The notes under the pieces are model-generated. The model was not told the origin of the DNA and made no database searches. It saw only the letters and a program-made list of their open reading frames with translations. Source: Lantana camara (Eukaryota > Streptophyta > Magnoliopsida > Lamiales > Verbenaceae). Taken from it: a stretch of DNA of 64,000 nucleotides. A program made the position numbers and the translations under genes. Below, one piece after another: positions 1 to 64,000 of the stretch (positions are counted from its first letter, which is position 1; the number at the start of each line of letters is the position of its first letter). The stretch spans positions 47,303,001 through 47,367,000 of the forward strand of contig CM074858.1 in the NCBI GenBank assembly GCA_037501455.1. Reading direction: 5' to 3'.

Positions 1-2453
1 TTATTACATAGATACATATAGGTACCAATTAACTATCACCACATTATCGTTTCTAAATAAGATACATCATTAAGTATTCAAAACGTGACAATAACGATCC
101 TAACATGAAATGTCTCAAAGTATTATACATGGAAGGTGCTAGACTCGTGAAGATGCAAAAGACTCGAACAACGCCCGCCTAGCACGACCACGCTCAAGAG
201 GTACCTGAAAAGTGAAGTATCAGTCTACCGAAGACTGAGTGAGGGGCAATAAATATATATAACACACGTCACATGCAAGTTGTAGCCTCGGGTGAAGACT
301 TTAGCATAAAATAGATATGTAATTCAAGAAGTTAATCTTTGCCCGAGATTACAACCAATCATTTTAACACGTTGATTTAATCATGCTTGTCAATGTCATG
401 AACATGTGGCCCCGGCGAGCAAGGGCAATCTCCAACCGAACTCCCAATCGTGAACAATACGTGATCATGCTTGCTTGCTTGATAAATACGTGATCATGCA
501 ATTTAATTAGTGCTCATATAAACAAGTTCGTGCTTGAAATCATGCAATAACCCGAGGATAACCCGACATGCCGGATTAATCCCCAATCTCCTTCTTCCTC
601 CGGGTGATAGCGAGTTTGCAAGGCTCGACTATCCACGACATGGTGTGTGTAGAGGGTATGACCCTCTAGACACGGAACTCCTTCCACCACTAATCTCCTA
701 GTGGCTTCGGGGGTGATCCCAACAATGTGAGGATAATTCAGGAGTTACCCGTCAGCCCTTGCTTTCTCGGTTGGCTCAAGAATTACCCTCGGGCCCACGT
801 GCAATCATGTACTCGCCAAACATGCTTGAAATCATGATAATCAATACTTTCTTGCTTGGAAATGTTCATGGTTTGAAAATCATTTATAAGTATAATACGT
901 TTTGGCCGAAAACTAGCACCTAAGGGTTATAGGGTTCGTTTTACCAAAACAAAACCTCACCTTTCTTGCAAAATATAATAAATAAGCGTTCTAAGGAGCT
1001 TGCTCCCCGTCCACGCCCTCGTGACCTGTGCAAATACGATGTACATTCGTGAGACATGACCTAAAATGACCAAAATATGACGAACGGCGGAAATGTGTCG
1101 AGACGATCATGAAAATGCAATGTGGTATGATAACATTTTGTTTCACATCATATTAGCACATATTATAGCAATTCGGGGTCAAAGAAGTCGTTGGATCGAG
1201 GGGCTAATTTCATAATTTTATGCAGAAACTTTTGTTCTGCATTACAGGTGGGAACGGCCGTTCCTGTCCCCTTTGTAAAATGGGAACGGTCGTTCCCAAG
1301 AACTCCCCAAAACGTGCCAGCGTTTTTCCCCTTAAAAACGCGCCTAACTGGGAACGGCCCTTCCGGCTCCAAGGCCAAAATGGGAACGGCCGTTCCCGTA
1401 GTCGGCCGCGCGGTTTCAGTTTAAAAGAAGGGAACGCCCGTTCCCACTATGCCTTGAGGCTGGGAACGGCCGTTCCCTGTTTCTGCAACTTACAGAAACA
1501 GAGCAAAAACAGGGGAAGGCTACGGGAATGGCACAACAAGTAACAAAAATCCATTTTTGATCCCCAAAAGCTATAATTTCTGGAAATATGATACACACAA
1601 CTTCAATAAATGATAATATAGCACTTAACCACATAAAACATGCAATATCAACTAGATTTCCAAGGTTTCAAGCTTATGATCAAACTTGATCACTCATGCC
1701 AAATATTCACATATTCAAGCTAGAAATCATGCAATAATTCATGTTATGGTCATTTAATCATGCTTCCATGTCCAATCAATCCATCTAGCATATAATTTCT
1801 AAACCCTAACCCTCTCTAATCTGATCAAGAATCATAAGTCATGCCAAACCAACCTTGAAGATGAGAGAAATGAAGAAGATGAGTGAAGATGATGATCAAT
1901 TTGCTAAAAACTTGGATAATCTCTTGAAATCTTGATGATTGAATGATGAACTACTTCTTCCCTTTTCTTCCTTGGACTACCGAGAGTGAGAGAGAATGGA
2001 ATGGATGAATAAAATGCTCATGGAATGTGGGAGAAGAGAGATGATACGTAATTCATCATCTTGATTTTTGTGAAATTTGCCAAATTGCCAATTAATCCTT
2101 GAAGAACTCAATCTATCCGATTGAGTATACCAGGTTTTAAAATTAAGATCAATTAAGTCCTTAAAGGATTAGCAATTACGTCCCTAGAATTTTAGAAAAT
2201 ATTTAACTAGGGACAATTTGGTAATTTTATTACTCTCGGTATTGATTTTATGCAAGGAAATATTTTCCGTGTCATGAAATAATATTTTTGATGATATGAA
2301 ATCAAATGATTTATATAAACAATGTTTCATGAATTTTATAAAATTTATAAATGCCACGTAAGAATATATTATAAAGTAAAGAAATAAAATAAACCTACGC
2401 TCAAACTCACACGTGGCGTGCTTACCTGTTCATCCGGAAACCGGGGCGTTACA
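1..2453 (-). repeat. 3' LTR of element 1 (truncated by window)
   Basis: This stretch aligns base for base with 5284-7734. It begins on minus with TGTAACGCCCC at 2453, directly after the polypurine tract. It is AT-rich and has no credible coding region; short open frames over the dyad cluster (1163-1543) exist in both LTRs only because the sequence is repeated. Six 16-bp dyads lie at 1250-1477. Confidence 0.93.
1250..1477 (-). promoter_or_regulatory. Hexad of GGGAACGGCCGTTCCC-type dyads, 3' LTR copy
   Basis: Six 16-bp GC-rich inverted repeats start at 1250, 1282, 1350, 1382, 1430 and 1462. Read in LTR orientation the start-to-start distances are 32, 48, 32, 68 and 32 bp. The copy duplicates the cluster of the 5' LTR. 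Function is unknown; see the findings. Confidence 0.8.
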
Positions 2454-2492
2454 ACTCTCCCCCCCTTAGAAGAATCTGGTCCCCCAGATTCT
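2454..2492 (-). promoter_or_regulatory. Polypurine tract and adjoining hairpin of element 1
   Basis: On minus a purine run (complement of 2454-2470) directly abuts the LTR start and is the expected primer for plus-strand DNA synthesis. Just upstream, 2471-2492 is a perfect inverted repeat: AGAATCTGG, a four-base loop, CCAGATTCT. A hairpin in the same place with a different stem sequence occurs in the other elements of this window. Confidence 0.85.
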
Positions 2493-3211
2493 CTAGTCTT
2501 GCTCGAACAACTCCGGGTGGAACCGTTTCATTTTATCCTCTGTTTCCCACGTCACTTCCTCGGTTTTATCGCTTCTCCACAAAACCTTAACCATGGGAAT
2601 TCTCCGATTTCTCAACTCTTGAAATTTCCGATCCATGATTCTAACCGGCCTCTGCACAAATGTCAAATTCGGTTCCAGTTCAACTTCTTCCACGGGGAGA
2701 ATCGGGTCTCATCGGGGTAATATTTCCTTAATTGTGAAACATGAAACACGTTGTGAATCCCCGTAAGACTCGGTGGTAGGTCCAGTCGATAGGCTGCCTC
2801 GTCTATTCTTTCCAGAATCTCGAACGGACCTAAGTAGCGAGGATTAAGTTTTCCTCCTTTCCCGATCCGGGTGAAACCTTTCCTTGGTGACACCTTCAAG
2901 AATACCCGGTCACCCACTTCAAATTCTAGATCTCTTCGGCGCTTATCGGCGTAGCTCTTCTGCCTATCTTGCGCGGCTTTCATCCGTTGTTGAATCATTT
3001 GAACCTTTTCAATCATAGCTTGAACAACTTTGGAAGGCCTTTGTAATCTTTCACCTCTCTGTACCCCTTCCTGTTTCGACCACTTCCATTCTTCCAAGTC
3101 GAAGAACAACGGAGATCGGCACTTTCTTCCATAAAGTAACTCGTAAGGAGCCATCCCTATCGAAGCCTGAAAGCTGTTATTATAAGCAAACTCGATCAAG
3201 GGAAGCTGTTC
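2493..3211 (-). pseudogene. Integrase C-terminal half and chromodomain, element 1 (broken)
   Basis: This continues the 3212-4819 frame after an in-frame TAA at 3212-3214. It encodes the distal integrase region (FAYNNSFQASIGMAPYELLYG, then the GDRVFLKVSP and LGPFEILERI segments of the integrase C-terminal domain and the VFHVSQLRKYYPDE motif). A one-base deletion near 2697-2700 shifts the frame; the second part (2493-2693) carries the chromodomain signature VLWRSDKTEEVTWETEDKM...FHPELF. In chromoviruses this domain targets integration to particular chromatin. Both the stop and the frameshift would remove it from any product, so I call it a pseudogene with confidence. Confidence 0.9.
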
Positions 3212-4819
3212 TTACCACGAGTTCTGAAAATCCATCGCGCAAGCCCGAAGAAGATCTTCCAAATACCTGATTAACCTCTCAGTTTGACCATCCGTTTGCG
3301 GGTGAAATGCTGTACTGAACTTAAGTTTCGTACCCAAGACAGCCTGTAATTCCTGCCACAACTTCAAAGTAAATCTCAGGTCTCGGTCTGAAACTATGCT
3401 CACCGGAATACCATGAAGTCGAATAATCTCTCTGTTATAGATTTCAGCCAACTTCGGGATCTTATAAGACATCCGGACCGGTAGAAAGTGAGCAGACTTT
3501 GTAAATCTATCCACGATCACCCAAATTCCATCAAACCCGCCTTTAACCTTTGGTAATCCGGAAACAAAATCCATCGTTACTTGTTCCCACTTCCACTCGG
3601 GAATAGGTAACGGTTGTAGAAGTCCCGCGGGTTTTTGGTGCTCAGCTTTCACTTTCTGACAAGTCAAGCAATGTTTCACATATTCTGCCACGTCTCTCTT
3701 CATCCCGTTCCACCAATAATATTGTTTCAAATCCTTATACATTTTATTTCCTCCTGGGTGGATCGAGTAAGCTGACTTGTGAGCTTCTTCAAGTAGGACC
3801 CGTCTCAACTCTTCAGGTACTACTACTCTATTTTTAAACCGAAGCAACCCGGTCTCATCAAACCCAAATGGACTCTCCGGGTCATCCTTAGCTTTACTTA
3901 CAAGCCTCTGCACTTCCGGATCCTTATTCTGAGCCTCAAATAACTGATACCTTACTTCCGGCTGAACTGTGATATTAGAAACCCGAGCCTTTAACACAAT
4001 CGGGGCGACTTCCTTACCTTCCTTTATTTCCAAACTCGATACACTCGCCTTCCTGCTAAGTGCATCGGCGACCACATTGGCTTTCCCGGGATGGTACTTA
4101 ATTGTACAATCATAATCCTCTAGCTTTTCCATCCAACGCCGTTGCCTCATATTCAAATCCTTCTGTGTGAATAAATACTGGAGGCTCTTATGGTCTGTAA
4201 AAATCTCAAAGGAAGTCCCATAAAGATAATGTCTCCATTTCCCGAGAGCGAAGATCACGGCTGCAAGCTCTAGGCCGTGTGTTGGATAATTCCTTTCATA
4301 TTCCTTTAGCTTTCGAGAAGCATAGGCGATCACTTTTCCTTTCTGAGTCAAGACACAACCTAAGCCTTCTTTAGAAGCATCTGTGTACACTGCATATCCC
4401 TCGGAACCCTCGGGTAGCGTTAACACCGGAGCTGAGACTAACTTTTCTTTCAAAAAGTTGAAACTTTGATCACACTTCTCATCCCAGACAAACTTAACAT
4501 CCTTCTTTGTCAACCGGGTTAACGGTGCCGCAATCTTGGAGAAGTCCTGAACAAATCTTCTATAGTAACCGGCCAATCCCAAGAAGCTTCTAATCTCCGA
4601 GGCATTCTTTGGTTTCTCCCATTTGAGCACGGCCTCAATTTTCGAGGGATCGACTTCCAACCCTTTTCCTGAAATCACATGCCCCACTACCGCATTCATA
4701 AAATCCTGGGGCTGTACCTGAGCAGGCGGAGGAGGGGGTGATCTCTCGCGGCGATGATGTCGGCGATGATGATGCCTGTGCCTCGAGGATCGATCACTGA
4801 AATGTCTGTCGTGCTCCAT
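3212..4819 (-). pseudogene. Gag N-terminus fused to RNase H-integrase (internal deletion)
   Basis: A 535-codon open frame begins at an ATG 234 bp after the primer site. Residues 1-40 are a basic, His/Arg-rich and Pro-rich gag start (ending QVQPQDF). From about residue 41 the sequence jumps directly to the RT thumb/connection ([14 protein letters not shown]), so the gag body, protease and RT palm with YVDD are gone. The RNase H acidic residues are visible (D147, E184, D209, D252). Integrase keeps its zinc-binding residues (H347 or H354, C384, C387) and the catalytic triad D417, D478 and E514 with the usual D-35-E spacing. The frame ends at a TAA inside integrase, just after FQNSW. The deletion joins gag to pol in frame. 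Whether the fusion is translated is unknown; it cannot reverse-transcribe. Confidence 0.93.
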
Positions 4820-5053
4820 CCTGAAATTAGATCACTAAACATGCGTGGCTTGATCAATAAATGCAAATGTGTGCATAGGATTCCAAGATATCAAATAACA
4901 CGTGTTCAAGGAAGATCAAGTAGCTCAATTCATGCGAAGAAATGAGTAAATCAGGTAAATCAACCAAATGCAGACTCCCAAATACCACATAATCCTATGC
5001 CGTGCGACCTAGACTGACTTGACACGACTCGAGAACCTCGGTTTTGCAACCGG

Positions 5054-5065
5054 GCTCTGATACCA
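5054..5065 (-). promoter_or_regulatory. Primer-binding site, initiator Met tRNA (element 1)
   Basis: The complement reads TGGTATCAGAGC, which matches the 3' end of plant initiator methionine tRNA. It starts 8 bases after the 5' LTR end (...GCTACA). The 234 bp from here to the ATG at 4819 are a non-coding leader. Confidence 0.93.
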
Positions 5066-5073
5066 CCTGTAGA

Positions 5074-7734
5074 TGTAGCACCCTAAAACCCAAGGCGCCA
5101 CATCCCCCGCACTATAGCCTCGATCCACGTATGAAATGGACAGTTCATACATAAACCAAGACCACAGCGAACGGGTGACAATAAAAATGACGAGCTAGGC
5201 GGGACACTCTCCCCAACATAATCAAAGCAAACAGGAATAGAAAAGCGGAAGCAATAAAGTCATTCATACATATAGGTACCATATTTATTACATAGATACA
5301 TATAGGTACCAATTAACTATCACTACATTATCGTTTCTAAATAAGATACATCATTAAGTATTCAAAACGTGACAATAACGATCCTAACATGAAATGTCTC
5401 AAAGTATTATACATGGAAGGTGCTAGACTCGTGAAGATGCAAAAGACTCGAACAACGCCCGCCTAGCACGACCACGCTCAAGAGGTACCTGAAAAGTGAA
5501 GTATCAGTCTACCGAAGACTGAGTGAGGGGCAATAAATATATGTAACACACGTCACATGCAAGTTGTAGCCTCGGGTGAAGACTTTAGCATAAAATAGAT
5601 ATGTAATTCAAGAAGTTAATCTTTGCCCGAGATTACAACCAATCATTTTAACACGTTAATTTAATCATGCTTGTCAATGTCATGAACATGTGGCCCCGGC
5701 GAGCAAGGGCAATCTCCAACCGAACTCCCAATCGTGAACAATACGTGATCATGCTTGCTTGCTTGATAAATACGTGATCATGCAATTTAATTAGTGCTCA
5801 TATAAACAAGTTCATGCTTGAAATCATGCAATAACCCGAGGATAACCCGACATGCCAGATTAATCCCCAGTCTCCTTCTTCCTCCGGGTGATAGCGAGTT
5901 TGCAAGGCTCGACTATCCACGACATGGTGTGTGTAGAGGGTATGACCCTCTAGACACGGAACTCCTTCCACCACTAATCTCCTAGTGGCTTCGGGGGTGA
6001 TCCCAACAATGTGAGGATAATTCAGGAGTTACCCGTCAGCCCTTGCTTTCCCGGTTGGCTCAAGAATTACCCTCGGGCCCACGTGCAATCATGTACTCGC
6101 CAAACATGCTTGAAATCATGATAATCAATACTTTCTTGCTTGGAAATGTTCATGGTTTGAAAATCATTTATAAGTATAATACGTTTTGGCCGAAAACTAG
6201 CACATAAAGGTTATAGGGTTCGTTTTACCAAAACAAAACCTCACCTTTCTTGCAAAATATAATAAATAAGCGTTCTAAGGAGCTTGCTCCCCGTCCACGC
6301 CCTCGTGACCTGTGCAAATACGATGTACATTCGTGAGACATGACCTAAAATGACCAAAATATGACGAACGGCGGAAATGTGTCGAGACGATCATGAAAAT
6401 GCAATGTGGTATGATAACATTTTGTTTCACATCATATTAGCACATATTATAGCAATTCGGGGTCAAAGAAGTCGTTGGATCGAGGGGCTAATTTCGTAAT
6501 TTTATGCAGAAACTTTTGTTCTGCATTACAGGTGGGAACGGCCGTTCCTGTCCCCTTTGTAAAATGGGAACGGTCGTTCCCAAGAACTCCCCAAAACGTG
6601 CCAGCGTTTTTCCCCTTAAAAACGCGCCTAACTGGGAACGGCCCTTCCGGCTCCAAGGCCAAAATGGGAACGGCCGTTCCCGTAGTCGGCCGCGCGGTTT
6701 CAGTTTAAAAGAAGGGAATGCCCGTTCCCACTATGCCTTGAGGCTGGGAACGGCCGTTCCCTGTTTCTGCAACTTACAGAAACAGAGCAAAAACAGGGGA
6801 AGGCTACGGGAATGGCACAACAAGTAACAAAAATCCATTTTTGATCCCCAAAGCTATAATTTCTGGAAATATGATGCACACAACTTCAATAAATGATAAT
6901 ATAGCACTTAACCACATAAAACATGCAATATCAACTAGATTTCCAAGGTTTCAAGCTTATGATCAAACTTGATCACTCATGCCAAATATTCACATATTCA
7001 AGCTAGAAATCATGCAATAATTCATGTTATGGTCATTTAATCATGCTTCCATGTCCAATCAATCCATCTAGCATATAATTTCTAAACCCTAACCCTCTCT
7101 AATCTGATGAAGAATCATAACTCATGCCAAACCAACCTTGAAGATGAGAGAAATGAAGAAGATGAGTGAAGATGATGATCAATTTGCTAAAAACTTGGAT
7201 AATCTCTTGAAATCTTGATGATTGAATGATGAACTACTTCTTCCCTTTTCTTCCCTGGACTACCGAGAGTGAGAGAGAATGGAATGGATGAATAAAATGC
7301 TCATGGAATGTGGGAGAAGAGATGATACGTAATTCATCATCTTGATTTTTGTGAAATTTGCCAAATTGCCAATTAATCCTTGAAGAACTCAATCTATCCG
7401 ATTGAGTATACCAGGTTTTAAAATTAAGATGAATTAAGTCCTTAAAGGATTAGCAATTAAGTCCCTAGAATTTTAGAAAATATTTAACTAGGGACAATTT
7501 GGTAATTTTATTACTCTCGGTATTGATTTTATGCAAGGAAATATTTTCCGTGTCATGAAATAATATTTTTGATGATATGAAATCAAATGATTTATATAAA
7601 CAATGTTTCATGAATTTTATAAAATTTATAAATGCCACGTAAGAATATATTATAAAGTAAAGAAATAAAATAAACCTACGCTCAAACTCACACGTGGCGT
7701 GCTTACCTGTTCATCCGGAAACCGGGGCGTTACA
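5074..7734 (-). repeat. 5' LTR of element 1 (2,661 bp)
   Basis: The LTR runs on minus from TGTAACGCCCC (7734) to GGGTGCTACA (5074). The same family, with the same ends and 2,643 bp, forms the solo LTR at 45497-48139. Inside are the dyad hexad (6534-6761), a short CAGTCT/AGACTG hairpin near 5510-5525 before the LTR 3' end, and AT-rich sequence. I recognise no gene; open frames over the dyads are by-products of the repeat. Confidence 0.93.
6534..6761 (-). promoter_or_regulatory. Hexad of GGGAACGGCCGTTCCC-type dyads, 5' LTR copy
   Basis: The dyads start at 6534, 6566, 6634, 6666, 6714 and 6746. Two match GGGAACGGCCGTTCCC exactly (6666 and 6746); the others carry one to three changes. They lie 973-1200 bp into the LTR, between a CCCCTGTTTTTGC-like box and a TTTCTGCA box. 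Confidence 0.82.
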
Positions 7735-8048
7735 AGCACGGTGCATTCACTTATTATTTCAAAAGCATTGTTATTATTGTAAATGTTATTTATTGTGTTT
7801 CGTATTTTAGGAGATGATAATGTATTGACATGTAAATTCATAATACGGACTACTGGATAAATGATAAATTGTTTAGTATCCTTCCACTTTATTCTATCGG
7901 GTGTATAAGTTTAGTTCCGCCTAGCTTGTCATTTTATTTGCATTGTCACCCGTTCGCTATAGGTTGGTTCATGTACGGATTACCCGTTTCGTATGTGGAT
8001 CGACCTATAGTGCGGGGGTGTGGCATCCTTACGTATCGGGGTGCTACA
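7735..8048 (+). repeat. LTR0, 3' terminal fragment
   Basis: This is the last 314 bp of a concatemer LTR, cut on the left by element 1. It matches the ends of LTRs A-D from AGCACGGTGCATTCAC to GGGGTGCTACA. Confidence 0.9.
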
Positions 8049-8323
8049 TCTTAAGTGGTATCAAAGCCCGATTGCAAAACCAAGGTTCTAGTGTTGTGTC
8101 GTGTCAAGTCTAGGTCGAACGGCGTAGGAATTACTTGGTAACTTGTGCATTGCATCCATTTATGTCATTAATTGTTACATCTTACATTTTAAATTGCGCC
8201 TACGTGTGATAAGTGTATCATATACCTCATCGTTGTTACAGTTAACTCCTTGATTGTTGGCTTTATTTTGTTGTACAAGCGAAGGGTGAATCCGAGGATG
8301 GATTCTCTTAAGGGGGAGGGAAT
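8049..8323 (+). mobile_element. Concatemer core 1 with primer site and polypurine tract
   Basis: The 275-bp core starts TCTTAAG, then TGGTATCAAAGC at 8056-8067, one mismatch from the initiator-Met site. It ends with a GAATCCG/CGGATTC-type hairpin (8288-8305, one arm base changed here) and the polypurine tract AAGGGGGAGGGAAT (8310-8323). No coding potential is visible. Confidence 0.88.
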
Positions 8324-9269
8324 TGTAACGCCCCAAATTCCGACTTCCAGGTACGCGCGACACGTGAAAATTTTTCGCGAGTTAGGATTATTTTAATTCT
8401 TGTATTTTTTACATTCTTACATTTTATAATAAATCATATAACTTATATTTCAATGTGATTATGTGAAATATGTGTCAATTTGAGAATTATTCTATAAATT
8501 GAATTTCATTGTTACGTGAATTAAGTCCCGAACGTGCCTTAATTGTTTATATGTCCTTAATTGATCATCATTTTAAATGTGAGGACCAAATTGCATGAAT
8601 AATTGTTGGACCAAAGTGAATTAAATTGTAGGAATGAAACTTGATTGCATAACTTACATAAATAAGGTACTTAATTGGAATTTAAAGCATTTCATCAAAA
8701 CCAAGGCATGAATTACGTGATATATCTTCTTCCATCTTCCATGATTTATTTCATATCATACCAACCCACCATTTTGCTTCCTCCATGGCCAAACCAAAAA
8801 TATTAAGGAAGAAAAAGGGAATCTCATTATTTCAAGTTAAAATCTTTGAGGAATTGAGGGTCTTGGAGGATCATCTTCATCATCATCTATCATCTCTTTC
8901 TTTCAAAGATAAGATATGAATACATGAATTCTTGAATACATGAGCTTGAAGCTAGGGTTGTGATTTTATGTAATAACTTGTTTATGTGATGCTAGAAGCA
9001 TGATTAGGAGCCTTGAATCTGAATTCCTTGAATATATTTTGGAGTTTGTCAGGTTATGTGATGAGTTCATGTTTAGGGGTGAAGTGATGATTCTTGGAGA
9101 TTCAAGCATGATATAAGTGTTTACACAAGTTTTATTGTATCTTAAACATGTATAAGTGATGATCCTTGAATATACAATATGGAATTGAATTATATGAGTT
9201 TTGATGAGACTTGGGTATGGTTCGAGCTTCCCCTGTTCTGCTGCTCTGTTTCTGCATCTTTTGCGCTGT

Positions 9270-9467
9270 GGGAACGACCCTTCCCTTTGCCTTTGTTATT
9301 GGGAACGGTCTTTCCCATATTTAAATAAGATTGCATGGCGGCGAGGGCGGGAAAGGCCATTGCCGTTTTAGCTTATAAGCCGGAACGACCGTTCCCATCT
9401 TCGGGGAGCAACTTCGGGGAGTTGGGAACGGCCCTTCCCATTTTGAACTAAGGGCCGGACCGTTCCC
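9270..9467 (+). promoter_or_regulatory. Dyad hexad in LTR A
   Basis: Dyads of the GGGAACGGCCGTTCCC type start at 9270, 9301, 9349, 9381 and 9424, with a decayed sixth near 9454. In LTR D the sixth is intact, and there the spacings are 31, 48, 32, 43 and 32 bp (starts 16845, 16876, 16924, 16956, 16999, 17031). Confidence 0.8.
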
Positions 9468-10138
9468 AGGCCCCTGGAGAGGCAGTAAGTTTTTGCACAA
9501 AAATGGGAAATTCCAATTCTATTCCTTTGCCCTTAATTGATCCCAACATGTTATTATATGATCAATTACATGCAAAAATAGGATTATATCATAATACATT
9601 TGTTAACGCAAATTACCTCATTACCTGCTTATGCCTTGCGTTACATTTTGGTCACATTATCGAGTTATGATCTCATGAGGGCACAAACGTTTCTGTTTGT
9701 TGTCCAGTTGTTCTTCGCGGCGGAGAATGGGATCAATGAGCACGTTCACGCATCCATGAGACGTCATGTCACCTGTCAGCAAGCAAGTCAGGCACATGCA
9801 AAGCAATGCATGTAGCTAGATTAATGTCATAGTCGTGCAAAGCAATTCGCGTACTGTGATTATCGTGTTAATGTCATGGTCTTAAAAAGCAATGCGTGCA
9901 TCGTGATTATCGTGATTAACTTGTTACTTTGTACCGCTCGTCAGCCGCAGGAGCTAAGTGCTATACGGGGCAAAGTGCTATGCACATGGGAGCCACCTCT
10001 TGAGCCTGCGGAGCAAAGTGCTACATGTGTGGGGGCCACCTCTTGAGCCTGTAGGAGCCACCTCTAGAATCCTAATGCTGCGTGCATCGTGATTATCGTG
10101 TTACCGTGAACGGTGAAGGCTCGCAACCTTCCCATTAA

Positions 10139-10240
10139 TGGAGTCATGGAGTGATTGGAGTGATGGAGTTTATTGGAGTGATGGAGTGTATTGGAGTGAT
10201 GGAGTTTATTGGAGTAATGGGATTTATGGGAGTGATGGAG
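10139..10240 (+). repeat. GGAGTGATGGAGTTTATT minisatellite in LTR A
   Basis: Short imperfect tandem units of GGAGTGATGGAGT alternate with TTATT or GTATT. The same block occurs in LTR B (about 12732-12837), LTR C (15104-15210) and LTR D (17714-17820). Apparent repetitive peptides on either strand come from this repeat. Confidence 0.85.
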
Positions 10241-10642
10241 GTATTCATGAAATCGATATATGTGTACTGTTCTTGCAGGTACACTCTAGGCGGGAATCGA
10301 GCTGAATCGAGTCCTTGCATTCGAGTCAAGCACGGTGCATTCACTTAATATTTCAAAAGCATTGTTATTATTGTAAATGTTATTTATTTTGTTTCGTATT
10401 TTAGGAGATGATAATGTATTGATATGTAAATTCATAATACGGACTACTGGATAAATGATAAATAGTTTAGTATGCTTCCGCTTTATTCTATCGCATGTAT
10501 AAGTTTAGTTCCGCCTAGCTTGTCATTTTATTTGCATTGTCACCCGTTCGCTATAGGTTGGTTCATGTACGAATTACCCGTTTCGTATGTGGATCGACCT
10601 ATAGTGCGGGGGTGTGGCATCCTTACGTATCGGGGTTCTACA

Positions 10643-10917
10643 TCTTAAGTGGTATCAAAGCCCGATTGCAAAACCAAGGTTCTAGTGTTGTGTCGTGTCA
10701 AGTCTAGGTCGAACGGCGTAGGAATTACTTGGTAACTTGTGCATTGCATCCATTTATGTCATTAATTGTTACATCTTACATTTTAAATTGCATCTACGTG
10801 TGATAAGTGTATCATATACCTCATCGTTGTTACAGTTAATTCCTTGATTGTTGGCTTTATTTTGTTGTACAAGCGAAGGGTGAATCCGAGGACGGATTCT
10901 CTTAAGGGGGAGGGAAT
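10643..10917 (+). mobile_element. Concatemer core 2
   Basis: Same structure as core 1: primer site TGGTATCAAAGC at 10650-10661, intact hairpin GAATCCG-AGGA-CGGATTC at 10882-10899, and polypurine tract ending at 10917. Confidence 0.88.
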
Positions 10918-13235
10918 TGTAACGCCCCAAATTCCGACTTCCAGGTACGCGCGACACTTGTGAATTTTTCGAGAGTTAGGATTATTTTAATTCTTGTATT
11001 TTTTAAATTCTTACATTTTATAGTAAATCCTATAAATTATATTTCAATGTGATTATGTGAAATATGTGTCAATTTGAGAATTATTCTACAAATTGAATTT
11101 AATTGTTACGTGAATTAAGTCCCGAACGTGCCTTAATTGTTTGTATGTCCTTAATTGATCATCATTTTAAATGTGAGGACCAAATTGCATGAATAATTGT
11201 TGGACCAAAGTGAATTAAATTGTAGGAATGAAACTTGATTGCATAACTTACATAAATAAGGGACTTAATTGGAATTTAAAGCATTTCATCAAAACCAAGG
11301 CATGAATTACGTGATATATCTTCTTCCATCTTCCATGATTAATTTCATATCATACCAACCCACCATTTTGCTTCCTCCATGGCCGAACCAAAAATATTAA
11401 GGAAGAAAAAGGGAATCTCATTATTTCAAGTTAAAATCTTTGAGGAATTGAGGGTCTTGGAGGATCATCTTCATCATCATCTATCATCTCTTTCTTTCAA
11501 AGATAAGATATGAATACATGAATTCTTGAATACATGAGCTTGAAGCTAGGGTTGTGATTTTATGTAATAACTTGTTTATGTGATGCTAGAAGCATGATTA
11601 GGAGCCTTGAATCTGAATTCCTTGAATATATTTTGGAGTTTGTCAGGTTATGTGATGAGTTCATGTTTAGGGGTGAAGTGATGATTCTTGGAGATTCAAG
11701 CATGATATAAGTGTTTACACAAGTTTTATTGTATATTAAACATGTATAAGTGATGATCCTTGAAAATACAATATGGAATTGAATTATATGAGTTTTGATG
11801 AGACTTGGGTATGGTTCGAGCTTCCCCTGTTCTGCTGCTCTGTTTCTGCATCTTTTGCGCTGTGGGAACGACCCTTCCCTTTGCCTTTGTTATTGGGAAC
11901 GGTCTTTCCCATATTTAAATAAGATTGCATGGTGGCGAGGGCGGGAAAGGCCTTTCCTGTTTTAGCTTATAAGCCGGAACGACCGTTCCCATCTTCGGGG
12001 AGCAACTTCGGGGAGTTGGGAACGGCCCTTCCCATTTTGAACTAAGGGCCGGACCGTTCCCAGGCCCCTGGAGAGGCAATAAGTTTTTGCACAAAAATGG
12101 GAAATTCCAATTTTATTCCTTTGCCCTTAATTGATCCCAACATGTTATTATATGATCAATTACATGCAAAAATAGGATTATATCATACGACATTTGTTAA
12201 CGCAAATTACCTCATTACCTGCTTATGCCTTGCGTTACATTTTGGTCACATTATCGAGTTATGATCTCATGAGGGCACAAACGTTTCTGTTTGTTGTCCA
12301 GTTGTTCTTCGCGGCGGAGAATGGGATCAATGAGCGCGTTCACACATCCATGAGACGTCGTGTCACCTGTCAGCAAGCAAGTCAGGCACATGCAAAGTAA
12401 TGCATGTAGCTAGATTAATGTCATAGTCGTGCAAAGCAATTCGCGTACTGTGATTATCGTGTTAATGTCATGGTCTTAAAAAGCAATGCGTGCATCGTGA
12501 TTATCGTGATTAACTTGTTACTTTGTACCGCTCGTCAGCCGCAGGAGCTAATGTGCTATACGGGGCAAAGTGCTATGCACATGGGAGCCACCTCTTGAGC
12601 CTGCGGAGCAAAGTGCTACATGTGTGGGGGCCACCTCTTGAGCCTGTAGGAGCCACCTCTAGAATCCTAACGTGCGTGCATCGTGATTATCGTGTTACCG
12701 TGAACGGTGAAGGCTCGCAACCTTCCCATTAATGGAGTCATGGAGTGATTGGAGTGATGGAGTTTATTGGGTGATGGAGTGTATTGGAGTGATGGAGTTT
12801 ATTGGAGTAATGGGATTTATGGGAGTGATGGAGGTATTCATGAAATCGATATATGTGCAGTGTTCTTGCAGGTACACTCTAGGCGGGAATCGAGCTGAAT
12901 CGAGTCCTTGCATTCGAGTCAAGCACGGTGCATTCACTTAATATTTCAAAAGCATTGTTATTATTGTAAATGTTATTTATTTTGTTTCGTATTTTAGGAG
13001 ATGATAATGTATTGATATGTAAATTCATAATACGGGCTACTGGATAAATGATAAATAGTTTAGTATGCTTCCGCTTTATTCTATCGCATGTATAAGTTTA
13101 GTTCCGCCTAGCTTGTCATTTTATTTGCATTGTCACCCGTTCGCTATAGGTTGGTTCATGTACGAATTACCCGTTTCGTATGTGGATCGACCTATAGTGC
13201 GGGGGTGTGGCTTCCTTACGTATCGGGGTTCTACA
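10918..13235 (+). repeat. Concatemer LTR B (2,318 bp)
   Basis: Nearly identical to LTR A along its whole length, including the changed end GGGTTCTACA. A and B therefore look like the most recent duplicates. It carries the same dyad hexad and minisatellite. Confidence 0.9.
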
Positions 13236-13510
13236 TCTTAAGTGGTATCAAAGCCCGATTGCAAAACCAAGGTTCTAGTGTTGTGTCGTGTCAAGTCTAG
13301 GTCGAACGGCGTAGGAATTACTTGGTAACTTGTGCATTGCATCCATTTATGTCATTAATTGTTACATCTTACATTTTAAATTGCGTCTACGTGTGATAAG
13401 TGTATCATATACCTCATCGTTGTTACAGTTAATTCCTTGATTGTTGGCTTTATTTTGTTGTACAAGCGAAGGGTGAATCCGAGGACGGATTCTCTTAAGG
13501 GGGAGGGAAT
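13236..13510 (+). mobile_element. Concatemer core 3
   Basis: A 275-bp core with the primer site at 13243-13254 and the hairpin plus polypurine tract at its right end. No coding sequence. Confidence 0.88.
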
Positions 13511-15609
13511 TGTAATGCCCCAAATTCCGACTTCTAGGTACGCGCGACACTTGTGAATTTTTCGAGAGTTAGGATTATTTTAATTCTTGTATTTTTTAAA
13601 TTCTTACATTTTATAGTAAATCCTATAAATTATATTTCAATGTGATTATGTGAAATATGTGTCAATTTGAGAATTATTCTATAAATTGAATTTAATTGTT
13701 ACGTGAATTAAGTCCCGAACGTGCCTTAATTGTTTGTATGTCCTTAATTGATCATCATTTTAAATGTGAGGACCAAATTGCATGAATAATTGTTGGACCA
13801 AAGTGAATTAAATTGTAGGAATGAAACTTGATTGCATAACTTACATAAATAAGAGACTTAATTGCAATTTAAAGCATTTCATCAAAACCAAGGCATGAAT
13901 TACGTGATATATCTTCTTCCATCTTCCATGATTAATTTCATATCATACCAACCCACCATTTTGCTTCCTCCATGGCCGAACCAAAAATATCAAGGAAGAA
14001 AAAGGGAATCTCATTATTTCAAGTTAAAATCTTTGAGGAATTGAGGGTCTTGGAGCATCATCTTCATCATCATCTCTCATCTCTTTCTTTCAAAGATAAG
14101 ATATGAATACATGAATTCTTGAATACATGAGCTTGAAGCTAGGGTTTTGATTTTATGTAATAACTTGTTTATGCTATGCTCGAAGCATGATTAGGAGCCA
14201 TGAATCTGAATTCCTTGAATATATCTTTTGCGCTGTGGGAACGACCCTTCCCTTTGCCTTTGTTATTGGGAACGGTCTTTCCCATATTTAAATAAGATTG
14301 CATGGCGGCGAGGGCGGGAACGGCCCTTCCCATTTTGGCTTATAAGCCGTAACGGCCATTCCCATCTTCGGGGAGAAACTTCGGGGAGTTGGGAACGGCC
14401 CTTCCCATTTTGAACTAAGGGCCGGACCGTTCCCAGGCCCCTGGAGAGGCAGTAAGTTTCTGCACAAAAATGCGAAATTCCAATTCTATTCCTTTACCCT
14501 TAATTGATCCCAACATGCTATTATATGATCAATTACATACAAAAATAGGATTATATCATACTACATTTGTTAACACTTATTACCTCGTTACCTGATTATG
14601 CCTTGCGTTACATTTTGGTCACATTATCGAGTTATTATCTCATGAGGGCACAAATGTTTCCGTTTCTTGTCCAGTTGTTCTTCGCGGCGGAGAATGGGAT
14701 TAATGAGCACGTTCACGCATCCATGAGACGTAGTGTCACCTGTCAGCAAGCAAGTCAGGCCCATGCAAAGCAAAGCGTGTAGCTAGATTAATGTTATAGT
14801 CATGCAAAGCAATTCGCGTACTGTGATTATCATGTTAATGTCATGGTCATACAAAGCAATGCGTGCATCGTGATTATCGTGATTACCGTGTTACTGTGTA
14901 CCGCTCTTCAGCCGCAGGAGCTAAGTGCTATACGGGGTAAAGTGCTACGCACATGGGAGCCACCTCTTGAGCCTGCGGAGCAAAGTGCTACATGTGTGGG
15001 GGCCACCTCTTGAGCCTGTAGGAGCCACCTCTAGAATCCTAACGCTGCGTGCATCGTCATTGTCGTGTTACCGTGAACGGTGAAGGCTCGCAACCTTCCC
15101 ATTAATGGAGTGATGGAGTGATTGGAGTGATGGAGTTTATTGGAGTGATGGAGTGTATTGGAGTGATGGAGTTTATTGGAGTAATGCGATTTATGGGACT
15201 GATGGAGGTATTCATGAAATCGATATATGTGCAGTGTTCTTGCAGGTACACTCTAGGCGGGAATCGAGCTGAGTCGAGTCCTTGCATTCGAGTCAAGCAC
15301 GGTGCATTCACTTATTATTTCAAAAGCATTGTTATTATTGTAAATGTTATTTATTTTGTTTCGTATTTTAGGAGATGATAATGTATTTATATGTAAATTC
15401 ATAATACGGACTACTGGATAACTGATAAATAGTTTAGTATGCTTCCGCTATATTCTATCGCATGTATAAGTTTAGTTCTGCCTAGCTTGTCATTTTATTT
15501 GCATTGTCACCCGTTCGCTATAGGTTGGTTCATGTACGGATTACCCGTTTCGTATGTGGATCGACCTAAAGTGCGGGGGTGTGGCATCCTTACGTATCGG
15601 TGTGCTACA
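13511..15609 (+). repeat. Concatemer LTR C (2,099 bp, internal deletion)
   Basis: This copy starts TGTAATGCCCC, with a CpG-type C-to-T change. About 220 bp are missing at 14224 relative to LTRs A, B and D: the sequence jumps from CTTGAATATAT to CTTTTGCGCTGTGGG. The loss removes the region just before the dyads and leaves the dyads themselves. Confidence 0.9.
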
Positions 15610-15889
15610 TCTTAAGTGGTATCAAAGCCCGATTGCAAAACCAAGGCTCTAGTGTTGTGTCGTGTCGTGTCAAGTCTAGGTCGAACGGCGTAGGAATTAC
15701 TTGGTAACTTGTGCATTGCATCCATTTATGTCATTAATTGTTACATCTTACATTTTAAATTGCGTCTACGTGTGATAAGTGTATCATATACCTCACCGTT
15801 GTTACAGTTAACTCCTTGATTGTTGGCTTTATTTTGTTGTACAAGCGAAGGGTGAATCCGAGGACGGATTCTCTTAAGGGGGAGGGAAT
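15610..15889 (+). mobile_element. Concatemer core 4
   Basis: A 280-bp core with the primer site at 15617-15628. It is 5 bp longer than the others because of a GTGTC duplication (TGTGTCGTGTCGTGTC near 15655). Confidence 0.88.
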
Positions 15890-18222
15890 TGTAACGCCCC
15901 AAATTCCGACTTCCAGGCACGCGCGACACTTGTAAATTTTTCGAGAGTTAGGATTATTTTAATTCTTGTATTTTTTAAATTCTTACATTTTATAATAAAT
16001 CATATAAATTATATTTCAATGTGATTATGTGAAATATGTGTCAATTTGAGAATTATTCTATAAATTGAATTTAATTGTTACGTGAATTAAGTCCCGAACG
16101 TGCCTTAATTGTTTATATGTCCTTAATTGATCATCATTTTAAATGTGAGGACCAAATTGCATGAATAATTGTTGGACCAAAGTGAATTAAATTGTAGGAA
16201 TGAAACTTGATTGCATAACTTACATAAATAAGGGACTTAATTGTAATTTAAAGCATTTCATCAAAACCAAGGCATGAATTACGTGATATATCTTCTTCTA
16301 TCTTCCATGATTAATTTCATATCATACCAACCCACCATTTTGCTTCCTCCATGGCCGAACCAAAAATATCAAGGAAGCAAAAGGGAATCTCATTATTTCA
16401 AGTTAAAATCTTTGAGGAATTGAGGGTCTTGGAGCATCATCTTCATCTTCATCATCATATCTCATCTCTTTCTTTCAAAGATAAGATATGAATACATAAA
16501 TTCTTGAATACATGAGCTTGAAGCTAGGGTTGTGATTTTATGTAATAACTTGTTTATGTGATGCTAGAAGCATGATTAGGAGCCTTGAATTTGAATTCCT
16601 TGAATATATTTTGGAGTTTGTCAGGTTATGTGATGAGTTCATGTTTAGGGGTGAAGTGATGATTCTTGGAGATTCAAACATGATATAAGTGTTTACACTA
16701 GTTTTATTGTATCTTAAACATGTATACATATTTCCTTTCTTGAATTATACCATATGGAATTTAATTATATGAGTTTTGATGAGATTTGGGTATGGTTCGA
16801 GCTTCCCCTGTTCTGCTGCTCTGTTTCTACATCTTCTGCGCAGCGGGAACGACCCTTCCCTTTGCCTTTGTTATTGCGAACGGCCGTTCCCATATTTAAA
16901 TAGGATTGCATGGCGGCGAGGGCGGGAACGGCCCTTCCCGTTTTGGCTTATAAGCCGGAACGGCCGTTCCCATCTTCAGGGAGCAACTTCGGGGAGTTGG
17001 GAACGACTCTTCCCATTTTGAACTAAGGGCCGGAACGGCCGTTCCCAGGCCCCTGGAGAGGCAGTATGTTTCTGCACAAAAATGGGAAATTCCTATTCTA
17101 TTCCTTTACCCTTAATTGATCCCAACATGCTATTATATGATCAATTACATGCAAAAATAGGATTATATCATACTACATTTGTTAACGCATATTACCTCGT
17201 TACCTGATTATGCCTTGCATTACATTTTGGTCACATTATCGAGTTATGATCTCATGAGGGCACAAATGTTTCTGTTTCTTGTCCAGTTGTTCTTCATGGC
17301 GGAGAATGGGATCAATGAGCACTTTCACGCATCCATGAGACGTTGTGTCACCTATCAGCAAGCAAGTCAGGCCCATGCAAAGCAATACGTGTAGCTTGAT
17401 TAATGTCATAGTCGTGCAAAGCAAAGCTCGTACTGTGATTATCGTGTTAATGTCATGATCATACAAGGCAATGCATGCATCGTGATTATCGTGATTACCG
17501 TGTTACTGTTTACCGCTCGTCAACCGCAGGAGCTAAGTGCTGTATGGGGCAAAGTGCTACGCACATGGGAGTCACCTCTTGAGACTGCGGAGCAAAGTGC
17601 TACATGTGTGGGGGCCAGCTCTTGAGCCTGTAGGAGCCACCTCGAGAATCCTAACGCTGCGTGCATCGTGAATATCGTGTTACCGTGAACGGTGAAGGCT
17701 CGCAACCTTCCCATTAATGGAGTGATGGAGTGATTGGAGTGATGGAGTTTATTGGAGTGATGGAGTGTATTGGAGTGATGGAGTTTATTGGAGTAATGGG
17801 ATTTATGGGAGTGATGGAGGTATTCATGAAATCGATATATGTGTAGTGTTCTTGCAGGTACATTCTAGGTAGGAATCGAGCTGAGTCGAGTCCTTGTATT
17901 CGAGTCAAGCACGGTGCATTCACTTATTGTTTCAAAAGCATTGTTGTTATTGTAAATGTTTTTTATTTTTGTTTCGTATTTTAGGAGATGATAATGTATT
18001 GATATGTAAATTCATAATACGGACTACTGGATAAATGATCAATAGTTCAGTATGCTTCCGCTTTATTCTATTACATGTATAAGTTTAGTTCCACCTAGCT
18101 TGTCATTTTATTTGCATTGCCACCCGCTCGCTATAGGTTGGTTCATGTACGGATTACCCGTTTCGTATGTGGATCGACCTATAGTGCGGGGGTGTGGCAT
18201 CCTCACATATTGGGGTGCTACA
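15890..18222 (+). repeat. Concatemer LTR D (2,333 bp), right end of array
   Basis: A full-length LTR that ends GGGGTGCTACA. The next bases, AAGAT (18223-18227), are the expected right target duplication of the whole array, but the left partner lies outside the window. Its dyads are the best preserved of the array. Confidence 0.9.
16845..17046 (+). promoter_or_regulatory. Dyad hexad in LTR D
   Basis: Six 16-bp dyads start at 16845, 16876, 16924, 16956, 16999 and 17031. Three contain an intact CGAACGGCCGTTCC or GGAACGGCCGTTCC centre. They lie about 955-1157 bp into the LTR. Confidence 0.82.
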
Positions 18223-18343
18223 AAGATGGAAGTGAACACGAAAGACGTTTCAAATAAATTCCATGAATTCATATAAGATAATTACTGCATAATATCATAT
18301 TAGAATTAAACAATTTGAACATTTTAACCAACCTTCATGCATA

Positions 18344-18389
<46 letters not shown>

Positions 18390-18471
18390 ACCACGTACAT
18401 GCATGCATGAAATATATTAAATTTATACACAATCCATGCACACATATATAATATATATACCATTCACATGC

Positions 18472-18502
<31 letters not shown>

Positions 18503-20326
18503 ATTACGTACACACATGCATAAGGATATTTATATATATATGCATGCATACACAGAATATTACACACATAAATATATACAAGTACATGGTATACATAATT
18601 TAGGATCAAATAATAAACATTTAAGGGCAAGGTTTGCATGATTAAAACAAGAAAAAGAACAAATTACGCAACAGCAGCAGCTAGGGTCGAAACTAGCCAA
18701 AAACAAGGTCGCGGGGGCGACCCAATTCAGGCTAAAATGAGTCATGGTAGTGATCAGCTCCAGCAGCAGCCTCCATCTCTGTTACAGGTCAAAACTTGTG
18801 CAATTTAGGGTCACGGGCGCGACCCAAAAACACTTAAACTCGCTCGCTGCGCGACTGCTACACACAGTCGCGAAACGAGAGCAGAAACTCCCCTGTTTCT
18901 GATCTCCCTTGAAGCAGCAGCAGCTCAGGACAAAAGGCCACCCACAAGACAGTAACATGGCTAAACAAACACATGCAAATCTGGTCTAAAACATGCTCAA
19001 CAACAATAGCAAACCACACGCAGCACAAGGGAGCAAATTTCAGTCACAAAATTTAAAAATCTCATTCCATTAATGGTGGTTCGAGTTGCAGCTATCAACC
19101 ATGAAATTTGAGCATATAAATGTATAAATGAATGTCTTAAGATCATACTTCATGCATTAGTTCAAGATAAAGGGTAGAGAAGGCATGAATTCATCCAAAA
19201 ATGGCACATAACCTAACTATTCATCAAGCTAGCCATTACATGATCAATTCTCCAAGAAAATCAGAAAATAAGGAGTCCAAAGAAAGAGGAAAGGATGGAG
19301 ATTACAAATCCAGATTACCTTTCAAATTTGAGCCGAATCGGATGAGAAACGAGCTTGGAAATCAAATATGGAATAGTGCCAATCTCTCTCTCCCTTCTAT
19401 CTCTGTTTGCCGCAGTTTTCCTCCCCCTTTTCTACTGAGGAACGAACTAGAAAGACAAAGGAGAGAAAGGGGAGTAAGTGAGGAAAATGCGGGGCCAAGA
19501 ATGGGTTGAATTGGTCAAAGATTGAACAAGTTATGGCCAAAATGGTAAAATGTGGCGAATCTGTCACACGGGTCAAGTTTCGGGCAAAATTTGGAGCTTC
19601 GAACGAGTTTGGAAAATTATGAATCTATGTTTCTTAGTTTCCTTTCTTCGTTACGAGTCTGACACCTCTTCCGGAATTCGAATCCGAATCCCTGAGCTCC
19701 ATATATGTCGCCCGGAACCAGAGGTGCGCTAAATGCTCTTAATCTCCCGACTTGGTCTCGTTCTCAAAATAAAATTCGTTAACACCCCCAAAAAAATCGA
19801 AAACAGGAAACGAGCACGTAGACAAGTTCATAACACATAAATCTACAACATACTAAAATTGCACAATTTTTCGGAATCAAAACCTATATGTGCAAAACAT
19901 TCAAGAATTCATTTAAATTCATATTCAAATATTTCAATTATAAAATTAAATTTCGTTTTAAATTTGATTAAAATATAACGAAATAAATATATTTAAAATG
20001 ACTAATTAAAAATTATAATTAAAATAAATAATTAATTACATAATTAAATAATTTAAACGCACACTTACGTAAAAATCCATACATTTTCGAATAAATACAA
20101 AAATTAAAATCAAAGAATTTCATATTAATTAAGAAAATTGAATTTCATAAAGACAAGTCAACGCATTAAAAAATAGAATTAATATTTATATAACTTAAGA
20201 TATAAATATTTAACATTTTAATATTTAATATAAAATTAAATATACAAAACACTTATAAACAATTAATTCGCGCAATTTGGTAAACACATACGTCATACTA
20301 GAATATGAAAAAGTTGGGGCATTACA
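18223..20326 (-). repeat. LTR fragment, minus strand, cut by the concatemer
   Basis: On minus the fragment starts TGTAATGCCCC at 20326 and stops where the concatemer begins, so its 3' part lies left of the window. It interrupts the integrase frame of element O; ATATT (20327-20331) would be the target duplication. It contains AT microsatellites, very AT-rich sequence between about 19900 and 20270, and diverged GGTCGCGGGCGCGACC-type dyads at 18707 and 18809 with a related TCGCG/CGCGA block near 18840-18875. Open frames at 18295-18639 and 19201-19509 lack domains and lie in repeats. Confidence 0.75.
18341..18387. repeat. (TA)n microsatellite
   Basis: An uninterrupted TA run inside the LTR fragment. 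A second, shorter run follows at about 18474-18497. Confidence 0.9.
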
Positions 20327-20506
20327 ATATTATTTGTGGTATGGGTTAAAGAAGGACGTAGCCGACTTTGTGAAACATTGTTTGACATGTCAGAAAGTTA
20401 AGGCCGAGCATCAAAAGCCGGGAGGTCTTCTACAGCCGTTACCTATTCCCGAGTGGAAGTGGGAACAAGTGACGATGGATTTTATATCCGGATTACCAAG
20501 AGTGAA
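20327..20506 (+). pseudogene. Element O integrase zinc-finger fragment
   Basis: The translation is a Tekay-type integrase segment: [31 protein letters not shown], then [18 protein letters not shown]. It holds the two zinc-binding cysteines (CLTC) and the first catalytic aspartate (TMDF). The left side is cut by a minus-strand LTR and the right side by an LTR inserted at 20507. The coding sequence resumes at 28121 after the duplicated GTGAA. This is a remnant of element O, whose gag, protease, RT and 5' LTR lie left of the window. Confidence 0.9.
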
Positions 20507-21818
20507 TGTGACGCCCCGATAATTCGGCCGTACAGGTATGACGTAAGTGTTTACCGAATTGCGCGAAATAATTAATTATACGTGTTTTATGTATTTAATT
20601 TATATTTTAATTATATTAAATGTTAATTATTTTTATTTAATGTTATTAATATTAAATACATTTATATAAAATAAATATATTTATATATATTATTGTGTAC
20701 GTGTGCATGAAAATAATTATGCATGCATTTATATTCATAACTTATATATGCATGCATGTATTCATTATATATATATACGTATGCATGCATTATTAATTAT
20801 AATATATTATATATGTATTTATAGTATATTAGTTGTAATATTGTTAATTTTATTGTTACATTGCGTATGAGTGATATTTACGTGCTTCGTTTCTATTTGA
20901 ATTGATACCGGAATTTCGTGCGAATTTAATATGTTGAACTTATACGTGTCTTGTATATGAATATTTGTTCATTTCGTATTTTCGGATTCATTTGCTTGTG
21001 TTTCGAATTTAATTTGAATTTTGGAATCCAAGTCGGGGGCTAACGAGCACTTAGCGCACCATTGGTTCCGTATTTAATATCTTGAGCTCGAGAACTCGGA
21101 TTCGAGTTCCGTCAACTCCGCTGAACTCGTAACGAAAATTCGAGTTTAGTAAACTTAGCCTTATATTTTTCTAACGTCATTTGAACCTCCGAAATTCAAC
21201 CGAAAAACGAAACGGCCATAACTTACTCATTTGTTGACCAAATTAACCATGGTTTGATGCTATAGAACCCTAACTCAACCACCTAACCTGCTGTACCATG
21301 CCCTAACCGAACCAACCCTCACACAATTCACAAATCTCAGCCAAAGTTACTGCCTTCCAGTGCTCTCCCGTAACCTTGCTTTCCTTGGAGATTTTGGGGC
21401 TCAAATCTCATCCAATCTTCATCCAATCAACAAGGTAAGCTTAGGTTTGTAATATATGTTCATTCTTGATCATTTTCATTCATTCATCCCCAAATTTGAT
21501 CATGGTTTCGTGGGTTTTTGACTGATTTTCGAAAATAGTAGGTTTTGAGTAATTTTGTTGATCTCATTCAATTCTTAATGGTTTTGATTGATTCCAAGCT
21601 TGAGAATGATTGTTTTGACATCCTCTTCTCAATTATGATCATTGATTTCATGGTAGTTGAAGTATTTATGAGATATCATTTCTGGCTTCTTGAGAAACTT
21701 TGATGAAATGTCACGTATGACAGCTTTTCTTGGTTGAGCTTGTTTGGAACTGATTTATAGGTTGAATTTGTGGTGTTTTGCTGCACATTTGATAGCCTAA
21801 CTTATATGAATGTGTTGG

Positions 21819-24800
21819 TGTAGCACCCCGCACGTGAGGCACCACATCCCCCGCACTAAGGCTCAACACGAGTAACGAAACAGTAAATCCGCACCCGTAT
21901 CAAACCCTAGCGAACGGGAGACGAACATAAAAGCTTTCCTAAGCCAGGCGGAGCTAGACCCTGCAATGAAAACCAATCTACAAAGTACAATGCATTGCAA
22001 AGCCAAAAGATCAATCATACAAATCATAAGCAGAAATTTGGGCTCTTCAGGCCTCTTTTAAATCAATAGCAAAACTCAGTAACAGCAATTCAACTCCAAT
22101 TACATGAATATTCCAGTTCATGATATAATAGAATGAATCATACATAATTCCAATACAGAAATGAGTGCAGAGACTCTTCTAATCTAACTCGACTCACTGA
22201 AAGACTCCCGACACCTCCGCCTAGCTCGAAACTCCAAAGCCCAACCTGCACACTAAAGTGTTGGGGAGGGAGAGGGTCAGTCTCTAGAAGACTGAGTGAG
22301 CAGGAGCGATATATATATAAAACATGCACATGCAAGTCATAAATCCCGAGCAAGGTTTTATTTGAAATGATCCCCACTAAGGGTAAGAAATAGATAAACA
22401 ATGCTCGAACTTTACGACTAAATCATATTAAATTCATTACATTCATAAATCATACATAAATATAAGGCTCGGCGAGTGAGCGTGCACAATCTCCAACCAA
22501 CTCCGACCGTGTACGACAAATATCATTAATATATTGATTAGGCGATCATGCAATATATCATAATACACACAAATCATAAATCATGTCCTAAATATATTGT
22601 TTGGGCAATCCGATGCCCGGCCTTCCCGCACCGTGCCTATCAATCAATAATCAATCAGTCAATCAATCATTTTCAATCATAAATAAGTTCCAACCTTCTT
22701 CCTCCGGGTTGGTGGTGGGTTTGGAAGACCCGACCACCCGATCATTGGCCAAAAGGGGTTACATGACTCCCCAGATGGCACTCAGCTCCCTTTCCCCGCC
22801 AATCTCCTGACGAGGTCCGGTACCGCTGTCTAGTAGTGGGACTAGTGTGAGGGTTTACCGTCAGCCCTTGCCTTCTCGGGTCCCCACTCACACCAAGCCC
22901 CTGGTCCCCAATCCGTGCAATCAATCAATCAATCTTTTCTCGCCAAAACATTTGATTTATAAAAATCATACCGTATCCATCATTATCCATTTGAAAAGGG
23001 TTTACTCGATCAATACATACTATAAGAAATCATACCTTACCGTGTAAATCGGCATATGCTATATACGTACCTCTCCGTGTCATCCTAATCCGTAGCTAGC
23101 ATGAAGACACACGGTTTGGAGCATAGCCTCATTACAAAACCATTTTTAAGTTATAAGCTCAAACGCGTAATTCAGAAGGACTTACTCGATAACTCCATTT
23201 GAAAACCATATATGTATAATCATAAGGTTTTGGCTAAAGCTTTTCACATAAGGGTTGTAGGGTTTATTATATAGCTAAAACAAAAACCACCCTCACCTGA
23301 ACCGTGACGAAACAAGGAACGGGTTAACAAGTGCTCGAACGATCAAAAGCTCTCCACCCTGGAGACAAACTGTACAAAAGACCACAAGACGTGTTCGTGA
23401 GACTCAAGACTCTAAATGAACCATATAAGACGCACGGCAATGCTCAAGCATGATATGAAGGCATAAGGATCATATTAAGTCATGAAATGTTCATGTGCAT
23501 GATTAAGACATTTAACTCGTATATCCAAGTCATTCACTCAATCATTCATTATCATTCAATTCATATTCCCAATCAATTTATTTCAAGAACTCAAATAGGA
23601 GCATAGAACATATTCAAGCTCTTCCATAATGTCACCACATACTTCATATTACATAACATAGCATATATTTAAGGTTTGACAACAAGAAGAAGTCTTATGA
23701 TAAAGAAAATAAGTGATGCGATTCGTAAACGACATATAAACACACATAAACGGCATTCAATAAAAGCATGCCTAAAACACATCCAAATATCATGAAATTG
23801 CACCATAATACTCCTAACACATAGCCAAACAAGTTCATAGTTCAACACGAAAGGAGATAAAATCAATAAGGAGGGGAAACAAATCAAAAACCGAAGAGGA
23901 AGTAACAAAGACTGCACATGGGAAGTGACACGGGGGTGTCACCAACCCTAGCCCAACTGAGCCACGGGCGTGGCTCAGTACAGAGCTGCCCAGAAGGTGT
24001 GACACGCCCGTGTCTCCCTCTTATGAGTAAATGAGACACGGGGGTGTCACGGTACAGAACTTAGGGCGATTACAGATTTTTCCGGCAAAACTGAACTCAT
24101 ACAAAATCAATCCAAAGGCATACCAAATGAACTCTAAATGCTCTGAAACTTGATATGCAACATATTTGGCATGTTATGAACATTTTTCATTTAGAGTGAA
24201 AAGGCTAAATCGCACGTTAAGGTCATCGAATCCACGCAACAAAACTGGGTCGCCAAAAACCGTACATAAAGGATCAATTGTTCAATCATGCCTTGTTCAA
24301 GTACTTAGGGCTTGAATTTGGATCTGAAACTTTGGGGAATGCATGCTAACATACTAAACAACTTATATACATCATATATATGCAAAATGGTACCATTTAA
24401 AGCACATTAGAATGATCAACAAGTTACAAAATGTAACAGCAACAATTCTGTCAACAATCATGCATAAGAACAGGCCATGTACTTCGGTTTTGAGGCTTCA
24501 AATGGAACCAAATACTTAAAGCATGAATGCTAACATATATAACAATGAGTGTACATCAACTCCATGCAATTTCACACGAAATGGAGGCCATATGATCATG
24601 CAACAACACAAAATTTCACACAGCAGTCACAAAACAGGGGAAATAGTTTGATCATCAAGTTTGAAGCTCCATATCTCATAATTTTATAAAAGGAGCAAGA
24701 GATGAAATCCTCCTAACATCATATACTATCAGTTGGGAAGGAAATAGATCAAGAAACAAGTTCATATGATCATGTTTAAGCAAGGAAATCAGCTACACAA

Positions 24801-25870
24801 GCCTAGAGGTCACAAGAGCAAAAATCCCTAAAAGTTCATACCAATCTCATAATTCAAACCCTAATCAAATCTGATCCAAATCATGTTTTAAGTAGATGAA
24901 ATGAAGCATAATAGAGTAGAGAAGACATAAATATTCATACCTTGAAGATTTAGTGGAAGAAGATGGTGATTTGAGCTCCAAAATCACAAAAATGGCCAAG
25001 GGTTTCTCTCTTCCCCTCTTCTTCTCTCTCTCGTTCAGTTGCAGCTGGAAAATGGAGATATGGTTCGGTTTTCAGAGGTAAAAGGGAGAAGATAGAGCTT
25101 AACTCAAGGTAGATAAGTCATGGTTAAGGTATGGTTAAGTTTAGGGAGGGTTATGGGGTCCCACCATGAAGACTAGTCAACCAAAGGAGCTCTTCTTGCA
25201 CGAGTTGTCCGTTACGGTTGGATTTCGGAGGTCTTAATGATTTCAAAAAGGTATGAGGCTTGTTCCATTGTCTCCGAATCGTCGATACGAAGGCAACGGA
25301 AGTGTCGGAATTCGAATCCGAATTCCCGAGCTCAAGATATCACATACGGAACCAAGGGTGCGCTAATTGCTCATTAACCCCCGACTTGGTTCCAAAAATC
25401 CAAATTAAATTCATAAACACGTCAAATGAATCCGAAAACATAAACCGAGCATAGAGTCACGTTCATAACACACATATTTACGACATATTAAATTTTCACA
25501 ACATTTCGGTATCAATACATATATGAACAAAGCACAAATAGAACACTCATGCGCATGAACGAATTCATATAGTTATAAATGAATTGCTAAAACTTAAATT
25601 CCATATTAAATAAATTAAACAACTAATAACATGTTGTAATTAATTAAAGAAATTACCGTAACAGTTAAGGTAACGTGAAACTTCAATTAAGAAATTAAAC
25701 ACAAAATATCAAAGTAGAGTAAAAATGAAATAATTTAAAATAACCATAGTTTCTAGTTTAAATCAAATATAATCATTTATTAACAATTAATCATATAAAT
25801 AAATAATTAAATTGCGCAATTTATAAACAAATACGTCATATTATTAAAACTGAAAAACTGGGGCGTTACA
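21819..25870 (-). mobile_element. Solo LTR (4,052 bp) nested in the 20507-28120 LTR
   Basis: Minus-strand LTR starting TGTAACGCCCC (25870) and ending GGTGCTACA (21819). An exact GTTGG duplication stands at 21814-21818 and 25871-25875. There is no interior. At over 4 kb it is the longest LTR in the window. It has a dyad tetrad at 23926-24048 and a CAGTC/GACTG hairpin at about 22278. Parts of its 3' half resemble the host LTR it sits in, so the two are related families. Confidence 0.9.
23926..24048 (-). promoter_or_regulatory. Tetrad of TGACACGGGSGTGTCA-type dyads
   Basis: Four inverted repeats: TGACACGGGGGTGTCA (23926), AGCCACGGGCGTGGCT (23960), GACACGCCCGTGTC (24001) and GACACGGGGGTGTC (24035). 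The spacing is 34, 40 and 34 bp. The second has changed both arms together and remains a dyad. Confidence 0.8.
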
Positions 25871-26129
25871 GTTGGGATTAATGGAGATCATTTCATGCCC
25901 TGTTTTTCGCGATTTATACCCTGTTTTTGGGCGAGAAAGTTACTGTCAAAACTGCTGCGTTTCCTCCTTGCTTTTGCTGTCAATTTTGTGCATTGTTAAG
26001 GCTGATTTGTTGCAGCTTTTCATGCTATTTGTTGCTACTTTTCTTGCCCATATATTGCATCAGTTGTTGATGCGTTTAAGCTAGAAAAACAGGGGAAAGT
26101 CTGCGTTTGTTGCTGCTGCTGAACGGGTT

Positions 26130-26250
26130 GACAAGGGTGTGTCGTTCTTGTGTGTTCCAGCGTGAAACGGGGGTGTTCTTGTGGTCTGAATTTCTGTACC
26201 GAGACACGGGGGTGTCTCGGTTTGTTCTTTGGGGTTGACATGGGGGTGTC
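26130..26250 (+). promoter_or_regulatory. Tetrad of GACACGGGGGTGTC-type dyads
   Basis: Four copies, two of them decayed, start at 26130, 26164, 26203 and 26237, spaced 34, 39 and 34 bp. The geometry agrees with the related LTR at 23926 within 1 bp. Confidence 0.8.
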
Positions 26251-28120
26251 ACCTTATAATTCTCCATGCATGTATTGCTGTTGAGTTGCTGCTACTGCTT
26301 CACGTTTCCCTTTCCTTTCTTTCCTGCATAAAGTGTTGATTGTTATGCATGAGTTTGCATGTTTATTGTTTGCATGTATATATGTATATATAAACCTAAA
26401 CTATTGCATGCATGTGTTATAATATTGTATGAAAAATTTCATGAAATTGTTGGTTTTGCATGCATGGGTTACGTATGCATGTGTATTTATATATATATAT
26501 ATATATAAATAATATAATATAGTATATGTATATTATATTTAATTATATATTTATATATGTTTATTAAATATTAAATGTTATTTGATTTAATTGAATATTA
26601 GAATTTAAATGTTACCTATTTCATGTTTTATTTAATTTCCAAAATTTAATTGAATGTATTTAATTGTTTAATTTCTAATTGTAAATGCGATTGAATGAGT
26701 TTAATTGTCCATGCTCTAAATTTAAATGTGATTTAACTGGTGCTATGAATATATTTGAATTAATTTTATTGAAAATGTTGAATTATGAAAGTGAATGACT
26801 TGATTATGTGATTTAAATATATTAATAGTGCACATGAACATTTTCGTAACATAATTTTATCTTTTATATATTCATATCATGATCATTGCATTGCCGAGCG
26901 TCTTATTTGGTCATATTGAGTCTCACTTCACCTTTCTTGCACAGATTTTGATCCAGTTGGAGACGAGGCCGGTCAGTGAGGCTCGTGCTTTCTTCTTTTG
27001 ACGGTTTAAGGTGGGTTTTTCTCCTATGTAGATATAAGACCCTATATATACCTTCAATGTGAAAGCTTTCGACCAAAATTATATATATATATAGAGAGTC
27101 GTTTTAAAGAGTAAATGTTTTCAACGTAAAGCCTTATTTTATAAACCCTACCTAATGTTTTGGCGAGAAATGATCGAATGCACGAATGGGGCCCAGGGAC
27201 TTAGTGTGAGTGGCTATCCGGGGAGGCACGGGCCGACGGTGAACCCTCACACTAGTTCCATCAATGAACGGCGTAACCGGCCCTCGTTAGGAGTTAGTGA
27301 GGAATGGACGCTGAGCGCCATCTTGGGAGTCATGTAACCCCTTTTGGTAAATGAATGGGTGGTCGGGCCTTGCAAACCCGCCACCAACCCGGAGGAAGAA
27401 GGTGGAAATGTTAATGAATGTGCATAAAAGAATGATTGTATGAAAGAAAGAATGAATGAATGTTTAAATGGTTTACACAAGGTGTTGGTTGGAGATAATG
27501 CACGCCCACTCGTCGGGCCACTAATGACCTAATGTTAATGATCCGTTATAATCCCTTTTGATGATTTCTATTCTCCCACTTGGGAAATTCTTTAAAAACC
27601 TCACTTGGGATTATAACTTGCATGTGAATGTTTAATTACCGTCATATATTCTATTTATGGCCTATTTTATACCCACCGGTCCCTTTTGGACTGAACCCGT
27701 TTGGTTTTCAGCTGTGTTGTGCAGGTGTTGAGGGAGCTAGGCGGGAATATGAGTCCTAGGTCTTGCATTCGTCTCTAGCTCTTATATTTTGGTCTTACAC
27801 TTGCATACTTTTATTTTGATCATTGTATATGTATAATGATGTGGAACGTACATGTTTTGGGCCGTGATGGCAATTGATGATGTATATGACTTATTTTTGG
27901 AGCTTGGATGCTCATGGTACATATATATATGGTATATGTTCGTTTATTGCTTCCGCTTTAATGTTTTATGTTGTTTTATGGTTTTAAGGGTTAGCCCGCG
28001 TAGCTTAGTGTGTGTGTCTGTCCCCGTTCGCCGTGATTTGGCTCGGGTATGGATCGTCCATTTCATATTCGGGTCGGGTCTCGGTGCGGGGGATGTGACA
28101 CCTTGCGCTCGGGTGTTACA

Positions 28121-29176
28121 GTGAAAGGTGGTTATGATGGTATTTTGGTGATTATGGATCGGTTAACGAAGTCTGCGCATTTTCTATCGGTCCGAATGAC
28201 ATACAAGATCCGTAAATTGGTCGAGATTTATAATAGAGAGGTTATTCGACTACATGGGATTCCGGTGAGTATTGTTTCTGATAGGGACCCGCTATTTACT
28301 TCAAAGTTATGGCAAGAATTGCAAGGGGTTTTGGGCACGAAACTCCAATTTAGCACGACATTTTATCCCCAAACTGAAGGTCAGTCCGAGAGGGTTATTC
28401 GTTATTTGTAAGATTTGCTTCGAGCTTGTGCTTTAGATTTTCAGAATTCTTGGCATGATCAATTTCCATTGATTAAGTTCGCATATAACAATAGTTATCA
28501 ATCTTCCATCGATATGGCTCCGTATGAAGTGCTTTACGGGTGTATATGTCGATCACCGTTATTCTTTGATTTGGAAGAATGGAAATGGACAAAACAAGAA
28601 GGGGTAAAGAAAGGTGAGAAATCGGAGAAACCTTTCAAAGCTGTGAGGGCTATGATTGAGAAGGTTCAACAGATTCAACGAATGAAGGTTGCACAAGATA
28701 GACAGAAAAGTTATGCCAATATTCACCGAAGGGATCTTAAATTTGAAGTGGGGGACCGGGTTTTCTTAAAGGTACTGCCATGAAAGGGGTTTTCTCGGAT
28801 TGGAAAGGGAGGAAAGCTTAATCTTCGTTATTTGGGGCCGTTTGAAGTTCTTGAGAGAATTGGGGAAGTAGCTTACAGATTGGATCTACCGCCTAATCTT
28901 ATCGGAATTCCTAATGTTTTTCACGTATCTCAGCTAAGAAAGTATTATCCAGATGAAACTGAGATTCTCCCAGTTGAAGAAGTGGAATTAGAACCGAATT
29001 TGTCTTTTGTTCAGAAGCCGGTTAGAATTTTGGATAGAAAATATTAAGAGTTGAGAAACTAGAATATTCCTTTGGTCAAAGTATTGTGGCGAAGTGATAA
29101 AACCGAAGAGATGACTTGGGAACCGGAAGATAAAATAAAGAGGTTCCATCCGGAGTTGTTTATTCCCAATCCGTGA
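28121..29176 (+). pseudogene. Element O integrase core, C-terminus and chromodomain (four stops)
   Basis: One reading frame runs through the whole segment. It encodes the integrase core with a catalytic aspartate (VSDRDP) and glutamate (GQSERVIRYL), the GDRVFLKV and LGPFEVLERI C-terminal region, and a chromodomain (VLWRSDKTEEMTWEPEDKI...FHPELF). The stops are TAA 28409, TGA 28781, TAA 29045 and TAG 29060; the frame finally ends at TGA 29174. There are no frameshifts. At least two stops stand where the related element 1 has Arg or Gln codons, as expected from C-to-T decay of methylated cytosine. It follows the 20327-20506 fragment once the nested LTR is removed. It cannot give a complete integrase. 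Confidence 0.92.
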
Positions 29177-29215
29177 ATCTGGGGACCAGATTCTTCTGTG
29201 GGGAGGGGGGAGAGT
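29175..29215 (+). promoter_or_regulatory. Polypurine tract and hairpin of element O
   Basis: GAATCTGG-GGA-CCAGATTC (29175-29193) is a perfect 8-bp stem overlapping the final stop codon of pol. A G-rich purine tract (about 29199-29215) follows and abuts the LTR. Confidence 0.85.
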
Positions 29216-30180
29216 TGTAACGCCCCAATTTTCGGAAGTTCAGGTAAGCACGCCACGAGTGGGTCTTCAGGAGTTAGGAGGTTTAATTGAAATATTTCAT
29301 TCATTTATTTATAAAATTTGTCATATTATATGCATTATATCTTCATGCATTTATATGAAGTGTCGTTAATGTGAATTTATGTGAGTTGTATGAAACTAAT
29401 TGCTATACGTGAATTAATTGTACTGTATGTCCTTACTTGATCCTTAGTGTAAATTTGTATACTTAATTGCATAACATGAGATGGATATAAGTGATCTTTT
29501 GTGTAGAGATGAAACTCGATTGCATGAATTTAAATAGCTTAAGGACCTATGTGCCAATTATGATGATTCATCCATTTTCTTAGAAGACTTTGGAATATAT
29601 TTATCTCTTACATTACATTTCATTCCTTATGTTTTCATCAAGAAAAGACACACATATACACACAATATATCGATCCATACACCAAGGAAGAGAAGGGAGA
29701 TTCATCTCATATTTCAAGCTAGAATTTTGGAGGAATTGTGAAGCTAGAAGCATCATCATCATCATCTCTTCATTTCATCTCATCTCTCTTCCATTTTAAG
29801 GTATAATATGAGATTATATGAATCTCTTAAAATTTGTATGATGTAGGGTTTGATGAGTATTTTATGATTTCATGATTATGGGTGGATTAGAAGCATGCTT
29901 ATGATCATTAGGATTGGAATCTTGCATGAAACCTTGAATTATATGAAAGTTGGAAGCTATGGAAAATATGGGGTTTTCATGATTGATTCTTGAGGCTTTA
30001 ATGCATATTTCATGGTTTATTTGATATCTTGATGAAGTATAATGTGTAATAGATGCATTTGAGTATTTTTTATGGAGTGAAATTGCATTTGTTGTGGTTT
30101 TGTGAGGTTTTGGTTCGTTTCCCCTGTTTTGCTTCGGCTACGTAGAGTAAAATTGGTCGCGCCCATGACACACTCATAGT

Positions 30181-33100
30181 TGTGACACCCCAGTTTTCCA
30201 ACAAGCCAGGTACGACGTCGCGAGAGAGTTTAATTCAGTAATTATGTGATTTATGTGACGTCACATGCCAACGTGTCAACGTGTAATTTTATTATGTGCG
30301 TATTAGAAATTTTAAATTGTTCTTGGATTCAATTGTCCAATAATTGCTCGTTAAGGACCTAATCTTAATTAGGGTGTTTTGGGGCTGTTTGTGGCTACCT
30401 TGAGCTCGGGAATTCAGATTCGAATTCTAACCTTACCATTGAGTCCATTTCAGTGATTTGGATTCGATGAAATTAACCTTTTAATTTCTAAACCATTTGA
30501 TCACCCTACCATTTTAAAATCTGATCCGAATGGACCGGATACCTTTCGACCCTACCCGTATAATCCGACCCGTTTAACTCAGCCCAAAAAAGGAGCCAGG
30601 TTCATCTCTCTCCCTCATTTTCACGTTGGAAACAAAGCAACAAAGGAGAAGAAGAAACCCTCCCCATTTGGCCCTTTAAGCTTTTGCTCAAGCTTGTGAG
30701 ATCCGACCAACCGATCGAAGATTCAAGGTAAGATATGTGATCCTCTCATTACGTGCTTCGTTTTCTCCCGATTGAATCTCATTTCTCTTGCTTGCTTCCT
30801 TGAATATGAAAAAGATGATGAATAGTTCCAATATGTCAAAATTTGAGAATATGCTTTGTGCTTTGATTCCCTTGCTTCAAGCTTGATATATGTTGTTCTT
30901 ATGAGTATATATGATGCATATTTGGTGGTTTTTGGTTTGTTAGTTGAAGCTTGAGTGAATCACCATTGTTGAAGCTTAAAAGCATGAAAATGGCAACTTG
31001 TTAAATACTTGGTTTCATGACTTGAACTTAAGATATATGTTAGAGCATGCATACATGAACTTATGCCTTGAATTTGGAGTATTTTGGTTGAGGTTTGAGG
31101 TGGTTTTGGGGAATTTTGGTTTCTCCCGTGTTTAGCCCTGTTTTCGCTGCGTTTTTCTTGCGCAGAACATCTACCCGGGCGGGTAGATTTTGTACACAAA
31201 AGTACCCGGGCGGGTACTCTATTACAGAAGTGTTTCTGCACTGCTTCTGCCCGGCTGGGTAGATTTTGAGTTGTATATTCCCCACCCGGGTACTCCCTCA
31301 TCCGAACTCCGATTGAACTGATTTTTAAGCCGTTGGAAACCTTTTGAAGTCTAGAACAATCTCCAATTGGAATCACCTCATTATCCTTTCTAATTTGTGA
31401 GATATAATCAATTTTTGTTGGTGTCACCATGTTACCGACAATCTGCTTTCACCCAACTTCGAGCCTACGCCATTTTCACCTCGCTTTGAACCACAAGTCG
31501 AGCCACATACCATTTTGAAGGTCTATGTGTCTAGTTTCATTTCCAATAAACAAAATTTAATTCCTATTTCTATAACTCGAGATATTCCAGTTTTCCTTCT
31601 ACTTGCGCATTGCCGAAAACTGTTAGCTTTTGCCAAACTTTGCCAAAAACTGTTTTATCGCCTTCCTTTCACCTCCTCGACCTCTTATTTGACTTACATG
31701 CATTGTTTACATGCCTAATTGAATGATTAAATCATTTATGTGTCTAAATGACATTACTTGTGCTCATGAACACGATCACACCATTTCATGACTTATTTAT
31801 GATTTAATGCTTATTGAATCATGCCATAACATGATGCACCACTTCATGAACATTGCCGTGCATCTCACTTGGTTTCATTATTCAGTCGTGTCTCACGAGT
31901 ACACCATGTTTCCTTTCTTGTTCAGTGTTCTCCTCGGTGGAGACTTTCAAGTTTTGTGGTCCTTCTCCTACTTCTTTCTTGCACACAGAGGTGAGGGTTT
32001 TCTTTTATAAATGACCTATAACCTTGCCATATCTTATATACCGGCTATGTATCAGAAATGATTTATATATTGTGTAGTGTTAATTCTGAGCCTGTTTTGC
32101 GAGATCCTGCTTGTGCCCCCGGCTCTTCTAGCGCTGGACTAGCCGGAGTGGTTCCTGTTCCTGGGCCCCAGGGGCTTGTGTCTTGAGTGAACTGGGGAGG
32201 TATTGGGCCGACGGTGACCTCTTGCGCAAGTCCCATCCTGTTGGACTATGCTGATATCCACCAGGAGGTTTGGTGGAAGAAGGAGCTCCAGATCTGGGGA
32301 GTCATGAACCTACAGATCATTCCTGCCTGGATGGCGAGGGTTAGCTACCCGGACCATCACTGAACAAGGAGATTACTTGTACTTGTTTCCCCGCTTGTAA
32401 TAATTGTAACTCCTGTTTCCTGCTTGTTTCCTGATTACCTGCTTTTACCTGTCATTTAATAAGTGAAAAGAGGAGTCCAGGATGGATTGAATACCCCGTT
32501 CTCGCCGGGTCCCCTAAAATATTAAGCATAGATATCCGTAACCTCTGCCATGCCCCCAGTCCCTGTACAACACCGGAGCTTATGGATCGTTAAGGTAAAA
32601 TGGGCATCAACAGAGGGCGTACGGATATCGACACATGCATTGTATATCCTGTTTGCCTGACCTGCATGCTTGAACATAATTCCACCCGTACGTATTAATT
32701 ACTCCTGATTCCTATCTCCTGTTTTTATAACTAATAACGTACAGTGGAGTTATGCCTGCCTGATTGCCTGTCTATATATATATATATATATATATATGTG
32801 AGTACCCCTTTCACTCAGTCAGTTGGCTGACCCCTCCCTCTCGTTGTTTTTAGTGTCTGTCTTGCAGGCTCTGAGGTCGTTAGGCGGGAGTCTTTTGAAG
32901 TCTTTGCTCGAGTCTTGGTCCTGTTTGCACTGCATCGTACCGTACCTTTATGTCCTGCTTGTAACTGGGCTTTGTAAGCCACTCTGTATTGTTATTACTT
33001 TATTGAACTCGGGATAGGTTTCTAGGACCCTAGTTGAACCCGCTTATATGTTATTGCATTGTACTGAATTCGGGACAGGTTAGGACAGGTTTACCTGATT

Positions 33101-33380
33101 GGTTGAACACGTATTTACATTCATGTTAGGACAGGTTTACCTGATTAGTTGAACCCGTATTTACATTCATGTTGTTTTATGGAATGTGCCTGAATGATTA
33201 CATTGCTTCCGCATACTTTGTTTTGTTGAATTGGTGGTACAGGGTCTAGTCCCTCCTAACAGGTTGGTTTTTATTCTGTCTCCGTTCGCTGTAAGCTTGG
33301 TTAATGTATGGACTCCAATTTCATGGGTGGACCGGGCTCTCGGTGCGGGGGATGTGGTGCCCTCCGGTTAGGGTGTCACA
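30181..33380 (+). mobile_element. Solo LTR (3,200 bp) inserted in element O LTR
   Basis: TGTGACACCC and GGGTGTCACA form perfect 10-bp inverted ends. An exact ATAGT duplication stands at 30176-30180 and 33381-33385. There is no interior. It carries dyads of a third sequence type at 31171-31297, a GGGCCGACGG stem-loop region near 32160-32250, a TA run at about 32777-32800, and a 46-bp tandem duplication (33081-33126 and 33127-33172). An open frame on minus at 30960-31430 crosses the dyads and has no domain; I do not count it as a gene. Confidence 0.92.
31171..31297 (+). promoter_or_regulatory. Tetrad of CTACCCGGGCGGGTAG-type dyads
   Basis: CTACCCGGGCGGGTAG (31171), GTACCCGGGCGGGTAC (31202), CTGCCCGGCTGGGTAG (31247) and a half-decayed copy near 31282. 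Spacing is 31, 45 and about 35 bp. Between the first and second copy the outer base pair is swapped from C-G to G-C. Confidence 0.8.
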
Positions 33381-34972
33381 ATAGTTCTGGCAGGATTTCA
33401 GGTCGCGCCCGCGACCGGAATGATGTGTAATTTTGGTTGCGCCCATGACCCGTTCTTGGCCAAGTTTCGAGATTTGAAAAATTGGAGGAAAATTCGGGAA
33501 AAAATTAGGTCGCGCCCGTGACCCCTGCATTTTCTTCATAAAAATTTGAATTTCAAACTTAATTAGGGTTTTCTTGGTTCATTTCCGGCATGTACACTTC
33601 ATTGATATATCATATAATGTGTTAACTTATGTGTATCATAGGTGTTATGTGATTTCATGCTTAAACTCCATAGGGGAGGTTTGTGTAATATTTTCATACT
33701 TTGATTATACCTTGGTTACTTGATCCTTGCTACATTCCTTGATACATTGAATATATTTATAATATTTATTGATTGTAATTGCATGATTGAAATTACTGGA
33801 ACATGTCGTTCGTCTTAAATGGTTCATGATAGTGGAGTCTTTCGTACAGTTGCCCTTGTTACACAGATCACATTCCCGGAGACGAGGAGCACGCTCCATA
33901 GGGTGTTTCGTTATTTCTTTTGGTCAGTAAAGGTGAGGTTACTTCTAGATATAAAGAACCCTACAACTCTATGTTAACTTTGGACCAAAATGCATGTATA
34001 TATATATCTATAGTTTCCAAAACTTTATTGATCTTCAATTGAATTACCGAATTGTACCGATTGATTGATTGACCGATTGATCGACTGAATTGATTGATTT
34101 GGCGAGTATATTGTTCACTGTGGGCCTGAGGGTAGTGTATTGAGCCAACCGGGAAAGCTTGGGCTGACGGGAAACTCTTGCACTATCCTCACATTGTTGG
34201 GATGACCACTGAATCCAATAGGAGATTAGTGGAGGAAGGAGTTCTGGGTATAAGGAATCATGAACCCTATGCTCACGCTGATTGGATGGCGGGGCCTTGC
34301 AATCCCCCATCACCCGGAGGAAGAAGGAGTTATTGAACCTGCTAATTGTGCACTGAAATTGATTGCATGATCACTTAATCATTTAAAATTGAATTATTGT
34401 ATACAGTCGGAGAAAGGTTGGATAATTGCCCTCACTCGCCGGGCAACTGATTGATTGAATTGTAAATTGATTAGTTGTAATCTCGGGCGAGGCCTATCTT
34501 ATTCTTGAACTTATATTGTTTCCTTTTATAAACTCTTACCCAAGATTATAGCTTGCATGATAGTCGAGCTTTTAAATTATAAACCCCTCACTCAGTCTTC
34601 ATAGACTGACACCTCACAATTTCAGGCATTGCAGGTTGAGTGCTAGGTGGGATTGAGTCGAATTTTGCTTCTTTTAGGTCTAGCATTGTCATTCTCATAT
34701 TTCATGTATATTATGCATACATTAGAAGCTCATATGAAATGTTTTGGGTATCTATGTATATATTAGGACATATACTTGGAAAATATTGGCATATTTACGG
34801 AATTTTGAGGGATGATAATGTATTGATATGTATATGGAGTTATGGTTTTGGAATCAACATTGGATAATGAATTGCATGTATACTACTATGCTTCCGTTCT
34901 CTTGCATATATGTTGGTATTTAATTGAGGGTTAGACCGCCTAGCTAGTGAGTTATTTTCTTTAGTGTCTCCC

Positions 34973-37572
34973 TGTAGCGCTCAAAGCGGCGAGCCACCAC
35001 ATCCCCCGTACCTAGATCCAAACCCACATAAGAAATGGACGTCCATACATGAGTCCAAGTCTAAGCGAACGGGAACCTACACACACACATTAGGCTAAGC
35101 GGGGCTAAACACTAACAGAGGGCGCCAAACAAACATACAAAGTGCGGAAGCAAGGAATAAAATCTACTAAAGATATATACAGTGGCCATACGGCCTAAAA
35201 GAAATCTAATATATACATGAGTACGTCAAGTAGTGTCATAATTTCCAAATACATACTCTAAGTTCAAATACATAACCAAAATAACAGGGAAGCAAATATG
35301 CATGTGACTCGACTTAGACCACTAAGTACGACACGAGACGCACTTCCACGCTTAGCTCGAGCAACCTGCAACTAAAGGAAGGAAAAGGAGAGGGGTTAGT
35401 CACAACTTGACTGAGAGAGGGGGCTAACGCATACCCAAAAACTATGTACATATAAAGCAAAGCAATTATTAAATAAAAGATTATGAACCGGGAAAGAGTT
35501 TTGCACTCCAAACCATTTTCGAAACAAACTTATAGATTTCATAATCAAAACAAAACATACTAGAGTTTAAAGAAAGCTCCTATCCCGTTTCATAATCAAC
35601 GAATCAAACAAAAGAGCTCGGCGAGTACGATCACTTAACCCTTACTCCTCCACAAACAAATAAAACCAAGAAACGAAAATACATAAAACAATCCATCCCC
35701 AACAACAAGGTGTTTCGGGAGTCAAACCCTCTCTACCTAATTTACCAACACATACGGGGTAGCTAACCCACAATATGCCTTCCCCGATTTTCCACCGAGG
35801 GCTCAAGATACCATGCCTTCCCAACCTCCAAGAGTGGCACGAGAATATCTCAAATGAGAGCGTGCACAGGGGTCATAACCGGCGACCCCTATGGTCGTCC
35901 CGGGTCTCCCTTACTCACGTCTCCAGGGCCCAATAATAAACAAATAACTCATTAACGTACTTAACTCGTTAGAAAATCAAAGGTAATTTACGTACCTTAA
36001 CTCAGTTCATCCGGAGTCACGGCCGCGACTCTAAAATCAGTTTCCCTCGAATTAATGCCCCTGACGCAACCTTTCTTCTCTAAAAACGCAGCAACAGCAG
36101 TTCTCAAATACAGGGGTTGTTGCAGGGGATAAAATATCAGCAAAGCAAGCAATTAAGGCAGCAATTTACAACATGAAAATGTAAGGAAAAGTAGCATCCT
36201 ATCCCTCAAATTCACACGCAGCAGCAGGTACGCAGCAACAGTTCAAGAAACCAACCAAATTCTATGTTTAAGTGAAATAAAACTCAAGTGCATTAATGGC
36301 AACTTATTATACAACCAACTACTAATAAAATTAGGTTCATATATTCATAAATGGGACAACAAGGATCACATATATAGCTTCATATCAAAATTTCATCCAA
36401 AGAAACTCAAAAAATCACAAAAATTCAATTATACCCTAACTATTCATTCAAATGCCCAAAACCATATCATTCATGGATTAAAATCAGAAAATTATGGATG
36501 AGAATGATCACATATGCATGTAGATATCAAATATGAGCTTACCCCTTGAAGAAGATGGAGGAAAATGGAGATTGGAGCTCAAAATCTCACTTGGGTGAAT
36601 AGTTACGGGATTGCAGTTTATTTCTCCAAAAATAACTGAATTTCTCCTCCTTGCCTTGTGTGGATTGATGTGAGGATCAAATGGGGGTTATATGGGTCCA
36701 ATTTTCATGTGAAAAACTTGAAAATTGAGGGACTTATGTGTAAATTAGTGAAAGGTGGCCATATGAGCGCGAGACAAAGTTACGGGGTGATTTCGGGGTA
36801 CCAAACAAGGTTGAAAAATTACAAGGCCTATTCCATTGCACTCAAATCGTCGAAATGAGTCCAACAGAGGTGTTGGAATTCGATTCCGAATTCCCGAGCT
36901 CAAGATATGCTACCCGAAACCCAAGGTGCGCTAAGTACACTTTAGCCCCCTTTAGGTCACCCAACAAAAACAACTCCCGAAAACACATAACGAACACGTA
37001 TTCAAGTTCATGACTCATAAAACTCCAACATATTAAAATGACACGAAATTTCGATCTCAAATCGAACACGAACGCAACTCATTTCAACAAATAAGCATAT
37101 TATTCAAATAATAAAATTTAAATTTCAAAGAAATAATAAAAAATAAAATAAAATAACACTTAAACGAATTAAAATAAATAAAATTTTATTAAAAGGCTGT
37201 TTTACAATTAGGTCCAAAACTTTCAAAAAGTGTCAAATAAGTCCAAGTTCAAATTTTCAATTAAGTCCAAAAATTAAATAAAATCATACAATTAAGCCCT
37301 TAACTCAAATAAATCACATAATTTACGAAATTAGCTTGCTCAGGAATTAATTTCACATATCATAAATTCATAAAAAAAATTCATATCATAAATCACTTGA
37401 GGCAAATTTTGACATATAATTCAAATATTTCGTATAAATTAAAATAATTCGTATAAGAATTTCAAATAATAAAATATAATTCAATTAAATGCATCAATTA
37501 AATATGAAATTAAAATAATTTAAATTACGCATATACGTCATACCTGTATGGTCGCGGAGTCGGGGTGTCACA
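34973..37572 (-). repeat. 3' LTR of the 34973 element (1.2 kb deleted)
   Basis: Runs on minus from TGTGACACCCCGACTCCGCG (37572) to GAGCGCTACA. At 2,600 bp it is about 1.2 kb shorter than its partner: after ACGTACCTTA (near 35999) the sequence jumps to the region that corresponds to about 42693 in the 5' LTR. The deletion removed three of four dyads; the survivor AGTCACGGCCGCGACT (36015-36030) is better preserved than its counterpart. Confidence 0.88.
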
Positions 37573-37608
37573 ATCCTCCCCCCTTAAGAGAACCTGGTCC
37601 CCAGGTTC
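37573..37608 (-). promoter_or_regulatory. Polypurine tract and hairpin of the 34973 element
   Basis: The complement of 37573-37589 is a purine tract directly before the LTR. GAACCTGG-TCC-CCAGGTTC (37590-37608) is a perfect 8-bp stem. Relative to element O one stem pair has changed on both sides (T-A to C-G). Confidence 0.85.
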
Positions 37609-39537
37609 CTCGCTCAAATTTCAAGCTCAAGCAACTTCTGTATTCACCCAAGTTGGAGGTTCATGACGTCCTGACAAGGGTTAGCCCGGTAAGGTCTTCA
37701 CGCACAAGGGGTTTGATCACTTCTTGAAATCTTGTTGGAGAAAATCCTCGCCGCTTGATCCGTGCTAGGAGCAACTAAAATGTTTTGCACGATAGGAGGG
37801 TCCAAGTTTGATTCATCTCCCATCATTTGATTCATTCCAACTACTCAAAAGCTAGGTATTACACGAATGGCGTGGTTACTGAACCTCCAGCACTCACACC
37901 TTCTAGTTCGAGAAGTCCCTTTACTAGAGAGCTAAATCACCACTTCTTGCTCACTCCGAAAGACCGTTGTAACCACGACCCTCAACTTACCGTGAAAGCC
38001 ACACACTCGAGAAAAACACAAAACAAACACACACACACACACACACAAGTAAATCACACAACAATACCATAACAATCAAAAATGCATGATGCATGTGCCA
38101 TGAATGATATATGTACCGTTCACCATTTCTTAAAGTCTTTCACATTAATGAGATGAAGTGGAGACTTAAGGTTGAGGTCTTCGAATTCGTGATTTGGATT
38201 CCTCGACCTCGGTTTTATTGAATGGATCTATAGCTCGTTAATTCCCTTCCATTCCCAAATTTTATCCTATAGTTGACGATACCTTGTTCCGAGTAGTTTC
38301 TTTCACCTTCTTCATTTCCCTTAATTGGCATGAGAGATTATTTAAGTTCTTCTCCACTCCGGAATCTTTCATAATCCTTTTAATCTTGAATCACCTAACT
38401 CAGTCGAAAATCATCGTATCATGATCTCCAGTTGTCTTGAAAGTTCTCAACCCACTCCTTCTAGGACATCCCCATACTTTGTCTAATTTAAGTTCCAGTT
38501 TCTCGACATCTCTCTTTTGTATTTTAGGGTCAGGTGAAGAGGTACTCCTCAGAGTCATCAAATGGTACGCCCTAGCATTCACTTCTTCATAATTTCCATC
38601 GTTCGTCAATCTTTTAGAGCCCGTGATCCCAATTCTTTGATGTTCATGGAATTAATATCTTGGCTTCTTCTTGATGATTGATCTCCAGTTGTTGTCCGGA
38701 GACTTCACCTAGTTACCACCTTGATTGAAATCCCCCCGAGTCCACTCTTTACTAATTCAATTGATTGTATGACTTGTCCTATAATGAATTACTCTTGGGT
38801 CCATGATTTCCTTCCAAAACTCCTTGACTTTCTTTATCGTTTCCATTTTTTGCTTCATATCTCTCAATTCGACTTTATAGCACGACAATTTAGCTTGGAT
38901 CTGGAAAGTAAACTCCAATCTGTCTCTTTAACCTCTCCCAATATGACTTATCCCTTAAAGAACTTAGTTTACCTTGGGTCCGCACGAATCCCATTGCTTT
39001 ATCATTAGTTTGGAACTCGAATTAAAGCACTATCCAAGGTTTTTCCTTTGCTCTTTACTCGGGTTAGACGGTCTCGTGGAGCTTGATTAAAGTTACCCTA
39101 GAACCGAGAGTTACTCGTTTACCTTCTAGGTATCGAGTTCGAATACTTGTTCCCGAATTGTAGTTTCAATGCTTCCCTTAACATTCACTTGATTAATCTT
39201 TATTAAGGCATCCTTCCATTCCCGTAGTTTTCTTAGCTTCCTTGCTATTACCCTTGAATTTTCACCATCACCTTCTTTTTACCTCAGTTTTCATCACCAC
39301 GAGGAAACTCCACTCGAAGATGTAGAGATCTCATACATGCTAGCACGAAGACATCAAACTTATGCATGCTAGGTTAGATTTGCTTATGCTATGTGTCACG
39401 TTATAACTCAATTGCGCAAGAAAATAACAGGTAATAACAGCGTAAAATACACATCATAAATACATATAAAAGTGTGATGCAAGATGAATGCTCATGCTAT
39501 GAATGCGGTTACCTCTCGGCTGTTTCTTGGGTCTCAA
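37609..39537 (-). other. Non-coding interior of the 34973 element
   Basis: About 1.9 kb between the gag remnant and the polypurine tract. All frames are densely stopped and I see no pol motif. It includes an (AC)n run at about 38027-38046. Pieces near 37660-37720 resemble the start of the 49004 element interior, which suggests related large non-coding interiors. Confidence 0.6.
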
Positions 39538-40143
39538 TCAATCGCACGCGTCCAACTTATGCTTCGGCGATCCGCACCCCTAACAACGCCCCAACCTTTT
39601 CCAACAGTTCTCATAAATGTGAGTTGTACTCTTGCAATGAGCGCACGGAGGTTGTTCCGGTAGTTGAGCCTCTTTCATCTTCTTATTCTTGTTTGAGCTC
39701 GGTTAACTAAACCCTCGGCTCCGTTTCGATCCCGATCTTGAACTACTCCCTAATTCCAATCTTCCTGCCATGTTCTTTCGCTGTATTTCCTTCGACTCGA
39801 TTTTTAGAGCTTTCCTCGTGGACTCGAGCCACTCATTTGGTTGAGTTCCGGGTTTAATGTCCTGGAGGTCTCTTCTAATCCCATCCATAAATCGGGCCAA
39901 CCTTTCGGCTTCTTTAGCTCTTCTTTTATCATTTTGGGGATATGCATCAATCTTGTGGTCGGGAGCACCGCATCCGAAACAGGTTCCCAACCGCTTCCTA
40001 CAATCTCCATAGGTGTGATTTAGCCCTTTACAATAGGCACATAGGAATTGCACTTCAGGTAAGGGTGCACTCGAGGAGGCCTGAGAATCTCTTGTGGGGA
40101 ATCGAGGGGCTTTTCCGTGCATCTTGATAGATAGGGAGAACAA
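39538..40143 (-). pseudogene. Gag C-terminal remnant with two pairs of CCHC zinc knuckles
   Basis: A 146-codon frame (40143-39703) contains CAYCKGLNHTYGDC, a good CCHC knuckle, and a second knuckle CFGCGAPDHKIDAY whose last cysteine is replaced. A long basic and acidic stretch follows (KRRAKEAERLARF, IESKEIQRK), then the frame stops. In the same frame beyond this stop a second pair is visible: CAHCKSTTHIYENC, and after a TAG at 39580-39582 the segment GCGSPKHKLDAC. The module is thus present twice, about 0.4 kb apart. Gag zinc knuckles bind the element's RNA in the capsid. The position, about 0.3 kb after the primer site, fits gag, but the capsid part is missing. Confidence 0.72.
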
Positions 40144-40435
40144 TTGGTTGCCTTAGTTGTCTATATGATTTGGTAGAAGGCGTTAGCCAGCAATACACAA
40201 CTAGATGAAATATAATGCATGCAGTTAATAAGTGATTATGACATATAGTTAAAGTAATAAAGGCAAGTAAGACATAAGAATGCGACAGTTAAGGAGTTGA
40301 AAATGAAATTTAAATCACATAATTCAAGAAATTTCATATGTCTTAATGCAATGCACACGTTATCACGTTGTTCCTAAGCCGTACGACCTAGACTTGACAT
40401 AACCTGACACTAGAACTCCGGTTTTGTAACCCGAA

Positions 40436-40447
40436 GCTCTGATACCA
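40436..40447 (-). promoter_or_regulatory. Primer-binding site of the 34973 element
   Basis: The complement is TGGTATCAGAGC (initiator-Met tRNA). It starts 8 bases after the 5' LTR end GCGCTACA. Confidence 0.92.
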
Positions 40448-40455
40448 CTGTAAGA

Positions 40456-43400
40456 TGTAGCGCCTGGAGCGGCGAGCCACCACATCCCCCGCACCTAGAC
40501 CATCCACATAAGAAATAGACGTCCATACATGTGTCCAAGTCTAAGCGAATGGGAACCTACACACACACACTAGGCTAAGCGGGGCTAAACACTAACAGAG
40601 CACACCAAACAAACATAGAAAGTGCAGAAGCAAGGAATAAAATCTACCAAAGACATATACAGTGGCCATACGACCTAAAAGAAATCTAATATATACATGA
40701 GTACGTCAAGTAGTGTCATAATCTCCAAATACATACTCTAAGTTCAAATACATAACCAAAATAAGAGGGAAGTAAATATGCATGTGACTCAACCAACACC
40801 GCTAAGTACGACACGAGACGTACTTCCCCGCTTAGCTCGAGCAACCTGCAACTAAAGGAAGGAAAAGGGGAGGGGTCAATCACAACTTGACTGAGTGAGG
40901 GGGCTAACGCACACCCACACACTATGTACATATAAAGCAGAGCAATTATTAAATAAAAGATTATGAACCGGGAAAGGGTTTTGCACTCCAAACCATTTTC
41001 GAAAAAAACTTATACATTTCATAATCAAAACAAAAGATATTAGAGTTTAAAGAAAGCTCCTATCCCATTTCATAATCAACGAATCAAACAAAAGAGCTCG
41101 GCGAGTACGAGCACTTAACCCTTACTCCTCTACAAACGAATAAAACCGAGAAACGAAAATACATAAAACAATCCATCCCCAACAACAACGGTGTTTCGGG
41201 AGTCAAACCCTCTCCACCTAATTTCCCAACACATACGGGGTAGCTAACCCACAATATGCCTTCCCCAGTTTTCCACCGAGGGCTCAAGATACCACGCCTT
41301 CCCAACCTCCAAGAGTCGCACGTGAATATCTCAAATGAGAGCGTGCACAGGGGTCATAACCGGTGACCCCTATGGTCGTCCCGGGTCTTCCTTACTCACG
41401 TCTCCCGGGCCCAATAATAACCAAATAACTCATTAACGTACTTAACTCTTTAGAAAATCAAAGGTAATTTACGTACCTTATCGAATATACCATACCTTGC
41501 AACTGGGCATATGCTATACACGTACCTCTCCGTGTCTTCCTTAATAATAGGATGTTGAGGTAGGTCTTATCTTGCGTGACAACACACGGTTTGGAGCATA
41601 GCTTCGTTGCAAAATATTTTCAAGCTTATATACGTTCATACTTATAGTTTCAAAACGTTTTAAACGTAAGATAAGATCATAAACATATCATAAAGTACGG
41701 ATATATAGCATAATCACATGCGGGTGAGGAAATCATCACATTTATGCCATAGGTCGATTATCTAAAAGAAAGGTCCTAAACCTTACCTTGTAGCAAAAGT
41801 AGAGTGAATCCGGGCAAAACAAACGAAGAGACACTTAAACCTTGGGCTCACGAACGTCTGGAAGAGGCTCCGAAAGAAAAGAACATAATACCCGAGACTT
41901 AGACTCGAAAATAAACCAAATAGACCCCCGACAATGCTCATGAATGCAATTTACGCATATGAAGTGCAAGAAAGTGCCACTTAAAGCATTCAAGTTCAAA
42001 TCACGTAAAACTCATATCAAATAAATTCATAAAATTAATACAAGACGTCTAACATATAGTATAACAAGTTCCCATAGCATATAAGTCATAACTGGACAAT
42101 TAAAAGATGTGTGATAGCATTTAGAGAAGCACGTAAGCTATGCATGGGAGATCGAATTACTTAAGATCATAATAATCAAATATTCAAATTATAACACTTA
42201 AATTCATATTAATTAAATATATAACATACAATATATATATATATATATATACACGTAGCCACTTAGATCATAAAGAAACAAATATGAAATGTATTATATG
42301 TATATAAACTCATAGCACATATAATATATATATACCTAACATATATATAATATATATATATATATACACATGCCTTACATATTTCATGAATACAACAATT
42401 CAAAGGAACAAATGCATGGGAAACAAATTGAAAGCAAAAGGGACATGCATGCATGCAAATCTTCTTTGTAACATTAAATACATGTAATATACATACATAT
42501 ATATATATCTATGAGCACATGTCTAACAGATTAAAAACAGAAGAAATAAAGCATGGCAAAAGAGATCAAAAGCAGCAACGAATAGCATGCAGAATAAGGT
42601 CGTGGGCGCGATAAAATTTCTCCACCAGAAAGTCGCGGTCGCGACCTCAATTTCCAGCAACTTCGAGATGTGAGTCGCGGCCATGAAGATTATCAGTTCA
42701 TTCGGAGTCACGGCCACAACTCTAAAATCAGTTTCCGTCGAATTAATGCCCCTGACGCAGCCTTTCTTATCAAAAAACGCAGCAGCAGCAGTTCTCAAAT
42801 GCAAGGGATAAAACAATAGCAAAGCAAGCAATTAAGGCAAAAATTTAGAACATGAAAATGAAAGAAAAATTAGCAAACTATCCCTCAAATTCACACACAG
42901 CAGCGGGCACGTAGCAGCAGTTCAAGAAATCAACCAAATTCCATGTTTAAGTGAAATAAAACTCAAGTGCATTAATGGCAAATTATTATAAAACCAACTA
43001 CCAAAAAAATTAGGTTCATATATTCATAAATGAGGCAACAAGGATCACATATATAGCTTCATATCCAAATTTTATCCAAAGAAACTCAAGAAATCACAAA
43101 AATTTAATTATGCCCTAACTACTCATTCAAATGCCCAAAACTATATCATTCATAGATTAAAATCAGAAAATTATGGACGAGAATGATCACATATGTATGT
43201 AGATATCAAATATGAGCTTACCCCTTGAAGAAGATGGAGCAAAATGGAGATTAAAGCTCAAAATCTAACTTGGGTGAATAGTTACCGGATTGCAGTTTAT
43301 TTCTCCAAAAATAACTGAATTTCTCCTCCTTGCCTTCTGTGGATCGATGTGAGAGAGAGAGTGATCATAGAGGTTCAAGTTGGGGTCATGTGGGTCCAGG

Positions 43401-44291
43401 TTTCATGTGAAAAGCTTGAAAATTGAGGGACTTATGTACAAATTAGTGAAAGGTGGCAATATGAGAGCTAGAGAAAGTTACGGGCTGATTTTGGGGTACC
43501 AAACGAGGTTGAAAAATTACAAGGCCTGTTCCATTGCACCTGAATCTTCGAAAAGAGTCCAACGGAGGTGACGGAATTCGAATAGAAATTCTCGAGCTCA
43601 AGATATGCTACCCGAAACCCAAGGTGCGCTAAGTACACTTTAGCCCCCTATAGGTCACCCAACGAAAACAACTCCCAAAAACACGGTATATAAACCCGAA
43701 AAATAATAACGAAAACGTATTCAAATTCATGACTCATAAAACTCTAACATATTAAAATGGCACGAAATTTCGATCTCAAATCGAACACGAACGCAACTCA
43801 TTTCAACAAATAAGCATATTATTCAAATAATAAAATTTAAATTTCTAAGAAATAATAAAAAAATAAAATAAAATAACACTTAAACGAATTAAAATAAATA
43901 AAATTTTATTAAAAGGCTATTTTACAATTACGAACAAAACTTTCAAAAAGTGTCAAATAAGTCCAAGTTCAAATTTTCAATTAAGTCCAAAATTAAATAA
44001 AATCATACAATTAAGCCATTAACTCATATAAATCACATAATTTATGAAATTAGCTTGCTCAGGAATTAAATTCACATATCATAAATTCATAAAAAAAATT
44101 CATATCATAAATCATTTGAGGTAAATTTTGACATATAATTCAAATATTTCATACAAATTCAAATAATCCGTATAAGAATTTCAAATAATAAAATATAATT
44201 CAATTAAACGCATCAATTAAACATGAAATTAAAATTATTTAAATTACACACATACGTCATACCTGTACGGTCGCGGAGTCGGGGTGTCACA
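40456..44291 (-). repeat. 5' LTR of the 34973 element (3,836 bp)
   Basis: Full-length partner of 34973-37572. It starts TGTGACACCCC (44291) and ends GGCGCTACA (40456). It includes a dyad tetrad at 42599-42721, TA-rich stretches at about 42230-42370, and a hairpin with a TCAATC/GACTGA-like stem near 40876. Confidence 0.88.
42599..42721 (-). promoter_or_regulatory. Tetrad of AGTCGCGGYCGCGACC-type dyads
   Basis: Dyads start at 42599, 42631, 42673 and 42706 (spacing 32, 42 and 33 bp). AGTCGCGGTCGCGACC is the best. The fourth reads AGTCACGGCCACAACT, while its partner in the 3' LTR is AGTCACGGCCGCGACT, as CpG decay would produce. Confidence 0.78.
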
Positions 44292-44542
44292 TTCCCGTTC
44301 GCTATAGGCTTGATTCATGTATGGGTGTTCGTTCCATATTTGAATTGAACTTTAGTGCGGGGGATGTGGCTACCTAGCGTTCCAGGTGCTACATCCCTCC
44401 AGGGCGGAGCCTTGTCGGGTTCATAGGTTACTTTTAGGCCTTCTTTTCTTCTTGGTATTGTTCGGTAAGGTGTAACAGGTGGGTTTCTCTTCTATTAGCT
44501 ATGATGACCCGATATATCCCTTATGTGAAAGTTTTAAGCTAA

Positions 44543-44547
<5 letters not shown>

Positions 44548-44602
<55 letters not shown>

Positions 44603-44603
44603 C
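44548..44603. repeat. (AT)n microsatellite
   Basis: AT dinucleotide run with one interruption (GT), inside LTR X. Confidence 0.92.
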
Positions 44604-45496
44604 GAGTCTTTTTAGAAGAGTCTATGATTTTTCAATGTAAAGCCCTTCTTTTATGTATCCCCACCTCATGATTTTTGGCGTGGACATGATTGTTATTGTA
44701 TGGGCCCAGGGACTTAGTGCAAGTGGCTATCCGGGGAGGCAAGGGCTGACGGTGATCCCTTGTACTAGTCCCACCATATTTACTGTGTTATCGGCCCTCT
44801 CTAGGAGGTTTAGCGAGGAATGGGAGCTGAGTGCCCTTCGGGGATTCATGTACCCCCATTGGCCCATGTATGGACCAGTGGTCGGGTCTTGCTAACCCGT
44901 CCACCACCCGGAGGAAAAAGGTGTAAGTGTTTGTGTTTATGAATGATAATGATTGTTTATGAATTAATATGTATGAACTTGTATGATCGTTAACATAAAA
45001 GATTGAATTGATATGCACACACGAGGAGTAGGTTGGAGATATTCGCCCACACGCCAGGGCTCACGTAATGACCTCATGAATGATCATGAATTATGAAATT
45101 GATCGTTGTAATCCAGAGCGTTGTTTTCCTTTGTTTCTACCCAGTTGGGAAATATCTTAAAAACCTCGTACGGGATTATAGCGTGTATGTGTGGGTGTTT
45201 AAATTCTACGATATTATATATGGTATGCCCTGTTTTATACCTACCAGTCTCTTATAGACTGAACCCGGCTTTGTTTTCAGTTCTTTACAGGTTTCGGAGT
45301 GCTAGGCGGGATGTTGAGTCTGTCGAGTCGTATGGCTCAGTTGGAGTCTTTTCACACTCATATTTTCAATTGTATAAATGTTATGATTATGATGTATTGA
45401 TTCGGGACAGGCTTCTAGGGATAGACTGAACCCATGATTCATGCTCTATGATTTATGTTTTATGTTTGGAAATTTCGGGACTAGGTATTTATGCTA

Positions 45497-48139
45497 TGTA
45501 ACGCCCCGGTTCCGGATGAACTGGTAAGCACGCCACGTGTGAGTTTTTGAGCTTAGGATTATTTTAATTCTTTAAAATTTCTATTTTCCTACGTGACATC
45601 TCATAGTTTTATAAAATTCATGATATATTATTTATGCGAATTATAAGAAATCAAATCATTGGAAAATTATTTCAAGTCATGGAAAAATATTTGTTACGTA
45701 AAATAATTTCCGGGAGTGCTTTAATTACCAAATTGTCCCTATATGTTTATTTCTTTAACTTTAGGGACTTAATTGCATAATTTTTCAAGCACCTAATTGA
45801 TCATATTTCAAAACTATACATACTTGATTGCATGACTTAAACATTTAAAGGATTAAACTGCAAATGTTGGCATCTCACATATTTCAAAAAGGGGATGTAA
45901 CGGTATATACATCTCCAAGCTTCCTAGATCATTTTTTTCATCCAAAATCTCCCAACATATTTCCTTCCTCCTGCTCTCGGTCTCTTCAAGGAAAAAGGAA
46001 AGAGAGATTTCATTGTTTTCATCAAGAATTTCAAGAAAATTCTCATGCTTTGGAGCTTGATCATCACCTCCATCTATCCTCTTCATTTCTTTACCTTTGA
46101 AGGTGGGTGTAGGCATGAATTCATGGTTATTGATCAAATATATGTGGGCTAGGGTTTGTGGAATCATGGTTTGAATGGATTAACTGTTGTTGAAGCATGG
46201 TTACATGATTATATCTTGATTTATGGACTGAATTCTTGCAAAATATGGAGTTATATATTAAGATGAGCTTGAATTTGAAACTTTGATTTCTTGATGATTT
46301 TCATGGCTTCTGTGTTTAAGTGATATATTACCATATTTTGAGCTTGTATGCATGCATATGTCCAGAAAAGAAGCAATTTTGGGGATTAAAACTTTGAGCT
46401 TTGTTGTTGATGTTGTTACCGTAGCTGTTGCTCTGTTTCTTCCAGTTGCAGAGGCTGGGAACGGCCATTCCCGCCTCAAGGCCTTTTGGGAAACGGTCGT
46501 TCCCACGCCTCAGTTTAAAATAGGCGGTCGAACTTGGGAACGGTCGTTCCCATTTTGGCCTGTGTGCCGGAAGGGCGTTCCTGGCAAGAGGCGCGCTTTT
46601 AAATTTAAAAACGCTGGCACGTTTTGGAATGGCATGGGAACGGCCCTTCCCATTTTCAAAGGGGAGCCGGAACGGCTGTTCCCCATTGTCTGGCAGAGCA
46701 AAAGCTACTGCATAAAATTAAAATTTTAACATGTTGATGCAATGCCTTCTTTGATCCCAAATTGCTATTATATGATTGAATATATGTCAAAACAAGATAT
46801 TTTTATGCCACATTGCGTATTGCTCGTCATCTCGTTGCATTTTCGTCGTTCGTCCTATTTGGTCCATTTTGAGTCATGTCTCACATGTACAGGTTGTGTT
46901 TGCACAGGTAACGAGGTCGTAGACGAGGAGCAGGCTCCCTAGAGCATATCCTTGTTGTATTTTTGTAAGCAAAGGTGAGGTTTTGTTTAGGCACTTAGAA
47001 CCCTACAACCCTTATGTAACATTTTCGGCCAAAATCTATTATATTTATAAACGTTTTCTAAAATATAAACATTTCAAGCAAGCAAGCCATGATTGTTCAC
47101 GATTTCAAGCATGTTTTGGCGAGTCATGATTGTATTTGGGCCCGAGGGTAGTTCTTGAGCCAACCGGGAAAGCAAGGGCCGACGGGTAACTCTTGAATTA
47201 TCCTTACCTCATTGGGATCACCCCCGAAGCCACTAGAAGATTAGTGGTGGAAGGAGTTCTGTGCGTAGGGAGTCATGTTCCCGACGTACACCATGTCGCA
47301 GATAGTTGGGTCTTGCAAACCCACTATCACCCGGAGGAAGAAGGAGACTGGGGACGGATCCGGCACCACGGATTGTCCTCGGGTTATTGCATGTTTTAAT
47401 CATGATTATGTCTAGTTGAGCACTAAATGAAATGTATGATCACGTATTGAATTAATCATGCAAGCACGTATTGTTCACGATTGGCATAAAGGTTGGAGAA
47501 TTGCTCTACTCGCCGGGCCACATGTTTCATGAAATGATCAAGTTAACATGTTAATTTCGATAGTTGTAATCTCGGGCAAAGAACAAGTTATTCTTGAACT
47601 ATATATATTATTTCATTTCCAAGTCTTCACCCGAGGATACAACTTGCATGTGATGTGTGCTTTATGTATATTTATTGCCCCTCACTCAGTCTTCGGTAGA
47701 CTGATACTTCACTTTTCAGGTACTTTTGGGTCGTGGTTGTGCTAGGCGGGAGTGAGTCAGGGCTTGCATTTCTTCGAGTCTAGCATTATATTTTTCATGT
47801 ATAGAACTTTTGGTTATATCATGTTATGATTATTGTTATTACATTTTGGGTACTTGGACATGTATATTATATAAGAGATGATAATATATTGATAGTTAAT
47901 GTTGGTATCTATTACGTATATACTTTGGTAAATATGGTACCTATACGTATTAAATGGTATGCTTCCGCTTTTAAACTCATTTCTTGGTTGTGTATGTTGG
48001 GGAGTGTCCCGCCTAGCTCGTTAGTTTCTTGATTGTCACCCGTTTGCTATAGATTCGGTTTATGTACGGATTGTCCATTTCGTATGTGGATCGGGCTATA
48101 GTGCGGGACATGTAGTGCCTTGGGGGTTAGGGTGCTACA
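45497..48139 (+). mobile_element. Solo LTR of the element 1 family, in LTR X
   Basis: The LTR runs from TGTAACGCCCCGGTTCCGG to GGTGCTACA. An exact TGCTA duplication stands at 45492-45496 and 48140-48144. Its first bases and its length (2,643 bp) match the element 1 LTR (2,661 bp), so the two are one family. It has a dyad hexad at 46457-46683, a GGGCCGACGGG stem region near 47140-47210 and the CAGTCT/AGACTG hairpin near 47687-47703. Open frames here, including one at 46352-46729 across the dyads, are not genes by any domain I recognise. Confidence 0.92.
46457..46683 (+). promoter_or_regulatory. Dyad hexad in the 45497 solo LTR
   Basis: Starts at 46457, 46488, 46536, 46568, 46636 and 46668, spaced 31, 48, 32, 68 and 32 bp. 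This is almost exactly the element 1 pattern, although individual dyads differ in sequence between the two copies. Confidence 0.82.
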
Positions 48140-48375
48140 TGCTAGTTGAACCCGTCAATTACTACATGAACTTATGATTGATTACATATCCTGCTTCCGC
48201 ACTCGCATTTAATTCATGAGCTTGTTTATTTGGCTTCGAGGTTCTAGCTCCCGCCTAGCCTAGTGTGTGCGTGAGTCCCCGTTCGTCGTGATTCGGCTCA
48301 TGTATAGACTCTCCATTTCATATGTGGGTCGGGTCTCGGTGCGGGGGATGTGGGGCCTTCCGTTGGGGCGCTACA

Positions 48376-48600
48376 CTACTAATTGTGGAGTGGAGTGGTC
48401 TAGATATTTCTTGTCTCGGGCTAGCTCATACAGAAAAGAACGAATTTTTGTTCGCCTATTGATGATTTCAAGATGGTAAATTCTTATATGCTAATAAGTG
48501 TATATAAGATAGACTTAGGAAGATATTATAGACAAGGACAGAAAGTTACCAACTCCGTAAATATTGGCATTTTGCATATAACGGATTAACAACAATATTA
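48376..48600. other. Unassigned sequence between LTR X and a Copia-like LTR
   Basis: About 225 bp after the end of LTR X. No gene, repeat or element end is recognisable. It is the one stretch here that could be pre-insertion host DNA or a remnant of an older element. Confidence 0.4.
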
Positions 48601-49003
48601 TGTTAGGAATAGTACCCTTAAAGCAATTTCTGTGCTTTACTATTTCCTTGTAAAATCACAAACAGTCTTTGAATAATAAACGAGATGATTTTGTTCGTAG
48701 TCAATCACTTCTTTATGTTCTTATTTATGTTTGTATGGATTTGACTGTATTTTGCATGTACTAAATCCCCTAATCCGATGAGGCCGTTAAGAACTTTGTC
48801 GTTATGGGAATGACACATGAAATAAGTTCTTAACTCCATAGGTGAGGATTTGAAACTTCTCCAAGTCAATGGGTCTGACAGACAGTGGGAGTGTCAACCT
48901 TGACTCTGCTGAGACTTGCTTATGTGAAATGTCCTTTTGAAGGATCACTCAGTTTCATGGAGTGATAAGTGCATACGTTGATGCGTTCATAATACATAAG
49001 GGT
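48601..49003 (+). repeat. Probable Copia-type LTR fragment
   Basis: It begins TGTTAGGAATAGTACCC, a start typical of plant Copia LTRs, and is clearly unlike the TGTRAYRCCCC starts of the other LTRs here. It is cut at 49004 by a gypsy LTR, so no end, primer site or partner is visible. The assignment rests on general resemblance only. Confidence 0.4.
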
Positions 49004-51671
49004 TGTAGCACCCCTACATGTGGAGATGCCACACCCCCGCACTATAGGTCAATCCACATACGAAATGGGTAATCCGTACATAAACTAACCTGCAGCGAAC
49101 GGGTGACAATGCAAATAAAAGATAAGCTAGGCGGGACTAACTCATACATGCAATAGAAATAAAGCGGAAGCATAACCTGTTCAATAACAAATATCACTAC
49201 TAGCATGCTATAACATTGATCATTTGTCAAGTAACTCGTATACTAGTTCTCATATTAATACATTATCATCTCCCAAAACACATAACATAAAACACTAAGC
49301 ATAATTCCTTTGAATAATAAATAGACAATTAAATAAAATGCACCGTGCTTGACTAGACTACAAGGATTGGACTCGACTCACTTCCCGCCTAACGTGTACC
49401 TGCAATAACCTGAAAGGTGGAGGCGTCAGTCTGTGAAGACCGAGTGAGGTGTTTAAATAGATATTTGCGCAGTTAACATGCAAGCTATATTCTCGGCTAA
49501 AGTTTTATAAAAGATAAGTGTATATGTTCAATAATGAAGTACTCTTTGCCCGAGAATACAACTATCAATATTAAATACTTGTTCATTTCATGCATTCAAT
49601 ACATGGCCCCGACGAGCGAGGGCGGTCTGCAACCTTACTCCAATTGTACATGAAACATGCTTGCTTGCTTATTTAACAAATGATCATGCAATTCAGTTAT
49701 CGTGCATAGGTACGATAGTGCAATCAAGTAACATGTTCAAGTAATGAAAATCATGCAATAACCCGAGGACAATCCGTGGTGCCGGACCGGTCCGCAGTCT
49801 CCTTCTCCCTCCAATGATGGGAAGGTAGCTAGCCTTCACCATCCACGACGTGTTGAGCAGAGGGTACATGAAGCCCTAAGCCCGGAACTCCTTCCTTCAC
49901 TAATCTCCTAGCAGATTCAGGGGTCATCCCAATGTGGTGAGGATAGCGCGAGAGTTACCCGTCAGCCCTTGCTTTCCCGGTTGGCTCAAGCCACTACCCT
50001 CGGGCCCAACGTGAACGGTCATGCTACTCAAATAAAACATGCACGATACATGGCTTGCTTGCTTGCTTGCTTTTCATGAACATGACTTGCTTGAAATGGT
50101 AAGTGATTTCATTCAAAATTATAGATATAAATACCTTTTTGGCCGAAAGATCACATAAGGAGTATATGGGTTCTATATAATTAGCAATTAAACCTCACCT
50201 AACAGGCGACACAACGACTCGTGGATACGTGAACGTGCTCATGATCAATAATCTCCGCCCTGGAGAATAACTAGATAAGAAACGGGACAATGTACATGCA
50301 TGAGACCACAATTCAAGGATATTACCACACATAAGACGCACGGCGTGATCAAGTAACGAGACATCGTGCAATGAACAATGTAGCATGTAATTATCATGTT
50401 TTGGTATGTAATTAATCATATAATAACAATTTGGGGTCAAATAAATTATTGAAATTAAACTCCAAAATTCCATTTTTATGCAGAATGTTTCTGCCTCTCC
50501 AGAAGCCTGGGAACGGCCGTTTCGGTCCTTAGTTCAAAATGCGAAGGGCCGTTCCCAACTCCCCGAAGTTGCTCCCCGAAGATGGGAACAGCCGTTCCGG
50601 CTTACAAGCCAAAACAGGAAGGGCCGTTCCCGCCCTCGCTGCCATGCACACCATTCAAAATACGGGAACGGCCGTTCCCCAATTACAAAGGGAACGAGAA
50701 GGGCCGTTCCCGTTACGTAGGAAGAACAGAAACAGAGCATGAAGAATAGGGGAGCACGAACCAGTTTCAACACCATCTCATAATCCATGAAATCAATTCC
50801 CAAATGACATAAATCATGCAAGGAACATACTTAAACACTTATATTTCAATAAAATTCAATATTAACACATGAATCATGCCTTAACTCTCATAATTATCAA
50901 TTTTTACCTAATTAAGAACTCATCATATATCTTCCTAAATCTCAAGAATTTATGTATCAATTCATGTTTAAAGCATAGAATCAAGCTTCCAACATAAACT
51001 AATCTAGTTAGCAAGCTTAAACACTAACCCTAGCTTCAAGAATTATAATCAAGAAATCACATATATGATCATATATACCTTGAAGTGAAAATAAATGGAA
51101 GAAGATGATGGAAATGAATGATTGAGCTCCAAAACTCCAAATTTTCTTGGAAATCTTGATGAATTTGATGAAATCTTCTCCTCCCTTCTTCATAGTTTGG
51201 ATCGGTGGAAAGAGGAAGCAAAGGTTGGTATTTTTGGTATGAAATGAGAATGAAGAAGATGGAAGAGATTCATATATCGATATATTTTGGAAAAAAATAG
51301 AATATTTGTGACTAAATCCTCCAATTTCATAAGTTATGCAATCAAGTACAAAAGGTTTGAAAATGATCAATTCAGTCCACAAAGTTTCCATGCAATTTAG
51401 TCCTTTAATTTAAATAAATGTCAATTAAGGACAAGTAAGCAATTCAAACGAGCTGGACAATTAATTCATGTAACAAATGAATTCAAGCTATAATATAATT
51501 CTCAAATTGATAAGCATTTCACACATTTTCACGTAATCATGTTGAAATATAATTTTATAAACTTAATATAACGCATGTAAATTGAATAAACCAAAATAAT
51601 AAATAAAATCCTAACGCTCGAAACTCACACGTGTCAAGCGTACCTGTGTGTCTGAAAATTGGGGCGTTACA
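49004..51671 (-). repeat. 3' LTR of the 49004 element (2,668 bp)
   Basis: Starts on minus TGTAACGCCCCAATTTTC (51671) and ends GGGGTGCTACA (49004). Carries a dyad hexad at 50509-50711, a CAGTCT/AGACCG hairpin at about 49428, and the GGGCTGACGG stem region near 49930-50010. Confidence 0.88.
50509..50711 (-). promoter_or_regulatory. Dyad hexad in the 49004 LTR
   Basis: Starts at 50509, 50541, 50584, 50616, 50664 and 50696. In LTR orientation the spacings are 32, 48, 32, 43 and 32 bp, the same as concatemer LTR D within 1 bp. One dyad is an exact GGGAACGGCCGTTCCC (50664-50679); the others carry changes. Confidence 0.82.
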
Positions 51672-51707
51672 ACTCTCTCCCCCTTAAGAGAATCCGTCCT
51701 CGGATTC
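51672..51707 (-). promoter_or_regulatory. Polypurine tract and hairpin of the 49004 element
   Basis: The complement of 51672-51689 is a purine tract. GAATCCG-TCCT-CGGATTC (51690-51707) is a perfect 7-bp stem with the same stem sequence as the concatemer cores. Confidence 0.85.
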
Positions 51708-53402
51708 ATTGTCATGAATTCTTGGAATTTAATTGACTCTCACGTGTTCATCCCACGCGGGTTAGCTACTCCCGGTCAGGGATTAGTTCGAAAGAGGTCT
51801 TCAATGAAATCACGACCCTCAACTTTCCGGAGCCTAAACACTTGAGAGAAAATCTACCTTCCATTAAAACAAGTTGACAAGTAGCCAGAAATAGTGAGAG
51901 TGCCCCGTCTCTCAACCAACCAACGAGAGAACCCCGTCTCTCGAGCAAGTAACAAGAGACCCTGTCTCTTGACAACCCTGAGAGAATCCCCGTCTCTCAC
52001 ACACACAAAAATAAAATTCAAGCAGACACTTCGATAAACATTTACAGTTAACACACAAGGAGCAGGTAGCAAATATTGGTTATGCAACTTATTTTTCACA
52101 TAAACAATTAATAGTAAACAAGGAATCATATACGAGAATAACAAAAATAATAATAATAAACAAATAATAATAAAATAATGGTGCACGTGGTATGCATGGT
52201 TAAGTGTACCGTTCACCAAGGATTGAAGTTTTTGCACAAAATAATTCGGATGGATACTTGATTCTTTAATTGGGATTTTTCTCGCTTTGTATCGCTACGG
52301 TTCGATAGGCCCATTCCTGATAGTCATCTTAGTTCCAATGTTATTTTCTAACATAATCCGTAAATCATCATTAATCACCACCTCTTCATACCCATTTTGA
52401 ACCTCAGATTTACCGGTTGCACTCATCTTGAATTAATTACCATATTCACTTTCGCGTTTTGGAATTGAATACAACCCTAGGTTTCTTGTCATGGAGTGGT
52501 TGTATATTCAAGCTTAAAAGACTGGCTCTGTGCTTCAAGCAAGCTCTTATCTTGTCCACTTCATGAAGGTTTCCATTTAAGGCGGATGTTTTATGCGGAA
52601 TAGGAACAAGGTTGTCATCCCTTGAGAGTAACTCAGCAAGCACCCTTGCATAGAAACCGAAGGGATCAGGTCCTAGTGAAACGTCTTCCATTTACCTCCT
52701 AGAACTTGATGATATACCCAACAACTTTGTAAAAGATCTTGAAGGAATGATCGATTGGCTTCAATCTTCTCAAACATGTTCACTGCAACTGGTATATTTA
52801 TAGAGGCGACGCCGGTAGCACGAATGAAAGGGCGATGCACAGTTACAGACATCTCTAGGGTATAAGTAACAACTTCGTAAGAAAACTCTTGTCGAGGTTG
52901 ATATGTTAAAACCTGGGATTGATCCAAATATGAACCAAGTTGAATCCTTTTCTATTTACTGAGCCAATTGATAACCCGAAACTAGAAGAGGATCATAAAA
53001 CAAAGAACCCATATTCTATGAACGGTAATAAGCAAAGGTACTGTCGGTGATGAGACTTTTCTTCAGGTAAGAGGGGAAAAAGGTTTAAATTATTGAAGAC
53101 TTCTTTCACATGGTTCTGATAGAGGATTCCAGTAGGAATCGGTTTTCTTAAAATTTCAAATCTCTCGAGTAAGGTCTAACTTCCGACTTCAATTTATTTC
53201 CAGACCGGCTCTCCCCCTTAAGAAAATAGAAATTTTCTAATTCCTTGAACTAGTTTACCACTCCTCAATTCCTCCAACTCACTTCTCTTGAAATCTACGT
53301 TTTAATTAAGCCACATGTTTAATGATCCTTGTTTCAAGTGAATGAAAAACCCCAGTACCCCAAACGTAAACCTTTTCCACTCGATTGATTCAATGTAACC
53401 TT
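51708..53402 (-). other. Non-coding interior of the 49004 element
   Basis: About 1.7 kb. Open frames on minus at 52446-52691 and 52673-52927 overlap and show no domain I recognise; they may be remnants of a frame or chance. Near its left end, 51896-51998 carries four GAGAG/CTCTC dyads. Confidence 0.5.
51896..51998. repeat. Four GAGAG-CCCCG-CTCTC dyads
   Basis: Inverted repeats of the form GAGAGAACCCCGTCTCTC start at 51896, 51925, 51954 and 51980, about 29 bp apart. The third reads AAGAGACCCTGTCTCTT, with both outer bases changed together. Confidence 0.75.
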
Positions 53403-54190
53403 TGATGGGGCCAAAACACGCTCATCTACTTTCTCGGCACGTAGCGCCTTGGGATGATGACACTTGTCTCTCCAAGGTTGCATCAGGCGTATACGAGCGC
53501 TGACATCCTCCAAGGACACGTGTCAGCTCTGTTGCGGATACGTGTGCATCAACAGTATTGCTCTTACCGCTCTTCCACAAGCATCGTTGATACAGCATGA
53601 GTAGTACCTCAATCAATCTAAGTAAGTCTACTACGAGCGCTACACTCCCTCGGAGAGGCTCCCGCTTCAATCTCTTGGCCTCCAAGGCTTCTGGTTGTCA
53701 CGAGCGCGCTCTTAGGCCCTCGTTACCAACCTCTCAAACGGCTCTCTGACACATCGTACATGCCCGCGCACCTGCCACTGTTGCCAACACTAACTTTCAG
53801 CAGCTTTTGCAGAAGATTCCTCCTAGGTTTCTCTCTCACAGTGCCACGTGTTAGGGCAACATTCGGCCAGGACCACATGCGGCAAATGACCAAAGGGTCC
53901 CTGACCCTCAACTATAAATGGGAGTCTTCATCTCTTTCACGGTAAGCGATCTCCATTGCTACAACTCCTACTAAACTTACTTCTTCTCTTTCAGATCTAC
54001 ATCTGACTTGAGCGTGGGAGAGCCAAACTGGGCACCACCCCCAGTTCCCCCAGTTTGGCCTTCTGACTCTTCTGTGTGTTTGTCCTAGCAGGTAGAACCC
54101 CCATTCTTTCCGGCGATTTCTGGTGATTTCCCCATTCAAATAAATTCTAAAGTGATCGGATTCTGATCCACCCCTTTTGGGAACCCATCA
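53403..54190 (+). repeat. 5' LTR of the Tat element (left end inferred)
   Basis: The right end (...CCCATCA, 54190) is fixed by the primer site 4 bases further on. The left end is a guess at TGATGGGGCC (53403), where sequence character changes from AT-rich interior to GC-richer LTR; it could differ by 100-200 bp. Confidence 0.55.
53913..53919 (+). promoter_or_regulatory. TATA box of the Tat LTR
   Basis: TATAAAT in the context CAACTATAAATGGGAG, about 280 bp before the LTR 3' end. It is a good candidate for the element's promoter and places the transcription start near 53945. Confidence 0.6.
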
Positions 54191-54194
54191 TTTT

Positions 54195-54202
54195 TGGCGC
54201 CG
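54195..54202 (+). promoter_or_regulatory. Primer-binding site of the Tat element
   Basis: TGGCGCCG followed by TCTGTGGGAA. The first eight bases are complementary to tRNAs ending CGGCGCCA, such as tRNA-Asp. This differs from the initiator-Met sites of all other elements in the window. Confidence 0.75.
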
Positions 54203-54280
54203 TCTGTGGGAAACCATCTCTCCGCCTCTTCCATCTCTTCTACTAGTTGAAAAGTAAACACCCCAAAAATCTTCACAGCT

Positions 54281-56170
54281 ATGGTTGCTACAAGATCCAG
54301 CGCTGCGGGAGGAGGAGATAACACTTCTCCTGACGTCAACACCACCGTACCCACCATCCCTGTGGGCGGAGGCCCACCCCCTACCGTCGCTGAAGGTGGG
54401 GTACCCCTCACCAGGGCGGCCGTGCAGGCCGAATCTTCCGTTCCCCCACCGGCACCGCCAGCACCACCAGCTTCCGGCGCCACAGGAGGAATCCCTCACT
54501 TTGCTCTTTCACAGCCTCCCCAAATTCAAGGGGTGCATGCCCTTGTAAACCCAGGAGGTCAGGGATACATGATGCCACCGTCGGGATACCTCCCGCTGTT
54601 ATGATGCCGCCAGCCCTCCAACCGTACCTCGCCGGCCAAATCCAGCTCCCTGTAGTGATTCCTAGGGAGGTCGAGGGAGTAGAGTTACCTCCCCTAACTA
54701 CACAACAATTGAGGGCTTTGTATACCCAGTGTGAGGTTCAGGCGGCTCAGGGGGCATGGGAAAAATTCCATTCTATGTATTTCCCCTCTGGGAAGGTCAC
54801 TCAAACCGCAGCCCCTTTCGGAGGATTGCAAGCTTTCCCTGTTAGGGAAACTCAGGCCGTCCCCAGGGTGCCACCACTACCACCAGTTGATGAGATGCCC
54901 CGCCAGGGCGAGAACGAGCGGCTCCCTGTAGACAGAAACAGGGAGCCCACTGAGAGGGTTAACGAGAATGAAGGGGACTCCCACGTTTCCAGGAGGGCTT
55001 CCCGTGCGGGCAGACAAGGAGACCGGGACGGTGAGGTGAATCCTAACATCCTCGCGGCTGTGCAAGACCAGCTGCAGGGTTTGAAAGACATGGTCGGACA
55101 GCTCTCTCGTGTACGGTCTCAGATCTCCCACAGTAGGGATGAACGAGCCGATGACAGAGACGCTCGTCACAAGGACCGACAGCCGCAGGTCCCTCGCCGA
55201 AGAGAGCCAGAAGAGAACTTCGACACTTACGATTATCACCCGCTGGCAAAAGGCTCCCCTCTCGTGGAAGAAGTTTTAATGGCCCAAGCAGGAATGGCCA
55301 AAATTCCCACTTCCATCAACCGATACGACGGGACAATTGATCCAGCCGAGCATTTGGATCATTTTTTACATTTGATGTACCTCTACGAGCATTCCAGCAA
55401 CTATTGGGCCAAGGTTTTTGTCACTTCCTTCGTGGGAATGGCACAGGAGTGGTATAAGCGATTGCCCCCCACGATAGATTCACTCATACAAAGAGTTGGC
55501 CGACGCTTTCCTCAACCACTTCAATTCCCTGAAAGCTCCAGTCACTGCGCCCGCTGCCCTCTATAACGTGGTGTAGGGCAAGAGTGAGTCTCTTCGCTCG
55601 TTCTTCGCCCGCTTCAACAAGGAGATACTGCAAGTGGAGAGGCCGTCTATGGATTTCTTGATCCCAGTACTATTTCAGGCTGTGGATCACAAACAGTATG
55701 TGAGCAAGAAATTTGCTGATGCCATCGTGGAGAGAAGGCCAGGGATACTCATGGCCTTAAGAGAGGTTGCCGAGCCATTTTTTGCGCTCGAGGATATGTA
55801 TGGGACGAATGGTCCCCGGCATCTTAGCCCCATAAGAAGTGAACGCCACCCTGAACAAGGACGCGAGATCGCAGTTAAGAAGGAGCGCCATCAGGAGCAC
55901 AAAAGGTCGCCGCTGCCCCCTCGACGTTTCGAGCGTATTCCACTTACTCGACCGAACTCCGAGGTCTATAATCTCTCCGATAAAAAGCTCTTTAGGAGAC
56001 CCGTCAAGATGAGAGAGACCGAGTCACTGAAACGTTCCAGCAAGTACTGTGCCTTCCACAAGAAGAAAGGGCACGACACGGATGAATGTCGCCAGTTGGA
56101 AGCTGAGATTCAAAGGCTCGTTGCGGGGGGGGCATCTAAAGGAATTTGTGAAAATGCTGGAGCGCGTTGA
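54281..56170 (+). pseudogene. Tat gag (frameshifted)
   Basis: The ATG at 54281 opens a Pro- and Gly-rich N-terminus (107 codons). Near 54577 one base is lost and the frame continues as 54601-55566, which holds a coiled-coil segment, a charged linker and the gag core (IDPAEHLDHFLHLMYLYEHS, then FVTSFVGMAQEWYKRLPP). Near 55495 the frame returns to the original and meets a TAG at 55574-55576. The remainder (55634-56170) completes the gag core and ends with a zinc knuckle, CAFHKKKGHDTDEC, of the C-x2-H-x4-H-x4-C kind usual in this lineage. A run of eight G at about 56126-56134 then separates it from the pol frame. Gag forms the particle around the RNA; this copy cannot. Confidence 0.88.
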
Positions 56171-58448
56171 TGAGCACTGTCGGGGTCGTTCCAGGGAGGA
56201 AAGGAGGAGCCCATCCCGGTCAAGGAGTCCACGAGGAAAAGGGCCCCCTGAGACCAGCAGCCGTCGGAGAAACAAAGGAAAGGCCCCTGATCAGGAGAAT
56301 ACACCTTTTACGGTCATCAACATGATAGCGGGAGGCCCTTCTGGGGGAGATTCCAATGCCGCTCGGCGGAGATATGCCCGGAGTTACGACCAACGCTCAT
56401 CCGTGCCCAAGTCCGTTTATGCTATACAAAAGGCCAAGGATCAGCACTCCCGAGAGAACGATGTGATAGGCTTTGATGATAGGGATTTAGAGCACATTGT
56501 AACACCCCGTGGGGAAGGTGAAACTTCTGACTGCCCCATGGTGGTTAGTGTAGATGTCCACAATCATGTTGTAAGAAGAGTATTAGTGGATAGTGGAAGC
56601 TCTGTTAATGTTTTGCCTTACGCCACATTTTTAAAGATGAATGCTAACCTCCCACTGGAACCTCTTAAAACAGGTCTCATTGGCTTTGGAGGATCAGAGG
56701 TTGTCCCACGAGGGCAGGTGCGCTTGGCCACCTCGTTCGGCCGAGCCCCTCAACGTAAGACGCTCACAATTACTTATGCTGTGGTAGAGATTGATATTCC
56801 ATACAATATCATAATTGGGCGCCCCGCCCTCGTCGATTTCAAAGCAATCATCTCCACCTACCACCAGAAGATCAAATTTCCCACATCCGAGGGTGTTGGG
56901 GAAGTATTGTGTAACGTGCGTGAGGCGTGGGAATGCTACATGTTGTCTCTCCGAAAGCCTAAGGCGGAAAGAACTTTCCAAATTGGGTCCACTAAGAAAT
57001 CCGTTGATTTTGCCAATCTAAATGAGGATGGTCCCTTGCGAAAAAGGGCAAAGTTGAACAAGAAGAAAAATAAGAAGAAGGATACCAACTCCCAAGACCC
57101 CCTCGAAAATGCTCCGCCAGGGTCCGTCGAAGAGTCTTCCTCAGAAGGAAACGAGCAGGAGGGGGAGGATCCCACTCGCGAGGGGCATTTAGTAGGGAAA
57201 AAGAGGGCGCTCGAACTTCCTCGCCCTGAGGTAAGGATCGAGCCCTCAGAAAAATTCCTTACTATTGAGCTAGAGCCTGGGAACAGAGAAAAGACTACTC
57301 AGATAGGATCAAACCTCTCAGGACCCTCAGAGATCATGATGAATGAATTCCTCAGAGAGAACCTTGACATATTTGCGTGGAAAGCATCTGACCTTACCGG
57401 AATCGACTCAAGCATCATCGTCCACAGGCTTAATATAGATCCCTCCTTCAAGCCCATCAAGCAGAAAAAGCGAGATGTTTACCGCTTTCGAAAGAGGGTT
57501 GTCGAAGAAGAAGTTAATAAACTCCTGGAAGCTCAGTACATCGAGCCCATCTTATACCCAGAATGGTTGTGTAATGTGGTTCTGGTGCCTAAAAATGCAA
57601 ACAAGTGGCGAATGTGCAATGATTTTACTGATCTTAACAAGGTTTGCCCTAAGGATCATTACCCGTTGCCTCGGATAGACCAACTGGTGGATTCAACTGC
57701 TGGATGCGAACTAATGAGCATGATGGACGCCTTTCAAGGGTACTATCAGATCTTTATGGCTCCTGAAGACCACCCCAAAACTTCATTTGTTGTTCATTTA
57801 GGGGTGTATTGCTTCCTGGTCATGCCTTTCGGGTTGAAGAACGCTGGGGCTACATATCAGCGGCTCGTTAACAGGATGTTTGAGAGCGAACTGGGAGGGT
57901 CTATGGAAGTTTACGTAGACGATATGATTGTCAAAAGCGAGCGTCAAGACTCGCATTTGGAAGATCTCAGGCGTGCCTTTTCAATTTTGCGTCATTATGG
58001 GATGAAATTGAACCCTTCAAAGTGCACCTTTGGAGTGCAAGGAGGAAAGTTCTTAGGGTACATTGTCAGTCAGAGGGGAATTGAGGCCAATCCTGAGAAA
58101 ATCAGGGCTATATTGGAGATCCCCTCCCCTCGAAATCTCCGGGAAGTGCAAGTACTGGTAGGAAAGATCATCTCCTTGAACAGATTCATTTCGCGCTCGG
58201 TGGACCGGAATCTCTCTTTTTTCAAGATTTTGAGGAATGCCCGGAACTTCGCTTGGACGGCGGAATGTGAAAAGGCTTTGCAAGATATGAAGGCTTATCT
58301 ATCGAGCGCTCCTCTACTGACTAAACCCCTCGGAGGCGAGAAGCTATTCCTATATCTTTCTGTTTCGGCCGATGCCACAAGCGCTGTGTTGGTAGCTATA
58401 CGAGAACGGAAGCATTTGCCCGTTTATTATTTAAGCAAGGCATTGTAA
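56049..58448 (+). pseudogene. Tat protease and reverse transcriptase
   Basis: A 799-codon open frame. About residues 1-30 overlap gag in another frame and are not real coding; the frame takes over after the G run. The aspartic protease motif DSGSSVNVL starts at residue 181, with IIGRPAL at 255-261. A lysine-rich, acidic linker spans about 310-400. RT occupies about 430-690: VLVPKNANKWRMCNDF, MMDAFQGYYQI (Asp 560), MPFGLKNAGATYQ and YVDD at 622-625. The beginning of the first RNase H (VSADATSAVL) follows. A TAA at 58446-58448 interrupts it; related proteins have Gln there. RT and protease motifs are intact, so the loss of function is recent or due to the stop and frameshifts alone. Confidence 0.9.
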
Positions 58449-59120
58449 GGAGCAGAGAAAAGATATTTGGAAATCGAGAAATTTGCGTTTACCCTCATCA
58501 ATGCATCAAGGCGCCTGAGGCCTTACTTTCAGGCACACTCAATAACGGTACTTACTGATCAACCTTTGAAGTAGGTTTTGTCCAAACCAGACGTGTCAGG
58601 AAGACTGATAAAATGGGCCATTGAATTAAGTCAGTTTGATCTATGTTTCGAGCCTAGAGCTGCCATGCACGCCCAGGTTGTAGCTGATTTATTGGTGGAA
58701 CGCTTTGGATTGGAATCCGCCGTTCCTGAGAACGAAGGATTGTGGGTCCGGCACACGGATGGTTCCTCAACCTCCCAAGGGGGAGGAGCAGGGGTAGCCC
58801 TCCGGGACCCCAGTGGGATTGAGTTAGATTTCGCAATCAGGTTGGATTTTCAAGTCACGAATAATGAGGCAGAATATGAAGCCATTGTACAGGGGTTAGA
58901 AATTGCTTCTCAGAGTGGAGCCTCCAGGATCACGGCGTATGTAGATTCACAGTTAATTGCGAGCCAGATTGAAGGAACTTATGAGGCTAGAGAAACCACC
59001 ATGGTGCAGTACTTGGGCAAGGCTCGGGAAATCATCTGAAAGTTCAAAGAATTTCATCTGCTGCAAGTCCCGCGGGCCGAGAACGAGCGCGCTGATGCTC
59101 TTTCAAAATTTGATTCGGCG
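58449..59120 (+). pseudogene. Tat dual RNase H region
   Basis: Same frame as the RT. After the TAA the first RNase H continues (EKRYLEIEKFAFTLINASRRLRPYF, then VLTDQPLK) until a TAG at 58572-58574, and ends with an AQVVADLLVE motif. A second RNase H follows with its own acidic residues: HTDGSS, NNEAEYEAI, YVDSQL and ERADALSK. This second copy is the extra domain found in Tat and Ogre-like elements. A TGA at 59037-59039 breaks it. No frameshift is needed between 56.14 and 59.62 kb. Confidence 0.88.
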
Positions 59121-60460
59121 TTGGAAGGTACTTCTGAGCGCTCTGTAACGTTTCTTAGGACAGAGGAACCTTTGATCAAGGAGAGAGTTGCCAAAGAGGC
59201 GGTCGTTATGATTGATCCACTTGAACCATGTTGGCTGGATGACATCGTCAGGTTCCTTAGAGATGGTATTTGTCCCACTGATAAGGTGGAGGTGCGGAAA
59301 ATGAGGAACAAGGCCCCTCGATTCTCTTTAGACTCCGAGGGGAGACTGTTCAAGAAGTCATTTCAAGGGCGTCCTTTGAGGTGTTTAAGGCCCTCGCAAG
59401 CGAAAGAAACGCTCGAGCTCATTCACAATGGGAGTTGCGGAAATCACTCAGGAGGGCGTATTCTGGCTAAGAAGATTTTAAGGAGTGGGTTTTATTGGCC
59501 CACGGTTCTGCATGACTCCCTCGAATTCTCCAGAAAGTGTCCAAAATGTCAATGCCATTCCAATCTCCCTCAACTGCCGGCCGCTCAAATGATCCCAGTA
59601 GATGTTTCCTGGCCCTTCGACTAGTGGGGAATAGACATTGTGGGCCCTTTGCCCATCGCTGTTGGACAGAAGAAGTTTGTTATTTTGGCCATCGATTACT
59701 TTACCAAATGGGTCGAGGCCGAGGCGGTGGCGAAGATCACCTTCCGGGTTGTGAGGGATTTCATTTGGAAAAGCATTATATGTAGATACGGCATTCCGAG
59801 GGTGCTTATCTCTGATAATGGATCGCAGTTCATAGCCGCTGACACACGAGAATGGTGCTCGGAATTGGGGATTGAACAACGTTTCACCTCCGTAGGCCAT
59901 CCCCAAGCCAACGGACAAGCAGAAGTCACCAACAGAATCATTTTGCAGCACTTAAAAACAATGCTGGCAAGTAAAAAGGGTGAATGGCAGAAGAGCTACA
60001 AGGAGCGCTTTGGGCTTATCGCACTACTCCCCGAGCTGCCACGGGCGAGTCACCTTTCGCGCTCGTGTAAGGGTCAGAAGCAATGATACCGGCGGAAATT
60101 GCAAATGAATCCGCTCGTGTAGCTTATTTCGAGCCTCAATTTAACGAAAGTAACAGGCGCCTGGAGTTGGACCTATTGGATGAGAAAAGAAACCAAGCTT
60201 GGGCTAAGATACACAAATATAAGGCAACTGTGGCTCAACAGTACAACAATCGTGTGAAGGAAAGAACCTTCCATTTGGGAGACTTGGTTCTAAAGAAGGT
60301 TGAGATATCCAGACATGTGGGGAAGTTAGACCCCAACTGGGAAGGACCGTTCAAAGTAATACAAATCAGAGCTAACAACACATACACCCTGGAGACACTT
60401 CAAGGAGAGCGTTTGCCTCGCCCTTGGAATGCATGCAACCTCCGACGGTTTTACGTTTAA
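59121..60460 (+). pseudogene. Tat integrase
   Basis: 59121-59624 holds the linker and the zinc-binding domain (HNGSCGNHSGG, then CPKCQ). A TAG at 59622-59624 stands at a position normally Gln, directly before WGIDIVGP with the first catalytic Asp. 59640-60086 continues in frame with the second Asp (LISDNGSQF) and the Glu (PQANGQAEVTNR). Near 60000 the frame shifts; a TAA at 60068-60070 follows. 60083-60460 is the integrase C-terminus (EERTFHLGDLVLKKV-like and WEGPFKVIQI segments) and ends FYV. No chromodomain is present, as expected for Tat. At least three lesions inactivate it. Confidence 0.9.
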
Positions 60461-60838
60461 AAGCTCCCTAGAAATTATGATGTAACAACCCCGTTCACAA
60501 GTTCTATGTACTTCAAATCACAAGTAAGTTACGGCGAATTCTTTTCAAATATCTTTACGTTTACACTTTCTTTACAAGCGTGGTTGGTCACTATTACTTC
60601 ACATGGGTTACGCTTGCCAGCACTCTAATCCGTGCGGGGGACGCCCTCGTAAGGGTAGACCGGTAACGCTTAAAACCAACTTAATAAAAAGGAAGAGAAA
60701 TATAATGAAAATCCCAGTAGACCTTGGCCGTCTGTCACGACGCCTTGCGCTCGAAAACGGGATCGCTCGCAAATCCAAAAATGGGGCCAGTGCGAACAAG
60801 TTCATCCGACAGCAACGTCATCAGAGGGAAATTTCACA

Positions 60839-61300
60839 AGTCTTGAGCGGGGGGCAATCACTCAGTAAGACCCTCACAAATACTCAAGACTTAGCAAAAA
60901 TTTTTCCAGAAATAAGAAGAAAATTCCGCCAAGTCTTGAGTGGAGGGCAATCACTCAGTAAGACCCTCGCAGATACTCAAGACTTAGCAACATTTCCAAG
61001 ATTAAGAAGGAATCTTACAAATCTTGAACGAGGGCAACCGCTCAGTAAGACCCTCAATACTCAAGACTTGGCAAAATTTCTGAGATTAGGAAGAAATTTC
61101 ATAGGTCTTGAACAAGGGCATTTTCTCAGTAAGACCCTTGCAAATGCCCAAAACTCAGCAAAATTTCCCCAGATTAAGAATGAGTTTTACGAATCTTGAA
61201 CGAGGGCAGTCGCTTGGTAAGACCCTCATGATCACTCAAGACTTGTGGAAGTAAGACTCTCATGATTACTCAAGACTTAGTGAAAATTTTCAAAGTTTTG
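60839..61300 (+). repeat. Tandem repeat in the 3' region of the Tat element
   Basis: About five units begin TCTTGAG or TCTTGAAC at 60841, 60934, 61022, 61106 and 61194 (lengths 93, 88, 84 and 88 bp), plus degenerate partial copies to about 61300. Within well-kept units AAGTCTTGAG and CTCAAGACTT form a 10-bp inverted repeat some 40-50 bp apart. An open frame at 60603-61199 gives a peptide repeat (GGQSLSKTL, TQDLA) purely because of this structure; I do not call it a gene. The 142 bp before 60603 and the stretch 61301-61595 show no features. Confidence 0.88.
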
Positions 61301-61595
61301 CAAGATTTAACAAAATCTTCTAAGTATCGAAAGCCTATACGAAACACGCAAATCTTACTAAGCATATTACACACAATCTTATAACTATAAGATTTGTTCG
61401 CAACAAGGGCAAAGTGAAAGTTCGCAATCAAGAAAAAGGCAAAGACAGTATCATGGAAATGAGAAATTCTGTTCATTAAGGCCTTCGCCTAAGTTACAAA
61501 ATAAAGGCTTGAAGGCCCAGGAGCATCATTACAAAAGGAGTAAGCGTTAAAACAAGCTAAGAAGAAATGCAAAGAAAGGCTGCAGAGATGGAATT

Positions 61596-63202
61596 TCAAG
61601 CCGCAGGAGCAATGTCTTCGTCAATAACCACAAGGATATTCTGAGCCACTGGACCATAAACTGGGCCTTCTGGTTCCTGTGGTTGGGCAACGGGTGGCTC
61701 GGGCGCTTGTGGATCGTTGGGCTCATTAGTAGCAGGAGCAAGCGCGTTAGCATCCTCAGCAACCGGGGCAGGGACATCCTCCCTGACAGGCACTTGGGGC
61801 TCATTCTGTGCGGCTTGAGGAGCATTTTCTATTGGATGGGCATCCATGTATTCATCCTGGAGGAGTTTGACCAGGAACTCATACTCAGGCTCAGAAATTG
61901 AGTCTGAGGGATCATTCAAGTCATCGCCCTCCTCCTCGCACTGCTCATTAAACATGAGCCCCATCCCTTCCGCCTCTCGAATGGCTGGATCTGTCATCCC
62001 TTTGTGGATTCCCTGCTCGATGGCCAAGTTGAAGGCCTTTTGAGCCTCATCCAGACAGTGCAGGGAGGCTGTGAACTTGAAGGCCTTAGAGTGACAGAAC
62101 TTAATGAGGGCCTCTTTGTTTGCTCGTTCAAGGCTCCGAGGCCATTCGTTCATGGTATCATTAAACTTCCTTTCAGCCTCCAGAGCCCTCGTTCTCCAGT
62201 TGTCACGCTCGGCCTCTGCCTTCTTAAAGCTCTCACCCACTCGGGCCAATTCGCCGCTCAAGCCATTTCGAGCGCTCTCCACCGCCACCAAGTCCTCCTT
62301 CAACTTCTTCAACTCCCCCTCCGTCTTTCTGTATAAGTCTTTGAGAGACTCATACTTGGCTATTGCGGTGTCCAGCTCCGCTTGAATTTGAGCCGGATCG
62401 TTAGCACGTGCCATCTTCTTGTACTTCGCTTTGCGATCGGCATAAACTGAGGCCCGCTTTTGAATGTTCTTGAGCCGAGGGAGTACTTGTTGTACGAGTT
62501 CAAGAGGAAGAAAAAACTTCAGCAAAAGAGTATTGGAAAGACGCAATACAGTAAAAGTATAGAGACTTACGGAGATCAGGGCGTGCGCTGCATCAAGGGC
62601 TACCGTCTCCACAGGCTCATTGTACAAATGTTTGTGATCCGTCGAGAATTGGGCCCTGCCATAGAGGTCCTCGCTGACGGATTGGGCTAGCGTACCGGGC
62701 CGTAACAGAACTGGCCCGCCATCAGAGGCACCTGAGAAGTTCCTATCCCCCCGCCGAGTGAACGCCCATAAGTGTTCCTCTTCTGAGGAGGTGGTTTCCC
62801 CATCACCCTTGGGGCCTTCAGCCACTTGTTTTCCTTTGCCCCTGATCGCTACAGTGTCGGGCATCCTCTTCCTCTTACGGGAGGGTATACTGGCGCTTGG
62901 CAGAGTCTCGCTTATGGTCAAAGGAGGCATTGCTTGGTCAACAACGGGAAGTTCGAGCACCCTTGAGTCTGCCGGAGGGGGAGGTGGTCGAACCATTATT
63001 CCGCCAGCAGAGTTGGCCGCACGGTTTTCCTCCCTGCCACGAGGGAGTTGTGCGTTCGAAGAGGAACTTGTGCCGCGAGCGTCCCTCCTGCTACCCCTGT
63101 TTCGGGGGCGTTGTTGCTCCCCTTTTGGGGCCTGGTTTCTGTTAGCGTGAGCAAAACGAGCGGCATGTCTAATTCCTCCTGCCATCTCTAAGATATATGC
63201 TC
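61596..63202 (-). CDS. Antisense gene of the Tat element, exon 2
   Basis: A long open frame antisense to the element. After the inferred splice acceptor (CTTACAG, 63203-63209 on plus) it reads GAYILEMAGGIRHAARFAH. The order is: a basic Arg/Ser-rich segment; a Pro-rich stretch; a nuclear-localisation-like SRKRKRMPD; an acidic region; a long coiled coil (AELDTAIAKYESLKDLYRKTEGELKKLKEDL and on); and an acidic, Pro-rich C-terminus with MDAHPIENAPQ, ending at 61596. It has no stop or frameshift over 1.6 kb, in contrast to gag and pol. Antisense ORFs in this place are known in Tat elements; their function is unknown. A GTAAGT donor at 62565-62570 may mark a further intron that I could not resolve. 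Confidence 0.75.
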
Positions 63203-63324
63203 CTGTAAGAAAAGCAAGCACCCAAGTCAAAACTCCTTGAAATAAGTTATCAGTTATGCAAAATTGGGAAAAGATAAAGGCAGTTAGTGTCCCTATCTAA
63301 AGGTTAGTGCCCTAAGAATCTAAC
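63203..63324 (-). other. Putative 122-bp intron in the antisense gene
   Basis: On minus the donor is GATG|GTTAGATTC and the acceptor CTTTTCTTACAG|GAGC, preceded by a pyrimidine-rich stretch and a possible branch point (AACTGATAAC). Both flanking frames are open and join in phase at a Gly codon. Exon 1 would otherwise stop at once (TAG inside the donor), and exon 2 has no upstream ATG. Confidence 0.65.
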
Positions 63325-64000
63325 CATCTCTCTCCATGTCACGAGCCGGGGGATTGTCAAGATAATAAGGGTCGTTGGACAGGTCACACAGGAACATAAG
63401 CTCTGCGTCGTCTATCCAATCTTTCGCTTCAATAAGGTGGCCCTCGTCCCTTAGAGCTTCAACCAGACTCTTGACCCAGTCCCTGGGAAGGGCAGGTTCC
63501 AGACGGATCTTTGAAACTGAGCCCCAGCTTGAGGGCACCCCAAAGCCTTCTTCTGGGGGAGCCTTGATAAAAATAAATTTTTCTTTCCAGTCAGGACCGT
63601 ATGTGCTGGAGGGGGAATTGATTAGCTTGGTGTGAGCCTTCGCTTGAATATAATAAAAGCGTGCCTCAGGGGATGAGCGTGATGAGGAAACTACTTGGAA
63701 GAGTACAGTAAAGTTCCGCGTGAAGGGCTCGTAACCAACGCTTCTCATCAGAATTACAAAGCTTGTTAATAAGGCTAGGCCGTTGGGCATAATTTGGGAA
63801 GGACAGAGGTGCAGGTCATTCAATAAACGCACCATTGGGGCCGAAATGGGAAACCTCAAACCCCTAGAGCTGACCGCATCTACATAAACGGCCATCTCCC
63901 CAGGAGGAGGATGGTTGGCGCGCTCGTGCTCAGCAGGGATTCTCCATATGAAGCGCTCGTCCCAGAAGATAGGCGGCAACATTGTTTTCACCGCTCCTAG
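63325..64000 (-). CDS. Antisense gene of the Tat element, exon 1 (open at window end)
   Basis: The frame is open from the window edge, so the true start is probably further right; the first visible ATG is at 63982. The protein has VDAVSSRGLRFPIS, then PMVRLLNDLHLCPSQIMPNGLALLTSFVILM, then a FYYIQAKAHTKLIN and GPDWKEKFIFIKAP stretch. This resembles the 'putative gypsy-type transposon' domain (Pfam Transposase_28) commonly found in such antisense ORFs; I judge this from pattern only. It ends RDMERDG at the donor site. It has no in-frame stop over 225 codons, although the sense genes of the same element are broken. Confidence 0.72.

Follow-up and report, generated by a model that had tools for sequence, protein, structure and literature searches.

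In this plant genome, the long terminal repeats (LTRs) of Tekay/Del-like Ty3 elements carry arrays of 16-bp inverted repeats (dyads). The unit of an array is a pair of dyads, and short and long steps alternate along it. Spacing within pairs is tight, the two arms of a dyad covary, and arrays that lie behind homologous flanks carry different half-sites, which we call words. This dyad-array observation, first made in an earlier note on the same DNA, holds and is larger than first reported. The explanation we favour, albeit tentatively, is that the arrays are composite sites in Tekay/Del-like chromovirus LTRs, to which a dimeric DNA-binding protein would attach; it is probably of host origin and would differ in specificity between subfamilies. 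The analysis covers one genome of one species and a small set of fully read arrays, by sequence alone.

The window, that is, the whole 64,000-nt stretch of plant nuclear DNA that was analysed, lies near 47.3 Mb of contig C4 in a 1.27-Gb assembly. All nine clusters listed in the earlier note were found where it had placed them or within a few bases, several of their dyads being imperfect, and the arrays are collected in Table 1. Array-bearing LTRs start with TGTAACGCCCC or TGTGACACCCC and are 2.3-4 kb long; those with both ends located have CTACA or TCACA as termini. Measured from the LTR start, the arrays lie at ~0.95-1.2 kb in A, A2, B, Bm and the 30181 LTR, at ~1.57-1.69 kb in the LTR starting at 44291 and at ~1.82-1.95 kb in the one starting at 25870, in agreement with the ranges of about 0.94-1.2 and 1.55-1.95 kb proposed before. 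An LTR start was looked for and not found for the array at 26129, whose four dyads have 2, 3, 2 and 1 arm mismatches. The earlier note's element O (30155/33401) proved to be a single GGTCG array that an LTR interrupts; since ATAGT flanks this LTR at either end, it is most likely a solo LTR.

Table 1 Features of the window; spacings are read along the + strand with up to three arm mismatches per dyad.
Position	Strand	Feature	Spacing (bp) or remark
1250..1477	-	Same array as array A, other LTR of element A	LTR 1-2453, truncated at the window edge
2454..5073	-	Internal remnant of element A: RNase H, integrase, SH3_Tf2-1, chromodomain	Domain matches
5074..7734	-	5' LTR of element A	Starts TGTAACGCCCC; the primer site at 5065 follows closely
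6534..6761	-	Array A, 5' LTR: six GGGAAC dyads, three pairs	32-68-32-48-32; pol on minus
9270..9467	+	GGGAAC array, LTR B1 (8324-10642), sixth dyad shortened	31-48-32-43-28
11864..12061	+	GGGAAC array, LTR B2 (10918-13235)	31-48-32-43-28
14237..14434	+	GGGAAC array, third LTR of B series, LTR partly deleted	
16845..17046	+	GGGAAC array, LTR B3 (15890-18222)	31-48-32-75
18707..18824	.	Two GGTCG-type dyads, absent from the earlier list	102 bp apart
23926..24049	-	TGACAC/AGCCAC array, LTR 25870-21819, mixed core orientation	34-40-34
26129..26251	+	TGACAC array, partly decayed	34-39-34
30155..30170	.	First dyad of GGTCG array interrupted by LTR 30181-33380	
31171..31293	+	CTACCC/GTACCC dyads, LTR 30181-33380	31-45-31
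33401..33523	.	Remainder of GGTCG array interrupted by LTR 30181-33380	
42599..42721	-	GGTCG/AGTCG array, decayed, LTR 44291-40458	Single dyad within 1 mismatch
46457..46683	+	GGGAAC array, LTR A2 (45497-48139)	32-47-100-32
50509..50711	-	GGGAAC array, LTR Bm (49004-51671)	32-43-32-48-32

The two LTRs of element A are 99.2% identical over 2,454 bp, and its internal part is too short to hold gag and a full pol. Its pol domains follow the order RT_RNaseH, Integrase_H2C2, rve (the rve match lying under its cut-off), an SH3_Tf2-1 domain is present both here and at 28784-29044, and a chromodomain (PF00385, E 2.3e-6) lies in a frame different from that of the integrase ORF. The sequence TGGTATCAGAGC, which we take to be a tRNA-Met primer site, occurs exactly at 5065 and 40447 and with 1 mismatch in the B series. 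By domain content and by its LTR ends, presumably of Tekay/Del type, element A fits a Tekay/Del-type chromovirus; typing by domains refers to element A, to which the chromodomain test was confined. The Tekay clade is among those listed in the part of PMC6317226 consulted, and a survey of LTR structure made no model of plant Ty3 LTRs, for which the portion consulted gives length variation as the reason (PMC3601003). Among the listed GGGAAC sites, 14 distances fall within 1-9 kb, six of them at 7.3-7.5 kb and four at 5.9-6.1 kb. If the 7.3-7.5 kb distances are LTR pairs, LTRs of 2.3-2.7 kb would leave ~5 kb between them, roughly the size of gag-pol.

The arrays exceed chance expectation and are abundant. 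Exact matches genome-wide number 15,128 for GGGAACGGCCGTTCCC, 27,462 for the GACAC-family pattern GACACGSSCGTGTC, 4,572 for GGTAACGSSCGTTACC and 1,792 for the perfect CCAAAC dyad CCAAACGCCCGTTTGG, with no match for any backward control; these copies are related and inflated by amplification, and they are not independent events. The four patterns alone sum to almost 49,000 dyads by exact count, so that whatever reads the arrays would act at very many genomic places. A first gapped pattern was dropped as unspecific (14,577 forward matches, 10,182 in the control). In the window, with cores taken from the window, we counted 16 dyads with perfect arms where first-order Markov shuffles averaged 0.017, and 30 dyads with at most one mismatch where they averaged 0.67 (60 shuffles). 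A wider core rule gave 17 perfect dyads and 5 clusters, a cluster being three or more dyads, compared with 1 and 0 for mirror-image arms. A random sample of 20 loci of 10 kb each (200 kb) contained 29 perfect dyads, 5 clusters (in 4 of the 20 loci) and 9 phased pairs; the means of 60 order-2 Markov replicates were 1.7, 0 and 0.017, and mirror arms yielded 13, 0 and 0. Single dyads with at most one mismatch showed no excess over mirror ones, whose rule permits two closing letters (73 vs 113 in the random loci, 39 vs 32 in the window), so it is in perfect dyads, in clusters and in phasing that the signal lies. A looser listing placed pairs in 10 of the 20 random loci, two of which (L029 and L032) look like GC-rich noise. 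Beyond this genome, a scan of viral contigs found an exact dyad in three (L016-L018) and no array there, another such scan returned zero matches, and the pol piece had no relative among the viral contigs scanned. Repeats like ACACGGCCGTGT may occur in cotton and other plants, which is a lead only.

For the earlier note, spacing that varied freely among other genomic copies would have spoken against its reading. Within pairs it is instead tight, 31-35 bp and mostly 31, 32 or 34, and it is loose between pairs, 38-52 bp or more. Among 148 distinct neighbour gaps in the loci collected, a set in which only identical spacers were merged and whose arrays are related to each other, 76 measured 31-35 bp (43 at 32, 14 at 34, 13 at 31, 5 at 33 and 1 at 35), 55 measured 38-52 bp, 11 were 68-102 bp and 6 were below 29 bp. 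A genome search for pairs, allowing start-to-start distances of 30-35, found 2,170 forward places and 42 in the control. The 88 distinct pair strings among the matches listed were 31 (1), 32 (25), 34 (59) or 35 (3) bp apart, none was at 30 or 33, and their spacers were widely different. For CCAAAC, 10 of 17 neighbours within 130 bp were exactly 32 apart and none at 31 or 33, among the matches listed. The 15-18-bp spacer within a pair looked symmetric by eye (ATTTTG..CAAAA); this candidate was rejected, self-complementary positions numbering 59 of 224 against 58.3 in shuffles (28 distinct pairs). A within-pair spacing that is intolerant of indels and near three helical turns, despite the unlike spacers, fits DNA as the target.

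Pairing is also visible in the letters of the arms. In the listed pair strings, partners share the letter at arm positions 1-4 in 53, 57, 79 and 84 of 88 cases, compared with 27, 44, 38 and 52 after shuffling. At three loci, L003 (eight dyads), L013 and L030 (at least eleven dyads), the change between GGGAAC and ATCCAC sits at between-pair gaps. Smaller changes are common as well: partners often differ at arm positions 1-2, the outermost letters, as in L039, L043, L044 and L047, and TGACAC and AGCCAC words are mixed in the window array at 23926.

Arm covariation was measured in 134 sites that carry one of seven central six-letter cores and have a second such site within 110 bp (68 from the random loci, 30 from the window and 36 from L039-L047, where pair 5 is fixed by the way the sites were chosen). 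Complementarity at pairs 1-5 occurs in 76, 93, 103, 105 and 107 of these sites, against shuffle means of 35, 52, 40, 53 and 66, and in 30, 45, 47, 50 and 50 of the 68 random sites, against 18, 24, 19, 29 and 25; the copies are related, so these trials are not independent. Perfect dyads account for 57 of the 134 clustered sites and comprise 17 distinct half-sites, so that the four arm groups first proposed grow to at least 17 in this sample. The outermost pair of the GACAC family was counted genome-wide. The left letter is a purine in 10,573 sites, the right letter a pyrimidine in 10,671, and both hold in 7,917 where independence would give 4,108 (odds ratio ~15); overall, 80% of the sites are purine/pyrimidine-matched, with 53% expected. 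Among the matches listed, 62 GACAC sites include 38 with both letters, of which 35 form an exact Watson-Crick pair, and 24 with the purine on one side only. Perfect GACAC dyads show all four outer pairs, and a single array (L043) contains GGACAC, AGACAC and TGACAC dyads, each matched exactly by the complementary arm. In the CCAAAC family, CCAAACGCCCGTTTRR has 2,076 matches in the genome and the perfect dyad 1,792, leaving 284 sites with G-to-A in the outer two letters of the right arm. A first look at double changes in the arms around GGGAAC covered 188 contexts, and the 75 that had 3 mismatches were largely noise. The 134-site, spacing and GACAC counts support the claim that arms covary while geometry is kept, partly behind homologous flanks, and arm changes are paired more often than in shuffles.

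Symmetry of this kind could arise by mutation, if template switching in DNA hairpins, during reverse transcription or repair, kept the arms alike with no selection on symmetry, possibly superimposed on a simple binding site. This process would account for the compensated outer letters, and also for why asymmetry falls on the central bases, which a hairpin leaves unpaired. However, it leaves unexplained the tight spacing, the sharing of letters between neighbours, the conservation of GGGAAC dyads and the C.C mismatches that are kept, and we consider it improbable as the explanation of the arrays. Symmetrising mutation may nevertheless contribute to either a dimer-site or an RNA reading.

The words themselves are conserved and, at times, exchanged. 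When LTRs are compared, columns of GGGAAC dyads show 85-91% identity and the remainder of the LTR 44-74% (4 comparisons, one of them a single dyad; symmetry in one LTR of each comparison was the basis for picking dyads, a choice that favours intact ones), and the sequence between these dyads is 45-66% identical (3 comparisons). Covariation had been attributed to selection on symmetry itself. The covariation stands, but symmetry as the whole story is not supported, since the GGGAAC half-site (Group 1 of the earlier note) is conserved in its actual letters. A common flank is found at eight arrays, of which one is in the window and seven are at other loci; it is a flank that is 74-88% identical and starts 1-51 bp after the array, and the main word in front of it is CTACCC, ATCCAC, CCAAAC, CCACAC or TGACAC; at one of the loci, L026, every CTACCC/GTACCC dyad has one mismatch. 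In 24 pairs of arrays with different words, flank identity averages 81% and 2.25 of the five arm letters are shared. A tree of the eight flanks had support for 0 of 5 forks. The half-site is kept as a word and then replaced, a pattern that we read as a sign of specific recognition in which the partner changes now and then, rather than of drift under a pure symmetry rule.

These flanks also bear on the possibility of descent alone, in which one ancestral array was duplicated and decayed and the covariation mirrors a few founding families. The earlier note had itself raised copying from one ancestor with simple drift. Common ancestry is supported, by the common flanks and LTR position, and amplification does inflate copy counts, but simple drift does not account for half-site changes that are still complementary. 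With five half-sites behind one conserved flank, 17 perfect half-sites in the clustered sites and every outer pair represented in perfect GACAC dyads, the descent-only reading is disfavoured, and we regard it as very improbable.

The cores were compared in oriented arrays, orientation being taken from LTR ends and pol in the window and from shared flanks or the CCCTGTTTT marker at other loci. GGCC forms the core of 34 of 60 oriented GGGAAC dyads. Symmetry is not uniform in Group 1: C.C mismatches occupy pair 1 in 15 of 60 and pair 6 in 10 of 60. A self-complementary core is absent from 57 of 59 oriented non-GGGAAC dyads, which speaks against loop-loop RNA dimerisation through a palindromic core, as had been suggested, as a general mechanism. 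GGACAC dyads, which lie outside the oriented set, often carry GGCC; GGGC and GCCC cores are not self-complementary. Asymmetric cores occur in either orientation in some arrays (13 of 21 GACAC neighbours are alike, among the matches listed), and the orientation of CCAAAC cores is near constant (16 of 17 neighbours, among the matches listed).

RNA pairing is the main rival to the dimer-site reading, although on balance we think it doubtful. Each 16-mer would be a self-complementary stretch of genomic RNA that forms a hairpin of 6 bp or anneals to the identical stretch of another RNA molecule, and RNAs of the same subfamily would dimerise or be co-packaged. Words would then vary from one subfamily to the next in the manner of retroviral dimer-initiation palindromes. 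Copying of U3 at the RNA 3' end, and of R at both ends, would place the 16-mers in genomic RNA. All 7 half-sites given are predicted to form a stem of 6 bp closed by a 4-nt loop, all 9 homodimers given are predicted to be stable at -17 to -35 kcal/mol, and the predicted fold of array A, whose bracket string we read as dyads pairing 1:6, 2:5 and 3:4, has a z of -7.3, a statistic that repeated palindromes inflate anyway. Compensation at an outer pair where letter identity seems not to matter, and the strand-constant CCAAAC cores, also suit RNA, and there is a precedent in yeast Ty3, where a short palindrome mediates dimerisation of the 5' RNA in vitro according to the part of PMC11381356 consulted. 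In contrast, single-stranded linkers would not predict tight spacing of 32 or 34 with unlike spacers, Group 1 has fixed C.C mismatches, and GGGC/GCCC cores lack self-complementarity. Nor is an excess of wobble general: 119 oriented dyads contain 22 G.U and 12 A.C pairs, and 11 of the G.U pairs are in ATCCAC dyads.

A dimeric protein had been one of the options of the earlier note and is the best of them, with spacing, word conservation and core orientation in its favour. The dimer-site reading is preferred because words are conserved, as in the GGGAAC columns, and replaced behind one flank; because pair partners share arm letters and GGGAAC/ATCCAC changes fall at between-pair gaps; and because asymmetric cores occur either way round in some arrays and Group 1 retains C.C mismatches at its pairs 1 and 6. 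It is weakened because the outermost pair covaries though its letter varies, and a degenerate position needs no covariation. Words that are not always common to pair partners (53 of 88 at position 1) and the nearly constant orientation of CCAAAC cores weaken it further.

In the mechanism we propose, a composite site would comprise two 16-bp inverted repeats 31-35 bp apart, about three helical turns, and two dimers of a sequence-specific protein would bind to it cooperatively. This protein would most likely be encoded by the host; if the 7.3-7.5 kb distances are LTR pairs, with ~5 kb left between the LTRs, a separate element-encoded factor would be unlikely. Each subfamily would use mainly one half-site, NNNNNCG...CGNNNNN, in which the C-G centre is near constant and the five outer letters may serve as the specificity word. 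Upon changing its protein partner, a subfamily would take another word, with a gain in transcription or anti-silencing, or escape from a repressor, as the putative benefit. More speculatively, the arms could be a code of self-identity, a subfamily-specific, self-complementary 'password' set in phased pairs, by which copies, at the RNA or DNA level, or else a dimeric factor that fits the password, would recognise members and ignore relatives, new subfamilies swapping the password and keeping the geometry; we hold this to be rather unlikely. A held geometry with an interchangeable symmetric word offers a testable route to how subfamilies keep or change host partners and stay distinct from relatives, and different words behind a nearly identical flank are a ready assay.

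No description of such arrays was found among the matches listed in the open-licence literature on LTR palindromes, Tekay and the array sequences, so far as those texts were consulted. Several known systems resemble them in part. Plant LTRs can contain repeated transcription-factor boxes, such as the BII boxes of Tnt1 and the heat-shock elements of ONSEN, with one word per element and a known factor. The arrays likewise consist of cis elements repeated within the control region of an LTR, but their word varies between subfamilies while the geometry is held. By inspection, heat-shock nGAAnnTTCn repeats are not matched: Group 1 has GAA-N6-TTC, CGAAAC has GAA-N8-TTC and most half-sites are without GAA. 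Retroviral dimer-initiation palindromes differ between relatives yet stay self-complementary, and there is usually one, near the RNA 5' end. As in these and the Ty3 palindrome, insofar as the latter is covered by the text consulted, self-complementarity is retained here while sequence may differ between relatives; unlike them, the arrays have four to about eleven 16-bp dyads, helical-type spacing and cores that are often not self-complementary. VANDALs are DNA transposons. In the Arabidopsis VANDAL21/VANC anti-silencing system, the consulted parts of PMC5735166 and PMC10398659 describe arrays of a protein-bound motif that differ between families and co-evolve with the protein. Our arrays share with them short family-specific motifs, dense arrangement in noncoding parts of plant transposons, a motif that differs among related families and repeat units that change together. 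They differ, on the same partial reading, in that VANDAL encodes the binding protein, whereas copy spacing here may leave little room for an extra gene, and in that the VANDAL motif YAGTATTAY is non-palindromic and in one orientation, whereas here 16-bp inverted repeats form tightly spaced pairs within LTRs, with cores both ways round in some arrays. From the sources consulted, VANC/VANDAL and dimer-initiation palindromes are the nearest in logic, and neither combines paired, tightly spaced 16-bp repeats with swappable words in LTRs.

Chimeric arrays, in which ATCCAC pairs lie inside or adjoining GGGAAC pairs, were found at three loci outside the window (L003, L013 and L030), and this placement of one half-site word within or beside pairs of another suggests the exchange of modules between LTR families. 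Sequence around the arrays is also shared: a block, GAACTCCRATTGACCTGATTTTTGAACC..TGGAAACCTCTTGAAGTCTAGAACAACC, is conserved 1–51 bp downstream of arrays with differing half-sites, namely the array at 31171 in the window and those of L026, L036, L040–L042, L044 and L047, and a CCCTGTTTT-like word lies upstream in 11 of the 19 arrays listed. The splice-donor-like motif AGGTGAGGTTT is common to the diverged window LTRs A, A2 and Bm, where it stands ~1.5 kb into the LTR and may mark an intron start in the leader.

Features located in the window
Feature	Position	Strand	Detail
Head-to-tail LTRs, one family	7733-18222		period ~2,594 bp
Candidate solo LTR	30176-33385		ATAGT at both sides
Different Ty3 element	54394-63296		RT, two RNase H-type and integrase matches
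Antisense ORF, 566 aa	61596-63296	(-)	in or adjoining the Ty3 element

In the head-to-tail series, the repeat unit consists of an LTR of ~2,319 bp plus 275 bp containing a primer site and a polypurine tract, and the copies are 94–98% identical. The ATAGT-flanked LTR, probably a solo LTR, is inserted within the palindrome array of another LTR.

Neither the antisense ORF nor a 390-aa ORF of the Ty3 element at 54394-63296 had a match in Pfam. The RNase H-type matches of this element are RT_RNaseH_2 and RVT_3; two RNase H domains are given as a Tat-lineage feature in PMC6317226.
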